Source of the DNA: Bacteroidales bacterium | Lineage (GTDB): Bacteria > Bacteroidota > Bacteroidia > Bacteroidales > UBA10428 | Reading direction: 5' to 3' | NCBI GenBank assembly: GCA_016929525.1 | Contig: JAFGIP010000097.1 | Location: 1-64,000, forward strand | Length of the DNA stretch: 64,000 nt | In this document: one piece after another, positions 1 through 64,000 of the stretch | Position numbering within the stretch: the stretch's first letter is position 1 | How the letters are laid out: each line of letters begins with the position of its first letter | Notes under the pieces: generated by a model | Seen by the model: the letters and a program-made list of their open reading frames with translations, nothing else | The model's database searches: none | What the model was told of the DNA's origin: nothing | Program-made: the position numbers and the translations under genes

Positions 1-533
1 ACAGTATAAAGCTTAACCTGGATCATTCTCATTATGCAAGTCAGATTTACATAATCAGCATAATAACCAGGAATGGCCTGCACTATAATTCAAAGTTTTT
101 ATATCGTAAGTAGTAAGATGTTGGTCTGTTTAGTGAAAGATTAGCAATGTACAGCAGGTTTATAAATGAGAAGGTGTAGTGAATTGGAAAAACTGATTAA
201 TTAATGAATATACAACGTTAATAAAACTGGATGTTATGTGAAATACAAACCTTATTTCTGTTTAAAAACCTTAGTAGACAAGATTTAGCGACAAATTATA
301 AACCTTATTAGCTTATTAATTTTTGGATGAATGCCAGAATAAATAATGTAATAAGGTTAGGATTGTATTCATTATTCGGGCTATTAAGATTATAATTTAA
401 TTGAAATATGATTTAATACTAACATCACTACGGGGAGGATAAACGGTGATGCAGCAATCTCAATTACTTACGGTCAGAGTATCACTAGTTATGGAAATTG
501 GAGTTTATGTTTTAGTATATGTCCGTCTATTCC
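1..533. other. Intergenic, no convincing gene
   Basis: This AT-rich stretch has no open frame with a usable start. One frame around 430-510 reads like a short piece of a secreted beta-rich protein (…DAAISITYGQSITSYG…). It has a stop just upstream and runs out after about 45 codons, so it could be a decayed gene end or chance. Nothing else is recognised. Confidence 0.4.
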
Positions 534-1715
534 CTACAAATTCTCAGGCAGGTATTTCTTTTCCAGAATGGCATACTGTGACGGGTAATACAATCTGAGC
601 ATTGATACATAATAATTATAAGGTTTATGCTGATAACCCCAGGGTTCTTTTTTATAAAGTTCATCATTAATAAAATGCCCGTTATCACCAATCTTATAAA
701 TTGCCATTAATGAATCGTTCTGCAATATTGAAGAATCATTAAGCATTTTAGGATACACAACCGGTTCAATCTTAATTAAATTTCCGGTTCTGCGGTAACT
801 GATATCCTGAACATATTCAGGCATCTCTACAGGGCCAACTTCTTTTGATATCTGATCTGATGCAGAGTGCCCAAGTTTTATTACCGATTCCATGATATTA
901 TCTTCAAATAAACTAAATAATCCGGCGTAAAGCATTTGTTTCGGATCAAAGTTATCCGGGTCTTCCAGCAGTATCTTTAACTGGTCGGAAAAGTCAGAGC
1001 CTGCATTACCCAAAGGAAAATCAGGGATCGGATCTTCCGGATTGATAATGGTAAAACTTGTTTGATCATCACAAAAGCGTCTGTCGTATTCATCGATAAA
1101 AATATCATTACCAATCATCGGTGCAGCGAATGCATATGTTTTAAACCTGTTTTTTTCTGATATTTCATTGTCGGATAAATTTTCCAAACAGGCACGCATC
1201 ATATTGGCAAGTGACCCTCCCTGGCTGTGTCCTGTAAGTATTATATCATAAATACCTTCCCGGTTTAAATTATTAATATGAAATATGATATCATTTGATA
1301 AAAATGCAACGGCAAGCGCAAAACCGCTGTGCACTGCTGCTGCCGTGTCCTGTGCGAAACAATAGTTGAAAATATCCCCTGCTGTTTTCATCGTTCCCCT
1401 GGCCGGGATCATGGCTGCATAAACGTTTTCCAGCCAGCTCTCTTTTTTAGCTGTAGATCCCCTGAAGTTTATCACCGCAACTGAACCTTTTTGATAAATC
1501 TGAAACTTATTATCCATCCCGAAAACTCCCGATGTATATTTCTTCTGATAATCTTCAGGCAGTATCTCGGCGTCAGAATTGTACAGGTCTATGAAAGTAA
1601 AGCTGTTACATATGGCAATCATATCCATGGTTTCTTTCTTATCATAACCGGGTTTTATCTGGGCAAACAATTGTAAGCTTATAACAGTTGATAAAATAAT
1701 TAATGCTGGTCTCAT
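534..1715 (-). CDS. Secreted class 3 lipase-like protein
   Basis: This is a 393-aa alpha/beta-hydrolase of the lipase class 3 type, expected to hydrolyse ester bonds of acylglycerols or similar lipids outside the cytoplasm. An N-terminal signal peptide (about residues 1-19, ending LFAQ) is visible. The nucleophile elbow GHSQGG places the catalytic serine at about residue 164, preceded by the hydrophobic strand IYDIILT as in the family. A probable catalytic Asp lies in NPEDPIPDFP; the His is less certain and could be one of those near the C-terminus. There is no T9SS sorting domain and no lipobox, so a periplasmic or freely secreted location is likely. The gene stands alone, transcribed away from the pentapeptide-like gene. 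The family assignment is strong; the real substrate is unknown. Confidence 0.8.
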   Translation of the reverse strand: MRPALIILSTVISLQLFAQIKPGYDKKETMDMIAICNSFTFIDLYNSDAEILPEDYQKKYTSGVFGMDNKFQIYQKGSVAVINFRGSTAKKESWLENVYAAMIPARGTMKTAGDIFNYCFAQDTAAAVHSGFALAVAFLSNDIIFHINNLNREGIYDIILTGHSQGGSLANMMRACLENLSDNEISEKNRFKTYAFAAPMIGNDIFIDEYDRRFCDDQTSFTIINPEDPIPDFPLGNAGSDFSDQLKILLEDPDNFDPKQMLYAGLFSLFEDNIMESVIKLGHSASDQISKEVGPVEMPEYVQDISYRRTGNLIKIEPVVYPKMLNDSSILQNDSLMAIYKIGDNGHFINDELYKKEPWGYQHKPYNYYVSMLRLYYPSQYAILEKKYLPENL

Positions 1716-1904
1716 TTATTGTAATGTATCTTTTTTACGATATCTTGTTTTTGTAAATAATAAGAAAGGAAACTTATTGTTTGAAATTATTAACCGCAAT
1801 AATATCTCAATTATTGTATTCTCAGGCAACAGATTGAACTTTATTTTATCCTTCTGAACATTATAAAATATGTTACGTTAAACATTTCGCCAATTTAATT
1901 GTTA

Positions 1905-2948
1905 ATGGTTTGGGAAAGGAAATTGAACAGTATGGATTTAGCAGATTCAAGGCGTGTAAACGTTTACAGCGGTAAAAAATCATTTTCAGTAAACAAGTTT
2001 CTTCATAGTGAAGTAATGATTATTGCCATAAGCATATGGTCAGTAATGGCAACCTTTTATCTGATCATAAAGTTTTTTAAGGATTCAAATGTAATTCGGG
2101 TCTTAAAACAGGAATGGATCTTAGTTGCCATATATTCACTGGTAGTGATTATGCTGATTAAAATAATATCAGATGTTATCAGGAGGAAAAAGAATATCGC
2201 CGGAATATTAAAACATATTGAAAAAATAATCCCGGATAATGAGAAAGATAAAACTGATTTACTGATTGATAATTTAAAAAGTCTTTCTCTGGCATCTTAT
2301 AAAAAAAATATCTTTTTAAGCAATCTGTCCGGGTTAAAAGATGTTGAATTAAAGGGAATTCGACTTTCTGTCTCATTACAGAAAGTCAGGTTTAAATTAA
2401 GCAGAATTATCGATTCAGTGTTTGGCAACAGGAATCCGTTTGAATTTCGAAATGTAAAGCTGAATTCAGGAGAAATTCTTCGATCGGCATTTGTCAAAGG
2501 AATATTTACTCATGTATATTTTATTAAAACATTGATACGTGACACCTTATTTGACAAGATCTCATTTACCGACACTCAGTTTGACCACACAAAAATATGG
2601 AATATAAGGTTTACTAATTGCGTTTTTAATAATCCGGTAAGGTTGAATGTTAAAAATGAAAGCGTTGAAAGTTTCAATGTAATGGTTACCCCGGGCTTTG
2701 TATGTTCCAGGCTTGATAAGGTTGAGTTTGACAACGTTATCTTCAACGATATCGATTTCACGGGAACAGGACTTTTAAACTGTAAGTTCACAAATGTCAG
2801 CGGACTCACGCCTGAACATTTTCATTTCGTTGCTACTTTATATAATACAGAGTTGCCGGAGGAAATAGCAAAAAGTTTACGAAACACGCATCCCGAATTG
2901 TTTAATAAATCTTCAAAAGCAAAACTATCCAAAGTAGATAACCGTTAA
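1905..2948 (+). CDS. Two-helix membrane protein with pentapeptide-like C-terminus
   Basis: I do not recognise a named family. Two hydrophobic segments at about residues 35-58 (MIIAISIWSVMATFYLIIKFF) and 72-92 (WILVAIYSLVVIMLIKII) are followed by a basic linker. About 140 residues near the end show the five-residue periodicity of pentapeptide repeats (phrases such as LIRDTLFDKISFTDTQF and VEFDNVIFNDIDFTGTGLLNCKF), which normally fold as a right-handed quadrilateral beta-helix. The repeat is degenerate. Starts are possible at the ATG of 1905 or the in-frame ATG at 1932; a TTG at 1899 is less likely. It is probably an inner-membrane protein with a cytoplasmic beta-helical domain, function unknown. 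It is followed by a repeat-bearing intergenic region and so is probably a single-gene unit. Confidence 0.6.
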   Translation: MVWERKLNSMDLADSRRVNVYSGKKSFSVNKFLHSEVMIIAISIWSVMATFYLIIKFFKDSNVIRVLKQEWILVAIYSLVVIMLIKIISDVIRRKKNIAGILKHIEKIIPDNEKDKTDLLIDNLKSLSLASYKKNIFLSNLSGLKDVELKGIRLSVSLQKVRFKLSRIIDSVFGNRNPFEFRNVKLNSGEILRSAFVKGIFTHVYFIKTLIRDTLFDKISFTDTQFDHTKIWNIRFTNCVFNNPVRLNVKNESVESFNVMVTPGFVCSRLDKVEFDNVIFNDIDFTGTGLLNCKFTNVSGLTPEHFHFVATLYNTELPEEIAKSLRNTHPELFNKSSKAKLSKVDNR

Positions 2949-2994
2949 GCAACATAGATTAAGTGATTTTCGGTAAGAGGTTGTCTGAAAAATC

Positions 2995-3088
2995 CTTTGT
3001 GTACTTTGAGATTCTTCTTCTAGTACTTTGTGGTTAATATAAATAACTGAACCACAGAGAACACTGAGTAACTATTAAGTTCACTGAG
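2995..3088. repeat. Imperfect inverted intergenic repeat (CTTTGTGGTT / AACCACAGAG)
   Basis: CTTTGTGGTT at 3026-3035 and AACCACAGAG at 3050-3059 form an inverted repeat with one mismatch. Outer related words (CTTTGTGTACTTTGAG on the left, ACACTGAG…TTCACTGAG on the right) extend the symmetry. This wording is typical of dispersed intergenic repeats seen in many Bacteroidota genomes. No coding potential is visible. Confidence 0.6.
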
Positions 3089-3248
3089 AAATAGCAGTTA
3101 GATTTGGATTCTTTTTATTTTTCTGTTAGCCATTATAAATTTAAATCAACAATAGGTACTGAAATTTTACTTCATATACCTTAATAAATAAGCTAAAATA
3201 CATTTCTCCGGATCAGGCACTATTTCAAAAATTATAAATATTCTTTCG

Positions 3249-3305
3249 TTTTAATCTGCCGTTAATCGTTTATTAATTCTTTTTTAAGGGCGGGCGTGTA
3301 ATTTG
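3249..3305 (+). promoter_or_regulatory. Phased TTAA array A and -7 element of the GH71/99-GH3 operon
   Basis: TTAA occurs at 3251, 3262, 3273 and 3284, an exact 11-bp period with unit nnTTAAtnnnt. Ten bases after the last TTAA lies GTAATTTG (3298-3305), close to the Bacteroidetes -7 consensus TAnnTTTG. The start codon at 3375 then leaves about 60 bases of leader. The same arrangement occurs at 19841, 24925 and 36695. I infer a tandem-bound activator site, possibly for the SARP-like regulator at 33775-36360. Confidence 0.6.
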
Positions 3306-3374
3306 CTTCGGTTTTCAATGCTGATTGAAAAATTTAATGAATCAACACAGTATTAAACAAACTTCCGGAAGCAA

Positions 3375-4673
3375 ATGAAAAGATACATATTCATAATAGC
3401 GTGTTTCATAGTACTGAGTCTGGTTGCATCGTCGCAAAGTGTTAGGAATTATCCGCTGTATCCAACCTACAAGGGACTGGTGATGTGTGGCTATCAGGGG
3501 TGGTTCAGGGCCGAAGGCGATGCAACCGATCAGGGATGGGTTCACTATGGATCAGAAAATAAATTTGACACGGCTCATCTTACCATCGACTTATGGCCTG
3601 ATATGTCGGAGTATGAAAAAAGCTACCCTGCAAGTTTTATTGAAAGTGACGGATCTCCTGCCAGGGTCTTTAGTTCTGCTGATGAATCTACAACTGATGT
3701 TCATTTTCGCTGGATGAAAGAGTATGGTATCGACGGTGTATTTGTACAGCGCTTTTATAGTTACTGCCGAAATGAAAAAGCGAGAAAAATCCCTGATATA
3801 GTGCTGGGTAATGCCCTTAAAGCATCACAGAAATATGAACGGGCAATTGCTGTTATGTACGATTTGTCAGGACTAAGACCCAACGATGATGACTGTTCTC
3901 TGATCATAGAGGACTGGAAACATCTGTGCGATGACCTTAAGGTTAAAAATTACGGGGCAAAACAAACTTATCTTTATCATAACCAAAAACCGTTGGTTGC
4001 AATCTGGGGCCTCGGATTCCCGGACAGACCCTATAACATTCGGGATATAGGTATCGATAAACTTATTGATTTTTTAAAGAATGATCCGGAATACGGGGGT
4101 TGTTCTTTAATGCTGGGGGTTCCTACATATTTCAGAGAACTTGATTCCGACTGTCTTCCCGATACTTATCTGCATGATCTGATCCGCTCGGCAGATATTG
4201 TTATGCCCTGGATGGTTGGCCGGTTCACCCTCAATATTTATAATGAAATGAACATGTATGCCACACATATTAAAAAAGACATTGCATGGTGCAAGGAAAA
4301 CGGTGTTGATTATTCTCCTTGTGTTTATCCCGGCTTCAGTTGGTATAACATGCATAAAGGAAGCACTCCTCTTGATCAGATACCCCGGTACAAAGGAAAA
4401 TTCATATGGTCACAGATAAGTACTGCAATTGATAAGGGTGCTGACATGCTTTATGTCGCCATGTTCGATGAGATCGACGAAGGAACTGCCATATTTAAAT
4501 GCACGAATAATCCGCCGGTGAATGCAGCCTTCGTAACATATGAAGGTTTACCAACCGATTATTACCTGAAGCTTGTCGGAATGGCTGGTAAAATGCTGAG
4601 GAAGGAGATACCTTTTTCAGATGAACTGTATAAAGAACTTTATGGTGATTGTTCGGCAGAAGGTAAAAAATGA
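3375..4673 (+). CDS. Secreted GH71/GH99-like glycoside hydrolase
   Basis: This 432-aa protein is related to the Bacteroidetes GH71/GH99-like enzymes often found in PULs, whose GH99 relatives cleave alpha-mannosides endo-wise. A signal peptide (residues 1-20, ending VASSQS) indicates export. The segment YKGLVMCGYQGWF near the N-terminus and the C-terminal MFDEIDEGTAI block match the second copy at 21721. The block aligns with the FNEWHEGTQI catalytic region of GH99, so E366 and E369 are the likely catalytic pair (inference). No T9SS domain is present, so it is probably periplasmic. It is the first gene of an apparent operon with GH3-GH43-GH3 and lies behind array A. Specificity is uncertain; fold and catalytic pair are fairly sure. 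Confidence 0.72.
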   Translation: MKRYIFIIACFIVLSLVASSQSVRNYPLYPTYKGLVMCGYQGWFRAEGDATDQGWVHYGSENKFDTAHLTIDLWPDMSEYEKSYPASFIESDGSPARVFSSADESTTDVHFRWMKEYGIDGVFVQRFYSYCRNEKARKIPDIVLGNALKASQKYERAIAVMYDLSGLRPNDDDCSLIIEDWKHLCDDLKVKNYGAKQTYLYHNQKPLVAIWGLGFPDRPYNIRDIGIDKLIDFLKNDPEYGGCSLMLGVPTYFRELDSDCLPDTYLHDLIRSADIVMPWMVGRFTLNIYNEMNMYATHIKKDIAWCKENGVDYSPCVYPGFSWYNMHKGSTPLDQIPRYKGKFIWSQISTAIDKGADMLYVAMFDEIDEGTAIFKCTNNPPVNAAFVTYEGLPTDYYLKLVGMAGKMLRKEIPFSDELYKELYGDCSAEGKK

Positions 4674-4751
4674 AGATTCTCAAATGAGTTACAGAAGATA
4701 TATTTGCTAACTTCTGGTAAATATTTAAAAGGTTAATAAATTTTATCAGTT

Positions 4752-7340
4752 ATGAATGTGAAGAAAATAAGTAAATGTTATGTGATAGCAGTAATATTTA
4801 TTGCTTCTGTAATTCAGTATACCTGTAATAATGGTTATGAGTATCCTTTTCAGAATCCCGGGCTTTCTTTTGAATACAGGGTCGATGACCTGGTAAACCG
4901 GTTGACGCTGGAAGAAAAGGTATCTCAAATGATGAACCATTCACCTGCAATTGATCGGCTGGGTATTCCTGCCTACGATTGGTGGAACGAGTGTCTGCAC
5001 GGTGTTGGAAGGTCAGGACTGAATGTAACTGTATTCCCGCAGGCAATTGGTCTGGCAGCAACTTTCGACAGTGATGCACTGCGAAAAACAGCTTCATATA
5101 TTTCTGATGAAGCAAGGGCTGTGTATCACGAATCATTGCGATTGGATCTTGCAGGAGAACGTTACCGCGGACTTACGTTCTGGACTCCTAACATTAACAT
5201 TGTACGTGACCCTCGCTGGGGGCGCGGACAGGAAACTTACGGTGAAGATCCTTACCTGACTTCGGTAATGGGAGCGGCCATGGTTCATGGGCTCCAGGGT
5301 GATGATCCGAAATATCTGAAAACATCGGCATGTGCAAAACATTATGCTGTGCACAGTGGTCCCGAGCTTTTACGTCATGAATTCGATGTTACTGTCAGCA
5401 ATTATGACTTGTGGGATACTTACTTGCCGGCTTTTAAACATCTTGTGGTCGATGCAAAGGTATCAGCCGTTATGTGTGCTTATAACAGGTATGCCGGGCA
5501 GCCTTGTTGTGGAAACGATTTTTTAATGAACGACTTTCTGAGAAACCAGTGGGGTTTTACAGGGTATGCCACCTCCGATTGCGGGGCAGTCGACGATTTT
5601 TATACCAGACATAAAACTCATCTCGATGCAGCTTCAGCTTCTGCAGATGCTGTCTTGCACGGTACCGACCTGGAATGCGGAGGGTCGTACCAGGCACTTC
5701 TCGACGCGGTTAAAAACAATTTCATCAGTGAAAAAGATATTGATGTTTCTGTAAAGAGGCTGTTCATGATCAGGTTCCGTCTTGGTATGTTTGATCCCGA
5801 TAACCTGGTAAAATATAGTCAACTGGAACCGGTAATTATTGAAAGTGATTCGAATAAAATCCAGTCATTGGAAATGGCACAGAAGTCCATTGTTCTTCTA
5901 AAGAATGAAAACAATCTCCTCCCCCTTGATGAAGATATTAAAACAATAGCAGTTGTTGGTCCAAATGCCGATAACAGAGGGGCACAGCTGGGAAATTATA
6001 ATGGCTTCCCAACGCATATTGTATCAGTTCTGGAAGGAATAAAAGCCACAGCTGGCAGCAATGCCGATGTAATTTATGAGAAAGGTCTTAATTACGATAA
6101 TGATAATCTTTTTAAAACCATTGATCTGAGTCAAAATTTCTTTTTTGAAGATGAAAAGGGATGGCTTGCAGAATATTACGCTAATCGAAATCTGGAAGGA
6201 GAACCATTGGTTTCGGTACTGCAGACTTCCATCGATTTGAATTCGCCACAGGAGAGCCAGATTATTAAAGGAATAGAAAATACTAATATATCGATCAGAT
6301 ATAAAACAATATTCAAACCCTCAAAAACTGATAATTACGCAATACAGATTGAATCGGAACATGGATACAAATTATATATCGATGACAGGGAATGTCTCAA
6401 TGAATGGTGGGATCATGGAAACCTTACGCGCCAATATAATTTTAAAGGAGTAGCCGGCAGCAGCTATGAGATAAAGATTGAATACTTCCAGATAGGTGGT
6501 CGTTCGGCATTTAAGTTTAAAACAGGAGTCATTGAAAAAAGCAATCCTGAAAACCTGGTAAATAAAGTCAAGGATGCCGATGTAATTGTTTTTGTTGGCG
6601 GTATTTCCAATGCCCTGGAAGGTGAAGATGCCGATAAAAGCTGCATCGACATTCCCGCTATTCAGACAGAATATATGAAAGCACTAAAAAATACAGGGAA
6701 ACCTGTTGTACTTGTTCTTTTCACAGGTAGCGCAATGAATTTCAACTGGGAAACTGAAAATATTCCGGCCATTTTAAATGCGTGGTATGCCGGCCAGGAT
6801 GGAGGCACTGCCATTGCTAAAGTGCTGTTTGGTGATTATAATCCTGCCGGACGACTGCCGGTTACTTTTTATAAGTCGCTAAATGATCTGCCACCTTTTG
6901 AAGACTATAAAATGGCAGAACGTACATATCGATATTTTAAGAAAGAACCGCTTTATCCTTTTGGCTTCGGACTTAGCTATACCCGATTCGACTACAACTG
7001 GCAAAGCAAACCTGCTGAAAATTATAAAGTAAATGAGATAATCTCTTTTTCTGTAGATATAACAAATTCCGGCGATATGGACGGCGATGAGGTGGCTCAG
7101 GCATATCTCGTTTATCCTGAAGGTAAAAATCTTCCGTTGAAAGAGCTGAGATATTTTAAGCGGGTAACAATTGAAAAAGGAAATAAAAAGACACTGGAAA
7201 TAACGATACCTGTTAACGATCTTAAAAAGTGGGATGAAGCAAAGCAGTCGCCGGATGTACCAAAAGGTGAGTATAGGATCTTTTTAGGTGGAAGTTCATC
7301 TGATGAGAAGATTACAACCGGCTTTAATATTGCGGATTAA
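4752..7340 (+). CDS. GH3 lipoprotein, beta-xylosidase-type, with PA14 insert
   Basis: This 862-aa glycoside hydrolase family 3 exo-enzyme removes terminal beta-linked sugars. The N-terminal domain carries LTFWTPNINIVRDPRWGRGQ, wording typical of GH3 beta-xylosidases. The nucleophile is D276 in TSDCGAV. A PA14 carbohydrate-binding domain is inserted at about residues 467-595 within the second catalytic domain, and an fn3-like domain closes the protein. The signal ends in a lipobox (IQYTC), so it is a lipoprotein. It lies 78 bp after the GH71/99-like gene and 13 bp before the start chosen for the GH43 gene, so it is operonic. Beta-xylosidase is the best guess; beta-glucosidase remains possible. 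Confidence 0.85.
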   Translation: MNVKKISKCYVIAVIFIASVIQYTCNNGYEYPFQNPGLSFEYRVDDLVNRLTLEEKVSQMMNHSPAIDRLGIPAYDWWNECLHGVGRSGLNVTVFPQAIGLAATFDSDALRKTASYISDEARAVYHESLRLDLAGERYRGLTFWTPNINIVRDPRWGRGQETYGEDPYLTSVMGAAMVHGLQGDDPKYLKTSACAKHYAVHSGPELLRHEFDVTVSNYDLWDTYLPAFKHLVVDAKVSAVMCAYNRYAGQPCCGNDFLMNDFLRNQWGFTGYATSDCGAVDDFYTRHKTHLDAASASADAVLHGTDLECGGSYQALLDAVKNNFISEKDIDVSVKRLFMIRFRLGMFDPDNLVKYSQLEPVIIESDSNKIQSLEMAQKSIVLLKNENNLLPLDEDIKTIAVVGPNADNRGAQLGNYNGFPTHIVSVLEGIKATAGSNADVIYEKGLNYDNDNLFKTIDLSQNFFFEDEKGWLAEYYANRNLEGEPLVSVLQTSIDLNSPQESQIIKGIENTNISIRYKTIFKPSKTDNYAIQIESEHGYKLYIDDRECLNEWWDHGNLTRQYNFKGVAGSSYEIKIEYFQIGGRSAFKFKTGVIEKSNPENLVNKVKDADVIVFVGGISNALEGEDADKSCIDIPAIQTEYMKALKNTGKPVVLVLFTGSAMNFNWETENIPAILNAWYAGQDGGTAIAKVLFGDYNPAGRLPVTFYKSLNDLPPFEDYKMAERTYRYFKKEPLYPFGFGLSYTRFDYNWQSKPAENYKVNEIISFSVDITNSGDMDGDEVAQAYLVYPEGKNLPLKELRYFKRVTIEKGNKKTLEITIPVNDLKKWDEAKQSPDVPKGEYRIFLGGSSSDEKITTGFNIAD

Positions 7341-7353
7341 CTTTTATAGTCTT

Positions 7354-9087
7354 ATGAATCTTAAACTTAAACCGGTCGACCTATTAATTCTTGTTGCATC
7401 CTTGTCTGTATCATGCAATAAGAATGTTCCCGATAAGGAGTTGCAAACGATATGTAATCCTGTGGATATTAGTTACAGATTTCAGTTGGAAGAACCTTCC
7501 AGAAGGGAAGCGGCAGATCCTGTGATAATTCTGTTTAAGGATATGTATTACCTGTTTGCTTCCAAGTCGGGGGGCTACTGGAGTTCGCCCGATCTTATCA
7601 GTTGGAATTTTATTGCCACCGACCAGATTCCTGTTGAAGATTATGCTCCGACTGCTGTTGTAATTGAAGACACTGTATACTTCATGGCAGGCTCAGTAAA
7701 GAACACAATTTTTAAATCGACCGGTCCGGAAACAGGTAAATGGGAGATTGCCAGGGAGTCTCTGCCTTTAGCTGCAGCTGACCCTGTACTCTTTCTCGAT
7801 GATGATGGCAGGTTATATTTTTTCTGGGGCTGTTCTAATGTAAATCCTATTTATTGCATTGAACTCGATTACCAAAATAATTTTGAACCGGTCGGTGAAC
7901 CGGTTATACTTATGAATTCCATTCGTGATAAATATGGATGGGAAGTACCGGGTGATTATAATACTCTATATAATAATTCACCATGGATTGAAGGTTCCTG
8001 GATGAATAAAATAAATGGTCGGTATTATTTGCAATATGCAGGTCCGGGTACAGAATTCAAAAGCTATTCCGACGGGGTTTATATTTCTGATAAACCACTT
8101 GGTCCGTATGTGTCGGCTGAACATAATCCGTTTGCATATAAACCCGAAGGCTTTGCATGTGGTGCCGGCCATGGAAGTACATTCACGGATAAATACGGTA
8201 ATTACTGGCATGTTGGTACTGTTACCATATCGGTAAAACATATCTTTGAAAGACGCCTGGCACTTTACCCTGCATTTGTCGATCAAGATTCAGTTCTGTA
8301 TACCGTCACAAAATTTGGAGATTATCCCATTATAGTTCCTCAAAAAAAAGTTGAAGGTTTCGACGATATATTTCCCGGATGGATGATTTTATCATTTAAA
8401 AAAGCTGTAACAGCTTCTTCTTTTATCGACTCGTTGCCTCCCGAAAATATGACGGACGAAAATATACGTACGTACTGGTCCGCACATACAGGGAATGACA
8501 ATGAATGGGCTGTCCTTGATTTAGATGATGTTTATGATGTTTATGCGATTCAGCTGAATTTTGCAGAACACAATACCGGTATATCAGGAAGGTTAAAGGA
8601 CATCGCTTTTCAGTATACTGTCGAATCTTCCGTAGAGGGCAACAATTGGAAACTTCTTATCAATAAATCGGAAAACCAGACTGATAATTCACACGATTAT
8701 ACTCAACTCGACCATAAAATTAGCTGCAGGTATTTAAGAGTGAAGAACAAACATATTCCCGGTGGAAATTTTGCTCTTTCGGGTTTTCGTGTTTTTGGTC
8801 TTGGCAATGGTGAGAAGCCTTCTCCGGTTAAAGACTTTAAAGTTGAAAGAGACCCTCGAAATGGAAGGAGTGTTATGTTAACATGGAACAAGGTAGACAA
8901 TGCTACCGGTTACAACATAAATTATGGGAGCCGTGAAAACAAGCTGTATCATAACTATATTTTCTACAGCGATACTACGATTACTATAAATACTCTGAAT
9001 AAAGGACAAGACTACTATTTCAACATTGAATCATTTAATGAAAATGGCATAACTACAGGTAAAACGATTAAACCGGCTTTTAAATGA
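7354..9087 (+). CDS. GH43 lipoprotein with F5/8C and fn3 domains
   Basis: This 577-aa family 43 enzyme is typical of alpha-L-arabinofuranosidases and beta-xylosidases. The five-bladed propeller shows the usual triad: base D55 in EAADP, pKa modulator D143 in AADPVLFLDDDG, and acid E213 in PWIEGSW. A discoidin-like (F5/8 type C) domain (about residues 350-485) and an fn3 domain (about 490-577) follow. I chose the ATG at 7354, giving a lipobox SVSC; an in-frame ATG at 7288 lies inside the GH3 gene and would spoil the signal. Its stop overlaps the next gene's start (ATGA), showing translational coupling. Exact linkage specificity cannot be read from sequence alone. Confidence 0.83.
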   Translation: MNLKLKPVDLLILVASLSVSCNKNVPDKELQTICNPVDISYRFQLEEPSRREAADPVIILFKDMYYLFASKSGGYWSSPDLISWNFIATDQIPVEDYAPTAVVIEDTVYFMAGSVKNTIFKSTGPETGKWEIARESLPLAAADPVLFLDDDGRLYFFWGCSNVNPIYCIELDYQNNFEPVGEPVILMNSIRDKYGWEVPGDYNTLYNNSPWIEGSWMNKINGRYYLQYAGPGTEFKSYSDGVYISDKPLGPYVSAEHNPFAYKPEGFACGAGHGSTFTDKYGNYWHVGTVTISVKHIFERRLALYPAFVDQDSVLYTVTKFGDYPIIVPQKKVEGFDDIFPGWMILSFKKAVTASSFIDSLPPENMTDENIRTYWSAHTGNDNEWAVLDLDDVYDVYAIQLNFAEHNTGISGRLKDIAFQYTVESSVEGNNWKLLINKSENQTDNSHDYTQLDHKISCRYLRVKNKHIPGGNFALSGFRVFGLGNGEKPSPVKDFKVERDPRNGRSVMLTWNKVDNATGYNINYGSRENKLYHNYIFYSDTTITINTLNKGQDYYFNIESFNENGITTGKTIKPAFK

Positions 9088-11372
9088 AACTACATATCAA
9101 TAAAGTACTGAAAAGAAAGAAATCAATAGTTTTCGGGATTGTTATACTACCTATTTTGTATTCGTGCAATTCAGTTCAGAAGGAATATTCCCATCCTTAT
9201 CAAGATCCGGGTATACCGGTCGAAAAGCGTGTAGCCAGTTTGTTGGATTTAATGACTGTTGAAGAAAAGATCATGCAGCTCGATATGTTCTGGGGCAGGG
9301 AAGTAGCAAATATGGATGGCCATGAAGCAGTATCTTTCTCGCTTGAAAAAACCAGGCTGGCTATGGGTACCACAGGCATTGGTTCTGTCCACGATCTGTA
9401 TCCTTTAAGTTCTGAAATCAGTAACCAGATACAAAAATATGCAGTTGAAGAAACGCGATTGGGTATTCCCGTACTTTTTATTGAAGAGGGTTTACATGGC
9501 TATTGTGGGTTGGGAAGTACATCATTCCCGATACCGCTTCAGTTGGCTGCGGCTTGGGATACCGCACTGGTAAAACAGGTTGGCAGGGCCATAGCTACTG
9601 ATACTCGTTGCCACGGCACCAGCATGATCCTGGCGCCGGTTCTCGGATTGGCACGTGATCCCCGTTGGGGAAGGGTGGAAGAAACATTTGGAGAAGATCC
9701 GTATCTCTCAGCAATGAATGCTGTTGCTATTGTCCGGGGAATGCAGGGTGATACGCTTTCGGAACATAATACGGTAATTGCAGAACCAAAGCACTTCGCA
9801 GTGCATTCAGTTCCTGAAGCCGGCAGCAACATTGCTCCCGTTTATATGGGTGAACGTGAGGCACGGAATTCCTTTTTATTTCCGTTCGAAAAAGCCGTGA
9901 AAATAGGTAAGGCCAAAGGTATTATGGCAGCATATCATGAACTGGATGGCATTCCCTGTGTGCACAACAAATGGTTACTTACGGATTTACTTCGTGATGA
10001 ATGGGGTTTCAGCGGTTTCGTCCTTGCCGATCTCGGATCGATAAGGATGACCGTGAACAGTCACCGTACTGTTACAGATACTGCAGAGGCGATGGCGAAA
10101 ACCCTGAAAGCAGGATTGAATATGCAGTTCTACGATTTTAAGCATCTATCATTTAAAGCATCGGTCCTGGAAGCTTTGGAGAAAAATATGCTGACGGAAA
10201 AAGATTTGAATAACGCTGTAGCCGATATTCTCCGGGTTAAATTCCTGCTGGGTTTATTTGAAGATCCTTATATCGATCCGGCATTACGTGAGAATATTTT
10301 CCATTCACAGGAAAGTCAGAAACTTGCCCTGAAGGCTGCTCAGCAGGGTATTGTTTTATTGAAGAATGATAATAATGTTTTACCATTAACAGATAATTAT
10401 AAAAAAATTGCTCTCATCGGATCACTGGCTGAAAGCAGGTACCTTGGAGGTTATACCAATCCCGCAGATAAGGGCATATCCATTCTTGATGCTCTGAAAC
10501 AGCGTGCACCTGATTCCTACGAAATTAATTACGAAAAAGGATATGGTTCAGGTACAGATAATTCTGAACTGATAACAAAGGCTGTTGCGCTGGCCAAAAG
10601 ATCAGATGTTGCAGTGGTGGTTCTTGGAGAAAATGTTGAAGTCGTTGGCGAAGGGAAAGATCGTGCAAAACTTGATCTGGATGAAAACCAGATGTCACTG
10701 ATAAGGGCAATCAAAGAAACAGGTAAACCGGTTGTTGTAGTATTTTTTAATGGTCGTCCGCTTACTATCAACTGGGTGTCTGAAAATATTCCGGCTATTA
10801 TCGAAGCATGGTTTGGAGGTGAGAAAGGAGGACTGGCAGTTGCCGATATTTTGCTGGGTAATGTAAATCCTTCGGGCAAGCTGCCCGTTTCATTTCCACG
10901 CTCGGTTGGACAAGTACCTTTTTATTATAATCACAAGCCTTCTTCAAAACATATTTATGTCGATGAGAAGAATACTCCGCTGTACGCATTTGGTCACGGT
11001 TTAAGCTATACGAAGTTCGAATACTCCGATTTAAAGCTTTCTGAAGAAGTAATTACTCCCGACGGAAGTGTTGAAGTAAATGTCAAAATAAAGAATACTG
11101 GTGATGTTGCAGGCACTGAGGTTGTGCAGCTGTATATACGGGATAAGATAAGTTCAGTCACTACACCGGTAAAATCACTCCGGGGATTTCAACGTATTGT
11201 TCTTAAACCTGGTGAGGAAGGAACTGTAGCATTTAAACTGGGATTCGAAGAACTGGCTCTTTGGAATAGTGAAATGAACAGGGAAGTGGAAGAAGGTGAA
11301 TTTACAATTATGGTGGGCAGTGCCTCTGATGATATCAGACTCGAAACGGCTCTGTGGGTAAAGAATAATTAA
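9084..11372 (+). CDS. GH3 lipoprotein, beta-glucosidase/xylosidase type
   Basis: This is a 762-aa GH3 enzyme with the usual (alpha/beta)8 domain, alpha/beta sandwich and C-terminal fn3-like domain, and no PA14 insert. The motif GLARDPRWGRVEETFGEDPY marks the family. The nucleophile is D316, in an ADLGSI context instead of the commoner SDxxxI, a small variation. The signal ends LYSC, so it is a lipoprotein. It starts inside the GH43 stop codon (4-bp overlap) and is the last gene of this unit before a 200-bp gap. It differs from the first GH3 in its active-site loop, so the pair probably splits two terminal beta-linkages, for example xylose and glucose (inference). Confidence 0.85.
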   Translation: MKLHINKVLKRKKSIVFGIVILPILYSCNSVQKEYSHPYQDPGIPVEKRVASLLDLMTVEEKIMQLDMFWGREVANMDGHEAVSFSLEKTRLAMGTTGIGSVHDLYPLSSEISNQIQKYAVEETRLGIPVLFIEEGLHGYCGLGSTSFPIPLQLAAAWDTALVKQVGRAIATDTRCHGTSMILAPVLGLARDPRWGRVEETFGEDPYLSAMNAVAIVRGMQGDTLSEHNTVIAEPKHFAVHSVPEAGSNIAPVYMGEREARNSFLFPFEKAVKIGKAKGIMAAYHELDGIPCVHNKWLLTDLLRDEWGFSGFVLADLGSIRMTVNSHRTVTDTAEAMAKTLKAGLNMQFYDFKHLSFKASVLEALEKNMLTEKDLNNAVADILRVKFLLGLFEDPYIDPALRENIFHSQESQKLALKAAQQGIVLLKNDNNVLPLTDNYKKIALIGSLAESRYLGGYTNPADKGISILDALKQRAPDSYEINYEKGYGSGTDNSELITKAVALAKRSDVAVVVLGENVEVVGEGKDRAKLDLDENQMSLIRAIKETGKPVVVVFFNGRPLTINWVSENIPAIIEAWFGGEKGGLAVADILLGNVNPSGKLPVSFPRSVGQVPFYYNHKPSSKHIYVDEKNTPLYAFGHGLSYTKFEYSDLKLSEEVITPDGSVEVNVKIKNTGDVAGTEVVQLYIRDKISSVTTPVKSLRGFQRIVLKPGEEGTVAFKLGFEELALWNSEMNREVEEGEFTIMVGSASDDIRLETALWVKNN

Positions 11373-11401
11373 ACTAAAATGAAATTAGGTATTGAATTAC
11401 A

Positions 11402-11450
11402 ACACACCTCCTTTAATCCCCCTCTCGAGAGGTGGACAGAGGGGGTGTGT
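11402..11450. repeat. Palindromic intergenic repeat with ACACACC/GGTGTGT ends
   Basis: A 49-bp element is bounded by ACACACC and its exact inverted copy GGTGTGT, with a CCCCCTCTCGAGAGG core that is itself self-complementary. It sits between the GH3 stop and the GH95 gene and is much richer in GC than its surroundings. A related element is at 49035-49132. It may form a strong hairpin that ends or attenuates the upstream operon. Confidence 0.6.
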
Positions 11451-11575
11451 AATTTAAGGACTGAAGAATTATAAAACTATTCCCTGCTGATAGGTAAAAA
11501 CTGTTAAGAACATAAAATATCAAATTATTAAAACCGAATTACATTAACTATTAGACACTACCAAAACTAAGCACT

Positions 11576-14500
11576 ATGAAAATCCTTCAATTATTTCTTG
11601 CATTGCAGCTGGCACTTATATCGACTGCTTTTAGCCAAAGCCAAACCGATATGAAGCTTTGGTACAACCAACCGGCTTCAACATGGAACGAGGCACTGCC
11701 CATTGGTAACGGACGAATCGCAGCAATGGTATTTGGAGACCCTGAACAGGAAAGATTGCAGTTGAATGAAGAATCAGTATGGGCCGGGGGTCCGTCACGA
11801 AATGATAACCCGAACGCTCTTGAAGCAATCCCACAGATAAGGGAATATATATTTAATGATAATTATGAAGCAGCACACAACCTTACAAATCAAAGTGTAA
11901 TTGCTACCTCATTGCATGGTGCACCCTATCAGACTGTGGGAAATCTTTACCTTGATTTCCCCGGGCATGAAGAATATAGCTATTACTATCGTGAACTCGA
12001 TATCGAAAGAGCTGTGTTTTCATGCCACTATACTGTCGATGGGGTTGAATACCAGCGTGAAATAATCTCGTCACTGTCCGACCAGGTTATTGCTATTCAT
12101 TTGACGGCAAGCGAAGCAGGAAGCATATCTTTCAATACAGCATTTGATGGAGAACTGATAGACAGCATAGAAGCTGAAGGTAATAGTAAGATCATCGCAA
12201 AAGGGACTTCGGGGAATTACGGGTATGTTGCCGGACAGGTTGATTTCGATACACACATTCAGGTGGTAAACGAAGGGGGAACGATCTCTGCAAGCAATGA
12301 TACAATTATGGTTGTTGGCTCCGATGCAGTTACAATTTATGTTTCGGTGGCAACCAATTTCGTAGATTACCTGACACTTACCGACGATCCTGAAGTTAAA
12401 GCAGATAATTATCTGACGGATGCTTTGGCTTTCGATTTTGAGACTTTAAAAGATGCTCATGTTGCAGCATACCAGGAATACTTTAAAAGGGTTAACCTCG
12501 ATTTGGGAAAGACCGATGCCGTTAACCTTTCTACCAGTTCGCGGATTAATAACTTCAGTGCGGGTAACGATCCGCAACTGGTTAGTTTGTATTTTCAGTT
12601 TGGAAGATATCTGCTGATCTCAAGTTCGCAACCAGGTGGTCAACCGGCAAACCTGCAGGGAATATGGAATGAGTATATCTCACCACCCTGGGGTAGTAAG
12701 TATACTATCAATATAAATACTGAAATGAATTACTGGCCTGCCGAGGTTACCAATCTGACCGAGATGCACGAACCCCTGATTCAGATGGTCAGGGAACTGT
12801 CGGTAGCAGGTCAGGAAACAGCGGAAACCATGTATGGTGCCGATGGCTGGGTTACACACCATAACACCGATCTGTGGCGCATGTGTGGTCCTATCGACGG
12901 AGCATTCTATGGCATATGGCCGATGGGCGGTGCATGGCTGTCGCAGCATTTGTGGGAGAAATATGCTTTCAGTGGTGATGAGGACTATCTCGCAGAAATA
13001 TATCCTGTTCTTAAAAGCTCATGTGAATTCTACCTGAGCACTTTAGTGCACGAACCCGACAGCAACTGGCTGGTGGTATGTCCTTCAATATCTCCTGAAA
13101 ATGCACCTTCTGTTCATCCCAACTACAGCATTGCAGCAGGTACCACTATGGACAATCAGATAATTTTCGATCTGTTTACCAAAACAGGTAAAGCAGCTGA
13201 AATATTGGGTCTGGACAGCGATTTCAGGATACAATTGCAGGAAACTCTCGATCAGATGCCTCCTATGCAGATCGGTAAGTACAGTCAGCTGCAGGAGTGG
13301 TTGGATGACTGGGACAGCCCGGGTGATCATCATCGTCATGTATCTCATTTGTATGGAGCTTTCCCGGGCAACCATATTTCACCGGTACATTCTCCCGAAT
13401 TATTGGATGCAGCACGCACATCACTGATATATCGCGGAGATGAATCAACAGGCTGGTCGATGGGATGGAAGCTTAATTTATGGGCTCGTTTTCTTGATGG
13501 AAATCATGCTTACAACATGCTTAACAGCCAGATCAGGCCTGCTTCCGGCCTTGGTGAATCGGGAGGTACATACCCAAACCTGCTTGATGCACACCCGCCT
13601 TTCCAGATCGATGGTAATTTCGGCTGTACATCAGGTATTGCAGAGATGTTAATGCAAAGTCACGATGGTGCTATTCATCTTCTGCCGGCACTGCCTGATA
13701 ACTGGGAGGAGGGAAGCTTTGAAGGCTTGCGTGCACGCGGTGGTTTCGAAGTAGATGCTGAATGGGAAAATGGTGTCATCACCAGGATTACCGTTTATTC
13801 ATCACTTGGTGGTAACTGCCGCCTGAGATTATTTAATTCTGTCAAACTTGAAGGTGAGGGAATACTTCAACCGGCAGAAGGAGATAATCCGAATCCGTTC
13901 TATTCAATTCCAGAGATTAAAACTCCATTAATTTCACCTCTTGCCGATTTGGATCCGGTTGTTATAAATGATACAATGCTTTATGATCTTACCACGGAAG
14001 AGGGACATACATATTTATTGGTTGCGGTCAATCCACCGGAACTGGAAACGGCTAAGATTGAAACAGATGCCGGACAAGTCGATTTAAGTTTTTCCGATAT
14101 ATTGGAAGATCAGGAAACTTTCACGGGATTCTCGGTTGATGTTAATCAGTCGGAAGATGTTTCCATCGATAGTATTGTATACGATGATACTGAGGAGATT
14201 ATATCAGTCTACCTTACCGATGAAGTAACCAAAGATGATACAATATACATTTCATACTCCGGTGGTAATGTTGTTTCGGTTGAGGAACTCGGACTGGTTG
14301 AATTCAGTCATTTTCCGGTTGATAATCTCCTTCCGAGATCAAGTCCGCGACTACTAACGACAACAACAAGCACCGAAGGTGATAGTATAGTGATGGTATT
14401 TAATAAGAAGATGCTCTTACCAATTTCAGCGGACACGTCTTTTTTTTTAGTCAACCAGACTCTTTCCGATACGATAGATATCGTTGAAGTAACCCTTGAT

Positions 14501-15898
14501 GATATTGATTCAACAAAAATGTACCTGACAACCACCGAGCAGGTATTTGCCGATTACTCCCTGTTTTTGAATTTCAACGGTAACATGGTATATTCATCTG
14601 ATTCAGGATCACTTGGGCATATAGTTGATTTTCCCGTAATAAATCAATCACTTGGTTTACCTCCTGTTGTGAATGAAACCAGTATTGATTCACAGGGTGA
14701 GATTATTATACTTACCTGCGATAAACCAATGGTAAACAGTCTGGGACAGCTCTATGCTTTTAGTCTTACCATTAACGATGAAGCAGCATTTCTGAGCGAT
14801 GTTTCATGCAACGGGGAAGACATATTGCTGACAACAGCTAAAGCAATACGTGCCGGCGATGTTGTAGAATTATCATATTCGGGAAACCTGCTTAAATCGA
14901 CTGATGGTGGTATGATCGAAGCATTCAGTGATCTTTTGATAGAAAATACAATACCTGTTACACCGTTTTATCCCATACCCGGAAAAGTTGAGGCTGAAAA
15001 TGCAGTAAGGATCTTTGGTACTGAGGTTGAAAGTACGAGTGATGTTGGCGGCGGACTGAATGCTTCATGGATTGATAGTAATGACTGGTTGGAGTTTGCA
15101 GTTGATGTTGATGAAACAGCTAGATACCTTGCATATTACCGCGTTGCTTCACCACATACCGGAGGACGAATGGCTATTCAACAGGAAGACGGGACTTATA
15201 TCGATACCATCAGTATTCCCGGAACCGGTGCGTGGCAAACCTGGACCACGGTTGCATCGGGAATAAACTTTGATGAGGGGGAACAATATTTTAAGATCTT
15301 CATTATTCAGGGAGGTTTCAATATTAACTGGATGCGATACGATCCCTGGCTGGCACCTGTGGCAGTAACGAATGTATCTCCTGCAGATGAATCGACAGGA
15401 CATTTAAGCTCTGTGCAGGTTTACTGGAATAGTGCCATGTATGCCACCAGTTATAAATTCTACATGGGTAACGATCCTGGGTCATTATATTTCTATGAAG
15501 AAGTAAGCGACACTACATACACAGTGATCAATCTGAGGGCAAACAGGCAGTATTACTGGCGCGTTGATGCTGTGAATCCTGCCGGTGAGACCGAAGGCCT
15601 GGTATGGAGTTTCTACACTGATGACTTTGTCGGATTAAATGATGAATCATCGGGTATAAACGGTTTTTTAATCTACCCGAATCCAATAACAAATGGTAAT
15701 CTGATCGTTGAGATAATGGATGAAAGAACAGATGATACACTTGTATCACTATCAGATACGCGGGGAAGATTACTGCTTCAGGAGAAAATTGAAAATAGAA
15801 GAACAGAAATATGTGTTAATGATCTTAAAAAAGGAATATACTTCATATCTATCCGCACAGGTAGTTGTAATGTTATGCAAAAACTTATAATTGAATGA
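11576..15898 (+). CDS. Multimodular GH95 with CBM6, fn3 and T9SS sorting domain
   Basis: This 1440-aa protein is nearly twice the usual GH95 length. GH95 enzymes release alpha-1,2-linked L-fucose or alpha-L-galactose. Residues 22 to about 780 form the catalytic part. Expected active-site residues are present: N379 and N381 in ININTEMNYW, acid E508 in SPENAP, and D679 in QIDGNFG (by alignment to the bifidobacterial fucosidase motifs). Then come repeated Ig-like segments (about 820-1140), a CBM6 starting with GKVEAENA (about 1145-1265), one fn3 domain and a type A T9SS C-terminal domain with YPNP. A signal peptide ends at about residue 20. It is therefore secreted by T9SS and probably surface-attached. 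It is followed after 48 bp by the GH31 gene, so the two are likely cotranscribed. Confidence 0.87.
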   Translation: MKILQLFLALQLALISTAFSQSQTDMKLWYNQPASTWNEALPIGNGRIAAMVFGDPEQERLQLNEESVWAGGPSRNDNPNALEAIPQIREYIFNDNYEAAHNLTNQSVIATSLHGAPYQTVGNLYLDFPGHEEYSYYYRELDIERAVFSCHYTVDGVEYQREIISSLSDQVIAIHLTASEAGSISFNTAFDGELIDSIEAEGNSKIIAKGTSGNYGYVAGQVDFDTHIQVVNEGGTISASNDTIMVVGSDAVTIYVSVATNFVDYLTLTDDPEVKADNYLTDALAFDFETLKDAHVAAYQEYFKRVNLDLGKTDAVNLSTSSRINNFSAGNDPQLVSLYFQFGRYLLISSSQPGGQPANLQGIWNEYISPPWGSKYTININTEMNYWPAEVTNLTEMHEPLIQMVRELSVAGQETAETMYGADGWVTHHNTDLWRMCGPIDGAFYGIWPMGGAWLSQHLWEKYAFSGDEDYLAEIYPVLKSSCEFYLSTLVHEPDSNWLVVCPSISPENAPSVHPNYSIAAGTTMDNQIIFDLFTKTGKAAEILGLDSDFRIQLQETLDQMPPMQIGKYSQLQEWLDDWDSPGDHHRHVSHLYGAFPGNHISPVHSPELLDAARTSLIYRGDESTGWSMGWKLNLWARFLDGNHAYNMLNSQIRPASGLGESGGTYPNLLDAHPPFQIDGNFGCTSGIAEMLMQSHDGAIHLLPALPDNWEEGSFEGLRARGGFEVDAEWENGVITRITVYSSLGGNCRLRLFNSVKLEGEGILQPAEGDNPNPFYSIPEIKTPLISPLADLDPVVINDTMLYDLTTEEGHTYLLVAVNPPELETAKIETDAGQVDLSFSDILEDQETFTGFSVDVNQSEDVSIDSIVYDDTEEIISVYLTDEVTKDDTIYISYSGGNVVSVEELGLVEFSHFPVDNLLPRSSPRLLTTTTSTEGDSIVMVFNKKMLLPISADTSFFLVNQTLSDTIDIVEVTLDDIDSTKMYLTTTEQVFADYSLFLNFNGNMVYSSDSGSLGHIVDFPVINQSLGLPPVVNETSIDSQGEIIILTCDKPMVNSLGQLYAFSLTINDEAAFLSDVSCNGEDILLTTAKAIRAGDVVELSYSGNLLKSTDGGMIEAFSDLLIENTIPVTPFYPIPGKVEAENAVRIFGTEVESTSDVGGGLNASWIDSNDWLEFAVDVDETARYLAYYRVASPHTGGRMAIQQEDGTYIDTISIPGTGAWQTWTTVASGINFDEGEQYFKIFIIQGGFNINWMRYDPWLAPVAVTNVSPADESTGHLSSVQVYWNSAMYATSYKFYMGNDPGSLYFYEEVSDTTYTVINLRANRQYYWRVDAVNPAGETEGLVWSFYTDDFVGLNDESSGINGFLIYPNPITNGNLIVEIMDERTDDTLVSLSDTRGRLLLQEKIENRRTEICVNDLKKGIYFISIRTGSCNVMQKLIIE

Positions 15899-15946
15899 AT
15901 ATTTGCTTAAAGAAATAGATAATAGATATCATTTAACAATTATATC

Positions 15947-18900
15947 ATGATGAAATTGATAAAATCCGTAATAAAGAAAATAATCCCGGCGATGGTTGTG
16001 ATTTCATTCTTTGGTTTGGGAACCATCGAAGCACAGATTACATCATTTAAAGAGAATACGGTGGGGGTAACCTTCAAAATGGAAAGCGAAATATTACGAA
16101 TTAATGTTTACGATGATGATATCATTCAGATTAAATACTGTGCTGATACGGTTTTACCCGAAAAGAATTCTCTTGTGGTAATCCGGGAATGGGAACTTTC
16201 CGATTTCAGTGTTGCTGAAAATGATACTACTGTTGTAGTAAATACATCAGATTTAAAGATTATTGTTAATAAAATAACTGCACTGGTCAGCTTTTACACA
16301 ACAGGTGATGAATTGATATTGTCTGAAGATTCCAGGTCGGTTACGGAAACAATTGTCTCAGATGTTAATACATATAAGTGCGTTGCTACTTTCAATTCTC
16401 CGGCAGATGAAGCATTGTATGGTCTTGGCCAGCATCAGCAAAGTATAATGAATTATAAAGGAAGAATACAGTGGCTCGATCAGCATAATACAGAAGTCGC
16501 TTTGCCAATTATCGTATCGAACAGGGGATATGGTATCATGTGGGATAACTATGCAAAGACCCTGTTTAACGCAAATCTCAATTCAAATACGCAATATAAA
16601 TTCGACTCCGAAGCAGGTGATATGGTCGACTATTATTTCTTCTATGGCCCCGATATCGACTCTGTGATTTCTGCATATCGCAGGACTACGGGAACTGCAC
16701 CCATGTTTCCCAAATGGGCTTATGGTTTATTTCAGTCAATGGATAAGTATCAAAACGATGAGGAATTATATCGTGTAAGTGGTATGTACAGGAAGAAAGG
16801 AATTCCATTGGATGTAATTGTCCAGGACTGGGATTACTGGAACCCATATCCATGGGGTTCACACAGGATGAACGAAACAAGGTACCCCGATCCGGAAGCT
16901 ATGATCGATTCTCTGCACGAAAACAATATTCATACAATGATCTCTATCTGGCCAATCCATTCAGAGGGGGATGATTATTTCAATGAGTTCGAAGCCATTG
17001 GTGCCAATTACCCAAGCAGTGGTACGCGCCATTACTATGATCCTCATAACGAAGAAGCACGCGATATTTACTGGAGACAGTTACACGAAAGTCTGTTTGC
17101 TAACTATGGCTGGGATGCATGGTGGTCGGATGGCTGTGAACCCGATAACTGGCCGGATTCTTTCGACAGGAAATCGTACATGACTGCCTTGGGGCCGGGA
17201 AGCATATATTATAACACATATCCTTTGATGCATACCTCAGCAGTGAGTGATAACTGGAGAAATGATATTGAAGGAAAAAGGCTGTTTACTCTGGCCCGCT
17301 CGGCATTTTTAGGTCAGCAGCGTAATTCTGCGGCCGTATGGTCGGGTGATATTCAAAGTAACTGGATCGATTTTAGAAAGCAGCTGTCGGCAGGATTGAA
17401 TTTCAGTCTGAGCGGAATGCCTTATTGGACAACTGATATTGGTGGGTATTGGGGTACTGACTGGACAACAACTTCGAACAGGGAACTTTTCATTAGGTGG
17501 TTTCAGTACGGAACATTTTGCCCGATGTTCAGAATTCATGGTAAGCTCGAACGGACACTTTATTCTGATTTCGCATGGGATGCCAATACCAGAAATATTT
17601 TACTGAACTACGACAAGTTGCGCTATAGACTAATGCCATACATTTATTCGCTTGCACGGAAAGTAACAAGTGAAAACTACACTGTTATGCGGCATCTCAT
17701 TTTCGATTACAGAACCGATGTCAATGTGAATAATATAGACGATCAGTTTATGTTCGGTCCGTTCATGATGATAAATCCCGTTGCTTCGGAAGGTATTACC
17801 AGTCGCGATGTTTATCTCCCTGCTGGTCAGTGGTACGACTTCTGGACAGGTGAACTTATAGAGGGAGCACAGACTATTAATACCAGTGCACCACTGGATA
17901 GAATTCCCATTTTCATAAAAGCAGGATCAATAATTCCCATGGGTCCGGAGATTCAATATGCAATGGAATCTGTAGATCCTCTTGAGATAAGGGTTTACAA
18001 AGGAAGCGATGGTAGCTTCAACCTTTATGAAGATGAAGGAGATTCTTATAATTATGAAACCGGTCAGTATTCGATAATACCTTTAGGTTATAATGAAAGT
18101 ACAACCCGGTTAACCATCGGGTCACGGCAAGGCAATTATACCGGTATGCCTGAAAACAGGACCTTTAAAATTATATGGGTTGATGAGGGTTATGGAACCG
18201 GCATTAATTATCCGGTAACTTACGATACAATTGTCAGCTATAATGGTTCTGAGGTTATTGTTCAGTTAAATAGTGAAAGAATAGTTCCTGCTACTCACTA
18301 TGAGGCTGAAGAAGCTTTCTTATCAGGAGGTGCAATAGTATCTTCAGATAATTCGGGATTTTCGGGAATGGGATATATTACCGGAAATGAAAGTTCCGAA
18401 GAAGCCGTAACGGATTTTACAGTAAACGTGCCTGAAATGAAGTCATATCTTGTGAAACTAAGGTATTCAGCTGCCAATGACAATGCAAACAGAGATCTTG
18501 AACTATATGTTAACAATGTGAATATTGCGTTGTTGGAGTGTAATGCTACTGCCGGCTGGCATAAATGGGGTGAAGTATCTTACCTGGTTTATCTCGATGA
18601 GGGAGAAAATTCGATTCAGTATATTGCTGATTCGGCATCAGTAAACCTTGATTGCATAGATATCTTTGCTCCGTCAGATCCATCCACATTGAATATAGGT
18701 GAAAAGAAAATAACAAGGTTAAAGCTGCAAAACACAAATCTCTGTCTGGAGGAAAATGAAGGAAATTTAAGTCTTGAAGAAAAGAATGTCGATTCAGAAA
18801 ATCAATTCTGGACTATTGAAAGTATTGACATGGATAAATTCAGGATTTCATCATTTATCAATGGTCAGTTTTTAACTGTTCGGGATTCTTTACTTGCTGA

Positions 18901-19831
18901 CAGTGCAGAAGTAATATTAGGTGATTATAATTCCGGTGATAATCAACAATGGATTATTGATGCCTTTGGATTTGGGATCTGCAGGTTTACTGCCAGTCAC
19001 TCATTAAAATGCATGAGTCTAAGTACGGAAGATACCATAATGCAGTTAGACGACACAGGTGTTCCATCCCAAAGATGGGTGATGGAAGATATTGCCGAAA
19101 AAGGAAATGGAAATGGGCTTTTGGGTGAGTATTATGAAGGCAATAATTTCAGCAACCTGGTTTTCAGAAGAACCGATGAAGAGATTAATTTTAACTGGGG
19201 TCTTAACAGGCCAATAGAATTACTATCGGAAAATCATTTTTCAGTCCGATGGACGGGAGAAATACAACCGCAGTATCCCGAAGTTTACACATTCTATGCT
19301 ACCTCGGATGACGGTGTGAAACTGTGGATCAACGACTCGCTGATAATTAACGACTGGACTGCCAGAGCGGTTAAAGAACTGTCGGGAGAAATAGAATTGC
19401 AGGCTAATGAGCTTTTTGATTTTAAATTTGAGTACTTCGATAATGAGTATGACGCAGTAGTGGTGCTGGAGTGGGAAAGTAATAGCCATGAGAGGGAAGT
19501 TATCCCGAAGTCTCAGTTATACAGTGATCCGGATTATGAACAGCCGGTTGGTGTTATCAATTCATATGAACATAAGGATGAATTTATTGTATTTCCAAAT
19601 CCGGCATCTGATCTTGTGTATATACAGATAACATCAGAACAAAGCGGTTCTGCAATGTTGAGTATAAGCGATTTATCCGGAAGACTTATTTTTAATACAA
19701 GTTTATTTGTTATCGCCGGTCAGAATAATTTTGAAGTAAGTATTAACGAAAATGGTTTCGATAGCGGAAATTACCTCATTGCATATAAATCAAATAAGGA
19801 TATTTTTACGGATAAATTGATCATTCGGTAA
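15947..19831 (+). CDS. Multimodular GH31 with CBM35-like, ricin-like, PA14 and T9SS domains
   Basis: This 1294-aa family 31 enzyme acts as an alpha-xylosidase or alpha-glucosidase. The nucleophile is D395 in WWSDGCEP and the acid/base is D468 in WSGDIQSNW. The HYYDPHNEEARDIYW segment is typical of bacterial alpha-xylosidases (family knowledge). After the catalytic part (to about 770) come a CBM6/35-like domain (about 780-905), a ricin-type beta-trefoil (about 920-1045), a PA14 domain (about 1048-1190) and a T9SS sorting domain (FPNPASD onward). The signal peptide ends near residue 29. The protein is expected on the surface. Co-location with GH95, GH43 and GH3 is what fucosylated xyloglucan loci show, but no endo-xyloglucanase is present here. 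Confidence 0.86.
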   Translation: MMKLIKSVIKKIIPAMVVISFFGLGTIEAQITSFKENTVGVTFKMESEILRINVYDDDIIQIKYCADTVLPEKNSLVVIREWELSDFSVAENDTTVVVNTSDLKIIVNKITALVSFYTTGDELILSEDSRSVTETIVSDVNTYKCVATFNSPADEALYGLGQHQQSIMNYKGRIQWLDQHNTEVALPIIVSNRGYGIMWDNYAKTLFNANLNSNTQYKFDSEAGDMVDYYFFYGPDIDSVISAYRRTTGTAPMFPKWAYGLFQSMDKYQNDEELYRVSGMYRKKGIPLDVIVQDWDYWNPYPWGSHRMNETRYPDPEAMIDSLHENNIHTMISIWPIHSEGDDYFNEFEAIGANYPSSGTRHYYDPHNEEARDIYWRQLHESLFANYGWDAWWSDGCEPDNWPDSFDRKSYMTALGPGSIYYNTYPLMHTSAVSDNWRNDIEGKRLFTLARSAFLGQQRNSAAVWSGDIQSNWIDFRKQLSAGLNFSLSGMPYWTTDIGGYWGTDWTTTSNRELFIRWFQYGTFCPMFRIHGKLERTLYSDFAWDANTRNILLNYDKLRYRLMPYIYSLARKVTSENYTVMRHLIFDYRTDVNVNNIDDQFMFGPFMMINPVASEGITSRDVYLPAGQWYDFWTGELIEGAQTINTSAPLDRIPIFIKAGSIIPMGPEIQYAMESVDPLEIRVYKGSDGSFNLYEDEGDSYNYETGQYSIIPLGYNESTTRLTIGSRQGNYTGMPENRTFKIIWVDEGYGTGINYPVTYDTIVSYNGSEVIVQLNSERIVPATHYEAEEAFLSGGAIVSSDNSGFSGMGYITGNESSEEAVTDFTVNVPEMKSYLVKLRYSAANDNANRDLELYVNNVNIALLECNATAGWHKWGEVSYLVYLDEGENSIQYIADSASVNLDCIDIFAPSDPSTLNIGEKKITRLKLQNTNLCLEENEGNLSLEEKNVDSENQFWTIESIDMDKFRISSFINGQFLTVRDSLLADSAEVILGDYNSGDNQQWIIDAFGFGICRFTASHSLKCMSLSTEDTIMQLDDTGVPSQRWVMEDIAEKGNGNGLLGEYYEGNNFSNLVFRRTDEEINFNWGLNRPIELLSENHFSVRWTGEIQPQYPEVYTFYATSDDGVKLWINDSLIINDWTARAVKELSGEIELQANELFDFKFEYFDNEYDAVVVLEWESNSHEREVIPKSQLYSDPDYEQPVGVINSYEHKDEFIVFPNPASDLVYIQITSEQSGSAMLSISDLSGRLIFNTSLFVIAGQNNFEVSINENGFDSGNYLIAYKSNKDIFTDKLIIR

Positions 19832-19840
19832 TATTTCTGC

Positions 19841-19898
19841 ATTTAATAGCTTAATTAATTTATTATTAATTGATTTTTAATAGGTGTCTGGTATTTTT
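19841..19898 (+). promoter_or_regulatory. Phased TTAA array C and -7 element of the GH43-GH71/99 pair
   Basis: TTAA occurs at 19843, 19855, 19866 and 19877 (spacings 12, 11, 11). Ten bases later GTATTTTT (19891-19898) stands where the other arrays have a TTTG-type -7 element; here the final G is missing. The start codon at 19949 follows after about 50 bases. The array shows that the GH43/GH71-99 pair has its own promoter and does not depend only on readthrough from GH31. Confidence 0.57.
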
Positions 19899-19948
19899 AT
19901 GGTGATAATGCTGACTATATAAATACATATTAGAAGAATAATTAAGGA

Positions 19949-21667
19949 ATGATTAAACAATTTTCAAAACAAAAGTCAATGAATAGAATATTATGGCAAT
20001 CAAAAAGAAAATCAGTTGGTTTTATAATGATTTTAATAATTCTGTCAACAATAACCAATGCACAAAATCCTTTTATAAGACATATGTTTACGGCAGACCC
20101 TTCAGCTCATGTCTGGGACGATGGCAGGCTCTACGTATATCCGTCGCATGATATTGCTCCGCCGCAGGGATGCGACCTGATGGACAGATACCATGTTTTT
20201 TCAACGGACGATATGGTAACCTGGGTCGATCATGGTGAAATTTTAAATTCCGACAGCGTCGAATGGGGACGTCCTGATGGAGGCTTTATGTGGGCCCCGG
20301 ACTGTGCTTTTAAAAACGATACGTTCTATTTTTATTTTCCGCACCCAAGCGAAACCGAATGGAATTCTTCCTGGAAAATTGGTATTGCAACCAGTACATG
20401 TCCTGCAAGCGATTTTAAGGTCAGAGGTTATATTGAAGGTCTGGAGTCATATATTGATCCATGTGTTTTCATTGACGATGATGGTCAGGCATATTTTTAC
20501 TATGGCGGAGGCGGTGTTTGCAAAGGGGGCATGCTAAAGGACAATATGATGGAAATAGAAGGTGAAATGCAAAATATGACAGGACTGGTAGACTTTCACG
20601 AAGCGACATGGGTGCATAAAAGAAATGATATCTACTACCTTTCTTATTCTGATAATCATGATGTAGGAGATTCGCATAACCAGATGAGATATGCAACCAG
20701 CGATAATCCTTTGGGGCCATGGACACACCAGGGTATCTATATGGATCCTACGGATAGCTATACAAATCATGGTTCTATTGTTGAATATAAAGGTCAGTGG
20801 TATGCGTTTTATCACAACAGTATGCTTTCCAACCACGACTGGTTAAGGTCGATTTGCGTTGACTCACTTTTCTACAACGAGGATGGCACAATTCAAAAAG
20901 TGTTGCAGACAAGAGGTCACGGTACGCCTTATGGAGGAACTCCTCACACAATACCCGGGATAATTGAAGCCGAAGATTATAATGAAGGAGGACAGGCCTT
21001 TGCATACAGCGATAATGATACCCTGAATAGCGGATATGCATATCGTGAGGAAGGCGTTGATATTGAAACATGCAGTGTCGGAGGGTTCAATGTTGGCTGG
21101 ACCAATGCCGGTGAATGGCTTGAGTTTACTGTAAATGTAGAGGAATCTCGCGATTACGATGTTCAGGCATATGTTGCATCCCCCGGAGGAGCAAGCATTC
21201 ATCTTAAACTTGATGGAGAAAATATAACAGGTTCCATGACTATTCCTTCTACCGGTGGCTGGCAAAACTGGGATACAATTACTATATATGATATTTATTT
21301 TGAAGCAGGAATGCACTATTTACAGTTATATGAGGAAACAGCGGGTTTTAATATTGATAAAATTGTCATCCTTGAAGAAGCACCGGTGACATCTGTCAGG
21401 AACTTTGAAACAGGATCGGACGAACTTGTAATATATCCCAACCCGACTACCTCGATTATAAATATTTCATTTCAGTCATTAATTTCAGTGTCTGCTCATT
21501 TTGAAATTTACGATCTGCAGGGAAGACTGATGTTATCTTTCAAAGAATTAGCTGTGCAGGGTGCAAATCATACGGGAATTAACATCGGGAATATTTCAGC
21601 AGGGAATTATTTAATGAAATATGTTGCAGGGAATGGAATTAAGAATGCTAGATTTATCATAGAATAA
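19949..21667 (+). CDS. Secreted GH43-CBM6 enzyme with T9SS sorting domain
   Basis: This 572-aa family 43 enzyme is likely an arabinofuranosidase or xylosidase. The triad is D50 in TADPSAHVW, D170 in YIDPCVF and E218 in DFHEATW. A CBM6 domain opens with PGIIEAEDYNEGG (about residues 330-475), and a T9SS type A sorting domain begins at YPNPTTS. The N-terminus is long and basic before a hydrophobic core ending TNAQ. The start at 19949 is supported by AAGGA just upstream; an ATG at 19979 is the alternative. It lies behind TTAA array C and 53 bp before the second GH71/99-like gene. The GH43 subfamily differs from the enzyme at 7354. Confidence 0.84.
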   Translation: MIKQFSKQKSMNRILWQSKRKSVGFIMILIILSTITNAQNPFIRHMFTADPSAHVWDDGRLYVYPSHDIAPPQGCDLMDRYHVFSTDDMVTWVDHGEILNSDSVEWGRPDGGFMWAPDCAFKNDTFYFYFPHPSETEWNSSWKIGIATSTCPASDFKVRGYIEGLESYIDPCVFIDDDGQAYFYYGGGGVCKGGMLKDNMMEIEGEMQNMTGLVDFHEATWVHKRNDIYYLSYSDNHDVGDSHNQMRYATSDNPLGPWTHQGIYMDPTDSYTNHGSIVEYKGQWYAFYHNSMLSNHDWLRSICVDSLFYNEDGTIQKVLQTRGHGTPYGGTPHTIPGIIEAEDYNEGGQAFAYSDNDTLNSGYAYREEGVDIETCSVGGFNVGWTNAGEWLEFTVNVEESRDYDVQAYVASPGGASIHLKLDGENITGSMTIPSTGGWQNWDTITIYDIYFEAGMHYLQLYEETAGFNIDKIVILEEAPVTSVRNFETGSDELVIYPNPTTSIINISFQSLISVSAHFEIYDLQGRLMLSFKELAVQGANHTGINIGNISAGNYLMKYVAGNGIKNARFIIE

Positions 21668-21720
21668 CTGACTTTCTTTAACAGTGAAAAATTTTAATTT
21701 ATACTACTAATTATCAAGAT

Positions 21721-24597
21721 ATGAATAAATTGAAGATCAGTATTTCCATAATTGTTACAATCATTATAACATCATACTTTTCGTATAATATATGTGCCGG
21801 CGATGTGGTTGGTAAAGTTACGGTTGGATACCAGGGTTGGTTTGCATGTCCCGACGACGGATCACCGATAGATATGTGGTGGCACTGGTCAACAAGCTGG
21901 TCACAACCGCCATCACCAAGCACCAATGGTATGATATCGTGGCCGGAAGTAAGCGGTTATACCACAACTTTTCAGACTAACTTTTCAAACCTTGGGAATG
22001 GCCAACCGGCAACAGTTTTTTCATCTTACACAGACCAGACAATTAACACACATTTCTTATGGATGGCACAGAACGAGATCGACTGTGCTGCACTGCAGCG
22101 ATTTAGTCCTTATGGAATCGAAGGTCCCACTCGTGATGATATGGCTGAGAAAGTAAAGGATGCAGCCGAAACCAATGGCGTTAAATTCTATATTATGTAT
22201 GATGTGACCGGGTGGACAAATATGCAGTCGGAAATTAAAGAAGACTGGACCAATAAGATGAGTGCCTACACTTCTTCTACTGCATATGCATATGAAGACG
22301 GGAAACCGGTTGTTGTTATATGGGGATTTGGATTTAGCGATCCAAATCGTCCTTGGGATGCGGAAACCTGCCTTGACGTGATAGCATGGTTTAAGGGTCA
22401 GGGTTGTTATGTCGGAGGTGGTGTCCCTACTCACTGGAGAACTGAAACAAGTGATTCCAGACCGGACTTTTTAGAAGTTTATCATGCATTTGATATGATC
22501 TCTCCATGGATGGTAGGAAGAATAGGTAATATCAGCGGATCGGACTGGTTCTATGAGAATATTAACCTTCCTGATCAGGCGGATTGTGATGCTCATGGAA
22601 TAGACTATCAGCCTTGTGTTCTGCCCGGCGATTTACAGCAAGAACACAGGGACAATGGTGATTTCATGTGGCGACAGTTTTATAATATGATCAGTGTTGG
22701 CTGTCAGGGAATATACATATCGATGTTCGATGAATATAATGAAGCGAACCAGATACTGAATACATCAGACAGTTATTTAAGCAATCCGACAAACTCGGAT
22801 TTTAAAACTACAAGCTCCGAAGGTGTGTATGTTTCTTCTGATTTCTACATGCGTTTGACCGGAGAAGGCGGAAGAATGCTTAAAGGAATAATTACTTTGG
22901 CCGATACCCATTCAATTCCATTACAGTCGGCACCTATGTGGTACCGATCAAGCTTTGAACCAGGTTTCGATGCGTTACCCGCCTGGACAAGTACAATTGA
23001 TGATGAAGAAACTATTACAAATGTAAGCTCGCCGGTTTGTGAACTGAGCGAAGATAAATTTTATGTAGGGACAACTGCTATTGAAATAAGTGGAGACGAC
23101 AATTCTTCAACGGGAGGGTCATCTGCTTATTTCAAAGTAATTGATGTTGATATTCTGGTAAGCTCAAATACAAATCTGACATATCTGTTCTACCCGCTTA
23201 ACGATTTGGGAAGATATATCTCTGTTGATCTCATCATGGAAGATGCTACCAATCTTCGGGATTCAGATGCAGAAGATCATAACAGCGTTTCTATGCACCC
23301 GTCTGCAGGAAGGGGGACTGTTGGAACCTGGAATAAAGTAAGCTGCAATATCGGGTCGTGGTTGGAAGGCAAAACGATTGACAGAATACTGATTTGTTAT
23401 GATCATGAACCGGAGACAGGAACATTTACGGCTTATATCGATAATGTTATTGTCTACGACGGTGATATGGATACAGAAGCCCTTTTACCGGCATTTCCAT
23501 ATGATCCCGTTCCTTATAATGAACAGGTCTTTACCAATTCAGCTCCTGAACAGCTGGCATGGAGTGCCGATGATCTCTCTCAGACTTTTACAATTTATCT
23601 GGACGATGATATTGTACTCACTGATGATGACCTTATTAACACGCAGACAGATACTTTTTATATATTACCACGTCTGAAAGGAAATGAAACTTACTACTGG
23701 CGCGTTGATCAGACAACCCCCGACGGAACAACCATGGGACCCGTATGGTCTTTTGTCACCCCCGATCCATATACAGATCCGGTTAATCCGTCTCCTGCTC
23801 ATTTATCTGCCGATGTCGATACCAACGTAACATTTGCCTGGCAGGCAGAAATTATCGACCAGACATTTAATATATACCTGGGCACAGAAGCAGTATTAAC
23901 ATTTACCGATTTACTCAGCTCACAAACTGATACGTTTATATATTATCCGTTGTTAAACACGAATAAAACATACTACTGGAGAGTTGACCAGACCAGTGCT
24001 TACGGGACTACAACAGGGCCGGTCTGGAGATTCTCAACCAGGAATAAACCTCTGCAGGCAAGGTATCCGCGACCGATAGACGGATCACTCAACAGGGATA
24101 TTAACCTTGAGTTATCATGGCAGATTGGATCTTATGTCGACAGTCAGAATTTATATCTGGGTACATCTGATAATCTGGATGCCGAAGATCTGATTGGTAG
24201 TCCTGCCGATGGTTCTTATGAACTTACAGATTTGGAATACAGTACAACTTATTACTGGCGTGTTGATGGTATTAATGATGTTGGCACAACCAAAGGTGAG
24301 GTTTGGAACTTTACAACAAAGGATGACCCCGATGGAATACATACGGCTGAAGAAGGAATTCTGATTACGGAAGTGTACCCAAATCCGGTTACTGATGGAG
24401 TTTTCTATATCGATTTTCAGGATACATTCAACGGGAATATAAGATTGTCGGATATTCACGGAAAATTACTGATGTCTGAAGAAGTTGCCGGAAAGTCGAT
24501 CATTGAAATTTCAGTAGCTGATATTCCACCGGGATTATATTTTATTTCCATTTTTGATAAAGAATATATTTTGGTCAGAAAGATATTCATTGAATAA
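21721..24597 (+). CDS. GH71/GH99-like enzyme with fn3 repeats and T9SS sorting domain
   Basis: This 958-aa relative of the protein at 3375 is exported by T9SS. The N-terminal 390 residues match the GH71/99-like fold: VTVGYQGWFACPDDGSP at the start, and MFDEYNEANQI with the probable catalytic pair E338/E341. A middle beta-rich domain (about 395-590) looks like a carbohydrate-binding module of unknown class. Three fn3-like repeats follow, each with a YYWRVD motif, and the sorting domain begins YPNPVTDG. Keeping one periplasmic and one surface copy of the same enzyme type suggests stepwise attack on one polymer (inference). A role on alpha-mannan or another alpha-linked glycan is suggested only by the GH99 relationship. 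Confidence 0.74.
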   Translation: MNKLKISISIIVTIIITSYFSYNICAGDVVGKVTVGYQGWFACPDDGSPIDMWWHWSTSWSQPPSPSTNGMISWPEVSGYTTTFQTNFSNLGNGQPATVFSSYTDQTINTHFLWMAQNEIDCAALQRFSPYGIEGPTRDDMAEKVKDAAETNGVKFYIMYDVTGWTNMQSEIKEDWTNKMSAYTSSTAYAYEDGKPVVVIWGFGFSDPNRPWDAETCLDVIAWFKGQGCYVGGGVPTHWRTETSDSRPDFLEVYHAFDMISPWMVGRIGNISGSDWFYENINLPDQADCDAHGIDYQPCVLPGDLQQEHRDNGDFMWRQFYNMISVGCQGIYISMFDEYNEANQILNTSDSYLSNPTNSDFKTTSSEGVYVSSDFYMRLTGEGGRMLKGIITLADTHSIPLQSAPMWYRSSFEPGFDALPAWTSTIDDEETITNVSSPVCELSEDKFYVGTTAIEISGDDNSSTGGSSAYFKVIDVDILVSSNTNLTYLFYPLNDLGRYISVDLIMEDATNLRDSDAEDHNSVSMHPSAGRGTVGTWNKVSCNIGSWLEGKTIDRILICYDHEPETGTFTAYIDNVIVYDGDMDTEALLPAFPYDPVPYNEQVFTNSAPEQLAWSADDLSQTFTIYLDDDIVLTDDDLINTQTDTFYILPRLKGNETYYWRVDQTTPDGTTMGPVWSFVTPDPYTDPVNPSPAHLSADVDTNVTFAWQAEIIDQTFNIYLGTEAVLTFTDLLSSQTDTFIYYPLLNTNKTYYWRVDQTSAYGTTTGPVWRFSTRNKPLQARYPRPIDGSLNRDINLELSWQIGSYVDSQNLYLGTSDNLDAEDLIGSPADGSYELTDLEYSTTYYWRVDGINDVGTTKGEVWNFTTKDDPDGIHTAEEGILITEVYPNPVTDGVFYIDFQDTFNGNIRLSDIHGKLLMSEEVAGKSIIEISVADIPPGLYFISIFDKEYILVRKIFIE

Positions 24598-24924
24598 ATC
24601 TTATTTACAGTTTAAAACCTCAGAAGAATTTATTCAGTTACGACGTATCAACCTTATTTTACCAGAAATAAAATTGAATAACATTTAACCTGATTCTGAT
24701 AAAAATATATACTTTCTGACTTAACAAAGATGGGGAAATGAGTGTCTGAAAGGTTATTATAATAGATCCATCCTGTCTGCCATTCTTTTTACCGATTTTT
24801 TAAAAGTGTATTAATAACATTTTAATGCATGATTTTTTGATATATCATAAACCAACTGCGTAAGAATGATATGGATAAACAATTGAAAATAAGATAAAAC
24901 AGAAAAATATTATTAAAAGATGGC
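24598..24924. promoter_or_regulatory. Intergenic with a second, three-unit TTAA array
   Basis: This gene-free stretch leads to array D. It contains TTAA at 24800, 24811 and 24822, again exactly 11 bp apart, preceded by a near match (TTAC) at 24789. No TTTG element stands at the 18-19 bp distance seen in the four main arrays, so this may be an upstream accessory site. No gene is visible. Confidence 0.4.
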
Positions 24925-24982
24925 TTTTAATTTTCTATTAAGCATTTTTTAATTAATTATTAATTGGCAGGCCATTAATTTG
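24925..24982 (+). promoter_or_regulatory. Phased TTAA array D and -7 element of the beta-helix gene
   Basis: TTAA occurs at 24927, 24938, 24949 and 24960 (all 11 bp). Eleven bases after the last unit comes TTAATTTG (24975-24982), a good -7 match. The start codon is at 25026. The geometry equals arrays A, B and C. Confidence 0.6.
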
Positions 24983-25025
24983 TTTCAAAAATTAACTCTA
25001 TCGTACTAATTAAATTTCATTAACT

Positions 25026-26840
25026 ATGAAAAAACTAATACTCTTATTTGTGGCGTTTGTGCCAATCTGTTTATTCTCCCAGGTAAGAATCGGAGGAACA
25101 GAATATGAATCTTTACAAGCAGCGTGTGATGCAGCAGTTGAAGACGACGTTGTTACTATAGAAGGTGAAATAACACTTACTGGTGTTTACGGTATTTCAA
25201 AAAGCATTACAGTAAGAGGTATATCCTCCGATGCAAAAATTGTATTTGGTTCGGAAGGTGATAACCGTCTGGGTTTTGGTGGTGACACAGAAATCATTGT
25301 TGAAAATCTTACAATTGTTGGTTATCCAAGAAGTCAGAGACAGATGTGGGTATCAGACAACTGTCACGTAATATTCAAGAATGACACCATAAGGGATTGT
25401 CACAATACCGGTCCTAACGATGAGCATGGAGGAGCATTCCTGAATGTAGGAACAAGTACCTTTGAAGCACATAACTGTGTTTTTAAAAATAATAAAAGTA
25501 GTAAGAATGGAGGTGTTTTCTGGGCTGTTGACCAATGCAGTGTATTATTGTACGATTGCCTCTTCACAGGAAATATAGCTCAGTATGAAAATGAGGACGG
25601 GAAAGGCGGTGTACTTGCCAGTGTTGGAGAAGGCCATACCTACTATGCTGAAAACTGTGCATTTATTGAAAATGGAAGTGAAGGTCATGGCGGAGTAATC
25701 TGGATTGAACATAATCAGTCAATGACCTGCGTAAACTGCACATTTTCCGGTAACTGGGCCGGTGGTCATGGCGGAGCTATTGGTTTCTGGGAAAATGCAT
25801 CTATTGATCTGATCAATTGTACAGTATACCAGAACAGTGTATTATATGAAGGTGGTGGTGGTGCTGTATTCCTGAACTGGGGCAGCAATACCGTAAATAT
25901 GCAGAATACAGTACTTACTGGTAACGGATACGATGACGGTGAAGGTACAAGCGGAGCAAGTAATATTGAAGGTGAAGCCGAAAATGCTCCCTTCACAGTT
26001 ACTGCAGACAATAGCTACTATACGCTGACAGAGGATGGTACCATTGTAACAGAAGGTAGTAATTCACTGAATACAGGAGCAATATTACTGGAAGATGTCG
26101 ATCTTGAAAGCGGGATCTATTGGAATAAGATCGCTCTTGAAACAAGTGTTTTGGTAGGATTAGGCGATCCTGTTTACCTTGAACCTTACAGTTCAACTGA
26201 CCAGCGAGGCTGGGACAGGGATATGGAATCAGCCATCTGTGCAGGTGCATACGATATAGATGCTGAAGCCTATGATTCAGTAGTCGTTAAAATGCAGATC
26301 CCCGATCAGGAGATGGATGAAATCGATGAATTAAATGTTTCCTATGCAGGTGTGATGGAAGTATATCTTATTCCTCCTTCTGATATAATGGGTGAGGTTG
26401 AATATGAAGTTGAATCTTCCGACGAAGATCTGCTTACTGTTGACCTTGATACCGATACAGAAGAAATTATCCTTTCGAAGGAGACCGAAGAGGTAACAAT
26501 TGCAACAGTTACACTTAGAGGTTATAGTCCTAAAGTAGCATATAATGAAATAACATTCGATGTTTACCTGAATCAGTCTTTAGTATCGATCTCTAATGTC
26601 AGGATCAAAGAAATAGATCTGTATCCTAATCCTGCAGCCGACTATATCTTATTCCCGGATTTATTTGAATCAGATTTAAATATATCTGTATTCAATGTGA
26701 CAGGAGAGGTTGTATTAAATGCTGAACTTCAAAATTCAGCAAACAGACTCGATGTATCTTCACTGACATCAGGTTTATATTTTATAAAAATTACCGATGA
26801 AAGCGGAGCAGTATATTCACAGCGCTTTATAAAAGAATAA
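25026..26840 (+). CDS. Secreted right-handed beta-helix protein with T9SS sorting domain
   Basis: This 604-aa exported protein of unknown role has a signal peptide (1-19, ending LFSQ). Residues 25 to about 330 carry parallel beta-helix repeats with phrases such as GGAFLNVGTSTFEAHNCVF and GGAIGFWENASIDLINCTV, like chlamydial Pmp and pectate-lyase-like proteins. About 420-520 is a beta-sandwich-like region and the end is a T9SS domain (YPNPAAD). No lyase catalytic residues can be assigned. It lies behind array D and directly before the SusC operon, so it is probably part of the same response. It could be a polysaccharide lyase, a glycan-binding adhesin or a scaffold. Confidence 0.7.
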   Translation: MKKLILLFVAFVPICLFSQVRIGGTEYESLQAACDAAVEDDVVTIEGEITLTGVYGISKSITVRGISSDAKIVFGSEGDNRLGFGGDTEIIVENLTIVGYPRSQRQMWVSDNCHVIFKNDTIRDCHNTGPNDEHGGAFLNVGTSTFEAHNCVFKNNKSSKNGGVFWAVDQCSVLLYDCLFTGNIAQYENEDGKGGVLASVGEGHTYYAENCAFIENGSEGHGGVIWIEHNQSMTCVNCTFSGNWAGGHGGAIGFWENASIDLINCTVYQNSVLYEGGGGAVFLNWGSNTVNMQNTVLTGNGYDDGEGTSGASNIEGEAENAPFTVTADNSYYTLTEDGTIVTEGSNSLNTGAILLEDVDLESGIYWNKIALETSVLVGLGDPVYLEPYSSTDQRGWDRDMESAICAGAYDIDAEAYDSVVVKMQIPDQEMDEIDELNVSYAGVMEVYLIPPSDIMGEVEYEVESSDEDLLTVDLDTDTEEIILSKETEEVTIATVTLRGYSPKVAYNEITFDVYLNQSLVSISNVRIKEIDLYPNPAADYILFPDLFESDLNISVFNVTGEVVLNAELQNSANRLDVSSLTSGLYFIKITDESGAVYSQRFIKE

Positions 26841-26857
26841 TTGGAACTCATAAATTG

Positions 26858-26891
26858 ATTGTTCCGGAAGTATAAGCACTTCCGGGACAAT
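26858..26891. terminator. 14-bp hairpin after the beta-helix gene
   Basis: ATTGTTCCGGAAGT (26858-26871) pairs with ACTTCCGGGACAAT (26878-26891) over 14 bp with one G-U pair and a six-base loop. There is no clear U tract, so it may be an RNA-stabilising hairpin or a weak terminator between the beta-helix gene and susC. Confidence 0.55.
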
Positions 26892-27025
26892 CTCAGGTTT
26901 ATATTAAAAAACAGCTGGTAAAATTCACACTTGACCGGCTATATTAAAAAAAGTAATATCTGTGAATGATTTGTGCAGAAAGAATACTGAAACTTAAAAC
27001 CTGATCAGAATACTACTATTACCTT

Positions 27026-27062
27026 GTTTAATCATGTTTTTAATACTTACAACTGAATATTG
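27026..27062 (+). promoter_or_regulatory. Possible degenerate TTAA site of the SusC operon
   Basis: Only two TTAA units are found (27028 and 27040, 12 bp apart), with ATTG ending 19 bp after the second, the same distance as in the four full arrays. The leader to the SusC start would be about 110 bases. The match is weak and could be chance in AT-rich DNA. Nothing else distinctive is seen in 26892-27176. Confidence 0.25.
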
Positions 27063-27176
27063 GAACCTAAAACCAGATATACTCCGGTAGACCCTTTGCA
27101 TATACATCAGGTAAAGAATTCCGGACCTGGAAATTAATATTTCCTGACAATAATAACTAACCCAAAATACCTGTAT

Positions 27177-30100
27177 ATGAATAGAATATTAACCTTCCTC
27201 CTTTTGGTATTTTTATGTATCACGGGAGCATTTGCACAACAACAAATTACAGGAAATGTAAAAGATGAGGATAACAACCCGTTGCCTGGGGCAAATGTGT
27301 TTAATAAAACCACCAAAGAAGGGGTAATAACCGATGTGGGTGGTAATTTCACAATTCAGGCCGGTCCCGCCGACTCAATCATGATCTCATTTGTAGGCTA
27401 CTTAACAGAAGATGTTACACCGGGGAATGAGACTTATATAGATATCAATCTTATTCCCAATATAACTTCACTGGATGAGGTAGTTGTAACTGCTCTGGGT
27501 ATTTCCAGGGAAGTAAAATCGATTGGATTCGCCCAGCAATCGGTATCAGCCCAGGAACTGACCGAAGCAAGAGACCCTAATATTACCACAGCACTTGCCG
27601 GTAAGGTTTCCGGTTTACAGGTAATTTCCAACGGTGGCCCGACTTCTTCTGCCACAATAGTTATCAGGGGAATGGCATCGCTGAGTAACAGGAACGATCC
27701 AATCTGGGTAATCGATGGTGTACCTATTATCAACAATTCCGGCCAACAGGCTGATGATCGTGAAATTGACTATGGTAATGATGCTGCCGACTTAAACCCG
27801 GATATGATAGAAAGCATTGAAGTACTTAAAGGACCAAATGCAGCTGCACTGTATGGATCGATTGCCCAGAATGGTGCGATATTGATTACTACTAAAAAAG
27901 GAACATCACAAAACAGGCTTGGAGTTACTTTGAGCTCAAATATTATGTTTCACCAGGTAAGGGAGTACCCCGATTATCAAAATGTTTATGGTGCCGGGCA
28001 CGTACTGCAGATAGGCAGGGAAGAAACACAAAGGGATGATTCAACAGGATACCCTATTGTTGGAAGTTATATGCGTTCATGGGGAGCGCCGATGCTTGGG
28101 CAAAACGTCGTTAACTACAATGGCGAACTGACAACTTACGATCCTGAACCGGATAACGTAAAAGACTTTTACCAGACAGGGAAAGTGTATACAAATACAA
28201 TAACTCTCGACAGAGCCTACGAAAAAGGTTCCTTCCGCTTTACTTATACAAACGTTTCAGGAACAGATATCGTACCTGATCATAACGTGCAAAAGTCTCA
28301 TAATGTAAACCTGAGAGCAGTTAAGGAATTTAGCACATTCCTGAATGTTAACGCGGGTGTGATCTGGATGGATGAAAAAGTTAAAAACAGAATGTATAGG
28401 AACTGGAACCCCAGGAATCCCATGAATACATTTATTTATATGCACAGGAACAATTCCCTGGAAGATCTTGATCCCTGGAAGGGCGAAGACGGAAGGGCAA
28501 TTAATCAGTTTGAAGGGGACCAGTACGATAATCCTTTATGGCTTTTAAATGAGATATGGAATGAAGATTCCAAAAACAGGTTTATAGGTGATATAACCCT
28601 ATACGGTGAAATACTGAAAAATTTTTCTTACAGGATAAGATTTAACCAGGATTATATTCAAAGGGAAGGATGTGATTTTAATAACTGGGGCGCCGATTAT
28701 GACGATGACGGTTCATATAGCAACTTTATTTCAACGAATTCTCAAAGGAACTACGAAGGTATCTTAACGTACAGTTCTGATATCAACGATGTTCTGACAT
28801 ATAGCGTCAACTTAGGTTTAAATCAGAGAGAAAGTGACGGTTTAAGAAGATGGGCCTCAATTTCATCTTTAATTATGCCGGATGAAGCAAGTATATACAA
28901 TTCTCTTGATGATCCTCAAACAGGAGAAAGCCGGTGGAGTAAAGTGACACAGTCGGTATTTGGGTTTATTAACCTGGGCTTTAAAGATTTAATATTTCTG
29001 GATCTGACTGCCCGCAACGACTGGTCATCAACACTGCCCGATGATAACAACAGCTATTTTTATCCTTCGGTGAGTACGAGTATTGTTTACAGCGATATAT
29101 TTAATATAAGGGAAAACATTTTGCCATTTGGTAAACTGAGGTTTTCATGGGCTAAGGTAGGAAACGATACAGATCCATATCAAACTCAAAATGCTTACGA
29201 ATACGGAGGTATGTATAATGAAAATCCATGGATGTTTCTGAACCGGGTAAGAAGAAATGAAGAATTAAAACCTGAAGAAACAACATCTTTCGAAATCGGT
29301 TTGGACAACAGGTTTTTTAATAACAGATTATCATTCGATATTACTTTATATAAACAGTATACGGTAAATCAGATCGTATCGATTAAAGTACCGGCACCGT
29401 CGGGATATTCCGATAAAGTTGTCAATGTGGGACGGATCGATAACAAAGGAATTGAACTAAGCTTTGGAGTAAAACCCATTGATAGAAAAAACTTTGATTG
29501 GGAGATTTTGCTTAACTGGTCAAAGAATGATAATGAAGTCGTAGAACTGGATTCTACGGGAGCTCCGTTCTGGTTGAATTCTATGATTGGGGTTAATATT
29601 TTTGCCGAGGTTGGTAGACCTTATGGTGTATTGAGAGGTACAACACAACTCCATACATCGGATGGCAGACCTTTAATCGATCCTAATAGCCTGGAACCAA
29701 TTTATATTGACGATGGTTATCTTGGAAATGCTTTCCCCGAATGGATCGGTTCGGTCAGAAATTCATTCAGATATAAAAACTTTGATTTAGGAATCTTAAT
29801 AGATTTTCAAAAAGGAGGAACATTATACTCTGTTGGAAACCACAAAGCACAGGTATGGGGTAATACAACAAGGTCCTTGGAAGGACGTGAAGAATGGAGG
29901 TTTAGTGCATGGATCCTTGGTGAAAGTGATGATGAAAGAAGGGGAATCGGAATTGACGGATCAGAATATAACGATAGCGACAGGAGCAAAGGTATCTGGG
30001 TTGAAGGCTGGTTTCCGCTGCTTGATGAAGAAGGAAATTATGTATATGACGAGAATGGAAACATAGTAGCCGATGAATGGGGCGGAGGTTACGTACTCCC

Positions 30101-30398
30101 GCAAAACTGGTGGCAGCTGGCCGATAAGCACATGATCCAGAATACATTCGACAGATCGTTTGTAAAACTCAGGGAGGTGACACTCGGGTATACAGTACCA
30201 TACTCCAAACTGAAGAACTTACCGTTTGAAAGGATCAGAGTTGCTGCTGTTGGCAGAAATCTATGGACCATATTTAAAAATACTCCGAATGGTATCGATC
30301 CGGAATCTACCTCAACAGTTGGTAACGGTCAGGGAGTAGAATTTGGATCAGTGCTTCCGACAGCATATTATGGTTTCGATGTAAAAATTTCATTTTAA
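27177..30398 (+). CDS. SusC-like TonB-dependent outer membrane transporter
   Basis: This 1073-aa outer membrane transporter imports oligosaccharides with its SusD partner using TonB/proton-motive energy. The signal peptide ends AFAQ (about residue 21). A carboxypeptidase-regulatory-like N-terminal domain (22-105) is followed by the TonB-box region SLDEVVVTALGI. A plug domain comes next (IRGMASLSNRNDPIWVIDGVPI, with EVLKGPNAAALYGS), then a long beta-barrel that ends in an aromatic residue (FDVKISF). Length is normal for SusC. It is 12 bp from the SusD gene, forming an operon. Here the class-typical ALGI replaces VGYG in the box. Substrate cannot be read from the sequence. Confidence 0.95.
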   Translation: MNRILTFLLLVFLCITGAFAQQQITGNVKDEDNNPLPGANVFNKTTKEGVITDVGGNFTIQAGPADSIMISFVGYLTEDVTPGNETYIDINLIPNITSLDEVVVTALGISREVKSIGFAQQSVSAQELTEARDPNITTALAGKVSGLQVISNGGPTSSATIVIRGMASLSNRNDPIWVIDGVPIINNSGQQADDREIDYGNDAADLNPDMIESIEVLKGPNAAALYGSIAQNGAILITTKKGTSQNRLGVTLSSNIMFHQVREYPDYQNVYGAGHVLQIGREETQRDDSTGYPIVGSYMRSWGAPMLGQNVVNYNGELTTYDPEPDNVKDFYQTGKVYTNTITLDRAYEKGSFRFTYTNVSGTDIVPDHNVQKSHNVNLRAVKEFSTFLNVNAGVIWMDEKVKNRMYRNWNPRNPMNTFIYMHRNNSLEDLDPWKGEDGRAINQFEGDQYDNPLWLLNEIWNEDSKNRFIGDITLYGEILKNFSYRIRFNQDYIQREGCDFNNWGADYDDDGSYSNFISTNSQRNYEGILTYSSDINDVLTYSVNLGLNQRESDGLRRWASISSLIMPDEASIYNSLDDPQTGESRWSKVTQSVFGFINLGFKDLIFLDLTARNDWSSTLPDDNNSYFYPSVSTSIVYSDIFNIRENILPFGKLRFSWAKVGNDTDPYQTQNAYEYGGMYNENPWMFLNRVRRNEELKPEETTSFEIGLDNRFFNNRLSFDITLYKQYTVNQIVSIKVPAPSGYSDKVVNVGRIDNKGIELSFGVKPIDRKNFDWEILLNWSKNDNEVVELDSTGAPFWLNSMIGVNIFAEVGRPYGVLRGTTQLHTSDGRPLIDPNSLEPIYIDDGYLGNAFPEWIGSVRNSFRYKNFDLGILIDFQKGGTLYSVGNHKAQVWGNTTRSLEGREEWRFSAWILGESDDERRGIGIDGSEYNDSDRSKGIWVEGWFPLLDEEGNYVYDENGNIVADEWGGGYVLPQNWWQLADKHMIQNTFDRSFVKLREVTLGYTVPYSKLKNLPFERIRVAAVGRNLWTIFKNTPNGIDPESTSTVGNGQGVEFGSVLPTAYYGFDVKISF

Positions 30399-30410
30399 AG
30401 ACTGACTATC

Positions 30411-32177
30411 ATGAAAAAAATAATTCCGATAATATTATTCTTATTTATCATTTCGTGTGAAAGGGATTTCAAGGAAATTAATACCAATCCTGATACCTTT
30501 TCGTCACTCGAACCGGAATATATCTTTGGTGGTGTAGTACTCAGGACCATAGATCTCATTGCAGATATGAACAAGAGGGTCTTCTGGAGCTATTCGCACT
30601 ATCTGTCTATTGAGGGTGGGCCTTTTCCAAGGTATTCTGCTACACCGGTTTCTATGAATGGCTGGTGGGACAGGTTTTATATCGATATACTTTCAAATCT
30701 TAACCAGATTAAAGTAATGTATGGAGAAGATCCGGATTATGCCAACAGAATTCAAATCGTTAATATATGGCAGTCATACATATATTCCATTATGGTATCT
30801 ATGTGGGGGCCGGTGCCATATTTTGAAACCTTTGATCAATCGAGCAGGAGCTATAGCTACGATTCCGAGCCGGACATCTATACGGATATATTAAGTACCC
30901 TGAAAACTGCCTCGGAATTACTGGATGAGGAAGGTGATGTATTTACACCTGATGTTATATTTGGAGATGATGAAATTCAGGGCTGGAAGAAATTTGCAAA
31001 TACTTTAAGATTAAAACTCGCTCTTCGTATTTCTGATGTTAATCCGACACTGGCCGGGCAGCACATAACCGAGTTAATGGCGAATGAAGAAATGCTGGTA
31101 TCCGGTGAAGATGAAGATGTTAGAGCATATTGGGGAACATCTGTTCTGGATTATTCTCCGTATTATGAGGAATATATCTTTAATGCAGCTTCTCCGGGTG
31201 TTTATCCGTATCTAAGTCATTTTCTGTTTCTCTATTTGAGATCGTACGGTGATCCTCGAACCGAGACATTTGCAAATCCCTCGTTATTGCCCTATGTAGT
31301 TGCAGATACCATCTGGGTAATGGACCTGATACCTGAACCCGATCCGAATGATACTGTTGCATACCTTATTAACTATCCGATACCATACTATGGGAGGCCA
31401 AAAACCGGAAGAGTGCCGGATGTATGGCATATTGAAGATCCCCTTCCATTACCGCCGTCAGATTATTCATATTCAGATGTGCATTCACAGTTTCTTGTTG
31501 CCGATTATTACCATTCAATAATTTCTCATGTAGATGTTCTCTTTATGAAAGCAGAAGCTGCACTGAAAGGATATGGTGGTTCTCGAACTGCCGAAGAATA
31601 TTATTATGAAGGAATTGAGGCATCATTCACTCAGTACGGCTTCTCAGGTGATTATAACAATTATATCCTGCAGGATGGAATTGCATGGGAAACTTCTGCT
31701 ATCGGCTTTGAAGATTTCCGTGGTATCGTTAACTCTGATATTGATGGTGACCCTTTGAAGCAGATAGCTTTACAAAGATGGATTTCAAATTATTTTCATG
31801 GTGCTCACGATGCATGGTGCTTACAACGAAGATTAAGGTTCTTAGATCTTCCTCCTCACTTTAATCCCGAATCGCCAACAACAACAAATGTTCTTGCTGC
31901 CGATTTACCGGAAAGATTGCCTTATCCTGCTAATGAGGACTATCTTAATCATGATGAGTTCGCTGAAGCAATAGATGTTTATTTCGATGGAGATAACGAT
32001 ATGAATGGCTTACTGTATTTCTCAAAGGAGTATGAACATACGGACTGGCTGAACATAGTACCCAGGATTAATAACGATGTTGTAAGATATATGTATGGTG
32101 AGACTTTTGAAGAACTTGATGCCGCAGGCGTAGAATACGAGATAATTAAAGCCATAAAGTACAGAAGCATAGATTGA
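30411..32177 (+). CDS. SusD-like surface glycan-binding lipoprotein (SusD-like_2 type)
   Basis: This 588-aa partner of the SusC transporter forms the surface lid that captures glycans. The signal ends in a lipobox (IISC) and the mature start has the EINTNPDTFSS wording typical of the SusD-like_2 subgroup (SusD/RagB superfamily). TPR-like helices and the late segment IALQRWISNYFHGAHDAWCLQRR agree with the family. The spacing of 12 bp from SusC and 28 bp to the GH99-like lipoprotein indicates one operon. No truncation is seen. Confidence 0.93.
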   Translation: MKKIIPIILFLFIISCERDFKEINTNPDTFSSLEPEYIFGGVVLRTIDLIADMNKRVFWSYSHYLSIEGGPFPRYSATPVSMNGWWDRFYIDILSNLNQIKVMYGEDPDYANRIQIVNIWQSYIYSIMVSMWGPVPYFETFDQSSRSYSYDSEPDIYTDILSTLKTASELLDEEGDVFTPDVIFGDDEIQGWKKFANTLRLKLALRISDVNPTLAGQHITELMANEEMLVSGEDEDVRAYWGTSVLDYSPYYEEYIFNAASPGVYPYLSHFLFLYLRSYGDPRTETFANPSLLPYVVADTIWVMDLIPEPDPNDTVAYLINYPIPYYGRPKTGRVPDVWHIEDPLPLPPSDYSYSDVHSQFLVADYYHSIISHVDVLFMKAEAALKGYGGSRTAEEYYYEGIEASFTQYGFSGDYNNYILQDGIAWETSAIGFEDFRGIVNSDIDGDPLKQIALQRWISNYFHGAHDAWCLQRRLRFLDLPPHFNPESPTTTNVLAADLPERLPYPANEDYLNHDEFAEAIDVYFDGDNDMNGLLYFSKEYEHTDWLNIVPRINNDVVRYMYGETFEELDAAGVEYEIIKAIKYRSID

Positions 32178-32205
32178 TTTATTATACCAATTAAAATTTA
32201 AATTT

Positions 32206-33318
32206 ATGAGGACCATAAAACAACTATATTATTTATTACTACTTACAGCATTAATTCTTGTTTCATCCTGTAAAGATGATGAAATGACCCCGTGGGATAC
32301 CATGATCGCTTTTGAGATTGAAGATGTTCCTGTAACGGAAGATTACCTTGTAGGTGCAGTGTATTACAATGTTAACGACTGGAGTGCATTTAACTATGAG
32401 GAACCCCAGATGGGAACTTATGGGGCAGGTCAGCCGGTATCCGATACTGCTGCTATGCAGCAGCATGTAGAATGGGGTGCAGAATATGGCTTAGATTTCT
32501 TTCTGTTCGATTTTTCACCGGGTTATAACGAAGATATTGAGGTTGTACATACCGATTCGGGAACGTACGCAGATATATTCACGGGTTTACCCAATGCAGG
32601 TTCAATGAATTTTGCACTAAAATTTCATCTGGGGTATATGGGATTGAATGTAAATAACAGGATGTATGTAAACGATAGCATTTTTGATATGTTTGTAGAG
32701 GGCTTCAAATTCATGATCCCATATTTCGAAAATGAGAATTACCAGATGGTTGATGGTCGTTATCTGGTTTATTTAAGTGGTGCCGCTGATTTATACTCCG
32801 ACAGCACGCTCGGTAACTCACCGGTTTATGATGAATTGAGAGCGCAACTACTTGACGAAGGAATTGAAGTATACATTGTAGGAGAGCAGGGACGATGGAC
32901 ACCTCCCGCACGTTATGAATTGAGAATGAGAGACTGTGTTGACGCAGTCACACACAGAGAGATGATCCTTACAACAGAGTATGAGGGATCAATATATTTT
33001 CACCAGTGGGTGTATCTGAACTGGGAATATTCGAGCGAATACTTTGCAGGATGGGGGACGGAGTTTGTCCCTCAAATCTCTCCGGCATTTACCGACCGGG
33101 TAGAGAATCCGAGTTCAGGGGCATACGAGTTTGACGGCGGCGATGAGGATTTTTTCAGGGATTTCTGTGATGTAGCAAAAGCGAATTGCCATAACTCGGG
33201 CAGACTGATAATTATTGATTCATTCAATAACTGGGTAAAGAATACACAGATAGAACCGTCGGTTGGCTTTGGAACCATGTGCCTGGAAGTTGTAAATAAT
33301 GAATTTAAAGTAAACTAA
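32206..33318 (+). CDS. GH99-like lipoprotein lacking both catalytic glutamates
   Basis: This 370-aa lipoprotein (lipobox LVSSC) is related to GH99/WbsX-like proteins: GAVYYNVNDWSAF at the N-terminus and the IDSFNNWVKNTQIEPS block near the end. In active GH99 enzymes the block reads FNEWHEGTQIEP, with two catalytic glutamates three residues apart. Here those positions are N342 and K345, while the flanking FN, W, TQIEP are kept. The two other relatives in this window keep both glutamates. Loss of catalysis with retention of the fold suggests a binding protein. It lies directly after SusD, where surface glycan-binding proteins are usually encoded. Family membership is fairly sure; the binding role is inference. 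Confidence 0.74.
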   Translation: MRTIKQLYYLLLLTALILVSSCKDDEMTPWDTMIAFEIEDVPVTEDYLVGAVYYNVNDWSAFNYEEPQMGTYGAGQPVSDTAAMQQHVEWGAEYGLDFFLFDFSPGYNEDIEVVHTDSGTYADIFTGLPNAGSMNFALKFHLGYMGLNVNNRMYVNDSIFDMFVEGFKFMIPYFENENYQMVDGRYLVYLSGAADLYSDSTLGNSPVYDELRAQLLDEGIEVYIVGEQGRWTPPARYELRMRDCVDAVTHREMILTTEYEGSIYFHQWVYLNWEYSSEYFAGWGTEFVPQISPAFTDRVENPSSGAYEFDGGDEDFFRDFCDVAKANCHNSGRLIIIDSFNNWVKNTQIEPSVGFGTMCLEVVNNEFKVN

Positions 33319-33492
33319 GTGTTAATTCGAGTATATAAATGTTAGTATTTAAGGATGTAGTATAGAAGAAAAGGTTACTACCAAGTTAAAACTTAGCCTG
33401 TTAGTTTAGGCAAAGGGGGGACCCTGGTTTTTTGCTGAAAAGCTTTAAATCAGGGTTTATCCTTTTTGGCAACTTTTAGAGAATTTAATGCT

Positions 33493-33514
33493 GCGATGCG
33501 ATTAATCGCGTCGC
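33493..33514. repeat. 22-bp palindrome centred on GATTAATC
   Basis: GCGATGCGATT pairs with AATCGCGTCGC across the centre with a single T/G wobble. It could be an RNA hairpin with a minimal loop or a protein site. It lies between convergent genes. Confidence 0.5.
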
Positions 33515-33607
33515 TATGTAAAAGTAAGAGGAAAGGTTAAACTGTGTAATTGTTTAATTGAACTGTTAACTGAAGATTTGATTAACAGATGAATTGAAAA
33601 GACCTTT

Positions 33608-33645
33608 CGTCATTGCGAGCGAAATGTAATGGAGCGTGGCAATCT
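33608..33645. repeat. CGTCATTGCGAGCGAA…GTGGCAATCT dispersed repeat
   Basis: The ends CGTCATTGCGAGCG and GCGTGGCAATCT are the known wording of a short palindromic element scattered through many bacterial genomes (CATTGCGAG…GCAATC type). One copy is present here, in a gene-free convergent region. Confidence 0.65.
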
Positions 33646-33774
33646 AAATCCCAATGGCAAATACTCAGTGTTTAACTATTTAATGTAATTGTTTATTGAT
33701 GAAATGATGAACTGAGGAATTGATGAATCGAATTTTATCGGCAGTTATTTGTGCATCATGTTCTTTATTCTCTT

Positions 33775-36360
33775 CTATTCAATAATCTCATTGAAATTTT
33801 TTAGGTAGTCTTCGTCATAAAGGGTTCTGTACTCATTGCAGAATTTGGTGAAAGCATTTTTTGCCAGGCTGTGTTTACCCAGTTTCGCCAATACCCGGCA
33901 CTTGATGATCATCGATTCCTCGTTAAGTGTATCAAAAATGAGTATTACATCGGCAATGTGGATCAGAAAGTTGGGTTCTACCTTATTAATATTCTTCTCA
34001 GCAAACTGAAGCAATGTATCGATGATCATATTGGAGACATCCGATTTGTAATCGTCAAGCCATTCATAATCGAGATTTAACAGCAACGCACCATTCTTCA
34101 CGATATTAAGAAGTTTAAAGATTTGAGCAGGTGAAAGCTGCTTATTATTTACAATCTGGTGATAATCATAGAAATCGATGCACACATCTTTTGAGTTGAT
34201 CTCAATCTTCCAGTAACCGGTTTCTTTAGAAACTTCAATATCACCGATCTTCTTTAAGATCACCTTCAGCCTTGCTATATTCACTGCCCTGTTGTTCCTG
34301 GCATCTTTATCCGATTTATCGAACCACAGTATCTCTTTTAATTTCTGCGATGATATACCACGTTTACCTGGCAATGAATTAAGTAAAATGAGTAAGAACA
34401 GCTCTTTGATTAACGGGGTAAAATGCGAGGTTATATCGCTGCCATATTTATCAATAGCCTGGAATCCTCCAAATAAGGTAATACAGCTTTTTTGATCTCT
34501 AATCTCCTCCGGAAACTGAGAAATATCAAGAGATTCAATTCCAGAATCGACTATACTTTCACTTGCGGGTACAGTTTTTAATTCCGGTTTTTCAACCTTT
34601 CTTCCAAAAGCATGTATCAATTTCTTTCTGAAAACCAAAAGTGCAAACAGTAACAATACAACTAACCCTGCAATTACTCTGTTGCGTAACTTTATGTTTT
34701 GCGGTTTACTGGCAATACTCAGATCCTTTCCGGGTGCCGGCGGAAACATCAGGGAATAGATCTTTATTTCGGTAGGTTCATATGTTTCAGTCTGAAAACG
34801 TGTAGTAGCAATCAATTCCTGGTTGTTCTCTGAGAAGAATATATCTGCATACGATACGATATCATGAAAAGTAAAAGGAAGCGGGGTTGCAAGAATTTCT
34901 ATATCGGGTCTTAATAATGAACCTCTTACGAGGTTAAGTTTTCCGTCGTAAATATATTTCGAAAAGGTAAGTCCGTAAAATATATCATTTATTTCATCGA
35001 TAATAAGAGAATTTGCAAAGCAAAAGTCTTCAGGTTGCTGTGTTTCAAATTGGTAAACTCTTTCAAAAGTCCCTGCTCCCGGGCTGTACCTGATCAATTC
35101 ATACCAGTATCCCGGATTTAATTTCTGATCGCCGGTTTCACTGCCGTATCCGCCGATTATATATACGGTATCAGAAGCTGCATTCTTACCCATGCCAAAC
35201 AGATAGCGTGGTGTGAAAACATCTGAAGTGTTAGTCTGTATTAACTTCCAGTTAAACGTATCCAGATCAACCTTATATACTTCATTTTTATAAGTCAGTT
35301 GTCCGTATCCTCCAAGAATGTAAACTGAATTATCGACTGGTGAATAAAAGTTAATGTTATGGTAGTACTCCGTTCCAACCGGAATATCTTCAGGGAATGA
35401 TGTACTCCAGGTCCTGGTTTGATCATCGAATACCGATACACTTGTCAGATCGACAGAATAACAGAGAAGACGATCATTGAGCGTATCGCAGAATAATTCC
35501 ATGCCCGACTGAATATTAATTCTGTTGTTAAACCCGATTTTTTGCGTTACTGAAGCATTATCTATTGAATAGATAACCAGCGAATCAGGGCTGACGATAT
35601 ATATTTCTTCTGTTTCAGGATTAAAGGTTAACTGAGCATATCCGTTCAGGGTAATGGTTTCTTCAAGTTTCCAGTTTTGGTGCATCTGATAGAGCCAGAA
35701 CGGATTGACAACCTCTGCTTTCTGATGATTGATCCTGTCTGTTGCGATTTCACCTTCCATCTGATTTAATGTCCAGTGGTATTTCAGCTTTTCATTTTCA
35801 AAGATCTTGATGTTTTTAATATCCATATTTGGAAGATCGGTCGACTGTATCGTCCTGTAATTGTTCAGCCCGAAAAATATTTTTAACTGGTCTTTTTTAT
35901 TGAATGGCAGATTGTTTTTTATGTATACCGAATCTTCCAGCTGCAGTGAGATGGATTTTTCCCCTGTGTTTACTTCCAATGAAATTTCTTTCCAGCTGAA
36001 GAAATAGTCTTTATCAACCCTGATTGAAAATAATGGTCCAAGTTCTCCCATTATCAGGTTTATGGTGTTTATTGTATCAAACTTATTTTCGTAGATCAGA
36101 TCAATATTGGTCTCGTCATTAACGATGATCCTGAAGACGTATCCAAAATAGCTGTTATAGTTTTTAACGAACGAGAGGTCAAAGGAGAGTTTAAATTTCT
36201 GATTCAACTCAAGCTTCTTGTCCGGCAGCAGTTCTAATCCTGTTCTCTTATTAATTTCGTATTCCTGGCCGTAAAACCTCAGACCATAACTCTGTATATC
36301 AGCTATAAGGTTTTGGTGAACAAGTATTCCAATAATCAGAGATATAAATATCTGTCTCAT
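33775..36360 (-). CDS. Transmembrane Kelch-sensor regulator with SARP-like DNA-binding domain
   Basis: This 861-aa one-component regulator candidate has a signal peptide (1-20) and a LamG/concanavalin-like beta-sandwich (about 25-215). A Kelch-type propeller follows (about 220-545), with phrases VYILGGYGQ and VYIIGGYGSE. One membrane helix (about 558-579) ends in a basic anchor. In the cytoplasm lies a winged helix (about 625-720) in SARP style: an FGGFQAIDKYG strand, a KLKEILWFDKS helix start, NNRAVNIARLKVILKK recognition-helix wording and a GYWKI wing. A helical BTAD-like domain runs from about 725 to 855. The gene is divergent from the GH92 operon. I infer that it senses a glycan outside and activates PUL promoters with phased TTAA arrays. 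No histidine kinase or AraC domain is present, unlike the usual hybrid two-component PUL sensors. Domain reading is good; function is inferred. Confidence 0.72.
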   Translation of the reverse strand: MRQIFISLIIGILVHQNLIADIQSYGLRFYGQEYEINKRTGLELLPDKKLELNQKFKLSFDLSFVKNYNSYFGYVFRIIVNDETNIDLIYENKFDTINTINLIMGELGPLFSIRVDKDYFFSWKEISLEVNTGEKSISLQLEDSVYIKNNLPFNKKDQLKIFFGLNNYRTIQSTDLPNMDIKNIKIFENEKLKYHWTLNQMEGEIATDRINHQKAEVVNPFWLYQMHQNWKLEETITLNGYAQLTFNPETEEIYIVSPDSLVIYSIDNASVTQKIGFNNRINIQSGMELFCDTLNDRLLCYSVDLTSVSVFDDQTRTWSTSFPEDIPVGTEYYHNINFYSPVDNSVYILGGYGQLTYKNEVYKVDLDTFNWKLIQTNTSDVFTPRYLFGMGKNAASDTVYIIGGYGSETGDQKLNPGYWYELIRYSPGAGTFERVYQFETQQPEDFCFANSLIIDEINDIFYGLTFSKYIYDGKLNLVRGSLLRPDIEILATPLPFTFHDIVSYADIFFSENNQELIATTRFQTETYEPTEIKIYSLMFPPAPGKDLSIASKPQNIKLRNRVIAGLVVLLLFALLVFRKKLIHAFGRKVEKPELKTVPASESIVDSGIESLDISQFPEEIRDQKSCITLFGGFQAIDKYGSDITSHFTPLIKELFLLILLNSLPGKRGISSQKLKEILWFDKSDKDARNNRAVNIARLKVILKKIGDIEVSKETGYWKIEINSKDVCIDFYDYHQIVNNKQLSPAQIFKLLNIVKNGALLLNLDYEWLDDYKSDVSNMIIDTLLQFAEKNINKVEPNFLIHIADVILIFDTLNEESMIIKCRVLAKLGKHSLAKNAFTKFCNEYRTLYDEDYLKNFNEIIE

Positions 36361-36694
36361 TTGGTTTTACTTTGAAAAGGGTTTTTTCAGGCAATTTTTT
36401 TTTAATCACTGTTAAGATTAATTCTGATAAACCGCTATATAGTGCATGAAGCGCAGTAAATGTAATGAATTTTAACGAAAATAGGGAAAATCTGTTATGG
36501 CAGACTAATAACTAATTTTTAATAAATGCATTTTATGGACATCCTGTTTATCAGTTCCCGTGAATTTAAATTCAAATCGATTGATTTGATTATTTGACCT
36601 TAACAATCTGAAATATTGAATTAAATAATTTAAACGGATGGTCGGTTTTACGGTTATTTAAGGAAAATTTTAATAAACATTTGAAATCTTCTGA
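36361..36694. other. Divergent intergenic region upstream of array B
   Basis: This space between the regulator and GH92 start codons is very AT-rich and has scattered TTAA words, including a 12-bp spaced pair at 36658 and 36670. No array with correct geometry points toward the regulator gene, so autoregulation through such an array is not supported. No gene is visible. Confidence 0.45.
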
Positions 36695-36753
36695 TTTTAA
36701 GCACTTCATTAATCAATTATTAATCATTTTTTAAGTACGCACCAGTTTATTTG
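36695..36753 (+). promoter_or_regulatory. Phased TTAA array B and -7 element of the GH92 operon
   Basis: TTAA occurs at 36697, 36709, 36720 and 36731 (spacings 12, 11, 11). Eleven bases later lies TTTATTTG (36746-36753), a good -7 match. GH92 starts at 36800. The array lies in the region shared with the divergent SARP-like regulator gene, the commonest place for a regulator's target. Confidence 0.62.
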
Positions 36754-36799
36754 TTGTTACATAATCCTGTGAATTATTAACCAGATAAACCCGCGATAC

Positions 36800-39076
36800 A
36801 TGGCATTGAGAATATGTTTAGGATTACTCTTAACAGGAGTTTTTACAATCGGATGCAATACTGAGAGCAAGTCGGAAGATGTACTGAAATATGTAGATCC
36901 TTTCATTGGCACCGACTATCATGGACATACATACCCCGGTGTGACCATACCATTCGGAATGGTACAGTTAAGTCCTGATACACGTGTATCAGGATGGGAT
37001 GCATGCTCAGGTTATCATTATTCCGATAAATCAATACTTGGGTTTAGTCATACCCACCTTAGCGGAACAGGAATTGGCGATTACGGAGATGTACTGATCA
37101 TGCCTTATACGGGCCCGGTTTCTGTAAAACAGGGATCTGAAAAGAATCCTGATACGGGATATCGTTCACGGTTTAGTAAAATTACTGAAGAAGCATCCCC
37201 CGGATATTATTCGGTTTTATTAAGCGATTATAATATTAAAGCAGAGCTTTCTGCTACAACTCATGCAGGTATTCACAGGTATACATATCCCGCAAGCGAG
37301 AATTCCGGGGTAATCATTGACCTGACACATACGATTCATGAGCATAAGAACATTGATAATGTTCTCAGGGTTTTGAATGAATATGAGATAGAAGGGTTAA
37401 AACATACTCAGGGTTGGGCATATAAGCACTATGCATATTTCAGGATCCGGTTTTCAAAACCTGTGAAAGTTGAACTTTATCAAAATGATAAAAAAGTAAA
37501 GGATGTATCTGAAATTATAGGTAGTAATGTCAAGGCAAAAGTAAGCTTTAGTACTGCTGCAGATGAACAGGTCCTGATAAAAGTGGGAATCAGTGGCGTT
37601 GACTTTGCCGGTGCGGAAAAGAACCTGAATGCAGAGCTTGATCATAATGATTTTGAAAGTGTAGTTGCCGATGCAAAAAGCGCCTGGGAGGAACAGCTTC
37701 AAAAAATAAAGATAACAGACTTATCCGAGGAAAATAAAAGGACTTTTTATACTGCACTTTACAGGGTGAGCCTTAGTCCGCATATTTATTCCGATGTCGA
37801 CGGAAGGTATCGTGGCATGAACCAGGAAATACTTCATTCGGAAGAAAACAATTACACGGTATTTTCTCTTTGGGATACATATCGTGCCACGCATCCGCTT
37901 TTTACAATTATAGAACCTGAGTTCGATCAAAAGCTTATCAGGGCACTACTGAGAAAATACGATGAAGGTGGAATACTGCCAATGTGGGAATTGGCTTCTA
38001 ATTATACCGGAACGATGATAGGTTCGCATTCCATACCGGTAATAGTAGATGCATATATGAAAGGTCTCCACGATTTTGATGCGGATAAGGCACTTGAAGC
38101 CATGATACATGCTGTTTCTTATGATACTGTAAAGGAAATAAGTTATCAGAATAAAGAGGCCCATGTGAACCTGATGCCGAAATCAAAAATGCTGATTGAG
38201 AAGTATGGATTTGTCCCATGCGACCTTGAGAATGCTTCTGTATCGCAGGGACTTGAATTTGCATATAATTTCTGGTGCATTGCTACCATGGCAAAATCAC
38301 TTGGGAAAAATGATATCGCAGAAGAGTATTATAAAAAAGCGCAAAGCTATAAGTTCTATTTCGATAAAGAAACGGGATTTATGCGTGGAAAAAATCTTGA
38401 TGGAAGCTGGAAGAATCCCTTCGATCCCCGTTATTCAGATCACTGGAAGACTCCATACGTAGAAGGCAATGCCTGGCAGTGGTCGTGGTATGTGCCTCAC
38501 GATGTAAGTGGCCTTATGGATCTTCATGGAGGACCGGAAATGTTTGCAGTAAAACTCGATTCACTTTTTATGGTTGATTCCGAAGTACTTGGTGAAGGGA
38601 AATCACTTGATATTACCGGACTGATCGGACAGTATGCCCATGGAAATGAACCCAGCCATCATATTGCATATCTGTTTAATTACGCCGGTAAACCATGGAG
38701 GACCCAGGAACTGGTGACCAGGATATGTAACGAACAATATTCCGATAAGCCGGACGGACTATGTGGAAACGAAGACTGTGGCCAGATGTCGGCATGGTAT
38801 ATACTCAATTCACTGGGTTTTTACCCGGTATGCCCCGGCGATACAAAATATTCACTGGGTATTCCGGCATTTGATAAAGCTGAGATTAAAGTGGGAGAGG
38901 ATAAAACATTTACAGTAATCAGCAAAGACCGGTCTGAACAGAATAAATATGTGAAAAGGGTTCTTCTTGATGGCAAACCGATAAAGTCGCAGTTTATAGA
39001 TCATAGCGACATCATTGCAGGTAAAACACTGACATTTGAGTTTGGTCCGGACCAAGTGGTTTTCTGGGAACAATAA
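36800..39076 (+). CDS. GH92 alpha-mannosidase lipoprotein
   Basis: This 758-aa calcium-dependent exo-alpha-mannosidase belongs to family 92, common in yeast mannan and N-glycan loci. The N-terminal domain opens with VDPFIGTDYHGHTYPGV and GMVQLSPDT. The catalytic domain shows GNAWQWSWYVPHD and the hallmark GNEDCGQMSAWYILNSLGFYPV. The lipobox is TIGC, so it is membrane-anchored. It is the first gene of an operon with a ROK kinase (74 bp) and an MFS transporter, which would take up and phosphorylate the released hexose. It lies behind array B. Linkage preference (1,2, 1,3, 1,6) cannot be told from sequence. Confidence 0.92.
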   Translation: MALRICLGLLLTGVFTIGCNTESKSEDVLKYVDPFIGTDYHGHTYPGVTIPFGMVQLSPDTRVSGWDACSGYHYSDKSILGFSHTHLSGTGIGDYGDVLIMPYTGPVSVKQGSEKNPDTGYRSRFSKITEEASPGYYSVLLSDYNIKAELSATTHAGIHRYTYPASENSGVIIDLTHTIHEHKNIDNVLRVLNEYEIEGLKHTQGWAYKHYAYFRIRFSKPVKVELYQNDKKVKDVSEIIGSNVKAKVSFSTAADEQVLIKVGISGVDFAGAEKNLNAELDHNDFESVVADAKSAWEEQLQKIKITDLSEENKRTFYTALYRVSLSPHIYSDVDGRYRGMNQEILHSEENNYTVFSLWDTYRATHPLFTIIEPEFDQKLIRALLRKYDEGGILPMWELASNYTGTMIGSHSIPVIVDAYMKGLHDFDADKALEAMIHAVSYDTVKEISYQNKEAHVNLMPKSKMLIEKYGFVPCDLENASVSQGLEFAYNFWCIATMAKSLGKNDIAEEYYKKAQSYKFYFDKETGFMRGKNLDGSWKNPFDPRYSDHWKTPYVEGNAWQWSWYVPHDVSGLMDLHGGPEMFAVKLDSLFMVDSEVLGEGKSLDITGLIGQYAHGNEPSHHIAYLFNYAGKPWRTQELVTRICNEQYSDKPDGLCGNEDCGQMSAWYILNSLGFYPVCPGDTKYSLGIPAFDKAEIKVGEDKTFTVISKDRSEQNKYVKRVLLDGKPIKSQFIDHSDIIAGKTLTFEFGPDQVVFWEQ

Positions 39077-39150
39077 AAGGATGATAAAGTATCTGTTTTC
39101 AATTTGAAAAATTTATAATATTAGTAAGTCAAACTCTTTTTAAAATCGAT

Positions 39151-40080
39151 ATGGAACTTGCAATTGGCGTTGACATAGGAGGCAGCCATATTAGTTGTGC
39201 AGCTATTAATCTGGAAAATGAGAGTATTTTGAAAGAAACTCTTGCCGAGGGCGACGTTAATAATAAAGCTTCTGCAGATGAAATTCTGGAAGTCTGGTCC
39301 TCTGTTCTTAACAAAACGATAAATATGGCTGGTCGTGAGAATGTAAAAGGTATTGGTTTTGCTATGCCCGGCCCGTTCGATTATGTAAGGGGTGTTGCTA
39401 TGTTCGAAAGAGTTGAGAAGTACGAAAGTCTCTATGGGGTGAATGTTGCTGAGCATCTTCAGAAAAACTTAAAGTTCAACAATGGTTTACCGGTAAGATT
39501 TATGAACGATGCAACAGCTTTTGCGGTTGGAGAATCATGGATCGGTAAGGGAAGATTTTCGGAACGCATTGTTGCCCTTACATTGGGTACAGGTTTTGGC
39601 AGCGCATTTATCGATAAAGGATTTCCGGTTGTAAACGGCAGTGAAGTTCCTGAAAACGGATGCCTGTGGCATGTTAAATATAAAAACGGAATAGCAGATG
39701 ATTATATCTCAACAAGATGGTTCCTGAAAGAGTATGAGAATAAAACAGGGATCAGGTTAAAAGGAGTAAAAGAACTGGCTAATCTTTTTCCACAGGATGA
39801 AATATCGAAACGATTATTTCAGCGATACGGAGAGAACCTGGGAATTATCCTTACCCCAAGCTTAATATCCTTTCATCCTGAAATGATCGTAATTGGAGGA
39901 AATATAATAGGGGCATATGATCTTTTTGCTCCGGCACTTCAGGAAAAAATTAAAAACGTTGGGCTCAATGTGGAAGTTGCGTTGTCGGAATTAAAAGAAG
40001 ATGCAGCTATGATCGGAGCCGCCAGAATGATCAAAGTAGATTATTGGAATGGAATAAAATCATTATTACAATACATGTAG
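39151..40080 (+). CDS. ROK family sugar kinase without the zinc motif
   Basis: This 309-aa cytoplasmic kinase of the ROK family probably phosphorylates the hexose released by GH92. The ATP-binding GVDIGGSHIS motif and the second phosphate loop LGTGFGSAF are clear, and a catalytic Asp is expected in FMNDATAFAVGE. The CxCGxxGCxE zinc motif of many ROK proteins is not there; the region reads PENGCLWHV. Both ROK kinases and ROK repressors exist, but there is no N-terminal helix-turn-helix here, so it is a kinase. It is 11 bp from the transporter gene, indicating coupling. The sugar (mannose, glucose, fructose) is uncertain. Confidence 0.83.
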   Translation: MELAIGVDIGGSHISCAAINLENESILKETLAEGDVNNKASADEILEVWSSVLNKTINMAGRENVKGIGFAMPGPFDYVRGVAMFERVEKYESLYGVNVAEHLQKNLKFNNGLPVRFMNDATAFAVGESWIGKGRFSERIVALTLGTGFGSAFIDKGFPVVNGSEVPENGCLWHVKYKNGIADDYISTRWFLKEYENKTGIRLKGVKELANLFPQDEISKRLFQRYGENLGIILTPSLISFHPEMIVIGGNIIGAYDLFAPALQEKIKNVGLNVEVALSELKEDAAMIGAARMIKVDYWNGIKSLLQYM

Positions 40081-40091
40081 AAAATAGTATC

Positions 40092-41243
40092 ATGGAAAAA
40101 CAATTCAGATTTAAAATAGGGCTTCCGGTCCTTATGTCCTATATCGTCATGGGATTTGTTGATATTGTCGGAGTCTCAACCGGTTATGTGGAAAAAGATT
40201 TTACCATATCACCGACACTGGCACGCTTAATACCTTCTATGGCATTCCTGTGGTTTTTTTTACTGTCAATTCCTACAGGGATTATGCAGGACAGGTATGG
40301 TAAGAGAAATATTCTTAACCTTGGTATGATAATCACCGGACTGGGAATGGTAGTCCCGTTTGTAAGTTATACATTTCCCGTTATGTTATTTGCTTTTGTA
40401 TTGCTGGGAATAGGGAACACAATAGTACAGGTCTCGGCAAATCCTTTACTGCAGGATGTTGTTCCTGAAGAACGTTTTCCCAGTTTTATGAGTCTGAGCC
40501 AGTTCATTAAAGCTATCGTGTCATTGCTGGGACCAATTATAGCAACCTATATGGCTATCAGGTTTAATAACTGGAAACTTGTATTTGCGGTTTATGCAAT
40601 AACTTCCTTTATTGCAGTTCTGTGGCTTGGCGCAACGAAAATTGAAGAGAACAAGGCAGAGAACAGGGCAAGGGCAACATTCGGATCGTGCTTTAAATTG
40701 TTAGGCAACGGTTATATTTTAATGATGGTGTTGGGAATATTCCTTGTTGTCGGTGCCGATGTAGGAATGAATTCGGGTATACAGGACTATCTTGAGAACC
40801 ATCATGGACTGACGTTGAATGAAGCATCACTGGGAATAAGCATCTACTTCACTGCACTTATGATAAGCCGGTTCCTGGGAGCTGTCCTTTTAAACTGGAT
40901 CAAACCAAATAAATTTCTCCTGCTTACAATACTGGTAACTTTCATCGGACTATTCTTGCTGTTTACAGCATCATCACCGCTTGTCGGTAAAGCAGGTATA
41001 TTCCTGATCGGTTTTGGCTCAGGTAACCTGTTTCCGCTGATATTCTCCATTACAGTAAATAAAATGCCCGATCGTTCCAATGAGATATCAGGACTGATGA
41101 TAATGGCTGTATCGGGCGGAGCGGCAGTACCTCCTGTCATGGGAGCAATAAGTGGAAGCATAGGAGTATTGGCCAGCTTTGGAGCTATTGCAATTTGTAT
41201 GCTTTACTTGTTGATAATTAGTCTGATCAATTTGAAGAAATAA
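40092..41243 (+). CDS. MFS sugar transporter
   Basis: This 383-aa inner-membrane symporter of the major facilitator superfamily has about twelve hydrophobic segments and resembles the FucP/GlcP-type sugar permeases of Bacteroidetes. The loop after helix 2 carries the DRYGKRN motif. I chose the ATG at 40092, placed 11 bp after the kinase stop; a longer frame from 40044 would overlap the kinase and add a hydrophilic tail. Its likely job is uptake of the monosaccharide made by GH92, with phosphorylation by the ROK kinase. It ends the operon. Confidence 0.83.
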   Translation: MEKQFRFKIGLPVLMSYIVMGFVDIVGVSTGYVEKDFTISPTLARLIPSMAFLWFFLLSIPTGIMQDRYGKRNILNLGMIITGLGMVVPFVSYTFPVMLFAFVLLGIGNTIVQVSANPLLQDVVPEERFPSFMSLSQFIKAIVSLLGPIIATYMAIRFNNWKLVFAVYAITSFIAVLWLGATKIEENKAENRARATFGSCFKLLGNGYILMMVLGIFLVVGADVGMNSGIQDYLENHHGLTLNEASLGISIYFTALMISRFLGAVLLNWIKPNKFLLLTILVTFIGLFLLFTASSPLVGKAGIFLIGFGSGNLFPLIFSITVNKMPDRSNEISGLMIMAVSGGAAVPPVMGAISGSIGVLASFGAIAICMLYLLIISLINLKK

Positions 41244-41327
41244 GACCAGAAAGAAAATCAGGATACATATTAGATAACATATTTTAACTAACTGAAGCGT
41301 TTAATTTTTGGTATCTTGTATGCCGGA

Positions 41328-41900
41328 ATGAAACAGTATAAAGCTTTACTATATTTTGTTGTTATAAACGTGATCCTGTCTTGCAGTGCACAGGACAGAT
41401 CATACAAGAATTATAATAATAAACTTTCCGAACTGATTGAAGCACAGACATTGGATGAAAGTGCGATCTCTGTTTTAATAGATAAATCCAATCATAAATT
41501 AACTGTATTAATTGATACTTTAATAGTTAAAGAGTATCCCGTTGTTTTTGGGGGTAATCCTGTTGATGACAAGCTGAAGCAAGGTGATCGGTGTACACCG
41601 GAAGGTAAATTCAGGATGCTTTCGAAATACCCTCATAAAAGCTGGTCAAAATTTATATGGATCAACTTTCCGAATAACGATTCATGGGAAAAACACAACC
41701 AGGCTAAACAAGATGGAAAAATACCAAAGGATGCAAATATAGGAGGGGAAATTGGAATTCATGGTGTGCCGGAAAATATGGATATATTGATCGATCTGAA
41801 ATATAACTGGACCCTGGGATGTATTTCTTTAAAAAATAAGGATGTTGATGAGATATATCCGTATATAACTGAAAACACGATAATTGAAATTAGAAAGTAA
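41328..41900 (+). CDS. L,D-transpeptidase (YkuD) family lipoprotein
   Basis: This 190-aa protein has an ErfK/YbiS/YkuD catalytic domain, which forms 3-3 peptidoglycan cross-links or attaches proteins to peptidoglycan. The active site HGVPENMD…TLGCISL carries the conserved His and the nucleophile Cys; the usual SHGCIR reads TLGCIS here, an acceptable variant. The lipobox VILSC gives a lipoprotein. The ATG at 41328 is preferred over the TTG at 41316. It stands after the MFS gene with an 84-bp gap and is probably a separate unit. The next gene begins 13 bp after its stop. Confidence 0.78.
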   Translation: MKQYKALLYFVVINVILSCSAQDRSYKNYNNKLSELIEAQTLDESAISVLIDKSNHKLTVLIDTLIVKEYPVVFGGNPVDDKLKQGDRCTPEGKFRMLSKYPHKSWSKFIWINFPNNDSWEKHNQAKQDGKIPKDANIGGEIGIHGVPENMDILIDLKYNWTLGCISLKNKDVDEIYPYITENTIIEIRK

Positions 41901-41913
41901 TAACATCCGAAAT

Positions 41914-42333
41914 ATGAAATTCAAATCGAAAACCAACACAGGTTTGGTAGTCTTCCTTTTATTGGTTTTAGGGGCACCATTTTTTCTTGCAATTCATAAC
42001 AGGGCATGGGCAGCACTTGCTATCATTTCAGTAGTGATTTTGTTTATAGCTCATATAATACTCACAACATATTACATAATTGAAGGCAATACATTAAAAA
42101 TAAGATGTGGCTTTTGGGTGAATAAAACCATTGATATAAATTCAATTAGCAGGATTAGGGAATCTTCAAGTATTATAAGTTCACCGGCCAGCTCATTTGA
42201 TCGCCTTGAAATAAAATATGAAAGAGTTGGTCATATTTTAATTTCACAAAAGGATAAAATAGGATTCATAAAAAATATTTTGGAAATAAATTCTGATATA
42301 GAGATAAAAGTAAAAGAATTTACCAGATCATAA
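41914..42333 (+). CDS. Small membrane protein with bacterial PH-like domain
   Basis: This 139-aa protein has two hydrophobic helices at about residues 9-55 (TGLVVFLLLVLGAPFF and ALAIISVVILFIAHIIL), followed by a PH-like domain of the YyaB (bPH_4) type: IIEGNTLKIRCGFWVNKTIDINSI and a final helix. Such proteins have an unknown role at the inner membrane. The ATG at 41914 is chosen; a TTG at 41884 in the same frame would overlap the transpeptidase gene. It is only 13 bp after the transpeptidase, so cotranscription is likely. Confidence 0.6.
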   Translation: MKFKSKTNTGLVVFLLLVLGAPFFLAIHNRAWAALAIISVVILFIAHIILTTYYIIEGNTLKIRCGFWVNKTIDINSISRIRESSSIISSPASSFDRLEIKYERVGHILISQKDKIGFIKNILEINSDIEIKVKEFTRS

Positions 42334-42336
42334 ATT

Positions 42337-42584
42337 ATGAAGATAAAAGATTTAACCAGCTTACCCAATATTGGTAAAGCAATTGCAAAAAAATGAAACA
42401 GGTTGAAATAGGCAGTGAACATGATCTGAAATCCATCGGAAGCGAAAATGCATTTGTAAAAATTTTAACCGTTGAAGACTGTGGCCCATGCATAAATATG
42501 CTTTATGCTCTTGAAGGAGCAGTTCAGGGAATAAGATGTCATTAATTAAGTAAAGGCCGAAAAGAAGAACTAAGGGAATTTTAA
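42337..42584 (+). pseudogene. Broken TfoX C-terminal domain gene
   Basis: The first frame reads MKIKDLTSLPNIGKAIAKK then TGA at 42394. The frame one step back continues MKQVEIGSEHDLKSIGSENAF…CINMLYALEGAVQGIRCH and stops at TAA 42543. After that stop the same frame continues LSKGRKEELREF to 42584. Joined, this is a full TfoX_C (helix-hairpin-helix) protein of about 80 aa. The frame shift falls in a run of seven A. That run would suit a -1 slip, so a shifted product ending at 42545 is possible, but the extra stop argues for decay. It begins 3 bp after the preceding gene. Confidence 0.75.
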
Positions 42585-42618
42585 AAACTGTTAAGAAAAA
42601 AAATAAGTGAAGATAAAA

Positions 42619-42642
42619 GGGGCTGTTTATTTAAACAGCCCC
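42619..42642 (-). terminator. Perfect 11-bp hairpin after hsp20
   Basis: GGGGCTGTTTA and TAAACAGCCCC pair fully with a two-base nominal loop. On the reverse strand it follows the Hsp20 stop by a few bases and is followed by a U-rich stretch. It may also act on transcripts coming from the TfoX_C side. Confidence 0.8.
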
Positions 42643-42650
42643 GACAAATT

Positions 42651-43115
42651 TTAAGAAATCTTAATGCTTCTTGCTGGTTTTGGCTTAGCCTCTTCTTTTT
42701 TAGGAAGAGAAATATGAAGAATACCATCGTCATACTTAGCTTCGATCTTGCCGCTGTCTATCATATCTTCGGGAACGTTAAATGTCCTTTGAAACGACTG
42801 ATAACTAAATTCACGACGCGTATACTTACCATTATTTTCTTCATTTTCTTCTTTCTTTTCAGAAGAAATTGTCAGGCTGCCATTGTCGTAATTTAATTTA
42901 AAATCATCCTTCTTCATGCCTGGTGCTGCAACATCGATCAAATATTTGTTATCATCTTCTTTTACATTTACAGCAGGCAAAGAAGTATTAGTGCTTGAAA
43001 AATTAGAGTTTAACCACCCGATACCAATCGGGTCCGACCAGTCCCCTTCAAATAATCTATTAAACAATGAAGGGAAGGTAGGAAATGATCTGTTAGAAAA
43101 TTTTGCTAGTGTCAT
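42651..43115 (-). CDS. Hsp20/alpha-crystallin small heat shock protein
   Basis: This 154-aa ATP-independent chaperone holds unfolding proteins in large oligomers in the cytoplasm. The alpha-crystallin domain (about 45-145) starts at LPAVNVKEDDNKYLIDVAAPGM and ends DDGILHISLPKKEE, with the family's GIL-type signature followed by a short basic tail. The start ATG at 43115 has GGAGGG just upstream; an in-frame ATG 15 bases earlier would place this ribosome site inside the gene, so it is rejected. It is a single-gene unit with its own terminator. Confidence 0.92.
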   Translation of the reverse strand: MTLAKFSNRSFPTFPSLFNRLFEGDWSDPIGIGWLNSNFSSTNTSLPAVNVKEDDNKYLIDVAAPGMKKDDFKLNYDNGSLTISSEKKEENEENNGKYTRREFSYQSFQRTFNVPEDMIDSGKIEAKYDDGILHISLPKKEEAKPKPARSIKIS

Positions 43116-43404
43116 TTTATTGCCCTCCATATTTTAGGTTCAACATATGATTTTATTCTTTTATGATAGAAATATCAACCACGATGCCAAAATTAGCTCT
43201 TAATATTTTAAAGCATTGATAAACAAAATATTAGTTTTAAAACTGATATTTTTAAGGATGAAAAAATTTCATGTTTAAGCTTAAAATTGCACGATTTTAT
43301 GTCAAAATTTCATTTTTATTTACCACACATATTTGTGAAATTATGAGAATAAATTGTAATTTGACACGAGATAGATCTTATACAAACATCAAAATAATTT
43401 GACA

Positions 43405-43590
43405 ATGGCAAAAAATGTTCAAAACAATGCTCCGGCAGGCGCAGTATACGGATTAGGGCTTATTGGTGCTGCCATATTTTATATTTCTCAGGCAACCAGT
43501 TTTTGGGTTGGGGTTTTAGGAATTTTAAAAGCGATAGTCTGGCCTGCATTTCTGGTATTTGAGGCACTGAAAGCTCTGGGGGCAGGATAA
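43405..43590 (+). CDS. Small hydrophobic protein of unknown function
   Basis: This 61-aa protein is hydrophobic over most of its length (residues 13-55: GAVYGLGLIGAAIFYISQATSFWVGVLGILKAIVWPAFLVFEAL), consistent with two short membrane helices. I recognise it only as a small membrane protein type occurring in Bacteroidetes. The ATG at 43405 is chosen over an in-frame TTG at 43399. It ends 9 bases before the stop of the convergent exonuclease gene. Confidence 0.6.
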   Translation: MAKNVQNNAPAGAVYGLGLIGAAIFYISQATSFWVGVLGILKAIVWPAFLVFEALKALGAG

Positions 43591-43599
43591 TCCGAGAAT

Positions 43600-44376
43600 T
43601 TACAATTCTAGTTCAAGTCCAATCGGGCAGTGGTCCGAACCCATTATGCCGTCCAGAATATAAGCTTGTTTGACATGATTTAAGAATCTGTTGCTTACAA
43701 GGAAATAATCTATACGCCAGCCAACATTTGTTGCACGGGCATTAAACCGCATATTCCAAAAAGTGTATTGCACTTTATCTCTATGGAAGTACCTGAAGGT
43801 ATCGGTCAGACCCATATTAAGAAAACCTTTGAAACCATCAATCTCAGTCTGGGTGTAACCGGCTGTTTTGTTATAGTTTTGCTTTGGCCTTGCTAAGTCG
43901 ATAGGTTCATGAGCGACATTGAAATCACCTGTAAAAATAACAGGCTTTTTCTGATCGAGATCTTTCAGGTAATCCAGTAATGCATTATCCCATTCTTTAC
44001 GGTAATCCAACCTTTTCAATCCCTGGCCTGCATTGGGAACATATACATTTACAAGATAAAACTCTTCGTATTCGATGGTTATAATCCTGCCTTCCTGGTC
44101 GTGTTCTGTTATACCAATATCATTCCGACTACTATTCGCTTTTATCTTAGAGAATATTGCCGTACCGGAATAACCCTTCTTTTCAGCCGAGTTTACATAT
44201 ACTTCATAACCCTTCAGTTCTTTTCCAATGATATTAACAACATCATCCTGGGCTTTTGTTTCCTGGATACACAGAATATCAGGATCAAGTTTTTTTATCT
44301 CATTATAAAAGTCTTTACCTACGGCAGCACGAATGCCGTTAACATTCCACGAAATGAGTTTGATTGAATTTCCCAT
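43600..44376 (-). CDS. xth: Exodeoxyribonuclease III / AP endonuclease
   Basis: This 258-aa Mg-dependent DNA repair nuclease cuts at abasic sites and removes 3' ends. Family motifs are all present: SWNVNGIRA at the start, DILCIQETKAQ (metal-binding Glu), TGDFNVAHEPIDLARPK (Asp/Asn), WRIDYFLVS, and the final GSDHCPIGLEL with catalytic Asp-His. Length is normal. It is cytoplasmic and a single gene. There is little doubt about the family. Confidence 0.94.
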   Translation of the reverse strand: MGNSIKLISWNVNGIRAAVGKDFYNEIKKLDPDILCIQETKAQDDVVNIIGKELKGYEVYVNSAEKKGYSGTAIFSKIKANSSRNDIGITEHDQEGRIITIEYEEFYLVNVYVPNAGQGLKRLDYRKEWDNALLDYLKDLDQKKPVIFTGDFNVAHEPIDLARPKQNYNKTAGYTQTEIDGFKGFLNMGLTDTFRYFHRDKVQYTFWNMRFNARATNVGWRIDYFLVSNRFLNHVKQAYILDGIMGSDHCPIGLELEL

Positions 44377-44648
44377 TGATTTTGTATTTATTATTCATTT
44401 GCAAATTAACAGTAAAAAATTTGTTTTGTTGAGTGTTACTGAAGATTTATAAGCCTGCCCTGAACGCAAATCTTAACCTCTCAATATTCTTAATATTTAA
44501 TCATTTGAGTATTATGATTTACACACTATAAGTTTTGTAATGTAAAGTTTCTTTTATTTAAATAAAAACAGTTCCTCTGCGAATAAAAATTAAATCCTCA
44601 CACTTAATAACCGGACCGTTACGGATATCAATACGATCTTTTAACAGG
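44377..44648. other. Divergent intergenic region, xth and FG-GAP gene
   Basis: This AT-rich promoter space serves two divergent genes. I see no clear -7/-33 pair that I would commit to. The last part before the FG-GAP gene is a separate inverted repeat listed at 44649-44698. Confidence 0.4.
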
Positions 44649-44698
44649 TGTCATGACATTGTAGATTTGAAAAGATTTTAAAAATCATAATGTCATGA
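44649..44698 (+). promoter_or_regulatory. Inverted repeat spanning a start codon
   Basis: TCATGACATT (44651-44660) and AATGTCATGA (44689-44698) are exact inverted copies 28 bases apart. The right arm contains the ATG of the FG-GAP gene (44695). The left copy also sits in the palindrome TGTCATGACA (44649-44658). It could be a translation-blocking hairpin or a paired operator. Confidence 0.5.
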
Positions 44699-46938
44699 AA
44701 ACACGAATTTTTCTTTTTATTATATCAATAATGCTATCATGCAACTTAGCAACTTCGCAAAGTTTTACCCGGGTAGAAAAGGTAGTATCTTCCGACAGGG
44801 AACTGTACGACCATTTTGGTTATGCCGTAGCAATTGACGGCGATTATGCCATAGTTGGAGCGCCGCAGGATAAAATAACACTCGAATCAGGTTATATTAT
44901 GAGATTTTCAGGTGCTGCATACATTTATAAAAGAAACGGAGATGGTCATTGGAATATTAAACAAAAGTTAGTTCCTTCCGACAGCAGGGATTTTAAAACC
45001 GATTGTTTTGGAATGGCGGTTGATATTTCAGGAAACTATGCAATTGTTGGCGCGCCTTACGAAAGTACAAATGAACAAGGAGCTTATTATAAGAGTGAAG
45101 CAGGTTCAGCCTATATTTTTGTAAAAAATATATATGGTAACTGGGTAGAAACACAAAAGATTGCCGGTAACGAGAATGGTACACTCGAAGCTTACAGAAC
45201 TGCAGGCGATCATTTTGGATGGTCTGTTAGCATTTCGGGAAATGAAGTTATCGTTGGAGCACCGCAATATGATGCTTTTTATACAAGTGGCAGAAGGGTT
45301 GTTAATGTAGGTTGTGTATTTTATTTTAAAAAACAACGCAGCGGGTGGAAACAAATAAGCTCCTATATACCAGGTTTAGAATCTTCTGCAGGTGATGAGT
45401 TTGGGTATTCGGTAAAGATTAACGGGAATAATTTTATAGTAGGAGCACCTTCAGAAGATGAAGATTCAGAAGGAGAAAACTCAATTCCGGGTTCAGGTGC
45501 CGTGTACATATATAGTCGGTTAAATGAGGAAAGCAACTGGGTGAACTATGCCGGAAAAATCACGGCTTCAGATCGCGGATATGAAGACCGGTTTGGATGT
45601 TCAGTAAGCTTATCAGACAATTATGTTATTGTTGGGGCTGAAAAAGAAGACGAAAACTCAATGTCCGATGACAGTGTTTATGTAGCCGGATCGGCATATA
45701 TCTTTGTAAAAGAAAATAACAGCAGCTGGAGTCAGGCACAGAAGCTGGTTGCAGCCGACAGAACACCGGTAAGCTATTTTGGTAACTCTGTTGATATTGA
45801 TAACGATTACTGCATCATAGGAGCTAAACTGATACACGACTATCAGGGTACTTCTTATATTTTTAACAGGGATAGGTCTGGAAGATGGCACCAGGTGAGC
45901 AAGCTACTAGCAAGCGAACCTGTTAGTGGCGACAATTTTGGTTTTTCAGTGGCAATAGATGGTCATAATGTTATTGTGGGAGCAGTATATGAAGATGAGG
46001 ACGAGTCGGATCAGAATCCTGTGACAAATTCAGGTTCGGCATTTATTTTTGAAGGGTGCGATGATGAAGATGCTGATGAACCTGACAATATCATTATGAA
46101 CGGTGTTTTCAATTCATGTACTATTAATCCGTGGTGGCTGTATATTGATTACTGGGCTGGGGCATATGCCAATGCATCACTTATTAATGGTCAGTGTGTA
46201 ATTAAAGATTTGTATAATGCCAATACCCCTGTTTTTTATCAGATACAGCTTATACAGCCTTTTAATCAGGAGCAAATTGACAGATTGGAAACAGGCGCTG
46301 TATACGGGCTTTCTTTCCGGGCTTCTGCAGAAACAGATAACAGATCATGCCATGTTTACTTTGGTGAGGATGGAGGTGATTGGCGTACGCAGGTAAATGA
46401 ATTTATCACTATTAGCAGAGAGTACGAAACCCATACATTTGATTTTACTCTGAGTGAAATACACCCCACAATGAGGGTGTCTCTTGAGTTTGGAGAGGGT
46501 ACATCTTCAGTGGTACTTGATGACATCAGCCTGGTAAAGATCGGATATGACAACGATAGTGATGGTGTTCTGGACGATATTGATAATTGTACTTCCACAT
46601 ATAACCCTCTGCAGGAAGATGCAGATGGTGATGGTATTGGTGATGCCTGTGATATTGAAGATCCGGATAACGGAACAGAGCCCCTTGCAAATGAACAGGA
46701 AACACCGGATATTATCAAGGTATTCCCGAATCCTGCAGCGGATATCATTACAATTCACTGCAGTGATATGTCAGGTTATACCCTTTACAATGGTCATGGA
46801 GAAGTTATAAAGATGAAGATAAATGTTTTAAACAATACGGAGTATATATATATCGACGGGCTGCCTGCCGGTTTGTATTTTATCGAAGTTACAACAGGTC
46901 AGACCAGACATTTACAGCAGATAATAATTCATCACTGA
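44695..46938 (+). CDS. Secreted FG-GAP repeat protein with TSP3 and T9SS domains
   Basis: This 747-aa exported protein has a signal peptide (1-23) and seven FG-GAP repeats (about 30-460), each of the form HFGYAVAIDGDYAIVGAP, which fold as an integrin-like beta-propeller. A jelly-roll-like region follows (about 465-615). Next come thrombospondin type 3-like calcium sites (DSDGVLDDIDNC…DADGDGIGDACD, about 620-650) and a T9SS sorting domain (FPNPAAD). It probably sits on the surface and takes part in adhesion or matrix binding. No enzyme motif is seen. It is a single-gene unit with an unusual inverted repeat over its start. Confidence 0.82.
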   Translation: MKTRIFLFIISIMLSCNLATSQSFTRVEKVVSSDRELYDHFGYAVAIDGDYAIVGAPQDKITLESGYIMRFSGAAYIYKRNGDGHWNIKQKLVPSDSRDFKTDCFGMAVDISGNYAIVGAPYESTNEQGAYYKSEAGSAYIFVKNIYGNWVETQKIAGNENGTLEAYRTAGDHFGWSVSISGNEVIVGAPQYDAFYTSGRRVVNVGCVFYFKKQRSGWKQISSYIPGLESSAGDEFGYSVKINGNNFIVGAPSEDEDSEGENSIPGSGAVYIYSRLNEESNWVNYAGKITASDRGYEDRFGCSVSLSDNYVIVGAEKEDENSMSDDSVYVAGSAYIFVKENNSSWSQAQKLVAADRTPVSYFGNSVDIDNDYCIIGAKLIHDYQGTSYIFNRDRSGRWHQVSKLLASEPVSGDNFGFSVAIDGHNVIVGAVYEDEDESDQNPVTNSGSAFIFEGCDDEDADEPDNIIMNGVFNSCTINPWWLYIDYWAGAYANASLINGQCVIKDLYNANTPVFYQIQLIQPFNQEQIDRLETGAVYGLSFRASAETDNRSCHVYFGEDGGDWRTQVNEFITISREYETHTFDFTLSEIHPTMRVSLEFGEGTSSVVLDDISLVKIGYDNDSDGVLDDIDNCTSTYNPLQEDADGDGIGDACDIEDPDNGTEPLANEQETPDIIKVFPNPAADIITIHCSDMSGYTLYNGHGEVIKMKINVLNNTEYIYIDGLPAGLYFIEVTTGQTRHLQQIIIHH

Positions 46939-47261
46939 TAGTTACTCACTATATATAATTTCCTACTGGCGCGCTTATGCTAAACGTGCTGAATTTAGTG
47001 GTGTTTTAACCTCTTCCGGCTTCCCCTGTATGGGGAAGGAATGATTTCATGAATTAAAAGAAGCTCCCTCTGATAAACGTAGTCTCCGGACTACGTCGAT
47101 AAATACAGGTTAGTATGCAACTAACACTTCGCTAACGCACGATTACCTACGGTGAGCTCCTTTATTCCTAAAGTCATGAGTTCCCTTCGGTCGGTTCAGT
47201 TGTTTGCATCGTGTGGTTAATAAACAAACAAATGCTACCTTTTAATAAATCTGCAATTTAA
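46939..47261. other. Gene-free stretch with several hairpins
   Basis: This region lies between the FG-GAP gene and the dodecin gene. It holds CTTCCCC-TGTAT-GGGGAAG (47020-47038) and a perfect ACGTAGTC-TCCG-GACTACGT hairpin (47077-47096) with a UNCG-type tetraloop. Related words (GTATGCAACTAAC / CAGTTGTTTGCATC) appear near its ends. It is richer in GC than nearby intergenic DNA. It may be a structured RNA or a decayed repeat element; no gene is visible. Confidence 0.4.
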
Positions 47262-47477
47262 CTAACGGTGACCTTCGAACTTAAATGAGACTTTTACTTT
47301 TGCTCTGTACGCTTCAATTTTTCCATCGACAATATGCAAGTCCAGTTTCTCTACTTCGGCAATCCTAACATCGCGAAGAGTTTCCATAGCCTTGTTAACA
47401 GCAGTCTCAGCTGCTTTCTCCCACGATTCTGTACTGGTTCCTACCAGTTCAATAATTTTATAAACACTTTCTGCCAT
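47262..47477 (-). CDS. Dodecin family flavin-binding protein
   Basis: This 71-aa protein has a beta-alpha-beta-beta fold that makes dodecameric shells storing flavins. YKIIELVGTSTESWEKAAETAVNKAMETLRDVRIAEV and the final AYRAKVKVSFKFE are standard. In flavin-binding dodecins the position after strand 1/helix 1 carries a Trp that stacks on flavin (for example VVWAEV); here it is Ile (VRIAEV), so flavin binding may be changed. The start ATG at 47477 is set by GGAGG six bases upstream; an in-frame ATG four codons earlier would bury that site. It is a single gene. Confidence 0.88.
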   Translation of the reverse strand: MAESVYKIIELVGTSTESWEKAAETAVNKAMETLRDVRIAEVEKLDLHIVDGKIEAYRAKVKVSFKFEGHR

Positions 47478-47570
47478 AATTACCTCCAATTTTTTATATT
47501 AAAGTTACGGTTTTATCTAACCGGAGTCAATTAAAAACAATAATCTTTAGCACCCTTCAGAATTAACAAT

Positions 47571-47597
47571 AAAAAAACCCCGACCGTTAGAGTCGGG
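47571..47597 (-). terminator. Rho-independent terminator of the T9SS protein gene
   Basis: The 6-bp stem CCCGAC/GTCGGG (47579-47584 with 47592-47597) with a seven-base loop is followed, on the reverse strand, by a run of seven U. It lies 27 bases after the stop of the gene at 47624-48745. Confidence 0.85.
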
Positions 47598-47623
47598 ATT
47601 GGGATTAAGTTTTGTTCTACCAA

Positions 47624-48745
47624 CTATCTGGTAATAACAATTTGTCCCTGGGAAACTCCTTGTTCCGTTACAATCTGGTAATACAGCATTTGTGACTGGT
47701 TGGTAATGTCGGATACCGGAATTGAAGTAACTCCGCTTTCTAATGCATTAGTATATATGTGTCTGCCACTAGCATCGAAAATGTTTAATGTTGCAGACTG
47801 AGCGCTGCCCAGGTCAACATAAACATAATCATATGCCGGGTTAGGATACATATTGATCAGTTCTGCAGTATTTTCTGAAATACCTATACCTCCTCCGGTA
47901 TTGATTATTTCATAATATAAGTCTTCAGTCTGTGCACTACCGTCGGAATTCCTGAGAACAACGTTGATACCCTCAGTTAACTCGGATTCTTCAAGGTTGA
48001 AATATTCACGAGCGTTGGGCTCAATATACAAACGATAAACAGAATCAGACACGGTAAGAAGTGTATTCTCGGGAACATTCACTCCCCAGTCGGTAAGTAC
48101 ATGTTGCCATCCGCCTGCATCGGTAGTAATACCTATGTGGGCAAAAACAGTGTCCCCGGGGTTATCTGCGATATAATCAGCTAAGGTCTGGTTGGTTGCC
48201 TGATTAATGTTAAAGTCTAATGATATTCTTTCATTATCATATGGTTCAGAAGGATATGCAACACCAACTGAATCAGGATCAACTCCAAAGATCTCGAAAT
48301 AGATATTTCTTGTTTGTCCTGAAACACTGCCACCGGAGTGACCTCTTGCAATGAATGCAACGCGGAAAACAGTTTCTTCAGCAGGAGTTACACTGTAAAA
48401 TGTAGCAATGTCATCGATTTCAAGCATATAAACCGAATCATTTTCTACATCTTCAACGGGTGTAATCAGGACACTCATGTCACCCCAGTCGCTTATAGGA
48501 TTGTGAACCCAGTTATCTGTTAGATCTGTTGAAGCAGAAGTTATTAACCCTGTCCAGGCGGATAAGTTCCCATCGTCGGTAGTCAGGCCAAAATAATCTG
48601 CATTTACATAGATCGTCAGCGGAGCGTCAATAACCGGATAAAACGGATCAACCAGGAAAGAATCAACTGCTGTTGGTTGCGCAAACGTGGTTAACATCGT
48701 ACTGCATACGAAAAGTGTTGTTAAAAAAAGTCGAGTTTTTTTCAT
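47624..48745 (-). CDS. T9SS-exported protein with amylase-associated beta domains
   Basis: This 373-aa protein has a signal peptide (1-22, ending TFAQ). Two similar beta-sandwich modules follow (about 28-145 and 150-270), the first reading PLTIYVNADYFGLTTDDGNLSAWTGL and the second VFAHIGITTDAGGWQHV. They resemble the accessory modules of secreted Bacteroidetes alpha-amylases. The C-terminus is a T9SS sorting domain (YPNPAYD). No catalytic domain is present, so a starch- or glycan-binding surface protein is the best guess. The ATG at 48745 is chosen because it gives a proper signal peptide. It ends at a clear terminator. Confidence 0.65.
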   Translation of the reverse strand: MKKTRLFLTTLFVCSTMLTTFAQPTAVDSFLVDPFYPVIDAPLTIYVNADYFGLTTDDGNLSAWTGLITSASTDLTDNWVHNPISDWGDMSVLITPVEDVENDSVYMLEIDDIATFYSVTPAEETVFRVAFIARGHSGGSVSGQTRNIYFEIFGVDPDSVGVAYPSEPYDNERISLDFNINQATNQTLADYIADNPGDTVFAHIGITTDAGGWQHVLTDWGVNVPENTLLTVSDSVYRLYIEPNAREYFNLEESELTEGINVVLRNSDGSAQTEDLYYEIINTGGGIGISENTAELINMYPNPAYDYVYVDLGSAQSATLNIFDASGRHIYTNALESGVTSIPVSDITNQSQMLYYQIVTEQGVSQGQIVITR

Positions 48746-49418
48746 GATAGCAAATTTTAGTTTTAGGCTTTCAAAATAATGGGATATAGAGGGTAGGAAC
48801 AATTTACCAAGATGTAATATTGATTTTTATATGGAGGTAAAATAGCTAATATTCAGAAAAGCAATGATTTATGAAATTTGTGCATTTTGATTTGTATAGC
48901 TGAAATATTGAAAGATTATCAGGTGTGGAATGTCAGGAATGATGGCTAACGGTCTATTGAACTGCAAAGCACGGGTGTAATGTTAGAATTATATTTATTA
49001 TTTGGTTTACCGGAGACGCTATACATTGCGATTTACACACCCCTTGCATCCCCCTTCCTCGCTTTCGCGAAGCTTGTGCCTCTGCTAAAGCTTCATCGAC
49101 ACGCGGACAGCGAAGCAAAGTCGAGAGGGGGAGATAATGCATTTCCATATTTTGCGATCTTCGATGGGGGTTTGTCTGAAATTCTAACTGTATCTATTCA
49201 TCTCCCAATCCCGATGCTACGATTGGGACTATCGGTATGATCAATTAATTCAATTATTCAGTTCACCACTTCATCAATTACGAATCAACAATTATAAATT
49301 AGTCAAGCATTTCAGATGCGCGCAAGTTGGTTAATGAGGTTTAAGACAAGTTGTAGAACGAAGAATTGCGTGAGGAAAGTTCAAATCATTATAACAGGAA
49401 ATAATAACAATTACATGA
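48746..49418. other. Long gene-free stretch with repeats
   Basis: These 670 bases hold no convincing gene. They contain a palindromic repeat at 49035-49132 and a CCCAATC/GATTGGG hairpin (49204-49210 with 49221-49227). The rest is AT-rich. A translatable frame over the repeat has the composition of a repeat, not a protein. Confidence 0.5.
49035..49132. repeat. Intergenic repeat related to 11402-11450
   Basis: It begins ACACACCCC…ATCCCCC and ends GTCGAGAGGGGGAG, sharing the outer wording and CCCCC/GAGAGGGGG symmetry of the element at 11402-11450, with a longer interior that includes TCGCTTTCGCGAAGC and AGCGAAGCAAAG. It probably folds into a long imperfect hairpin. Confidence 0.5.
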
Positions 49419-50864
49419 TCAGTCCTCGATATTTTCAAAATTCAACCTGATCTTCACCTCCGAATCGACGGGAATTCCGTTATTCTTAGCCGGTGTCCAT
49501 TTCCCATAGGAACGTATCAGGTTTTCAATAAATTCTCTTAGTTCCGGAGTTGTATCATCGTCAAATTCAAACTGTCCAACGCTGCCATTTTTAAACACTG
49601 TAAAACTAACGGCAACCTTGTGTTCGGTATATATACCTGAAACCTGGATGCTGTCAATATCTGCAAGTATTTTTTGTTTCAGGTTTCTTTTAACCCCAAA
49701 AGGTGATTGAGGGTATGAATAGGTTGATTCCTCAGGCTCTTCTTCTGATACAACGGTTGAAACTGCACCGGTCATATAGCTTTTTTTAACTGTACCGTAT
49801 CCAACTACGACAACCTCATCGATAGCCAGCATGTCGGGAGCCAATATTACTTTCATTCTACTGTCAGGATTTTCTATTTCTTCAGCGATGTAACCAATAT
49901 ATGTTATTTGCAGTGAACTGGCTGTATCTTTCATGGTGAGCTGAAAGTTCCCGTTCACATCTGTTATAGCACCGTTTGTTGTACCTTTTTCAACCACGTT
50001 AACCCCCGGTAACGGTGATCCGTCCTCATCAATAATCTGTCCTGATACTACCATCCCTGCTGATGCATCCGGTGAATAGCTTATCTCAGGTCTGGCTTCC
50101 CGGACCGATGCGGTTCCTCTCATCTTAATTGTTTTCTTTGATTTATCTTCTGTGGATATTCCTGACACTTTTCCTTTTAAATCATCTTCAATATTTTTAG
50201 GTATGGCTTCTCTGCGCTCAGATCCATCATAATTTCTTTCAACAGGAGCATATGTGCGGGCTATTGGTTCAGTCTCAGATTCCATTGCTGCTTCATTTTC
50301 CATGACAAGATACTCATCTGCTGTCTCCTCTTCAGTATAATCTGGGCGCGAAATTTCTTTCTGTTCTTCAGCAGCAACCATTGCTATTTTACCTTCTGAT
50401 TTTTCTTCAATAGAAGAATCCTGTTTCTTTTCACTTTTAGCAAATATCTTCCTGACCGCAGGTGTTTCTTCTTCAGTAACGGGTATTTTTTCCTGGAGTG
50501 TATCGGTAGTCTCTTCAGGAGCTGATTCTGCAATTTCAAGGGCTTCCTCAGGCTTGTTAATTAAAATAACGCGAATAAGTGCACCGGCACCTAAAACAAA
50601 AACTATTACCGAGGCAATTCTTAACCAAACCGGAATATGTCTGACCTTATCTTTTTTATCGGTACGTACCTGCAATCTCTGTTGCAATTCTTCCATATCA
50701 GTTTGTAGTTCATTGGCCGATAACTCCGATAAGCCATCGAAAGCATCGCTGTCGAAACCATGACGCATAACCTCTTTCTCAAGGTCATGCTGTTGTTTTT
50801 TCGTAAGCTTACCCCTGAGATAATCAACTATACCTTTATATGTAAACAAACTATTTTGCCTCAT
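49419..50864 (-). CDS. Anti-sigma factor fused to SusC-like N-terminal module and TonB C-terminal domain
   Basis: This 481-aa membrane protein has an N-terminal cytoplasmic part (1-75: IVDYLRGKLTKKQQHDLEKEV) of the Bacteroidetes anti-sigma style and a single membrane helix (about 78-100). A long acidic linker follows (to about 265), then a carboxypeptidase-regulatory-like domain (271-345, SGQIIDEDGSPLPGVNVV). A SusC-like box DEVVVVGYGTVKKS follows (about 349-362), and finally a TonB C-terminal domain (about 395-478, ending YGKWTPAKNNGIPVDSEVKIRLNF). It overlaps the ECF sigma gene by 14 bp, so it is the probable partner. Having both a receptor-style box and a TonB-style domain in one anti-sigma factor is unusual. 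Confidence in each domain is fair to good. Confidence 0.78.
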   Translation of the reverse strand: MRQNSLFTYKGIVDYLRGKLTKKQQHDLEKEVMRHGFDSDAFDGLSELSANELQTDMEELQQRLQVRTDKKDKVRHIPVWLRIASVIVFVLGAGALIRVILINKPEEALEIAESAPEETTDTLQEKIPVTEEETPAVRKIFAKSEKKQDSSIEEKSEGKIAMVAAEEQKEISRPDYTEEETADEYLVMENEAAMESETEPIARTYAPVERNYDGSERREAIPKNIEDDLKGKVSGISTEDKSKKTIKMRGTASVREARPEISYSPDASAGMVVSGQIIDEDGSPLPGVNVVEKGTTNGAITDVNGNFQLTMKDTASSLQITYIGYIAEEIENPDSRMKVILAPDMLAIDEVVVVGYGTVKKSYMTGAVSTVVSEEEPEESTYSYPQSPFGVKRNLKQKILADIDSIQVSGIYTEHKVAVSFTVFKNGSVGQFEFDDDTTPELREFIENLIRSYGKWTPAKNNGIPVDSEVKIRLNFENIED

Positions 50865-51447
50865 AAACTATATTTTTTTCTTCAAGGCATATTTTTAAGT
50901 TCCTTTTGCCATTCTGTATATGGCTCTTTACCTTTTTTTCATCTACATCCAGTTTAGCTGCTATATCCTTATAGCACATTTGCTCGAAATAAAAGAGTTC
51001 AATACAGCTTTTCTGCAGTTCTTTTAATGCTTCTATACAATCTTTTAATGCAACATTTACTTCTTCATTATTACTTTCTTCGATGGGGTGAAATTCCTGT
51101 TCGTATTCCATAAAATTTTCGTCGTGGTATTTTTTCAACCTGTTGCGTTTACTGATATTTGTTCTGATCTGCATCAGACAGTAATTTTTACTTACCACGC
51201 CTACCCAGCTTTTAAAATTCTCGATTTTTGTTTTTAATGTGTCTTTAATAAGTATCTCAAAGATTTGCATAACTGCATCTTTGCTGTCTTCCCTGTTTTC
51301 AAGATACTTCAGGCATACACCATACACCCTGTGCATATGCCTGTTAAACAACATACTCAGAAAGTTTATATCGGATGTTTTCCTGTATTTCTCCAGCAAC
51401 TCCTGATCCGATAACTCTTCTGTGTTATGTGTTTTAATTAATCGCAA
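50851..51447 (-). CDS. ECF-type RNA polymerase sigma factor
   Basis: This 198-aa sigma-70 family extracytoplasmic factor redirects RNA polymerase to stress or envelope promoters. Region 2 is FLSMLFNRHMHRVYGVCLKYLENREDSKDAVMQIF, and region 4 ends with CYKDIAAKLDVDEKKVKSHIQNGKRNLK, a helix-turn-helix for the -35 element. The first codon in the open frame is TTG (51447); no in-frame ATG lies before region 2, so TTG is accepted. It overlaps the downstream anti-sigma gene by 14 bp, so the two are coupled. The divergent VWA gene is a likely target or partner. Confidence 0.9.
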   Translation of the reverse strand: MRLIKTHNTEELSDQELLEKYRKTSDINFLSMLFNRHMHRVYGVCLKYLENREDSKDAVMQIFEILIKDTLKTKIENFKSWVGVVSKNYCLMQIRTNISKRNRLKKYHDENFMEYEQEFHPIEESNNEEVNVALKDCIEALKELQKSCIELFYFEQMCYKDIAAKLDVDEKKVKSHIQNGKRNLKICLEEKNIVYEAK

Positions 51448-51505
51448 AATGATACTTACAATTTAGTTAAATGCTTTTCTGATTTAATATAAATGTAAAT
51501 GACCA

Positions 51506-51551
51506 CGCAAAGTTCGCTAAGATTAAAGCGCAAAGTTCGCAAAAATTAAAG
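51506..51551. repeat. Tandem 23-bp repeat CGCAAAGTTCGC…ATTAAAG
   Basis: Two copies (51506-51528 and 51529-51551) differ at only three positions. The second overlaps the last codons and stop of the GxxExxY gene. Related words (CGCAGAG, CGCAAAGAG, GCAAAGAC on the reverse strand) occur on the other side of that gene at about 51925-51965, so the gene is bracketed by one repeat family. Confidence 0.65.
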
Positions 51552-51923
51552 CTTATTAACAATTCTATGAATTTCATTTTTAAGTACTTTGGAATTAAAA
51601 TTTATTAACAAACCCAGTTTTAATCCTGAGAGCTTAAGATAGGTCAACACCTGTGCATAGTGAACAGGAGCCAATGCTTCTACAGCTTTAACTTCTATAA
51701 TTACTTTATCATTTACTATAAGATCGATTCTGTAGCCAACATCTTGTTTAACATCTTTATATACAAACGGCATAGCAACCTGTTGTTTTACATTTAAGCC
51801 TATGAGCCTTAAGTCATATGTTAACGCATTTTCATAGGCAGATTCAAGCAATCCTGGACCAATATTTTTATGAATCTCTATTGCTGCGCCAATAACCTTA
51901 TATGAAATATCATTTTCATGCAT
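51546..51923 (-). CDS. GxxExxY family protein
   Basis: This 125-aa protein of the GxxExxY (PD-(D/E)XK-like, PF13366-type) family has an unknown function. The name motif is GPGLLESAYENAL, and the nuclease-like core reads GYRIDLIVNDKVIIEVKAV with D, E and K in the usual places, followed by HYAQVLTYLKLSGLKLGLLINF. The ATG at 51923 is chosen; the longer open frame upstream is translated repeat sequence. It has the repeat-bracketed setting typical of this family, and its 3' end lies inside a tandem repeat. It probably arrived as an inserted element between the sigma operon and the VWA gene. Confidence 0.82.
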   Translation of the reverse strand: MHENDISYKVIGAAIEIHKNIGPGLLESAYENALTYDLRLIGLNVKQQVAMPFVYKDVKQDVGYRIDLIVNDKVIIEVKAVEALAPVHYAQVLTYLKLSGLKLGLLINFNSKVLKNEIHRIVNKL

Positions 51924-51960
51924 TTGTCTTTGCCTGCTCTTTGCGTAATAATTCTCTGCG

Positions 51961-51977
51961 TTCCGATGAAATCGGAA
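51961..51977. repeat. TTCCGAT-GAA-ATCGGAA palindrome
   Basis: A perfect 7-bp stem with a three-base loop lies upstream of the GxxExxY gene, next to the CGCAAAG-type repeats, and is probably part of the same element. Confidence 0.5.
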
Positions 51978-52143
51978 TTGTGTGGAACAATTTAGCAAAT
52001 ATTGATTAATGCTTCAAATCAATATTTAACCTTCAACCTATTTGATTTATCTGTTGTCAAAATAATATTTCCAAAAAAGTTTTATGGAAAAAATATTCTG
52101 CCTGCACCCCAGTGGTAAATATTTCACATTAAAATATTTTATC

Positions 52144-53964
52144 ATGAAAAAGAAATTATTGATTTTAATAGCAGGCTTATTTATAATGTGTACTTCTAAC
52201 GCATATAAAATAAGCGGAGTTGTTACTGATGATCAGAACAATCCATTACCCGGTGTGAGTGTTATTATTAAAGGTACTACTACCGGGACAATTACAGATA
52301 TCAATGGTCTGTTCACCATTGAGGTTTCAGGTCCGGAAGATATTCTGGTTTTTAGCTATGTTGGCTTTGAAACACATGAAGTTAAAGCAGCAGGTAAAAA
52401 TAATATTAATGTTTCTTTAACTCCGGACCTGACAACTTTGGATGAGATTGTTGTTGTTGGTTATGGTAAAGAAAAGAAAAGTTTTTTAACAGGGGCGGTA
52501 TCAGGTGTAAGACATGAAAGATGCAGCGCACCTCAGATGTACTATGCAAGTGATGCACAGCAATTCAACACAGAAGGTTACTCAACAATACATGAAAACG
52601 GGTTTAAAAACCCACTCAGAAGCCCATTGTCAACTTTCTCTATTGATGTTGATGCAGCATCTTACAGTAATGTACGCCGATTTATTAATCAGGGTAGCAA
52701 ACCACCCATTGATGCAGTTCGTATTGAAGAAATGATCAATTATTTCGATTACGATTATAAGAAGCCAAAGGGTGAGCATCCGTTTAAAATAAACTATGAG
52801 CTGGGACAATGCCCATGGAACAGTGAAAATCTTCTTCTGCATATTGGTATGCAGGGTAAAGAAATTGAGAAGGATAATGCACCGGCATCAAACCTGGTAT
52901 TCCTGATCGATGTTTCCGGCTCGATGAGTTCATCTAACAAACTTCCATTACTTAAAAAAGCATTTAAACTTCTTGTAGATGAGTTGCGTGATGAAGATCG
53001 TGTTGCCATAGTTGTTTATGCCGGCAGTTCGGGTCTTGTATTACCATCGACCCCGGGACATAAAAAAGCTGAAATAATTGCTTCACTTGAAAGATTATCA
53101 GCTGGCGGTTCTACTGCAGGAGCTGCAGGATTACAGCTGGCTTATGAAGTGGCAGAAAAGAATTTCATTGATGGTGGTAATAATCGTATAATACTTGCTA
53201 CCGATGGTGATTTCAATGTTGGTCCGTCGAGTAATGCAGAAATGGAACGTATGATAGAAAAGAACAGGGATAAGGGAATATTTATTTCTGTTGCGGGTTT
53301 TGGCATGGGTAATTATAAAGATGATAAGATGGAGATCATTGCCGATAAGGGAAATGGTAACTATGCCTATATCGATAACCTTCTTGAAGCCAAGAAAGTT
53401 TTTGTTAATGAGTTTACCAGCACATTGTTCACAATTGCCAAGGATGTTAAGATACAAATAGAATTCAATCCGAATTTTGTTGCTGAATACAGGCTGGTAG
53501 GTTATGAAAACCGTTTGCTTAACGAAGAGGATTTCGACGATGATAAGAAAGATGCAGGTGAGCTTGGAGCTGGTCATACTGTTACAGCTCTTTACGAGAT
53601 AGTTCCTAAAAAGAAATCCGGTTCAAAAGACGTTGAGCAAAGACTGAAATATCAGCAAACAGCACTTCTTGAAAATGAAAGTGAACTGGCTACAATTAAA
53701 TTCAGGTATAAATTACCCGATGAGAATACGAGTAAGTTAATTGTAGAGAATATTCTTTATGGTCAGCTTACTGACGATCTTTCCGATAATTTTAAGTTCT
53801 CGTCTGCGGTAGCAGGATTTGGAATGCTTTTACGAGAATCTGAATATGCCAGGGAACTTACCTATGATGAAGTTCTGAAACTGGCACGTGTTTCAAAGGG
53901 AGAAGACTATTATGGTTACAGAAATGAGTTTATTCGTCTTGTTGAGCTTTCCAAACTGTTATAG
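52144..53964 (+). CDS. YfbK-type VWA protein with SusC-like N-terminal module
   Basis: This 606-aa exported protein has a signal peptide (1-20), then a carboxypeptidase-regulatory-like domain (22-98) and a LDEIVVVGYGKEKKSFLTGAVS box (99-120), as at the front of SusC transporters but without plug or barrel. The remainder is the YfbK layout: a VWA-associated N-terminal domain, a VWA domain with MIDAS DVSGSMSS (about 253-260) and ATDGDFNVG, and a C-terminal YfbK domain. The start at 52144 gives the signal peptide; the ATG 60 bases earlier does not. It lies close to the sigma/anti-sigma pair, which carries the same box module. It ends at a strong terminator. Confidence 0.85.
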   Translation: MKKKLLILIAGLFIMCTSNAYKISGVVTDDQNNPLPGVSVIIKGTTTGTITDINGLFTIEVSGPEDILVFSYVGFETHEVKAAGKNNINVSLTPDLTTLDEIVVVGYGKEKKSFLTGAVSGVRHERCSAPQMYYASDAQQFNTEGYSTIHENGFKNPLRSPLSTFSIDVDAASYSNVRRFINQGSKPPIDAVRIEEMINYFDYDYKKPKGEHPFKINYELGQCPWNSENLLLHIGMQGKEIEKDNAPASNLVFLIDVSGSMSSSNKLPLLKKAFKLLVDELRDEDRVAIVVYAGSSGLVLPSTPGHKKAEIIASLERLSAGGSTAGAAGLQLAYEVAEKNFIDGGNNRIILATDGDFNVGPSSNAEMERMIEKNRDKGIFISVAGFGMGNYKDDKMEIIADKGNGNYAYIDNLLEAKKVFVNEFTSTLFTIAKDVKIQIEFNPNFVAEYRLVGYENRLLNEEDFDDDKKDAGELGAGHTVTALYEIVPKKKSGSKDVEQRLKYQQTALLENESELATIKFRYKLPDENTSKLIVENILYGQLTDDLSDNFKFSSAVAGFGMLLRESEYARELTYDEVLKLARVSKGEDYYGYRNEFIRLVELSKLL

Positions 53965-53983
53965 GGATTGGTTTTCAAAGGAG

Positions 53984-54012
53984 AAAGGTGGCAATTTGCC
54001 ACCTTTTTTATT
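53984..54012. terminator. Bidirectional terminator after the VWA gene
   Basis: The 9-bp stem AAAGGTGGC / GCCACCTTT (53984-53992 with 53998-54006) has a five-base loop, with a U-rich tail on the forward strand and an A run on its other side. It lies 20 bases after the VWA stop and just before the convergent DUF218 gene. Confidence 0.87.
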
Positions 54013-54015
54013 TTG

Positions 54016-54684
54016 TTAATTTGAGTAAGCTGTTGTATCTACTTTTAATCCGCGTGTACCGCGAAACCTTTCAAAAAAACTTTCGCTCTCATCAAGAGGT
54101 GTGAAGTTTTGTACAAAAGCATTATCAGAACTTATTTTTGGATCGACCATGATGGGTTCCATCTTTTTTAACGTATCAAAAATAATTGGCAGAAAACCAA
54201 CCTCTGGACTTACAATTTTCTTTACATATTTACGAAGCATTTTTGCCTGGAAAGGATCTGTTGCCAAAGCAACTCTGTCAAAACCCAGCTGTTTGGCTTT
54301 TCGATAACCGTAAAAAATATTCTCAGTACTATGCTCAGCCAGTTTCTCAGTAAAGATGTTCTCTTCAGGAATACCAAGTTCTTTTGCATACAGCGCCATA
54401 ATTTCCGATTCGTAATACGGAGAGTAGACCGCCGATCCTGAGTAAATTGTATTTTCAGTAATACCATGTTCATATAAATATATCGACCAGTATACCCTGG
54501 CTTTCATAATATTACTCCATTTCCCGTCTTCGAAAGGAACTCCCGGTACAATTATAGCATCATAAGGATTTTTTATCGATTCTTCCAGAAAAGCCCTGCT
54601 GGTTTTAGAGGAGAATGAACAAGATGTTACAAGCGTTGCACCTGATAACAATATTGCCATCCACTTTAAAGATTTGATTTTCAT
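54016..54684 (-). CDS. DUF218/YdcF-like lipoprotein
   Basis: This 222-aa lipoprotein (lipobox VTSC) has a DUF218 (YdcF/SanA-like) domain. The core reads YDAIIVPGVPFEDGKWSNIMKARVYWSIYLYEHG, then NTIYSGSAVYSPYYESEIMALYAKELGIPEENIFTE and a HSTENIFYGYRKA segment. Family members are linked to envelope integrity and vancomycin sensitivity, with unclear biochemistry. It is a single gene convergent with the VWA gene. Confidence 0.82.
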   Translation of the reverse strand: MKIKSLKWMAILLSGATLVTSCSFSSKTSRAFLEESIKNPYDAIIVPGVPFEDGKWSNIMKARVYWSIYLYEHGITENTIYSGSAVYSPYYESEIMALYAKELGIPEENIFTEKLAEHSTENIFYGYRKAKQLGFDRVALATDPFQAKMLRKYVKKIVSPEVGFLPIIFDTLKKMEPIMVDPKISSDNAFVQNFTPLDESESFFERFRGTRGLKVDTTAYSN

Positions 54685-54806
54685 CGTTCAACTTTATTAT
54701 GAAATACGATAACATAACAAGATCAAAGATGAATTGTTTTATGTTTTTCTGAAAAAATTAAACAGAACAGTAAACTTACTATAGTTCTCAGTTCATAGAA
54801 CACATA

Positions 54807-55265
54807 TTAAATAAATGTCCCAACTGTGGCTTTAACAATTAAAAAGAAAATCAGGATTAGTAAATACATGGCCAGAATAATAATTGTCAATATGCCGATA
54901 TACTGATAGTGGGCTTTTAAGTTTCTAAGCGCAAGGTTAATATTGTTGCTGTCATTGTCATGGATAGCTTTCTTTGTCCATGCGGAGAATCTAAAGAGAT
55001 AAAGAACAGGGAAAAAATATATAACAGCAAATACCAGATAAATAAAACCAAATAAGAAGGTTGGCACGGGTGTTCCTATATCACCTGTCAATGTTGACAT
55101 TATTGCACCCATAGAAAATCCGGCAAGTACCATAAGGCCAATAAAAACGAATCCAAGTATTGCAAGAAAACCAGCCCACTTTCTGGTTTGATCAAGGTTT
55201 TCAATTGATTCCGTTGACAGTTCTATTTTATTTTCTTTTTTTGTATCTGATTCTTTTGTATCCAT
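54807..55265 (-). CDS. Small four-helix membrane protein (DUF5362-like)
   Basis: This 152-aa protein has hydrophobic segments at about residues 29-52, 66-93 and 118-147 (GFLAILGFVFIGLMVLAGFSM, FLFGFIYLVFAVIYFFPVLYLFRFSAW, IGILTIIILAMYLLILIFFLIV) and an amphipathic FSAWTKKAIHDNDSNNINLALRNLKAHYQYIGI linker between the last two. The layout resembles the DUF5362 family, of unknown function. It lies 99 bases after the VWA lipoprotein gene on the same strand and may belong to that cluster. Confidence 0.6.
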   Translation of the reverse strand: MDTKESDTKKENKIELSTESIENLDQTRKWAGFLAILGFVFIGLMVLAGFSMGAIMSTLTGDIGTPVPTFLFGFIYLVFAVIYFFPVLYLFRFSAWTKKAIHDNDSNNINLALRNLKAHYQYIGILTIIILAMYLLILIFFLIVKATVGTFI

Positions 55266-55364
55266 GATTATTTCAAAGGTTTATAGATATATAGAGATAT
55301 TATTCATCTCAGGAAGATTTCTTATTCAGACAGATAAATAATATCCTGATGTAAATATTATTGG

Positions 55365-56144
55365 TCAATTCTCTCCTTTATTAATTAACTCTTCTATTTG
55401 TTCAACAACTTTTGAAACACCCCGTCGTTTTATAAAAGTATAATCAGCGATGTCCATTGAATCGAACCATTTTGTCCACAAATCCATCACACGGTCCCAT
55501 TCAAGGTCTTTATCCCGCGGGCTTCCTTCTAACAGTATGATGTGCAGATCGGGGAAAGATTTATTCACCGGTTGGAGCTTCGTCAGATCTTTACCCACAA
55601 TAGGATATCCGTCAGTCATAATAAAGAGAAAGTTTTTGGTAAGGGTATCTTCTGAATAGTCGAGTTTAAGATCTTCATAAAAGTACTTCCAAATATCGGC
55701 GCCGTAATAATCCTTCGGTTCCTTACTAAAGGTTGCTTTTTTGTATAATTCGTAGAGAGCTTCATTAAATGTATCCCGTCGTTGTTCTTCCTGTGGTCTG
55801 CGATATACATTTTTTATTTTATCCATATTTACATAAAGCTTATCCTCGTACTGGTCTGCTCTAATACCCGAACCTTTCTGAGGAGCAATAACAACTTTTA
55901 TTTCGTCTCTTGATTTTATATATAGCTGTTTCTGTACTCTTTTCTCAAACATACTGTAAATAGCCTGAATTATTTCCTTATCTCTTGCAGGTTGATCTGG
56001 CTGGACAATTAACCGGTCAGATAAATCAAGTAAAATAATGTAATTGTGCTTTACATTGATTGTTTTCTTGCGTGGTTGTGGCGGTTGACACGAACTAATA
56101 ATAATTACCAGTATTATAGCGATATAAATTATTCTCTTTTTCAT
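55365..56144 (-). CDS. VWA-like lipoprotein
   Basis: This 259-aa lipoprotein (lipobox IIISSC) has a von Willebrand A-like fold. The first strand and metal site read YIILLDLSDRLI, with DLSDR in place of the full DxSxS MIDAS motif, so metal binding may be partial. A later strand is FLFIMTDGYPIVG, giving the second acidic site, and the last strand is LHIILLEGSP. The ATG at 56144 is preferred over an in-frame TTG at 56150. It lies 31 bases after the coiled-coil membrane gene, so the two form an operon. Function is unknown; a periplasmic partner for the membrane protein is inferred. Confidence 0.68.
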   Translation of the reverse strand: MKKRIIYIAIILVIIISSCQPPQPRKKTINVKHNYIILLDLSDRLIVQPDQPARDKEIIQAIYSMFEKRVQKQLYIKSRDEIKVVIAPQKGSGIRADQYEDKLYVNMDKIKNVYRRPQEEQRRDTFNEALYELYKKATFSKEPKDYYGADIWKYFYEDLKLDYSEDTLTKNFLFIMTDGYPIVGKDLTKLQPVNKSFPDLHIILLEGSPRDKDLEWDRVMDLWTKWFDSMDIADYTFIKRRGVSKVVEQIEELINKGEN

Positions 56145-56175
56145 GATCAATAAGATTTAGAGATTCTTCTTAATA

Positions 56176-57360
56176 CTATTTAACGACTTTAACTATTCCC
56201 GGCTGAATTTTATGCTTTTCTTCAAAATCTTCTTTTATACCAAGACATTTGGTTTTTACAGGTTTCATGTTTTCCGGAGCAAGGTATGATATCCATCCTG
56301 TTGTAAACTGATCAATGTAACCCTTCAAATTTCCCTGAACGAGCGTATTAACTTCATTTGTAAGTCGTTCTATTTCTTTTTTAACTTCATCAACAGGGAG
56401 AAGTTTTGCTGATAGTATCTTAATATCTTTCCTGAGGTGTTTGAGAATTCTTTTCAGGTTTAATGTTACCTCACGCTTTTTCCACTCGCGAAGAAGTGAG
56501 TCAAGCAGTATACTCCATACTATATATACAAGAAAACCCAGGAATAATATGATATAAAAAGTCGGATTATGACTCCATTTTAAGGAGGCCAGACCCATAA
56601 GTTCTTTAGCAGATTCTGTATTGTTGTGAATGATCAGTGCAATAAGGAGATCAACAGTAAAAGTAACGGCAATAAGCAGTCCAAGCAATATAAACTTAGC
56701 TTTATTCTTCATTTCAAGGAAAATGTGAAAAGCCCAGCCAAACGCATAAAATACAAATGGGACCAGCAGTAACAGGTAGTTGAACCTAAGTGCTTCGGTA
56801 AGTTCGTATGGATCTGGCATGATACTGCCTGTACTCAGGCCTTCGGCGAGATTGGTAGCTATTTTCTCAAAATCTACATACAGTGCTTTATAAGCGGCTG
56901 ATACATAAAAGAAAAACAGGTACAATGTGAGTGCAACCAGGATGAAGACATTCACCCCGAATTTGAAAGGGCTGAAAGTATTCTGGAATAATTCTTCGTT
57001 GTCTTCAGCACGTTTTTCTCTTATTTTCAACAGTTTGGCCCGGTGATCTTCAATCTGTTTCTCCTTATTCTTTATCTCTGCTGTTATTTTTTCATTTTCT
57101 TTTTCAGCTTCGATCTGTTTCTTTTCCAGTTCTTTAATTCTGTCTCTTTTAACATTTCTGTCCTTTTCTGTTAATCCTCTGAAGTTTTCATCTACAAGAT
57201 CTCCATTCAGGATTCTTTCAAGGTAGGAAGCATATATATCGGGGTCACCTTGTACATTTCCCGATTTGGCATACCCGAAATCGTGCAGATTTACACGCTC
57301 TGTGTTATAAATAACTTTCGATTGATCTTCTGCGTTGTGTTTTTTAGATGTGTTTTCCAT
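56176..57360 (-). CDS. Coiled-coil four-helix membrane protein, unknown
   Basis: I recognise no family for this 394-aa protein. An N-terminal soluble part is followed by a coiled coil (about 68-120, RDRIKELEKKQIEAEKENEK onward) and four hydrophobic helices (about 132-155, 193-215, 220-245 and 265-288). A second charged helical region (about 290-345) and a C-terminal tail follow. The loop between helices 1 and 2 is about 35 residues. It is first in an operon with the VWA-like lipoprotein. The layout suggests a membrane complex with cytoplasmic coiled coils and a periplasmic VWA partner (inference). Confidence 0.6.
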   Translation of the reverse strand: MENTSKKHNAEDQSKVIYNTERVNLHDFGYAKSGNVQGDPDIYASYLERILNGDLVDENFRGLTEKDRNVKRDRIKELEKKQIEAEKENEKITAEIKNKEKQIEDHRAKLLKIREKRAEDNEELFQNTFSPFKFGVNVFILVALTLYLFFFYVSAAYKALYVDFEKIATNLAEGLSTGSIMPDPYELTEALRFNYLLLLVPFVFYAFGWAFHIFLEMKNKAKFILLGLLIAVTFTVDLLIALIIHNNTESAKELMGLASLKWSHNPTFYIILFLGFLVYIVWSILLDSLLREWKKREVTLNLKRILKHLRKDIKILSAKLLPVDEVKKEIERLTNEVNTLVQGNLKGYIDQFTTGWISYLAPENMKPVKTKCLGIKEDFEEKHKIQPGIVKVVK

Positions 57361-57709
57361 GGGGCAAGTTTATTTAGGAATGAGCTACAAATTAATAGTC
57401 TTGTTCTTTTTAGAAGAAATCATATACAATACTAAAGAATAATGAGAGCATGACAAAATTTAGATGATCTAAAAATTACACTACTTCATTACTCTTCAGC
57501 ATAAATTTCAACATTTTGTTTTAGAAAAACAACTATGTAATGCTGAACGGTAAGATTGTATTTTTAGTACCTCGAATTAAGAGTAATTGTTATTATGAAT
57601 ATTAATAAGACAGGTTAATTAATCCTGATCTGAATAAAAAATGTCCGGATATTTATTGCAGGAAAGCTATAATGCCAGGTCTTTTAGTTTAAAATGAAAT
57701 GTCACTATC
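57361..57709. other. Intergenic, no feature recognised
   Basis: A 349-bp AT-rich space lies between the LUD gene and the coiled-coil membrane gene. It must contain the promoter of the coiled-coil/VWA operon, but I cannot pick a clear -7/-33 pair. Confidence 0.4.
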
Positions 57710-58237
57710 TTAATAATCCAGGAAGGGAAGCAGTGCAACAGTAAATTTACATTGTTCAGGTTTTTCCTTTATAACTGCATATTTCTTAATACTATCTTTT
57801 TTTTCGAATTTATCTACAACGCGATTTAAACCTGCAAATGCAAATACATTAGCGGGGAAATTGCTATCCAGTGCTATTTTACGTGAATAATCTTTCATGA
57901 GTATTTCACCATCCGTTGTAAGTGCATTAATCCTGGTAAGGTAATAATCCGGCCTTATTAGTGTATCAAAGGTATCCATACTTCTGTTGTAGTTTTCAGA
58001 GCCATCCCAGGAATAGAAAATGTTGCTTCCTTTGGCATACAATATATTTCTAACATTCAGCTTACATGTAGTGATTGAATCGCCTAAACCAACAGTACAC
58101 TGGTCAGGTACATAAGTGTTTATAAAATCTTTGACTTCTTTATTACTGTTGAGTACCACAGTCTGGAATCCTTTTTTTATAAGTGCAGACTGAACTTTTT
58201 CTATGCGAATGTTATCGTTAACTGTAATATTTTCCAT
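57710..58237 (-). CDS. LUD domain protein (LutC-like)
   Basis: This 175-aa single-domain protein of the LUD (DUF162) family, to which LutB and LutC of the lactate oxidation complex belong, shows the motifs VGLGDSITTCKLNVRNIL, DYYLTRINALTTDGEILMKD and FAFAGLNRVVDKFE. No iron-sulphur cysteine cluster is present, so it is LutC-like and not LutB-like. It is divergent from the mla operon, whose last gene is LarA-like, another lactate-related family. Whether it really acts on lactate is unknown; no lutA or lutB is in the window. Confidence 0.8.
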   Translation of the reverse strand: MENITVNDNIRIEKVQSALIKKGFQTVVLNSNKEVKDFINTYVPDQCTVGLGDSITTCKLNVRNILYAKGSNIFYSWDGSENYNRSMDTFDTLIRPDYYLTRINALTTDGEILMKDYSRKIALDSNFPANVFAFAGLNRVVDKFEKKDSIKKYAVIKEKPEQCKFTVALLPFLDY

Positions 58238-58330
58238 AGTGCAATTTCCTATATGATATTAATTACAAACCTCAAAATAACATCAGAAACATGATAAATA
58301 TCAATTTTTGGTATTTATGACCTGTTAACA

Positions 58331-58380
58331 GGGGTGAAATGTCTTTTTTGGGGATGAAATGTAGAATAGCGGGGTAAAAA
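58331..58380. promoter_or_regulatory. Three direct repeats GGGG(A)TGAAATGT
   Basis: GGGGTGAAATGT (58331), GGGGATGAAATGT (58350) and GGGGTAAAAA (58371) are spaced 19 and 21 bp apart, about two helical turns, in the region between the LUD gene and the mla operon. They look like a tandem operator for one or both units. The rest of 58238-58563 is AT-rich with no gene. Confidence 0.5.
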
Positions 58381-58563
58381 ATCCTAATATTATCTTCATC
58401 AAAGACAATATTTACAATGTTTTCACCTAAGATTAAAAAAAATATTAATGTGCACGGTTATATGAAAATTTGACTTTTTCAATTAACTTAAAGTGGATAT
58501 AGCAGAACGGAATGATTGAATTCTTCAATTTAAAATTTTGTTATTTAAACCTATTAAAAAGGG

Positions 58564-59412
58564 TTGTATACCGAAAAAAACACAAATGAAAAATCATTTG
58601 TTAGTATATTAGACATAATAAAAGTGGCACAGACCGACAAACCCATCGATATGCTTAAAAGGCATTTTAAATATCATCTTATTGATATTGCTGAATTTGC
58701 TCAGTTTACAGCACTATCAATACGGTATATTTTCAGAAAACCATTTGAGGGAGCTGAGTTTATGCGACAGTCATTTGAGGCAGGATACAGATCATTTGGT
58801 CTTGTTAGCATTACCGCATTTATCATGGGGCTAGTATTAACCATTCAAACCCGTCCGGTAATGACTGAATTTGGTGCTGAATCATGGGTCCCGTCAATGG
58901 TTTTTCTTTCAGTTGTTATCGAGATAGGACCGGTTATCACTGCACTGATATTTGCCGGAAAGGTGGGTTCACGAATTGGTGCCGAACTTAGTTCGATGCG
59001 TGTTTCGGAACAGATAGATGCAATGGAAGTGTCAGGTGTATATCCCATTAAATTTCTTGTTGTTACCAGGGTACTTGCTACAACACTGATGCTTCCGCTT
59101 TTGGTCCTATATGCTGATTTTATTGCACTTATTGGTTCTTATATCGGATTTACCTTTCATAATAATATAACGCTTTGGCTTTATATCCGGGAAGCTTTTG
59201 AGGAGATGTATTTTAAGGATTTTATTCCTGCGTTTATTAAATGCTTTGTTTTTGGTTTTTTTATCGGAATACTAAGCTGCTATAAAGGATACACAACGAA
59301 TAAAGGAGCTGAAGGTGTTGGTATTGCTACAAATTCAGCAGTGATACTGTCCTCATTGTCGATTTTTATTGTTGATCTGATTGCCGTACAGATAACACAG
59401 ATTATAATATGA
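58564..59412 (+). CDS. mlaE: MlaE-type lipid ABC transporter permease
   Basis: This 282-aa inner-membrane permease moves phospholipids between inner and outer membranes. The MlaE (DUF140) motifs are clear: the SITAFIMGLVLTIQTRPVM helix, MRVSEQIDAMEVSGVYPIKFLVVTRV (coupling region), and the final GAEGVGIATNSAVILSSLSIFIVDL. There are about five membrane helices. The only early start is TTG at 58564, after AAAAGGG; an ATG at 58651 would leave 253 aa, nearer the family norm, so the start is uncertain. Its stop overlaps the ATPase start by 4 bp. Confidence 0.86.
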   Translation: MYTEKNTNEKSFVSILDIIKVAQTDKPIDMLKRHFKYHLIDIAEFAQFTALSIRYIFRKPFEGAEFMRQSFEAGYRSFGLVSITAFIMGLVLTIQTRPVMTEFGAESWVPSMVFLSVVIEIGPVITALIFAGKVGSRIGAELSSMRVSEQIDAMEVSGVYPIKFLVVTRVLATTLMLPLLVLYADFIALIGSYIGFTFHNNITLWLYIREAFEEMYFKDFIPAFIKCFVFGFFIGILSCYKGYTTNKGAEGVGIATNSAVILSSLSIFIVDLIAVQITQIII

Positions 59413-60161
59413 GTTTTGAATTACAGGGACATATGGAAAGCGTCATTGAAATTGAAGATCTTCACAAATCTTTCGACGATCTGACCGTATTGGATGGTGT
59501 TAGTTTGAAATTAACTTATGATGAGAATCTTGTTATTCTGGGTAGAAGCGGAATGGGTAAATCGGTATTAATAAAATGCATTGTAGGGTTGGAACTTCCT
59601 GAGAAGGGCAGTATTCATGTTCTTGGTAAAGATATTTTATCGCTTAGCGAGTTTGAACTGAACGATCTTCGAAAGCATATCGGATTTTTATTTCAGGGAG
59701 GAGCATTGTATGACTCGATGTCGGTAGAAGAAAATCTTCTGTTCCCGCTAAACAGGAATGCCAGGCATTTAAGCAGTGGTGAAAAGAATGACCTGATTGA
59801 TGAAGCCCTGGAAAGTGTTGGCTTGCTGGATGCCAAGCATAAAATGCCTATCGAATTGTCGGGTGGTATGAAGAAACGAGCAGGACTTGCAAGAACGCTT
59901 GTCTTAAAACCTAAAATCCTGCTTTACGATGAACCAACAACCGGCCTCGATCCGTTTACATCAAAAGGTATATCAGAACTTATATTACAGGTTAAAGAAA
60001 GATATAAGACTACCTCTATAGTGGTAACACACGATATGAAATGTGCAAGAATTACCGCAGACAGGATGATTATTCTGGATAAAGGGGAAATTCTTGCCCG
60101 TGGCACTTATGATGAATTAAAGAAGAATAAAAACGAAACGATAAAAGGATTCTTCAAATAA
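59409..60161 (+). CDS. mlaF: MlaF-type lipid ABC transporter ATPase
   Basis: This 250-aa ATPase powers the MlaE permease. It has Walker A GRSGMGKS, a Q-loop in GFLFQGGALYDSM, the signature LSGGMKKR, Walker B ILLYDEPTTGLDP and a switch His in VVTHDM. The GGALYDSM wording after the Q-loop is typical of MlaF. It starts within the mlaE stop (ATGA) and is 19 bp before the MCE gene, a coupled operon. Confidence 0.92.
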   Translation: MSFELQGHMESVIEIEDLHKSFDDLTVLDGVSLKLTYDENLVILGRSGMGKSVLIKCIVGLELPEKGSIHVLGKDILSLSEFELNDLRKHIGFLFQGGALYDSMSVEENLLFPLNRNARHLSSGEKNDLIDEALESVGLLDAKHKMPIELSGGMKKRAGLARTLVLKPKILLYDEPTTGLDPFTSKGISELILQVKERYKTTSIVVTHDMKCARITADRMIILDKGEILARGTYDELKKNKNETIKGFFK

Positions 60162-60180
60162 AAACCAATTAATTATCAGA

Positions 60181-61227
60181 ATGGTATCTAAAAAAAGCAA
60201 TAAAGTTCAGGTAGGTTTGTTCATTGTGATAGCATTCATGCTATTTACTGCCGCAATCCTTATACTGGGGAGACAACAGAACATGTTCCAGCAAAATATT
60301 AGGGTTTCAACTATTTTCCGGGATGTTAAAGGTCTTAAAGTTGGTAATAATATTCGTTTCTCGGGAATTCAGGTTGGAGCAGTTGAAAGTATTACCATAC
60401 TTTCCGATACCTCGGTAAGCGTGGAGTTTTCATTGAACAAGGATGTTGTTCCTTATATAAAAAAGAATGCAATAGCTATTATTAGCACGGAAGGACTTAT
60501 GGGCAGTAAAGTAGTCAATATTTTACCAGGCACACCCGGAGGAGAAAGTATTGAAAGCGAAGATTTGTTACCATCGATAGAATCAGTTGAAATTGATGAT
60601 ATAATGAGAGATATTCAAAAGTCCTCGGCCAAAATTTCTCTAGTTTCTGAAAATCTTGTTGAAATAACAGACAAGATCAATACAGGTAAAGGTATGTTCG
60701 GGAAAATATTTACAGATACAGAATTTGCACGAGAACTGGAGCAAACAGGAAAAGATATAAACCGGTTGATTAAAAACCTTGTTGAAATTTCTGAAGATAT
60801 AAATAAAGGAGAAGGACTTATTGGAAGGATGCTTACTGATACTTTGTTTGGGGAAGAAATTGATTTTGCCATTGACAATTTTGTTGAGACATCTAAAAAT
60901 CTTGAAGAATTAACCTCAAAAATAAACGCCGGTGAGGGTTTGTTTGGGAAAATGTTTACCGATACCACGATGTCGAACGATTTTGCCAGGGCAAGTGACA
61001 ACTTGCAGACTATAATAGATAATTTAGCCGAGGTAAGTATAAAATTAAACAACGAGCGCAACGCATTGAGCAAATTTATTGCCGATACTGCCTTTGCTGA
61101 TTCTCTTGAAGTGCTCCTTGACAGAGCAAATACTGGTGTGGTAGAAGTTACCAAAGCATCAGAAGCTTTACAGAGAAGTGGCGTTGTTCGCGCTTTCTCA
61201 AAGAATGAAAAAGAAAAAAAAGAATAA
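60181..61227 (+). CDS. mlaD: MlaD-type MCE protein with C-terminal repeats
   Basis: This 348-aa substrate-binding MCE protein is anchored by one N-terminal helix (about 10-28, VGLFIVIAFMLFTAAILIL). The MCE domain is about 38-120 (VSTIFRDVKGLKVGNNIRFSGIQVG). From about residue 163 come four tandem repeats of about 40 residues. Each has a G-rich turn and an FTDT motif (GKGMFGKIFTDT, GEGLIGRMLTDT, GEGLFGKMFTDT, and the weaker RNALSKFIADT) separated by helices. Such helices may form a coiled tunnel across the periplasm. It is followed after 17 bp by a LarA-like gene. E. coli MlaD is much shorter. Confidence 0.88.
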   Translation: MVSKKSNKVQVGLFIVIAFMLFTAAILILGRQQNMFQQNIRVSTIFRDVKGLKVGNNIRFSGIQVGAVESITILSDTSVSVEFSLNKDVVPYIKKNAIAIISTEGLMGSKVVNILPGTPGGESIESEDLLPSIESVEIDDIMRDIQKSSAKISLVSENLVEITDKINTGKGMFGKIFTDTEFARELEQTGKDINRLIKNLVEISEDINKGEGLIGRMLTDTLFGEEIDFAIDNFVETSKNLEELTSKINAGEGLFGKMFTDTTMSNDFARASDNLQTIIDNLAEVSIKLNNERNALSKFIADTAFADSLEVLLDRANTGVVEVTKASEALQRSGVVRAFSKNEKEKKE

Positions 61228-61244
61228 GATAATCAAAGAAGAAA

Positions 61245-62468
61245 ATGGCAAGTTTAAAATACGGAAAGCAGTTTGTTAATGTTGAATTGAAAAAAGAAAC
61301 AATAGATCTTTCAGTTAAAGAGCCAGATTTCGAAATAGATAAAGATGAGTTTTACAAAGAGCTATTTGCAACTTTACCTGCCGGTAAAGATCGATACCGC
61401 AGTGTGGCAGTAATTATCTCCGACAAAACAAGGTTATGCGGATACCCGGAGTATCTGCCCTGGGTTACTGATGTGCTGATTCAGAAAGGTACTTTAGCCG
61501 GAAATATTACCTTCTATGTTGCATATGGTACGCACCCGAGGCAAACCGAAGAAGAAAGCCTTGCCAGTTATGGGGAGACATATAAACAGTTCAGATTTGT
61601 ACATCACGATTGTTACGATGAAGAATCGATAACTGTTCTTGGCACTACAAAAAGAGGTACACCAATTACAGTTCGTAAAGACGTTTTAGAGAGTAGTCTT
61701 ATAATAACCTTTGGTGCCATTTCACATCATTATTTTGCTGCTTATGGTGGTGGGAGAAAACTCTTGTTCCCGGGATTGGCAAAGAGGGAAGCCGTATATT
61801 ATAACCACGGATTATTCCTTGATCGTGAAAAACGTATATTGGAACAAGGATGCCGGCCTGGAAACCTTGAAGGAAATCCTATTGCGGAAGATCTTAAGGA
61901 AATTGATGATAAATTACCATCAAAAATTTCAATTCATGGTATTCTGAACAGTAAGGGGGAAGTGCGTAAATTACTTTTTGGTACAAATTACAGTGACTTT
62001 AGTTCTGCATGTAAATTACATGATAGATATTTCAGATCGGCAATTAAAGAACAGTTCGATTTGGTAATTGCATCAGGAGGCGGTTATCCAAAAGACATCA
62101 ATTTTATTCAGGCGCATAAGGCAATGCATAATGCTTCCGCATTTGTTAGAGATGGAGGGAAACTTATCATTCTTGCAGAATGTATTGATGGAATAGGATC
62201 GAAATATTTTATGCAGTATCTAGAAGCAGGAGGATTTGACAATGCTTTTTCTATACTCGAAAAGAACTACGAAGGCAATGGAGGCACCGCACTTTCAATG
62301 ATGACCAAAACAAACCGGATCGGGATATATATGTTGACTTCCCTTAAAGAACAATCATGTAAAACATTAAATGTAACAAAACTTAAAGAATCTGATATCC
62401 TGACAATGATTAATGCAGAACGGGGTTCTGTTGCCGTTATTCAGAATGCCAGTATGTTGGTAAGATAG
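61245..62468 (+). CDS. LarA-like nickel-pincer racemase family protein
   Basis: This 407-aa protein is related to lactate racemase LarA, which uses a nickel-pincer nucleotide. Key positions are kept: His in YGTHPRQTEEE, His in ISHHYFAAYGGGRK with the cofactor-linking Lys, His in YYNHGLF, and Lys in ASGGGYPKDINFIQAHKAM. It is cytoplasmic. LarB, LarC and LarE, needed for the cofactor, are not in the window, so they must lie elsewhere if it is active. It is the last gene of the mla operon (17 bp), an unexpected place. LarA relatives use varied 2-hydroxyacids, so the substrate is open. Confidence 0.84.
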   Translation: MASLKYGKQFVNVELKKETIDLSVKEPDFEIDKDEFYKELFATLPAGKDRYRSVAVIISDKTRLCGYPEYLPWVTDVLIQKGTLAGNITFYVAYGTHPRQTEEESLASYGETYKQFRFVHHDCYDEESITVLGTTKRGTPITVRKDVLESSLIITFGAISHHYFAAYGGGRKLLFPGLAKREAVYYNHGLFLDREKRILEQGCRPGNLEGNPIAEDLKEIDDKLPSKISIHGILNSKGEVRKLLFGTNYSDFSSACKLHDRYFRSAIKEQFDLVIASGGGYPKDINFIQAHKAMHNASAFVRDGGKLIILAECIDGIGSKYFMQYLEAGGFDNAFSILEKNYEGNGGTALSMMTKTNRIGIYMLTSLKEQSCKTLNVTKLKESDILTMINAERGSVAVIQNASMLVR

Positions 62469-62540
62469 GAAGAAGGCAAAGTATATTAATTTCAACCAGA
62501 AAGACATACCGCGAACTCAGTTGATTATTATTTCATCTTT

Positions 62541-63146
62541 TTAGAGTCCGGTTACGTAATCCCACCAGAAAGGTCCGTTTGAGAAATTCCCATTTCTAAT
62601 TTCAGATTTAATGAAAAGATCCTTTGCTTCTTCTAATGTTAAAGCTGTTTTAAATTTCTTGAAGAAAAGTGCCAGAAGTCCGCGACGCAAATCAGTAATT
62701 ATTATTTTTGCATCAGGTTTGGCAACACGCTCAATTTCGTTAAGCATTGTTACCGGATTTTCAATAATGTGAACCAAGTAACTGTTTATTATAACATCAA
62801 AAGAATCAGTATCGAACTGAATATTCTGTGCGTCACCATTTAGTAATGTTATTTTATTTTTAAATCCGGCTTTTTCAACCAGGGTATCACCAAGCATTAA
62901 AAGAGGATCAGCCAGATCGATTCCGATAATTTCAACATCGCGGAAAACTTTTGCAATTTCTATTGGTACCGCTGCAAAACCACAACCAACATCCAGGATT
63001 TTTCCTCCATTGAATCCGCTTTTATTCAGAATACCTGCAAGGCGCTTTCCTGTCATCGCAATATTTCGTGCATTACGCTTATAATAACCATCTGCCCATT
63101 CCTGTTCACTAAATACTATGGGATGAAATAATTCGGATCGTTTCAT
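62541..63146 (-). CDS. SAM-dependent methyltransferase
   Basis: This 201-aa class I methyltransferase has motif I GKILDVGCGFAAVPIEIA, the acidic end of strand 2 in VEIIGIDLAD, and motif IV in FDVIINSYLVHIIENP, as in the Methyltransf_11/25 group. The substrate is unknown. The ATG at 63146 (MKRSELFHP) is chosen; the longer frame upstream is hydrophobic and not family-like. It is divergent from glgX and convergent with the LarA-like gene. Confidence 0.8.
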   Translation of the reverse strand: MKRSELFHPIVFSEQEWADGYYKRNARNIAMTGKRLAGILNKSGFNGGKILDVGCGFAAVPIEIAKVFRDVEIIGIDLADPLLMLGDTLVEKAGFKNKITLLNGDAQNIQFDTDSFDVIINSYLVHIIENPVTMLNEIERVAKPDAKIIITDLRRGLLALFFKKFKTALTLEEAKDLFIKSEIRNGNFSNGPFWWDYVTGL

Positions 63147-63278
63147 TCTGGTTAAATATTTTAAAGTTTTGAGAATAACTGATATAAAAATTTTCCGAAA
63201 ATTAATAAAATATATTTGCAGCAAATTGCAATAGGTTCTGAAAAGAAACTAAATTAGAGCAGAGATTTGGGACAGAAT

Positions 63279-64000
63279 ATGAATTATTACACAGGAAAGA
63301 CACTGCCTGGAAAACCTTACCCACTTGGAGCAACATACGACGGATCAGGAGTTAATTTTGCAATCTTCAGTGAGCATGCAGCTGCTGTTAAATTATGTCT
63401 TTTTAAGGAACCCGATGATCCGGATTTTGTAAGCGTAAATTTGACTGAAGTTACGGGCTTTGTCTGGCATATTTATATTCCGGGTTTAGAGCCTGGTCAG
63501 TTGTATGCTTACCGGATTATGGGAAGGTATAAACCTGCTGAAGGGTATTGCTTTAATCCTCACAAGTTACTTCTCGACCCATATGCAAGGGCAATAACGG
63601 GGCGCATAGAAATTAACGGGTTCATGTTACCTTACAATATTGAAGAAAAGGAAAAAAAGAAGTATTACAGGAAAAATATTAAAAGCAATCATCCGGGCAT
63701 ACAGAAATGTGTGGTTATTGATCAGTCTTTTGACTGGGAAGGGGATAAAAAACCTGCAACATCAATGCATAATTCCATAATTTATGAGTTGCATGTTAAA
63801 GGGTTTACAGCCCAGCATTCAGAGATACCGCCAAAAGAAAGGGGTACTTACAAGGCTCTTTCTAATCCTGCAATTATCAATTATTTTAAAAATCTCGGTA
63901 TTACTGCCATAGAACTAATGCCCATTCATCATTTCATTCATGATAAGTTCCTGATTGAAAACGGACTTTCAAATTACTGGGGATACAATACAATTGGCTT
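63279..64000 (+). CDS. glgX: Glycogen debranching enzyme GlgX, 5' part
   Basis: Only the first 240 codons are in the window; the gene runs off the right edge. It begins MNYYTGKTLPGKPYPLGATYDGSG, continues with the N-terminal CBM48 domain (VNFAIFSEHAAAVKLCLF), and then enters the GH13 catalytic barrel (IIYELHVKGFT, GITAIELMPIH, NYWGYNT). GlgX/TreX enzymes hydrolyse alpha-1,6 branch points of glycogen. The start ATG at 63279 fits the family N-terminus. Family identity is clear even though truncated. Confidence 0.92.
   Translation, partial: MNYYTGKTLPGKPYPLGATYDGSGVNFAIFSEHAAAVKLCLFKEPDDPDFVSVNLTEVTGFVWHIYIPGLEPGQLYAYRIMGRYKPAEGYCFNPHKLLLDPYARAITGRIEINGFMLPYNIEEKEKKKYYRKNIKSNHPGIQKCVVIDQSFDWEGDKKPATSMHNSIIYELHVKGFTAQHSEIPPKERGTYKALSNPAIINYFKNLGITAIELMPIHHFIHDKFLIENGLSNYWGYNTIG

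Follow-up and report, generated by a model that had tools for sequence, protein, structure and literature searches.

In CadC and ToxR, a winged helix of OmpR type is anchored through a single membrane helix and coupled to a periplasmic sensor. The polysaccharide utilisation loci (PULs) of Bacteroides are known to be controlled by SusR-like regulators, HTCS and ECF sigma systems, and SusR itself has been described as a periplasmic sensor, a membrane span and a cytoplasmic DNA-binding domain (PMC3878776). The SARP activators follow a spacing rule, in which direct repeats stand 11 or 22 bp apart and the last one lies 8 bp from the -10 box (PMC10936776, PMC4393881), and these repeats make up for a poor -35 (PMC10936776).

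Here we examine an 861-aa protein encoded in a window of Bacteroidales DNA, the window being the whole 64-kb stretch that was analysed. By far the most probable explanation of the data is a one-component transmembrane SARP regulator that activates its own PUL via TTAA repeats. Like the SARPs AfsR (Streptomyces coelicolor) and EmbR (Mycobacterium tuberculosis), the protein is predicted to carry a winged helix and a helical BTA domain at full length, and its predicted operator likewise consists of 11-bp direct repeats, the last of them 8-9 bp from the -7/-10 box. Unlike in AfsR and EmbR, the SARP domain is C-terminal and preceded by an extracytoplasmic sensor and a membrane helix, the gene stands beside Bacteroidota glycan loci instead of antibiotic genes, and the repeats are TTAA-centred. 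With SusR (Bacteroides thetaiotaomicron), which was compared by description only, it shares the periplasmic sensor, membrane span and cytoplasmic DNA-binding domain, all predicted here, as well as PUL control; by the same description SusR differs in that its predicted direct repeats are 67 or 77 bp apart, against 11 bp here, and its DNA-binding domain is said to resemble no known one. HTCS of Bacteroides PULs have the periplasmic sensor, cytoplasmic DNA binding and PUL location in common with it, but histidine kinase, receiver and AraC domains are absent from its Pfam matches. Finally, it is similar to CadC and ToxR in having its winged helix anchored by a single membrane helix and joined to a periplasmic sensor, yet in those proteins the winged helix is N-terminal and has no BTAD, while here it is C-terminal and accompanied by a BTAD-like part.

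The regulator gene and its locus

The gene has an ATG start and the length that had been claimed for it, and the following features were assigned to it.

33775..36360, minus: regulator gene, 861 aa, ATG start (open reading frame call; single copy in the source genome)
36301..36360, minus: signal-peptide-like N terminus, aa 1-20 (sequence; model helix 2-15)
35707..36282, minus: beta-sandwich, lectin-like, aa 27-218 (AlphaFold model; putative as to LamG)
34729..35685, minus: Kelch beta-propeller, aa 226-544 (Pfam Kelch matches and AlphaFold model)
34609..34698, minus: membrane helix, aa 555-584, with basic residues on the cytoplasmic side (model and sequence)
34198..34488, minus: OmpR/PhoB-type winged helix of the SARP domain, aa 625-721 (model, fold comparison, profile search)
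34246..34311, minus: presumed recognition helix, aa 684-705, including DARNNRAVNIARLK (model and conservation)
33781..34176, minus: all-helical BTAD/TPR-like part of the SARP domain, aa 729-860 (model, fold comparison, profile search)

A Pfam search of the protein located Kelch motifs at aa 307-435 (best E 1e-9), and in the AlphaFold model (full length, pLDDT 87.5, pTM 0.60) the propeller resembles the Kelch domains of LZTR1 and KLHDC2 (VIA, Z 21.5). The exported LamG/Kelch sensor proposed by the sequence-only reading thus stood as to Kelch and only in part as to LamG, since the N-terminal sandwich is modelled but a family search matched no LamG model to it; a sequence search found no noteworthy relative of the sandwich either. 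The single membrane helix, which had also been proposed, appears in the model and is followed by the basic stretches RKK and GRK. Judging from these stretches and from the N-terminal signal peptide, the sensor would lie outside and the DNA-binding part inside, joined by one membrane span.

Between this helix and the SARP domain the model places a flexible linker (aa 581-614, pLDDT <50), which could permit intramembrane proteolysis on ligand binding to free the SARP domain as a soluble activator. We regard such a release as rather unlikely, given that the same linker equally suits a tethered protein and that no protease gene was identified among the neighbours.

The regulator gene is divergent from the GH92 gene at 36800 on the plus strand, with 439 bp between them, and sits between a Sus-like unit, all of it on the plus strand, and a GH92-ROK-MFS unit on the same strand. 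Its position inside a PUL, as first read from the sequence, is borne out by the SusC, SusD-like and GH99-like genes alongside. A gene annotation scan gave three presumed target units.

3375..24597, plus: GH99-like, GH3, GH43, GH3, GH95, GH31, GH43, Por-secreted protein
25026..33318, plus: Por-secreted protein (25026), SusC (27177-30398), SusD-like (30411-32177), GH99-like (32206)
36800..41243, plus: GH92 (36800-39076), ROK (39151-40080), MFS (40044-41243)

From their families, the GH92 and GH99-like genes presumably point to alpha-mannose-containing glycans, and GH95, GH31 and GH43 to further decorations. In the source genome the regulator and GH92 each occur once, as neighbours; a genome-wide search found no second regulator copy. 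Rfam and tRNA scans of the 64-kb window were empty.

Fold of the cytoplasmic domain

Neither the single protein nor a 9-member profile, searched against Pfam, NCBIfam and the PDB, gave anything useful for the C-terminal domain. A 49-member profile of this domain led to PhoB-type and TPR matches, while the Pfam families Trans_reg_C (PF00486) and BTAD (PF03704) gave only weak, sub-threshold matches in a few relatives and none in the 861-aa protein. The domain was also modelled, for which 57 sequences were used, the relatives being drawn from the genome contigs with whole-genome relatives left out. The C-terminal 255 residues were modelled at pLDDT 93, and aa 625-860 show strands, three helices and a hairpin, then TPR-like helices.

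With this model as query, Foldseek returned only two structures at E<=0.001, AfsR and EmbR, each by its SARP domain. The match to AfsR (8hvr) is full-length, with 232 residues aligned at 4.3 A (VIA, Z 16.1), that to EmbR covers about 230 residues (Z 15.0), and the next-best structure reaches Z 8.2; identity to AfsR and EmbR is 12-14%. The models therefore support a SARP fold of AfsR/EmbR type for the cytoplasmic domain, and both the winged helix with BTAD-like region behind the membrane helix and the assignment to the SARP type, as put forward from the sequence, agree with the structures.

Relatives and their genomic neighbourhood

A single-protein scan of genome contigs found no relatives. 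Profiles were more productive: among 393 genomes of the same order, the C-terminal profile found about 48 relatives, nearly all of ~850 aa, in ~30, with up to six per genome, and a scan of named Bacteroidota genomes gave 244 matches, the best 80 of which belong to Mucilaginibacter, Pedobacter, Dyadobacter, Chitinophaga, Sphingobacterium, Cyclobacterium and others. An even sample of the phylum had a match in 47 of 392 genomes, weak ones counted. The large alignments of relatives were too varied for pattern scans. Chance can hardly account for the layout, given that the same order of parts at ~850 aa recurs in more than 100 relatives. In some members the outer part is short (391-511 aa), and the ectodomain of one branch (L074, L078 and L083) has LamG with no Kelch match, so that, judging from these sequences, the sensor seems exchangeable and the part from membrane helix to SARP domain constant.

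A search for the same fusion next to SusCD genes had been suggested, and across Bacteroidota it is indeed common, often adjoining SusC and GH92 genes. Of 131 family loci, 60 have a GH92 and 55 a SusC no further than four genes from the regulator, and the gene order REG-SusC-SusD-GH99like-GH92 is found repeatedly. Moreover, a GH92 stands no more than 10 kb away from 11 of 27 regulators in 12 genomes, where a uniform null predicts 1.2. The linkage to GH92 is not universal, as one genome with three regulator copies has no GH92.

These neighbourhoods bear on what the sensor detects. The propeller might sense a protein partner rather than free glycan, for example a lipoprotein of SusD-like type or some other protein of the envelope, and the most similar Kelch propellers are indeed protein- or peptide-binding domains. 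This too is possible but not likely, because GH92 and SusC are the commonest partner genes, which links the signal at least to the use of glycans, and because in many family loci no SusC stands within four genes.

A predicted operator

An alignment of divergent Dyadobacter promoters, together with a reading of the 64-kb window, gave the lead, namely ATTAATC repeats 11 bp apart. The predicted operator is TTAA-N7-TTAA-N7-TTAA, with the consensus ATTAATCAATTATTAATaaTTcATTAAG. In a test that is free of any motif, pairs of identical 7-mers were found at period 11 in 25 loci and at other periods in 1-14. TTAA triples at period 11 occur in 66 of 192 regulator-linked promoters, compared to a mean of 0.3 and a maximum of 2 in shuffles and to 0-3 at other periods, and in none of 60 control promoters, which belong to SusC genes of five of the genomes with no regulator nearby.

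The -7 box of Bacteroidota type is TAnnTTTG. In 21 of 33 oriented promoters, close orthologues being included in the 33, TTTG stands 14-16 nt past the last TTAA, the distance being exactly 14 in 17 of them, and these same 33 promoters have no TTTG phasing on the opposite side of the operator. From the last 7-bp repeat to the -7 box the gap is 8-9 bp; the sites predicted from sequence thereby have the SARP geometry, both in the 11-bp direct repeats and in their distance from the box. In the window, the motif search and the sequence gave the following elements.

3251..3287, plus: predicted operator, four repeats, before the GH99-like gene at 3375; -7-like box ends at 3305 (motif search)
19855..19880, plus: predicted operator before the GH43 gene at 19949; -7-like TATTTTTA at 19892-19899 (motif search)
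24927..24963, plus: predicted operator, four repeats, before gene 25026; TTTG ends at 24982 (motif search)
36709..36734, plus: predicted operator before GH92, TTAATCAATTATTAATCATTTTTTAA (motif search)
36746..36753, plus: -7-like box TTTATTTG before GH92 (sequence)

The operator combined with TTTG occurs at three sites in the 4.06 Mb source genome (3262, 24938 and 36709), all of them in this locus, at 44-70 bp upstream of a start codon; a reversed control pattern had no match in the same 4.06 Mb. Of the bare triples, 7 of the 21 in the source genome lie within the 64-kb window, which is 1.6% of the genome, and the site at 19855 before the GH43 gene is one of the seven.

The window's SusC promoter (26841-27176) has no TTAA triple, and SusC may be transcribed from the 25026 promoter or controlled via 24-nt repeats that precede it. 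These direct repeats (26982-27005 and 27055-27078) are 73 bp apart, identical at 20 of 24 positions and end 98 bp before SusC; 0 of 2000 shuffles equalled the pair, and the source genome holds no further copy. As a SusR-like operator the pair was dropped, since relatives have no counterpart. A further TTAA triple with no phased -7 box (24800-24825) lies ~100 bp upstream of the 25026 operator.

Operator specificity

The operator is present in 54 of 82 loci whose regulators have at least 45% identity to the window protein in the DNA-binding domain, and with falling identity in 3/15, 4/19 and, below 30%, 0/8; many loci are orthologous, and counted by clusters at 65% identity it occurs in 25 of 71. 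Among 14 further loci of the phylum sample, it was found at one only, L233, so that the motif is not family-wide. The helix at L233, ASNNRSVNI, is the window-like one among the 14, and although this is one case, a site that tracks the recognition helix is the pattern to be expected if the regulator family reads it. A genome-wide pattern search of 24 further genomes placed no sites beside regulators, and most regulators there have another recognition helix.

The strict pattern also matches some genomes without the regulator, and the operator is hence not exclusive to it. Binding to 11-bp repeats is also a property of response regulators of the OmpR/PhoB type, and it could be argued that another regulator of OmpR type sharing these promoters binds the TTAA repeats, with the 861-aa protein acting elsewhere. 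We find this improbable: the genome's triples cluster in the window, the 60 control SusC promoters have none, the sites follow the recognition-helix sequence of the 861-aa regulator family, and no other regulator was recognised among the scanned genes of the locus.

Some matches of related form were seen away from the family's promoters. TTAAC-type 11-bp repeats with TTTG at G596 C1:235943-235998 and G765 C3:281210-281265 stand apart from regulator copies and may be PhoB-like sites, and three more period-11 TTAA triples at G000 C40:23306-23509, with OmpR-type regulator genes nearby, are perhaps response-regulator sites.

Proposed mechanism

Architecture, fold, conservation, linkage and the operator-like motif were all obtained by computation, and from them we infer binding by the regulator, activation, the ligand and action while membrane-anchored. 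In the mechanism that we propose, the periplasmic sandwich and Kelch propeller would receive the signal, probably an oligosaccharide freed by the locus's own enzymes, and pass it via the one membrane helix to the cytoplasmic SARP-fold domain. This domain would bind direct repeats centred on TTAA, three or four of them at 11-bp intervals just upstream of the -7 box, where the repeats may stand in for the -33 element of the locus promoters. The GH99-like/GH3/GH43/GH95/GH31, Sus-like and GH92 units would be activated in this way. Predicted control of the locus by the regulator, already suspected from the sequence, is well supported by comparison, as the sole regulator lies beside the sole GH92 and operators of SARP geometry precede the GH99-like, GH43, 25026 and GH92 units. 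That the protein is instead a repressor relieved by its ligand is very improbable, for while the predicted site overlaps the expected position of RNA polymerase, its geometry equals that of SARP activators, whose repeats compensate for a poor -35 (PMC10936776).

Position among PUL regulators

The sequence-only reading knew of no described PUL regulator with such a layout. The overall plan of sensor, membrane span and DNA-binding domain is not new, because SusR has been described likewise (PMC3878776). The Kelch/LamG-membrane helix-SARP make-up, on the other hand, seems undescribed as a class; no description of it was found in the open-licence literature, which argues weakly for novelty. We class the protein as a one-component SARP that spans the membrane and belongs to polysaccharide utilisation loci. 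Beyond the single case, we lean slightly towards a phylum-wide and so far undescribed class that would join SusR, HTCS and ECF systems in the control of PULs, consisting of membrane-embedded SARPs with exchangeable sensors (Kelch, LamG or short) that act on their own locus via 11-bp repeats of TTAA type. If this is true, the glycan loci of many environmental Bacteroidota gain a regulator with a readable operator, and their regulons would therefore be predictable from sequence and testable. The SARP, otherwise known mostly as a soluble activator of antibiotic genes, would then end a one-protein path across the membrane, and a SARP held there poses the question of how promoters are reached.

Two arrangements among the relatives may be added. 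The branch with LamG sensors (L074, L078, L083 and L084, LamG being shown for the first three) precedes a similar gene run, which at L083 comprises Gfo/Idh/MocA oxidoreductases and an open reading frame with NapC/NirT cytochrome and FGE-sulfatase parts, not SusCD. Tandem pairs of regulator genes occur at L103, L238, L245 and L246.
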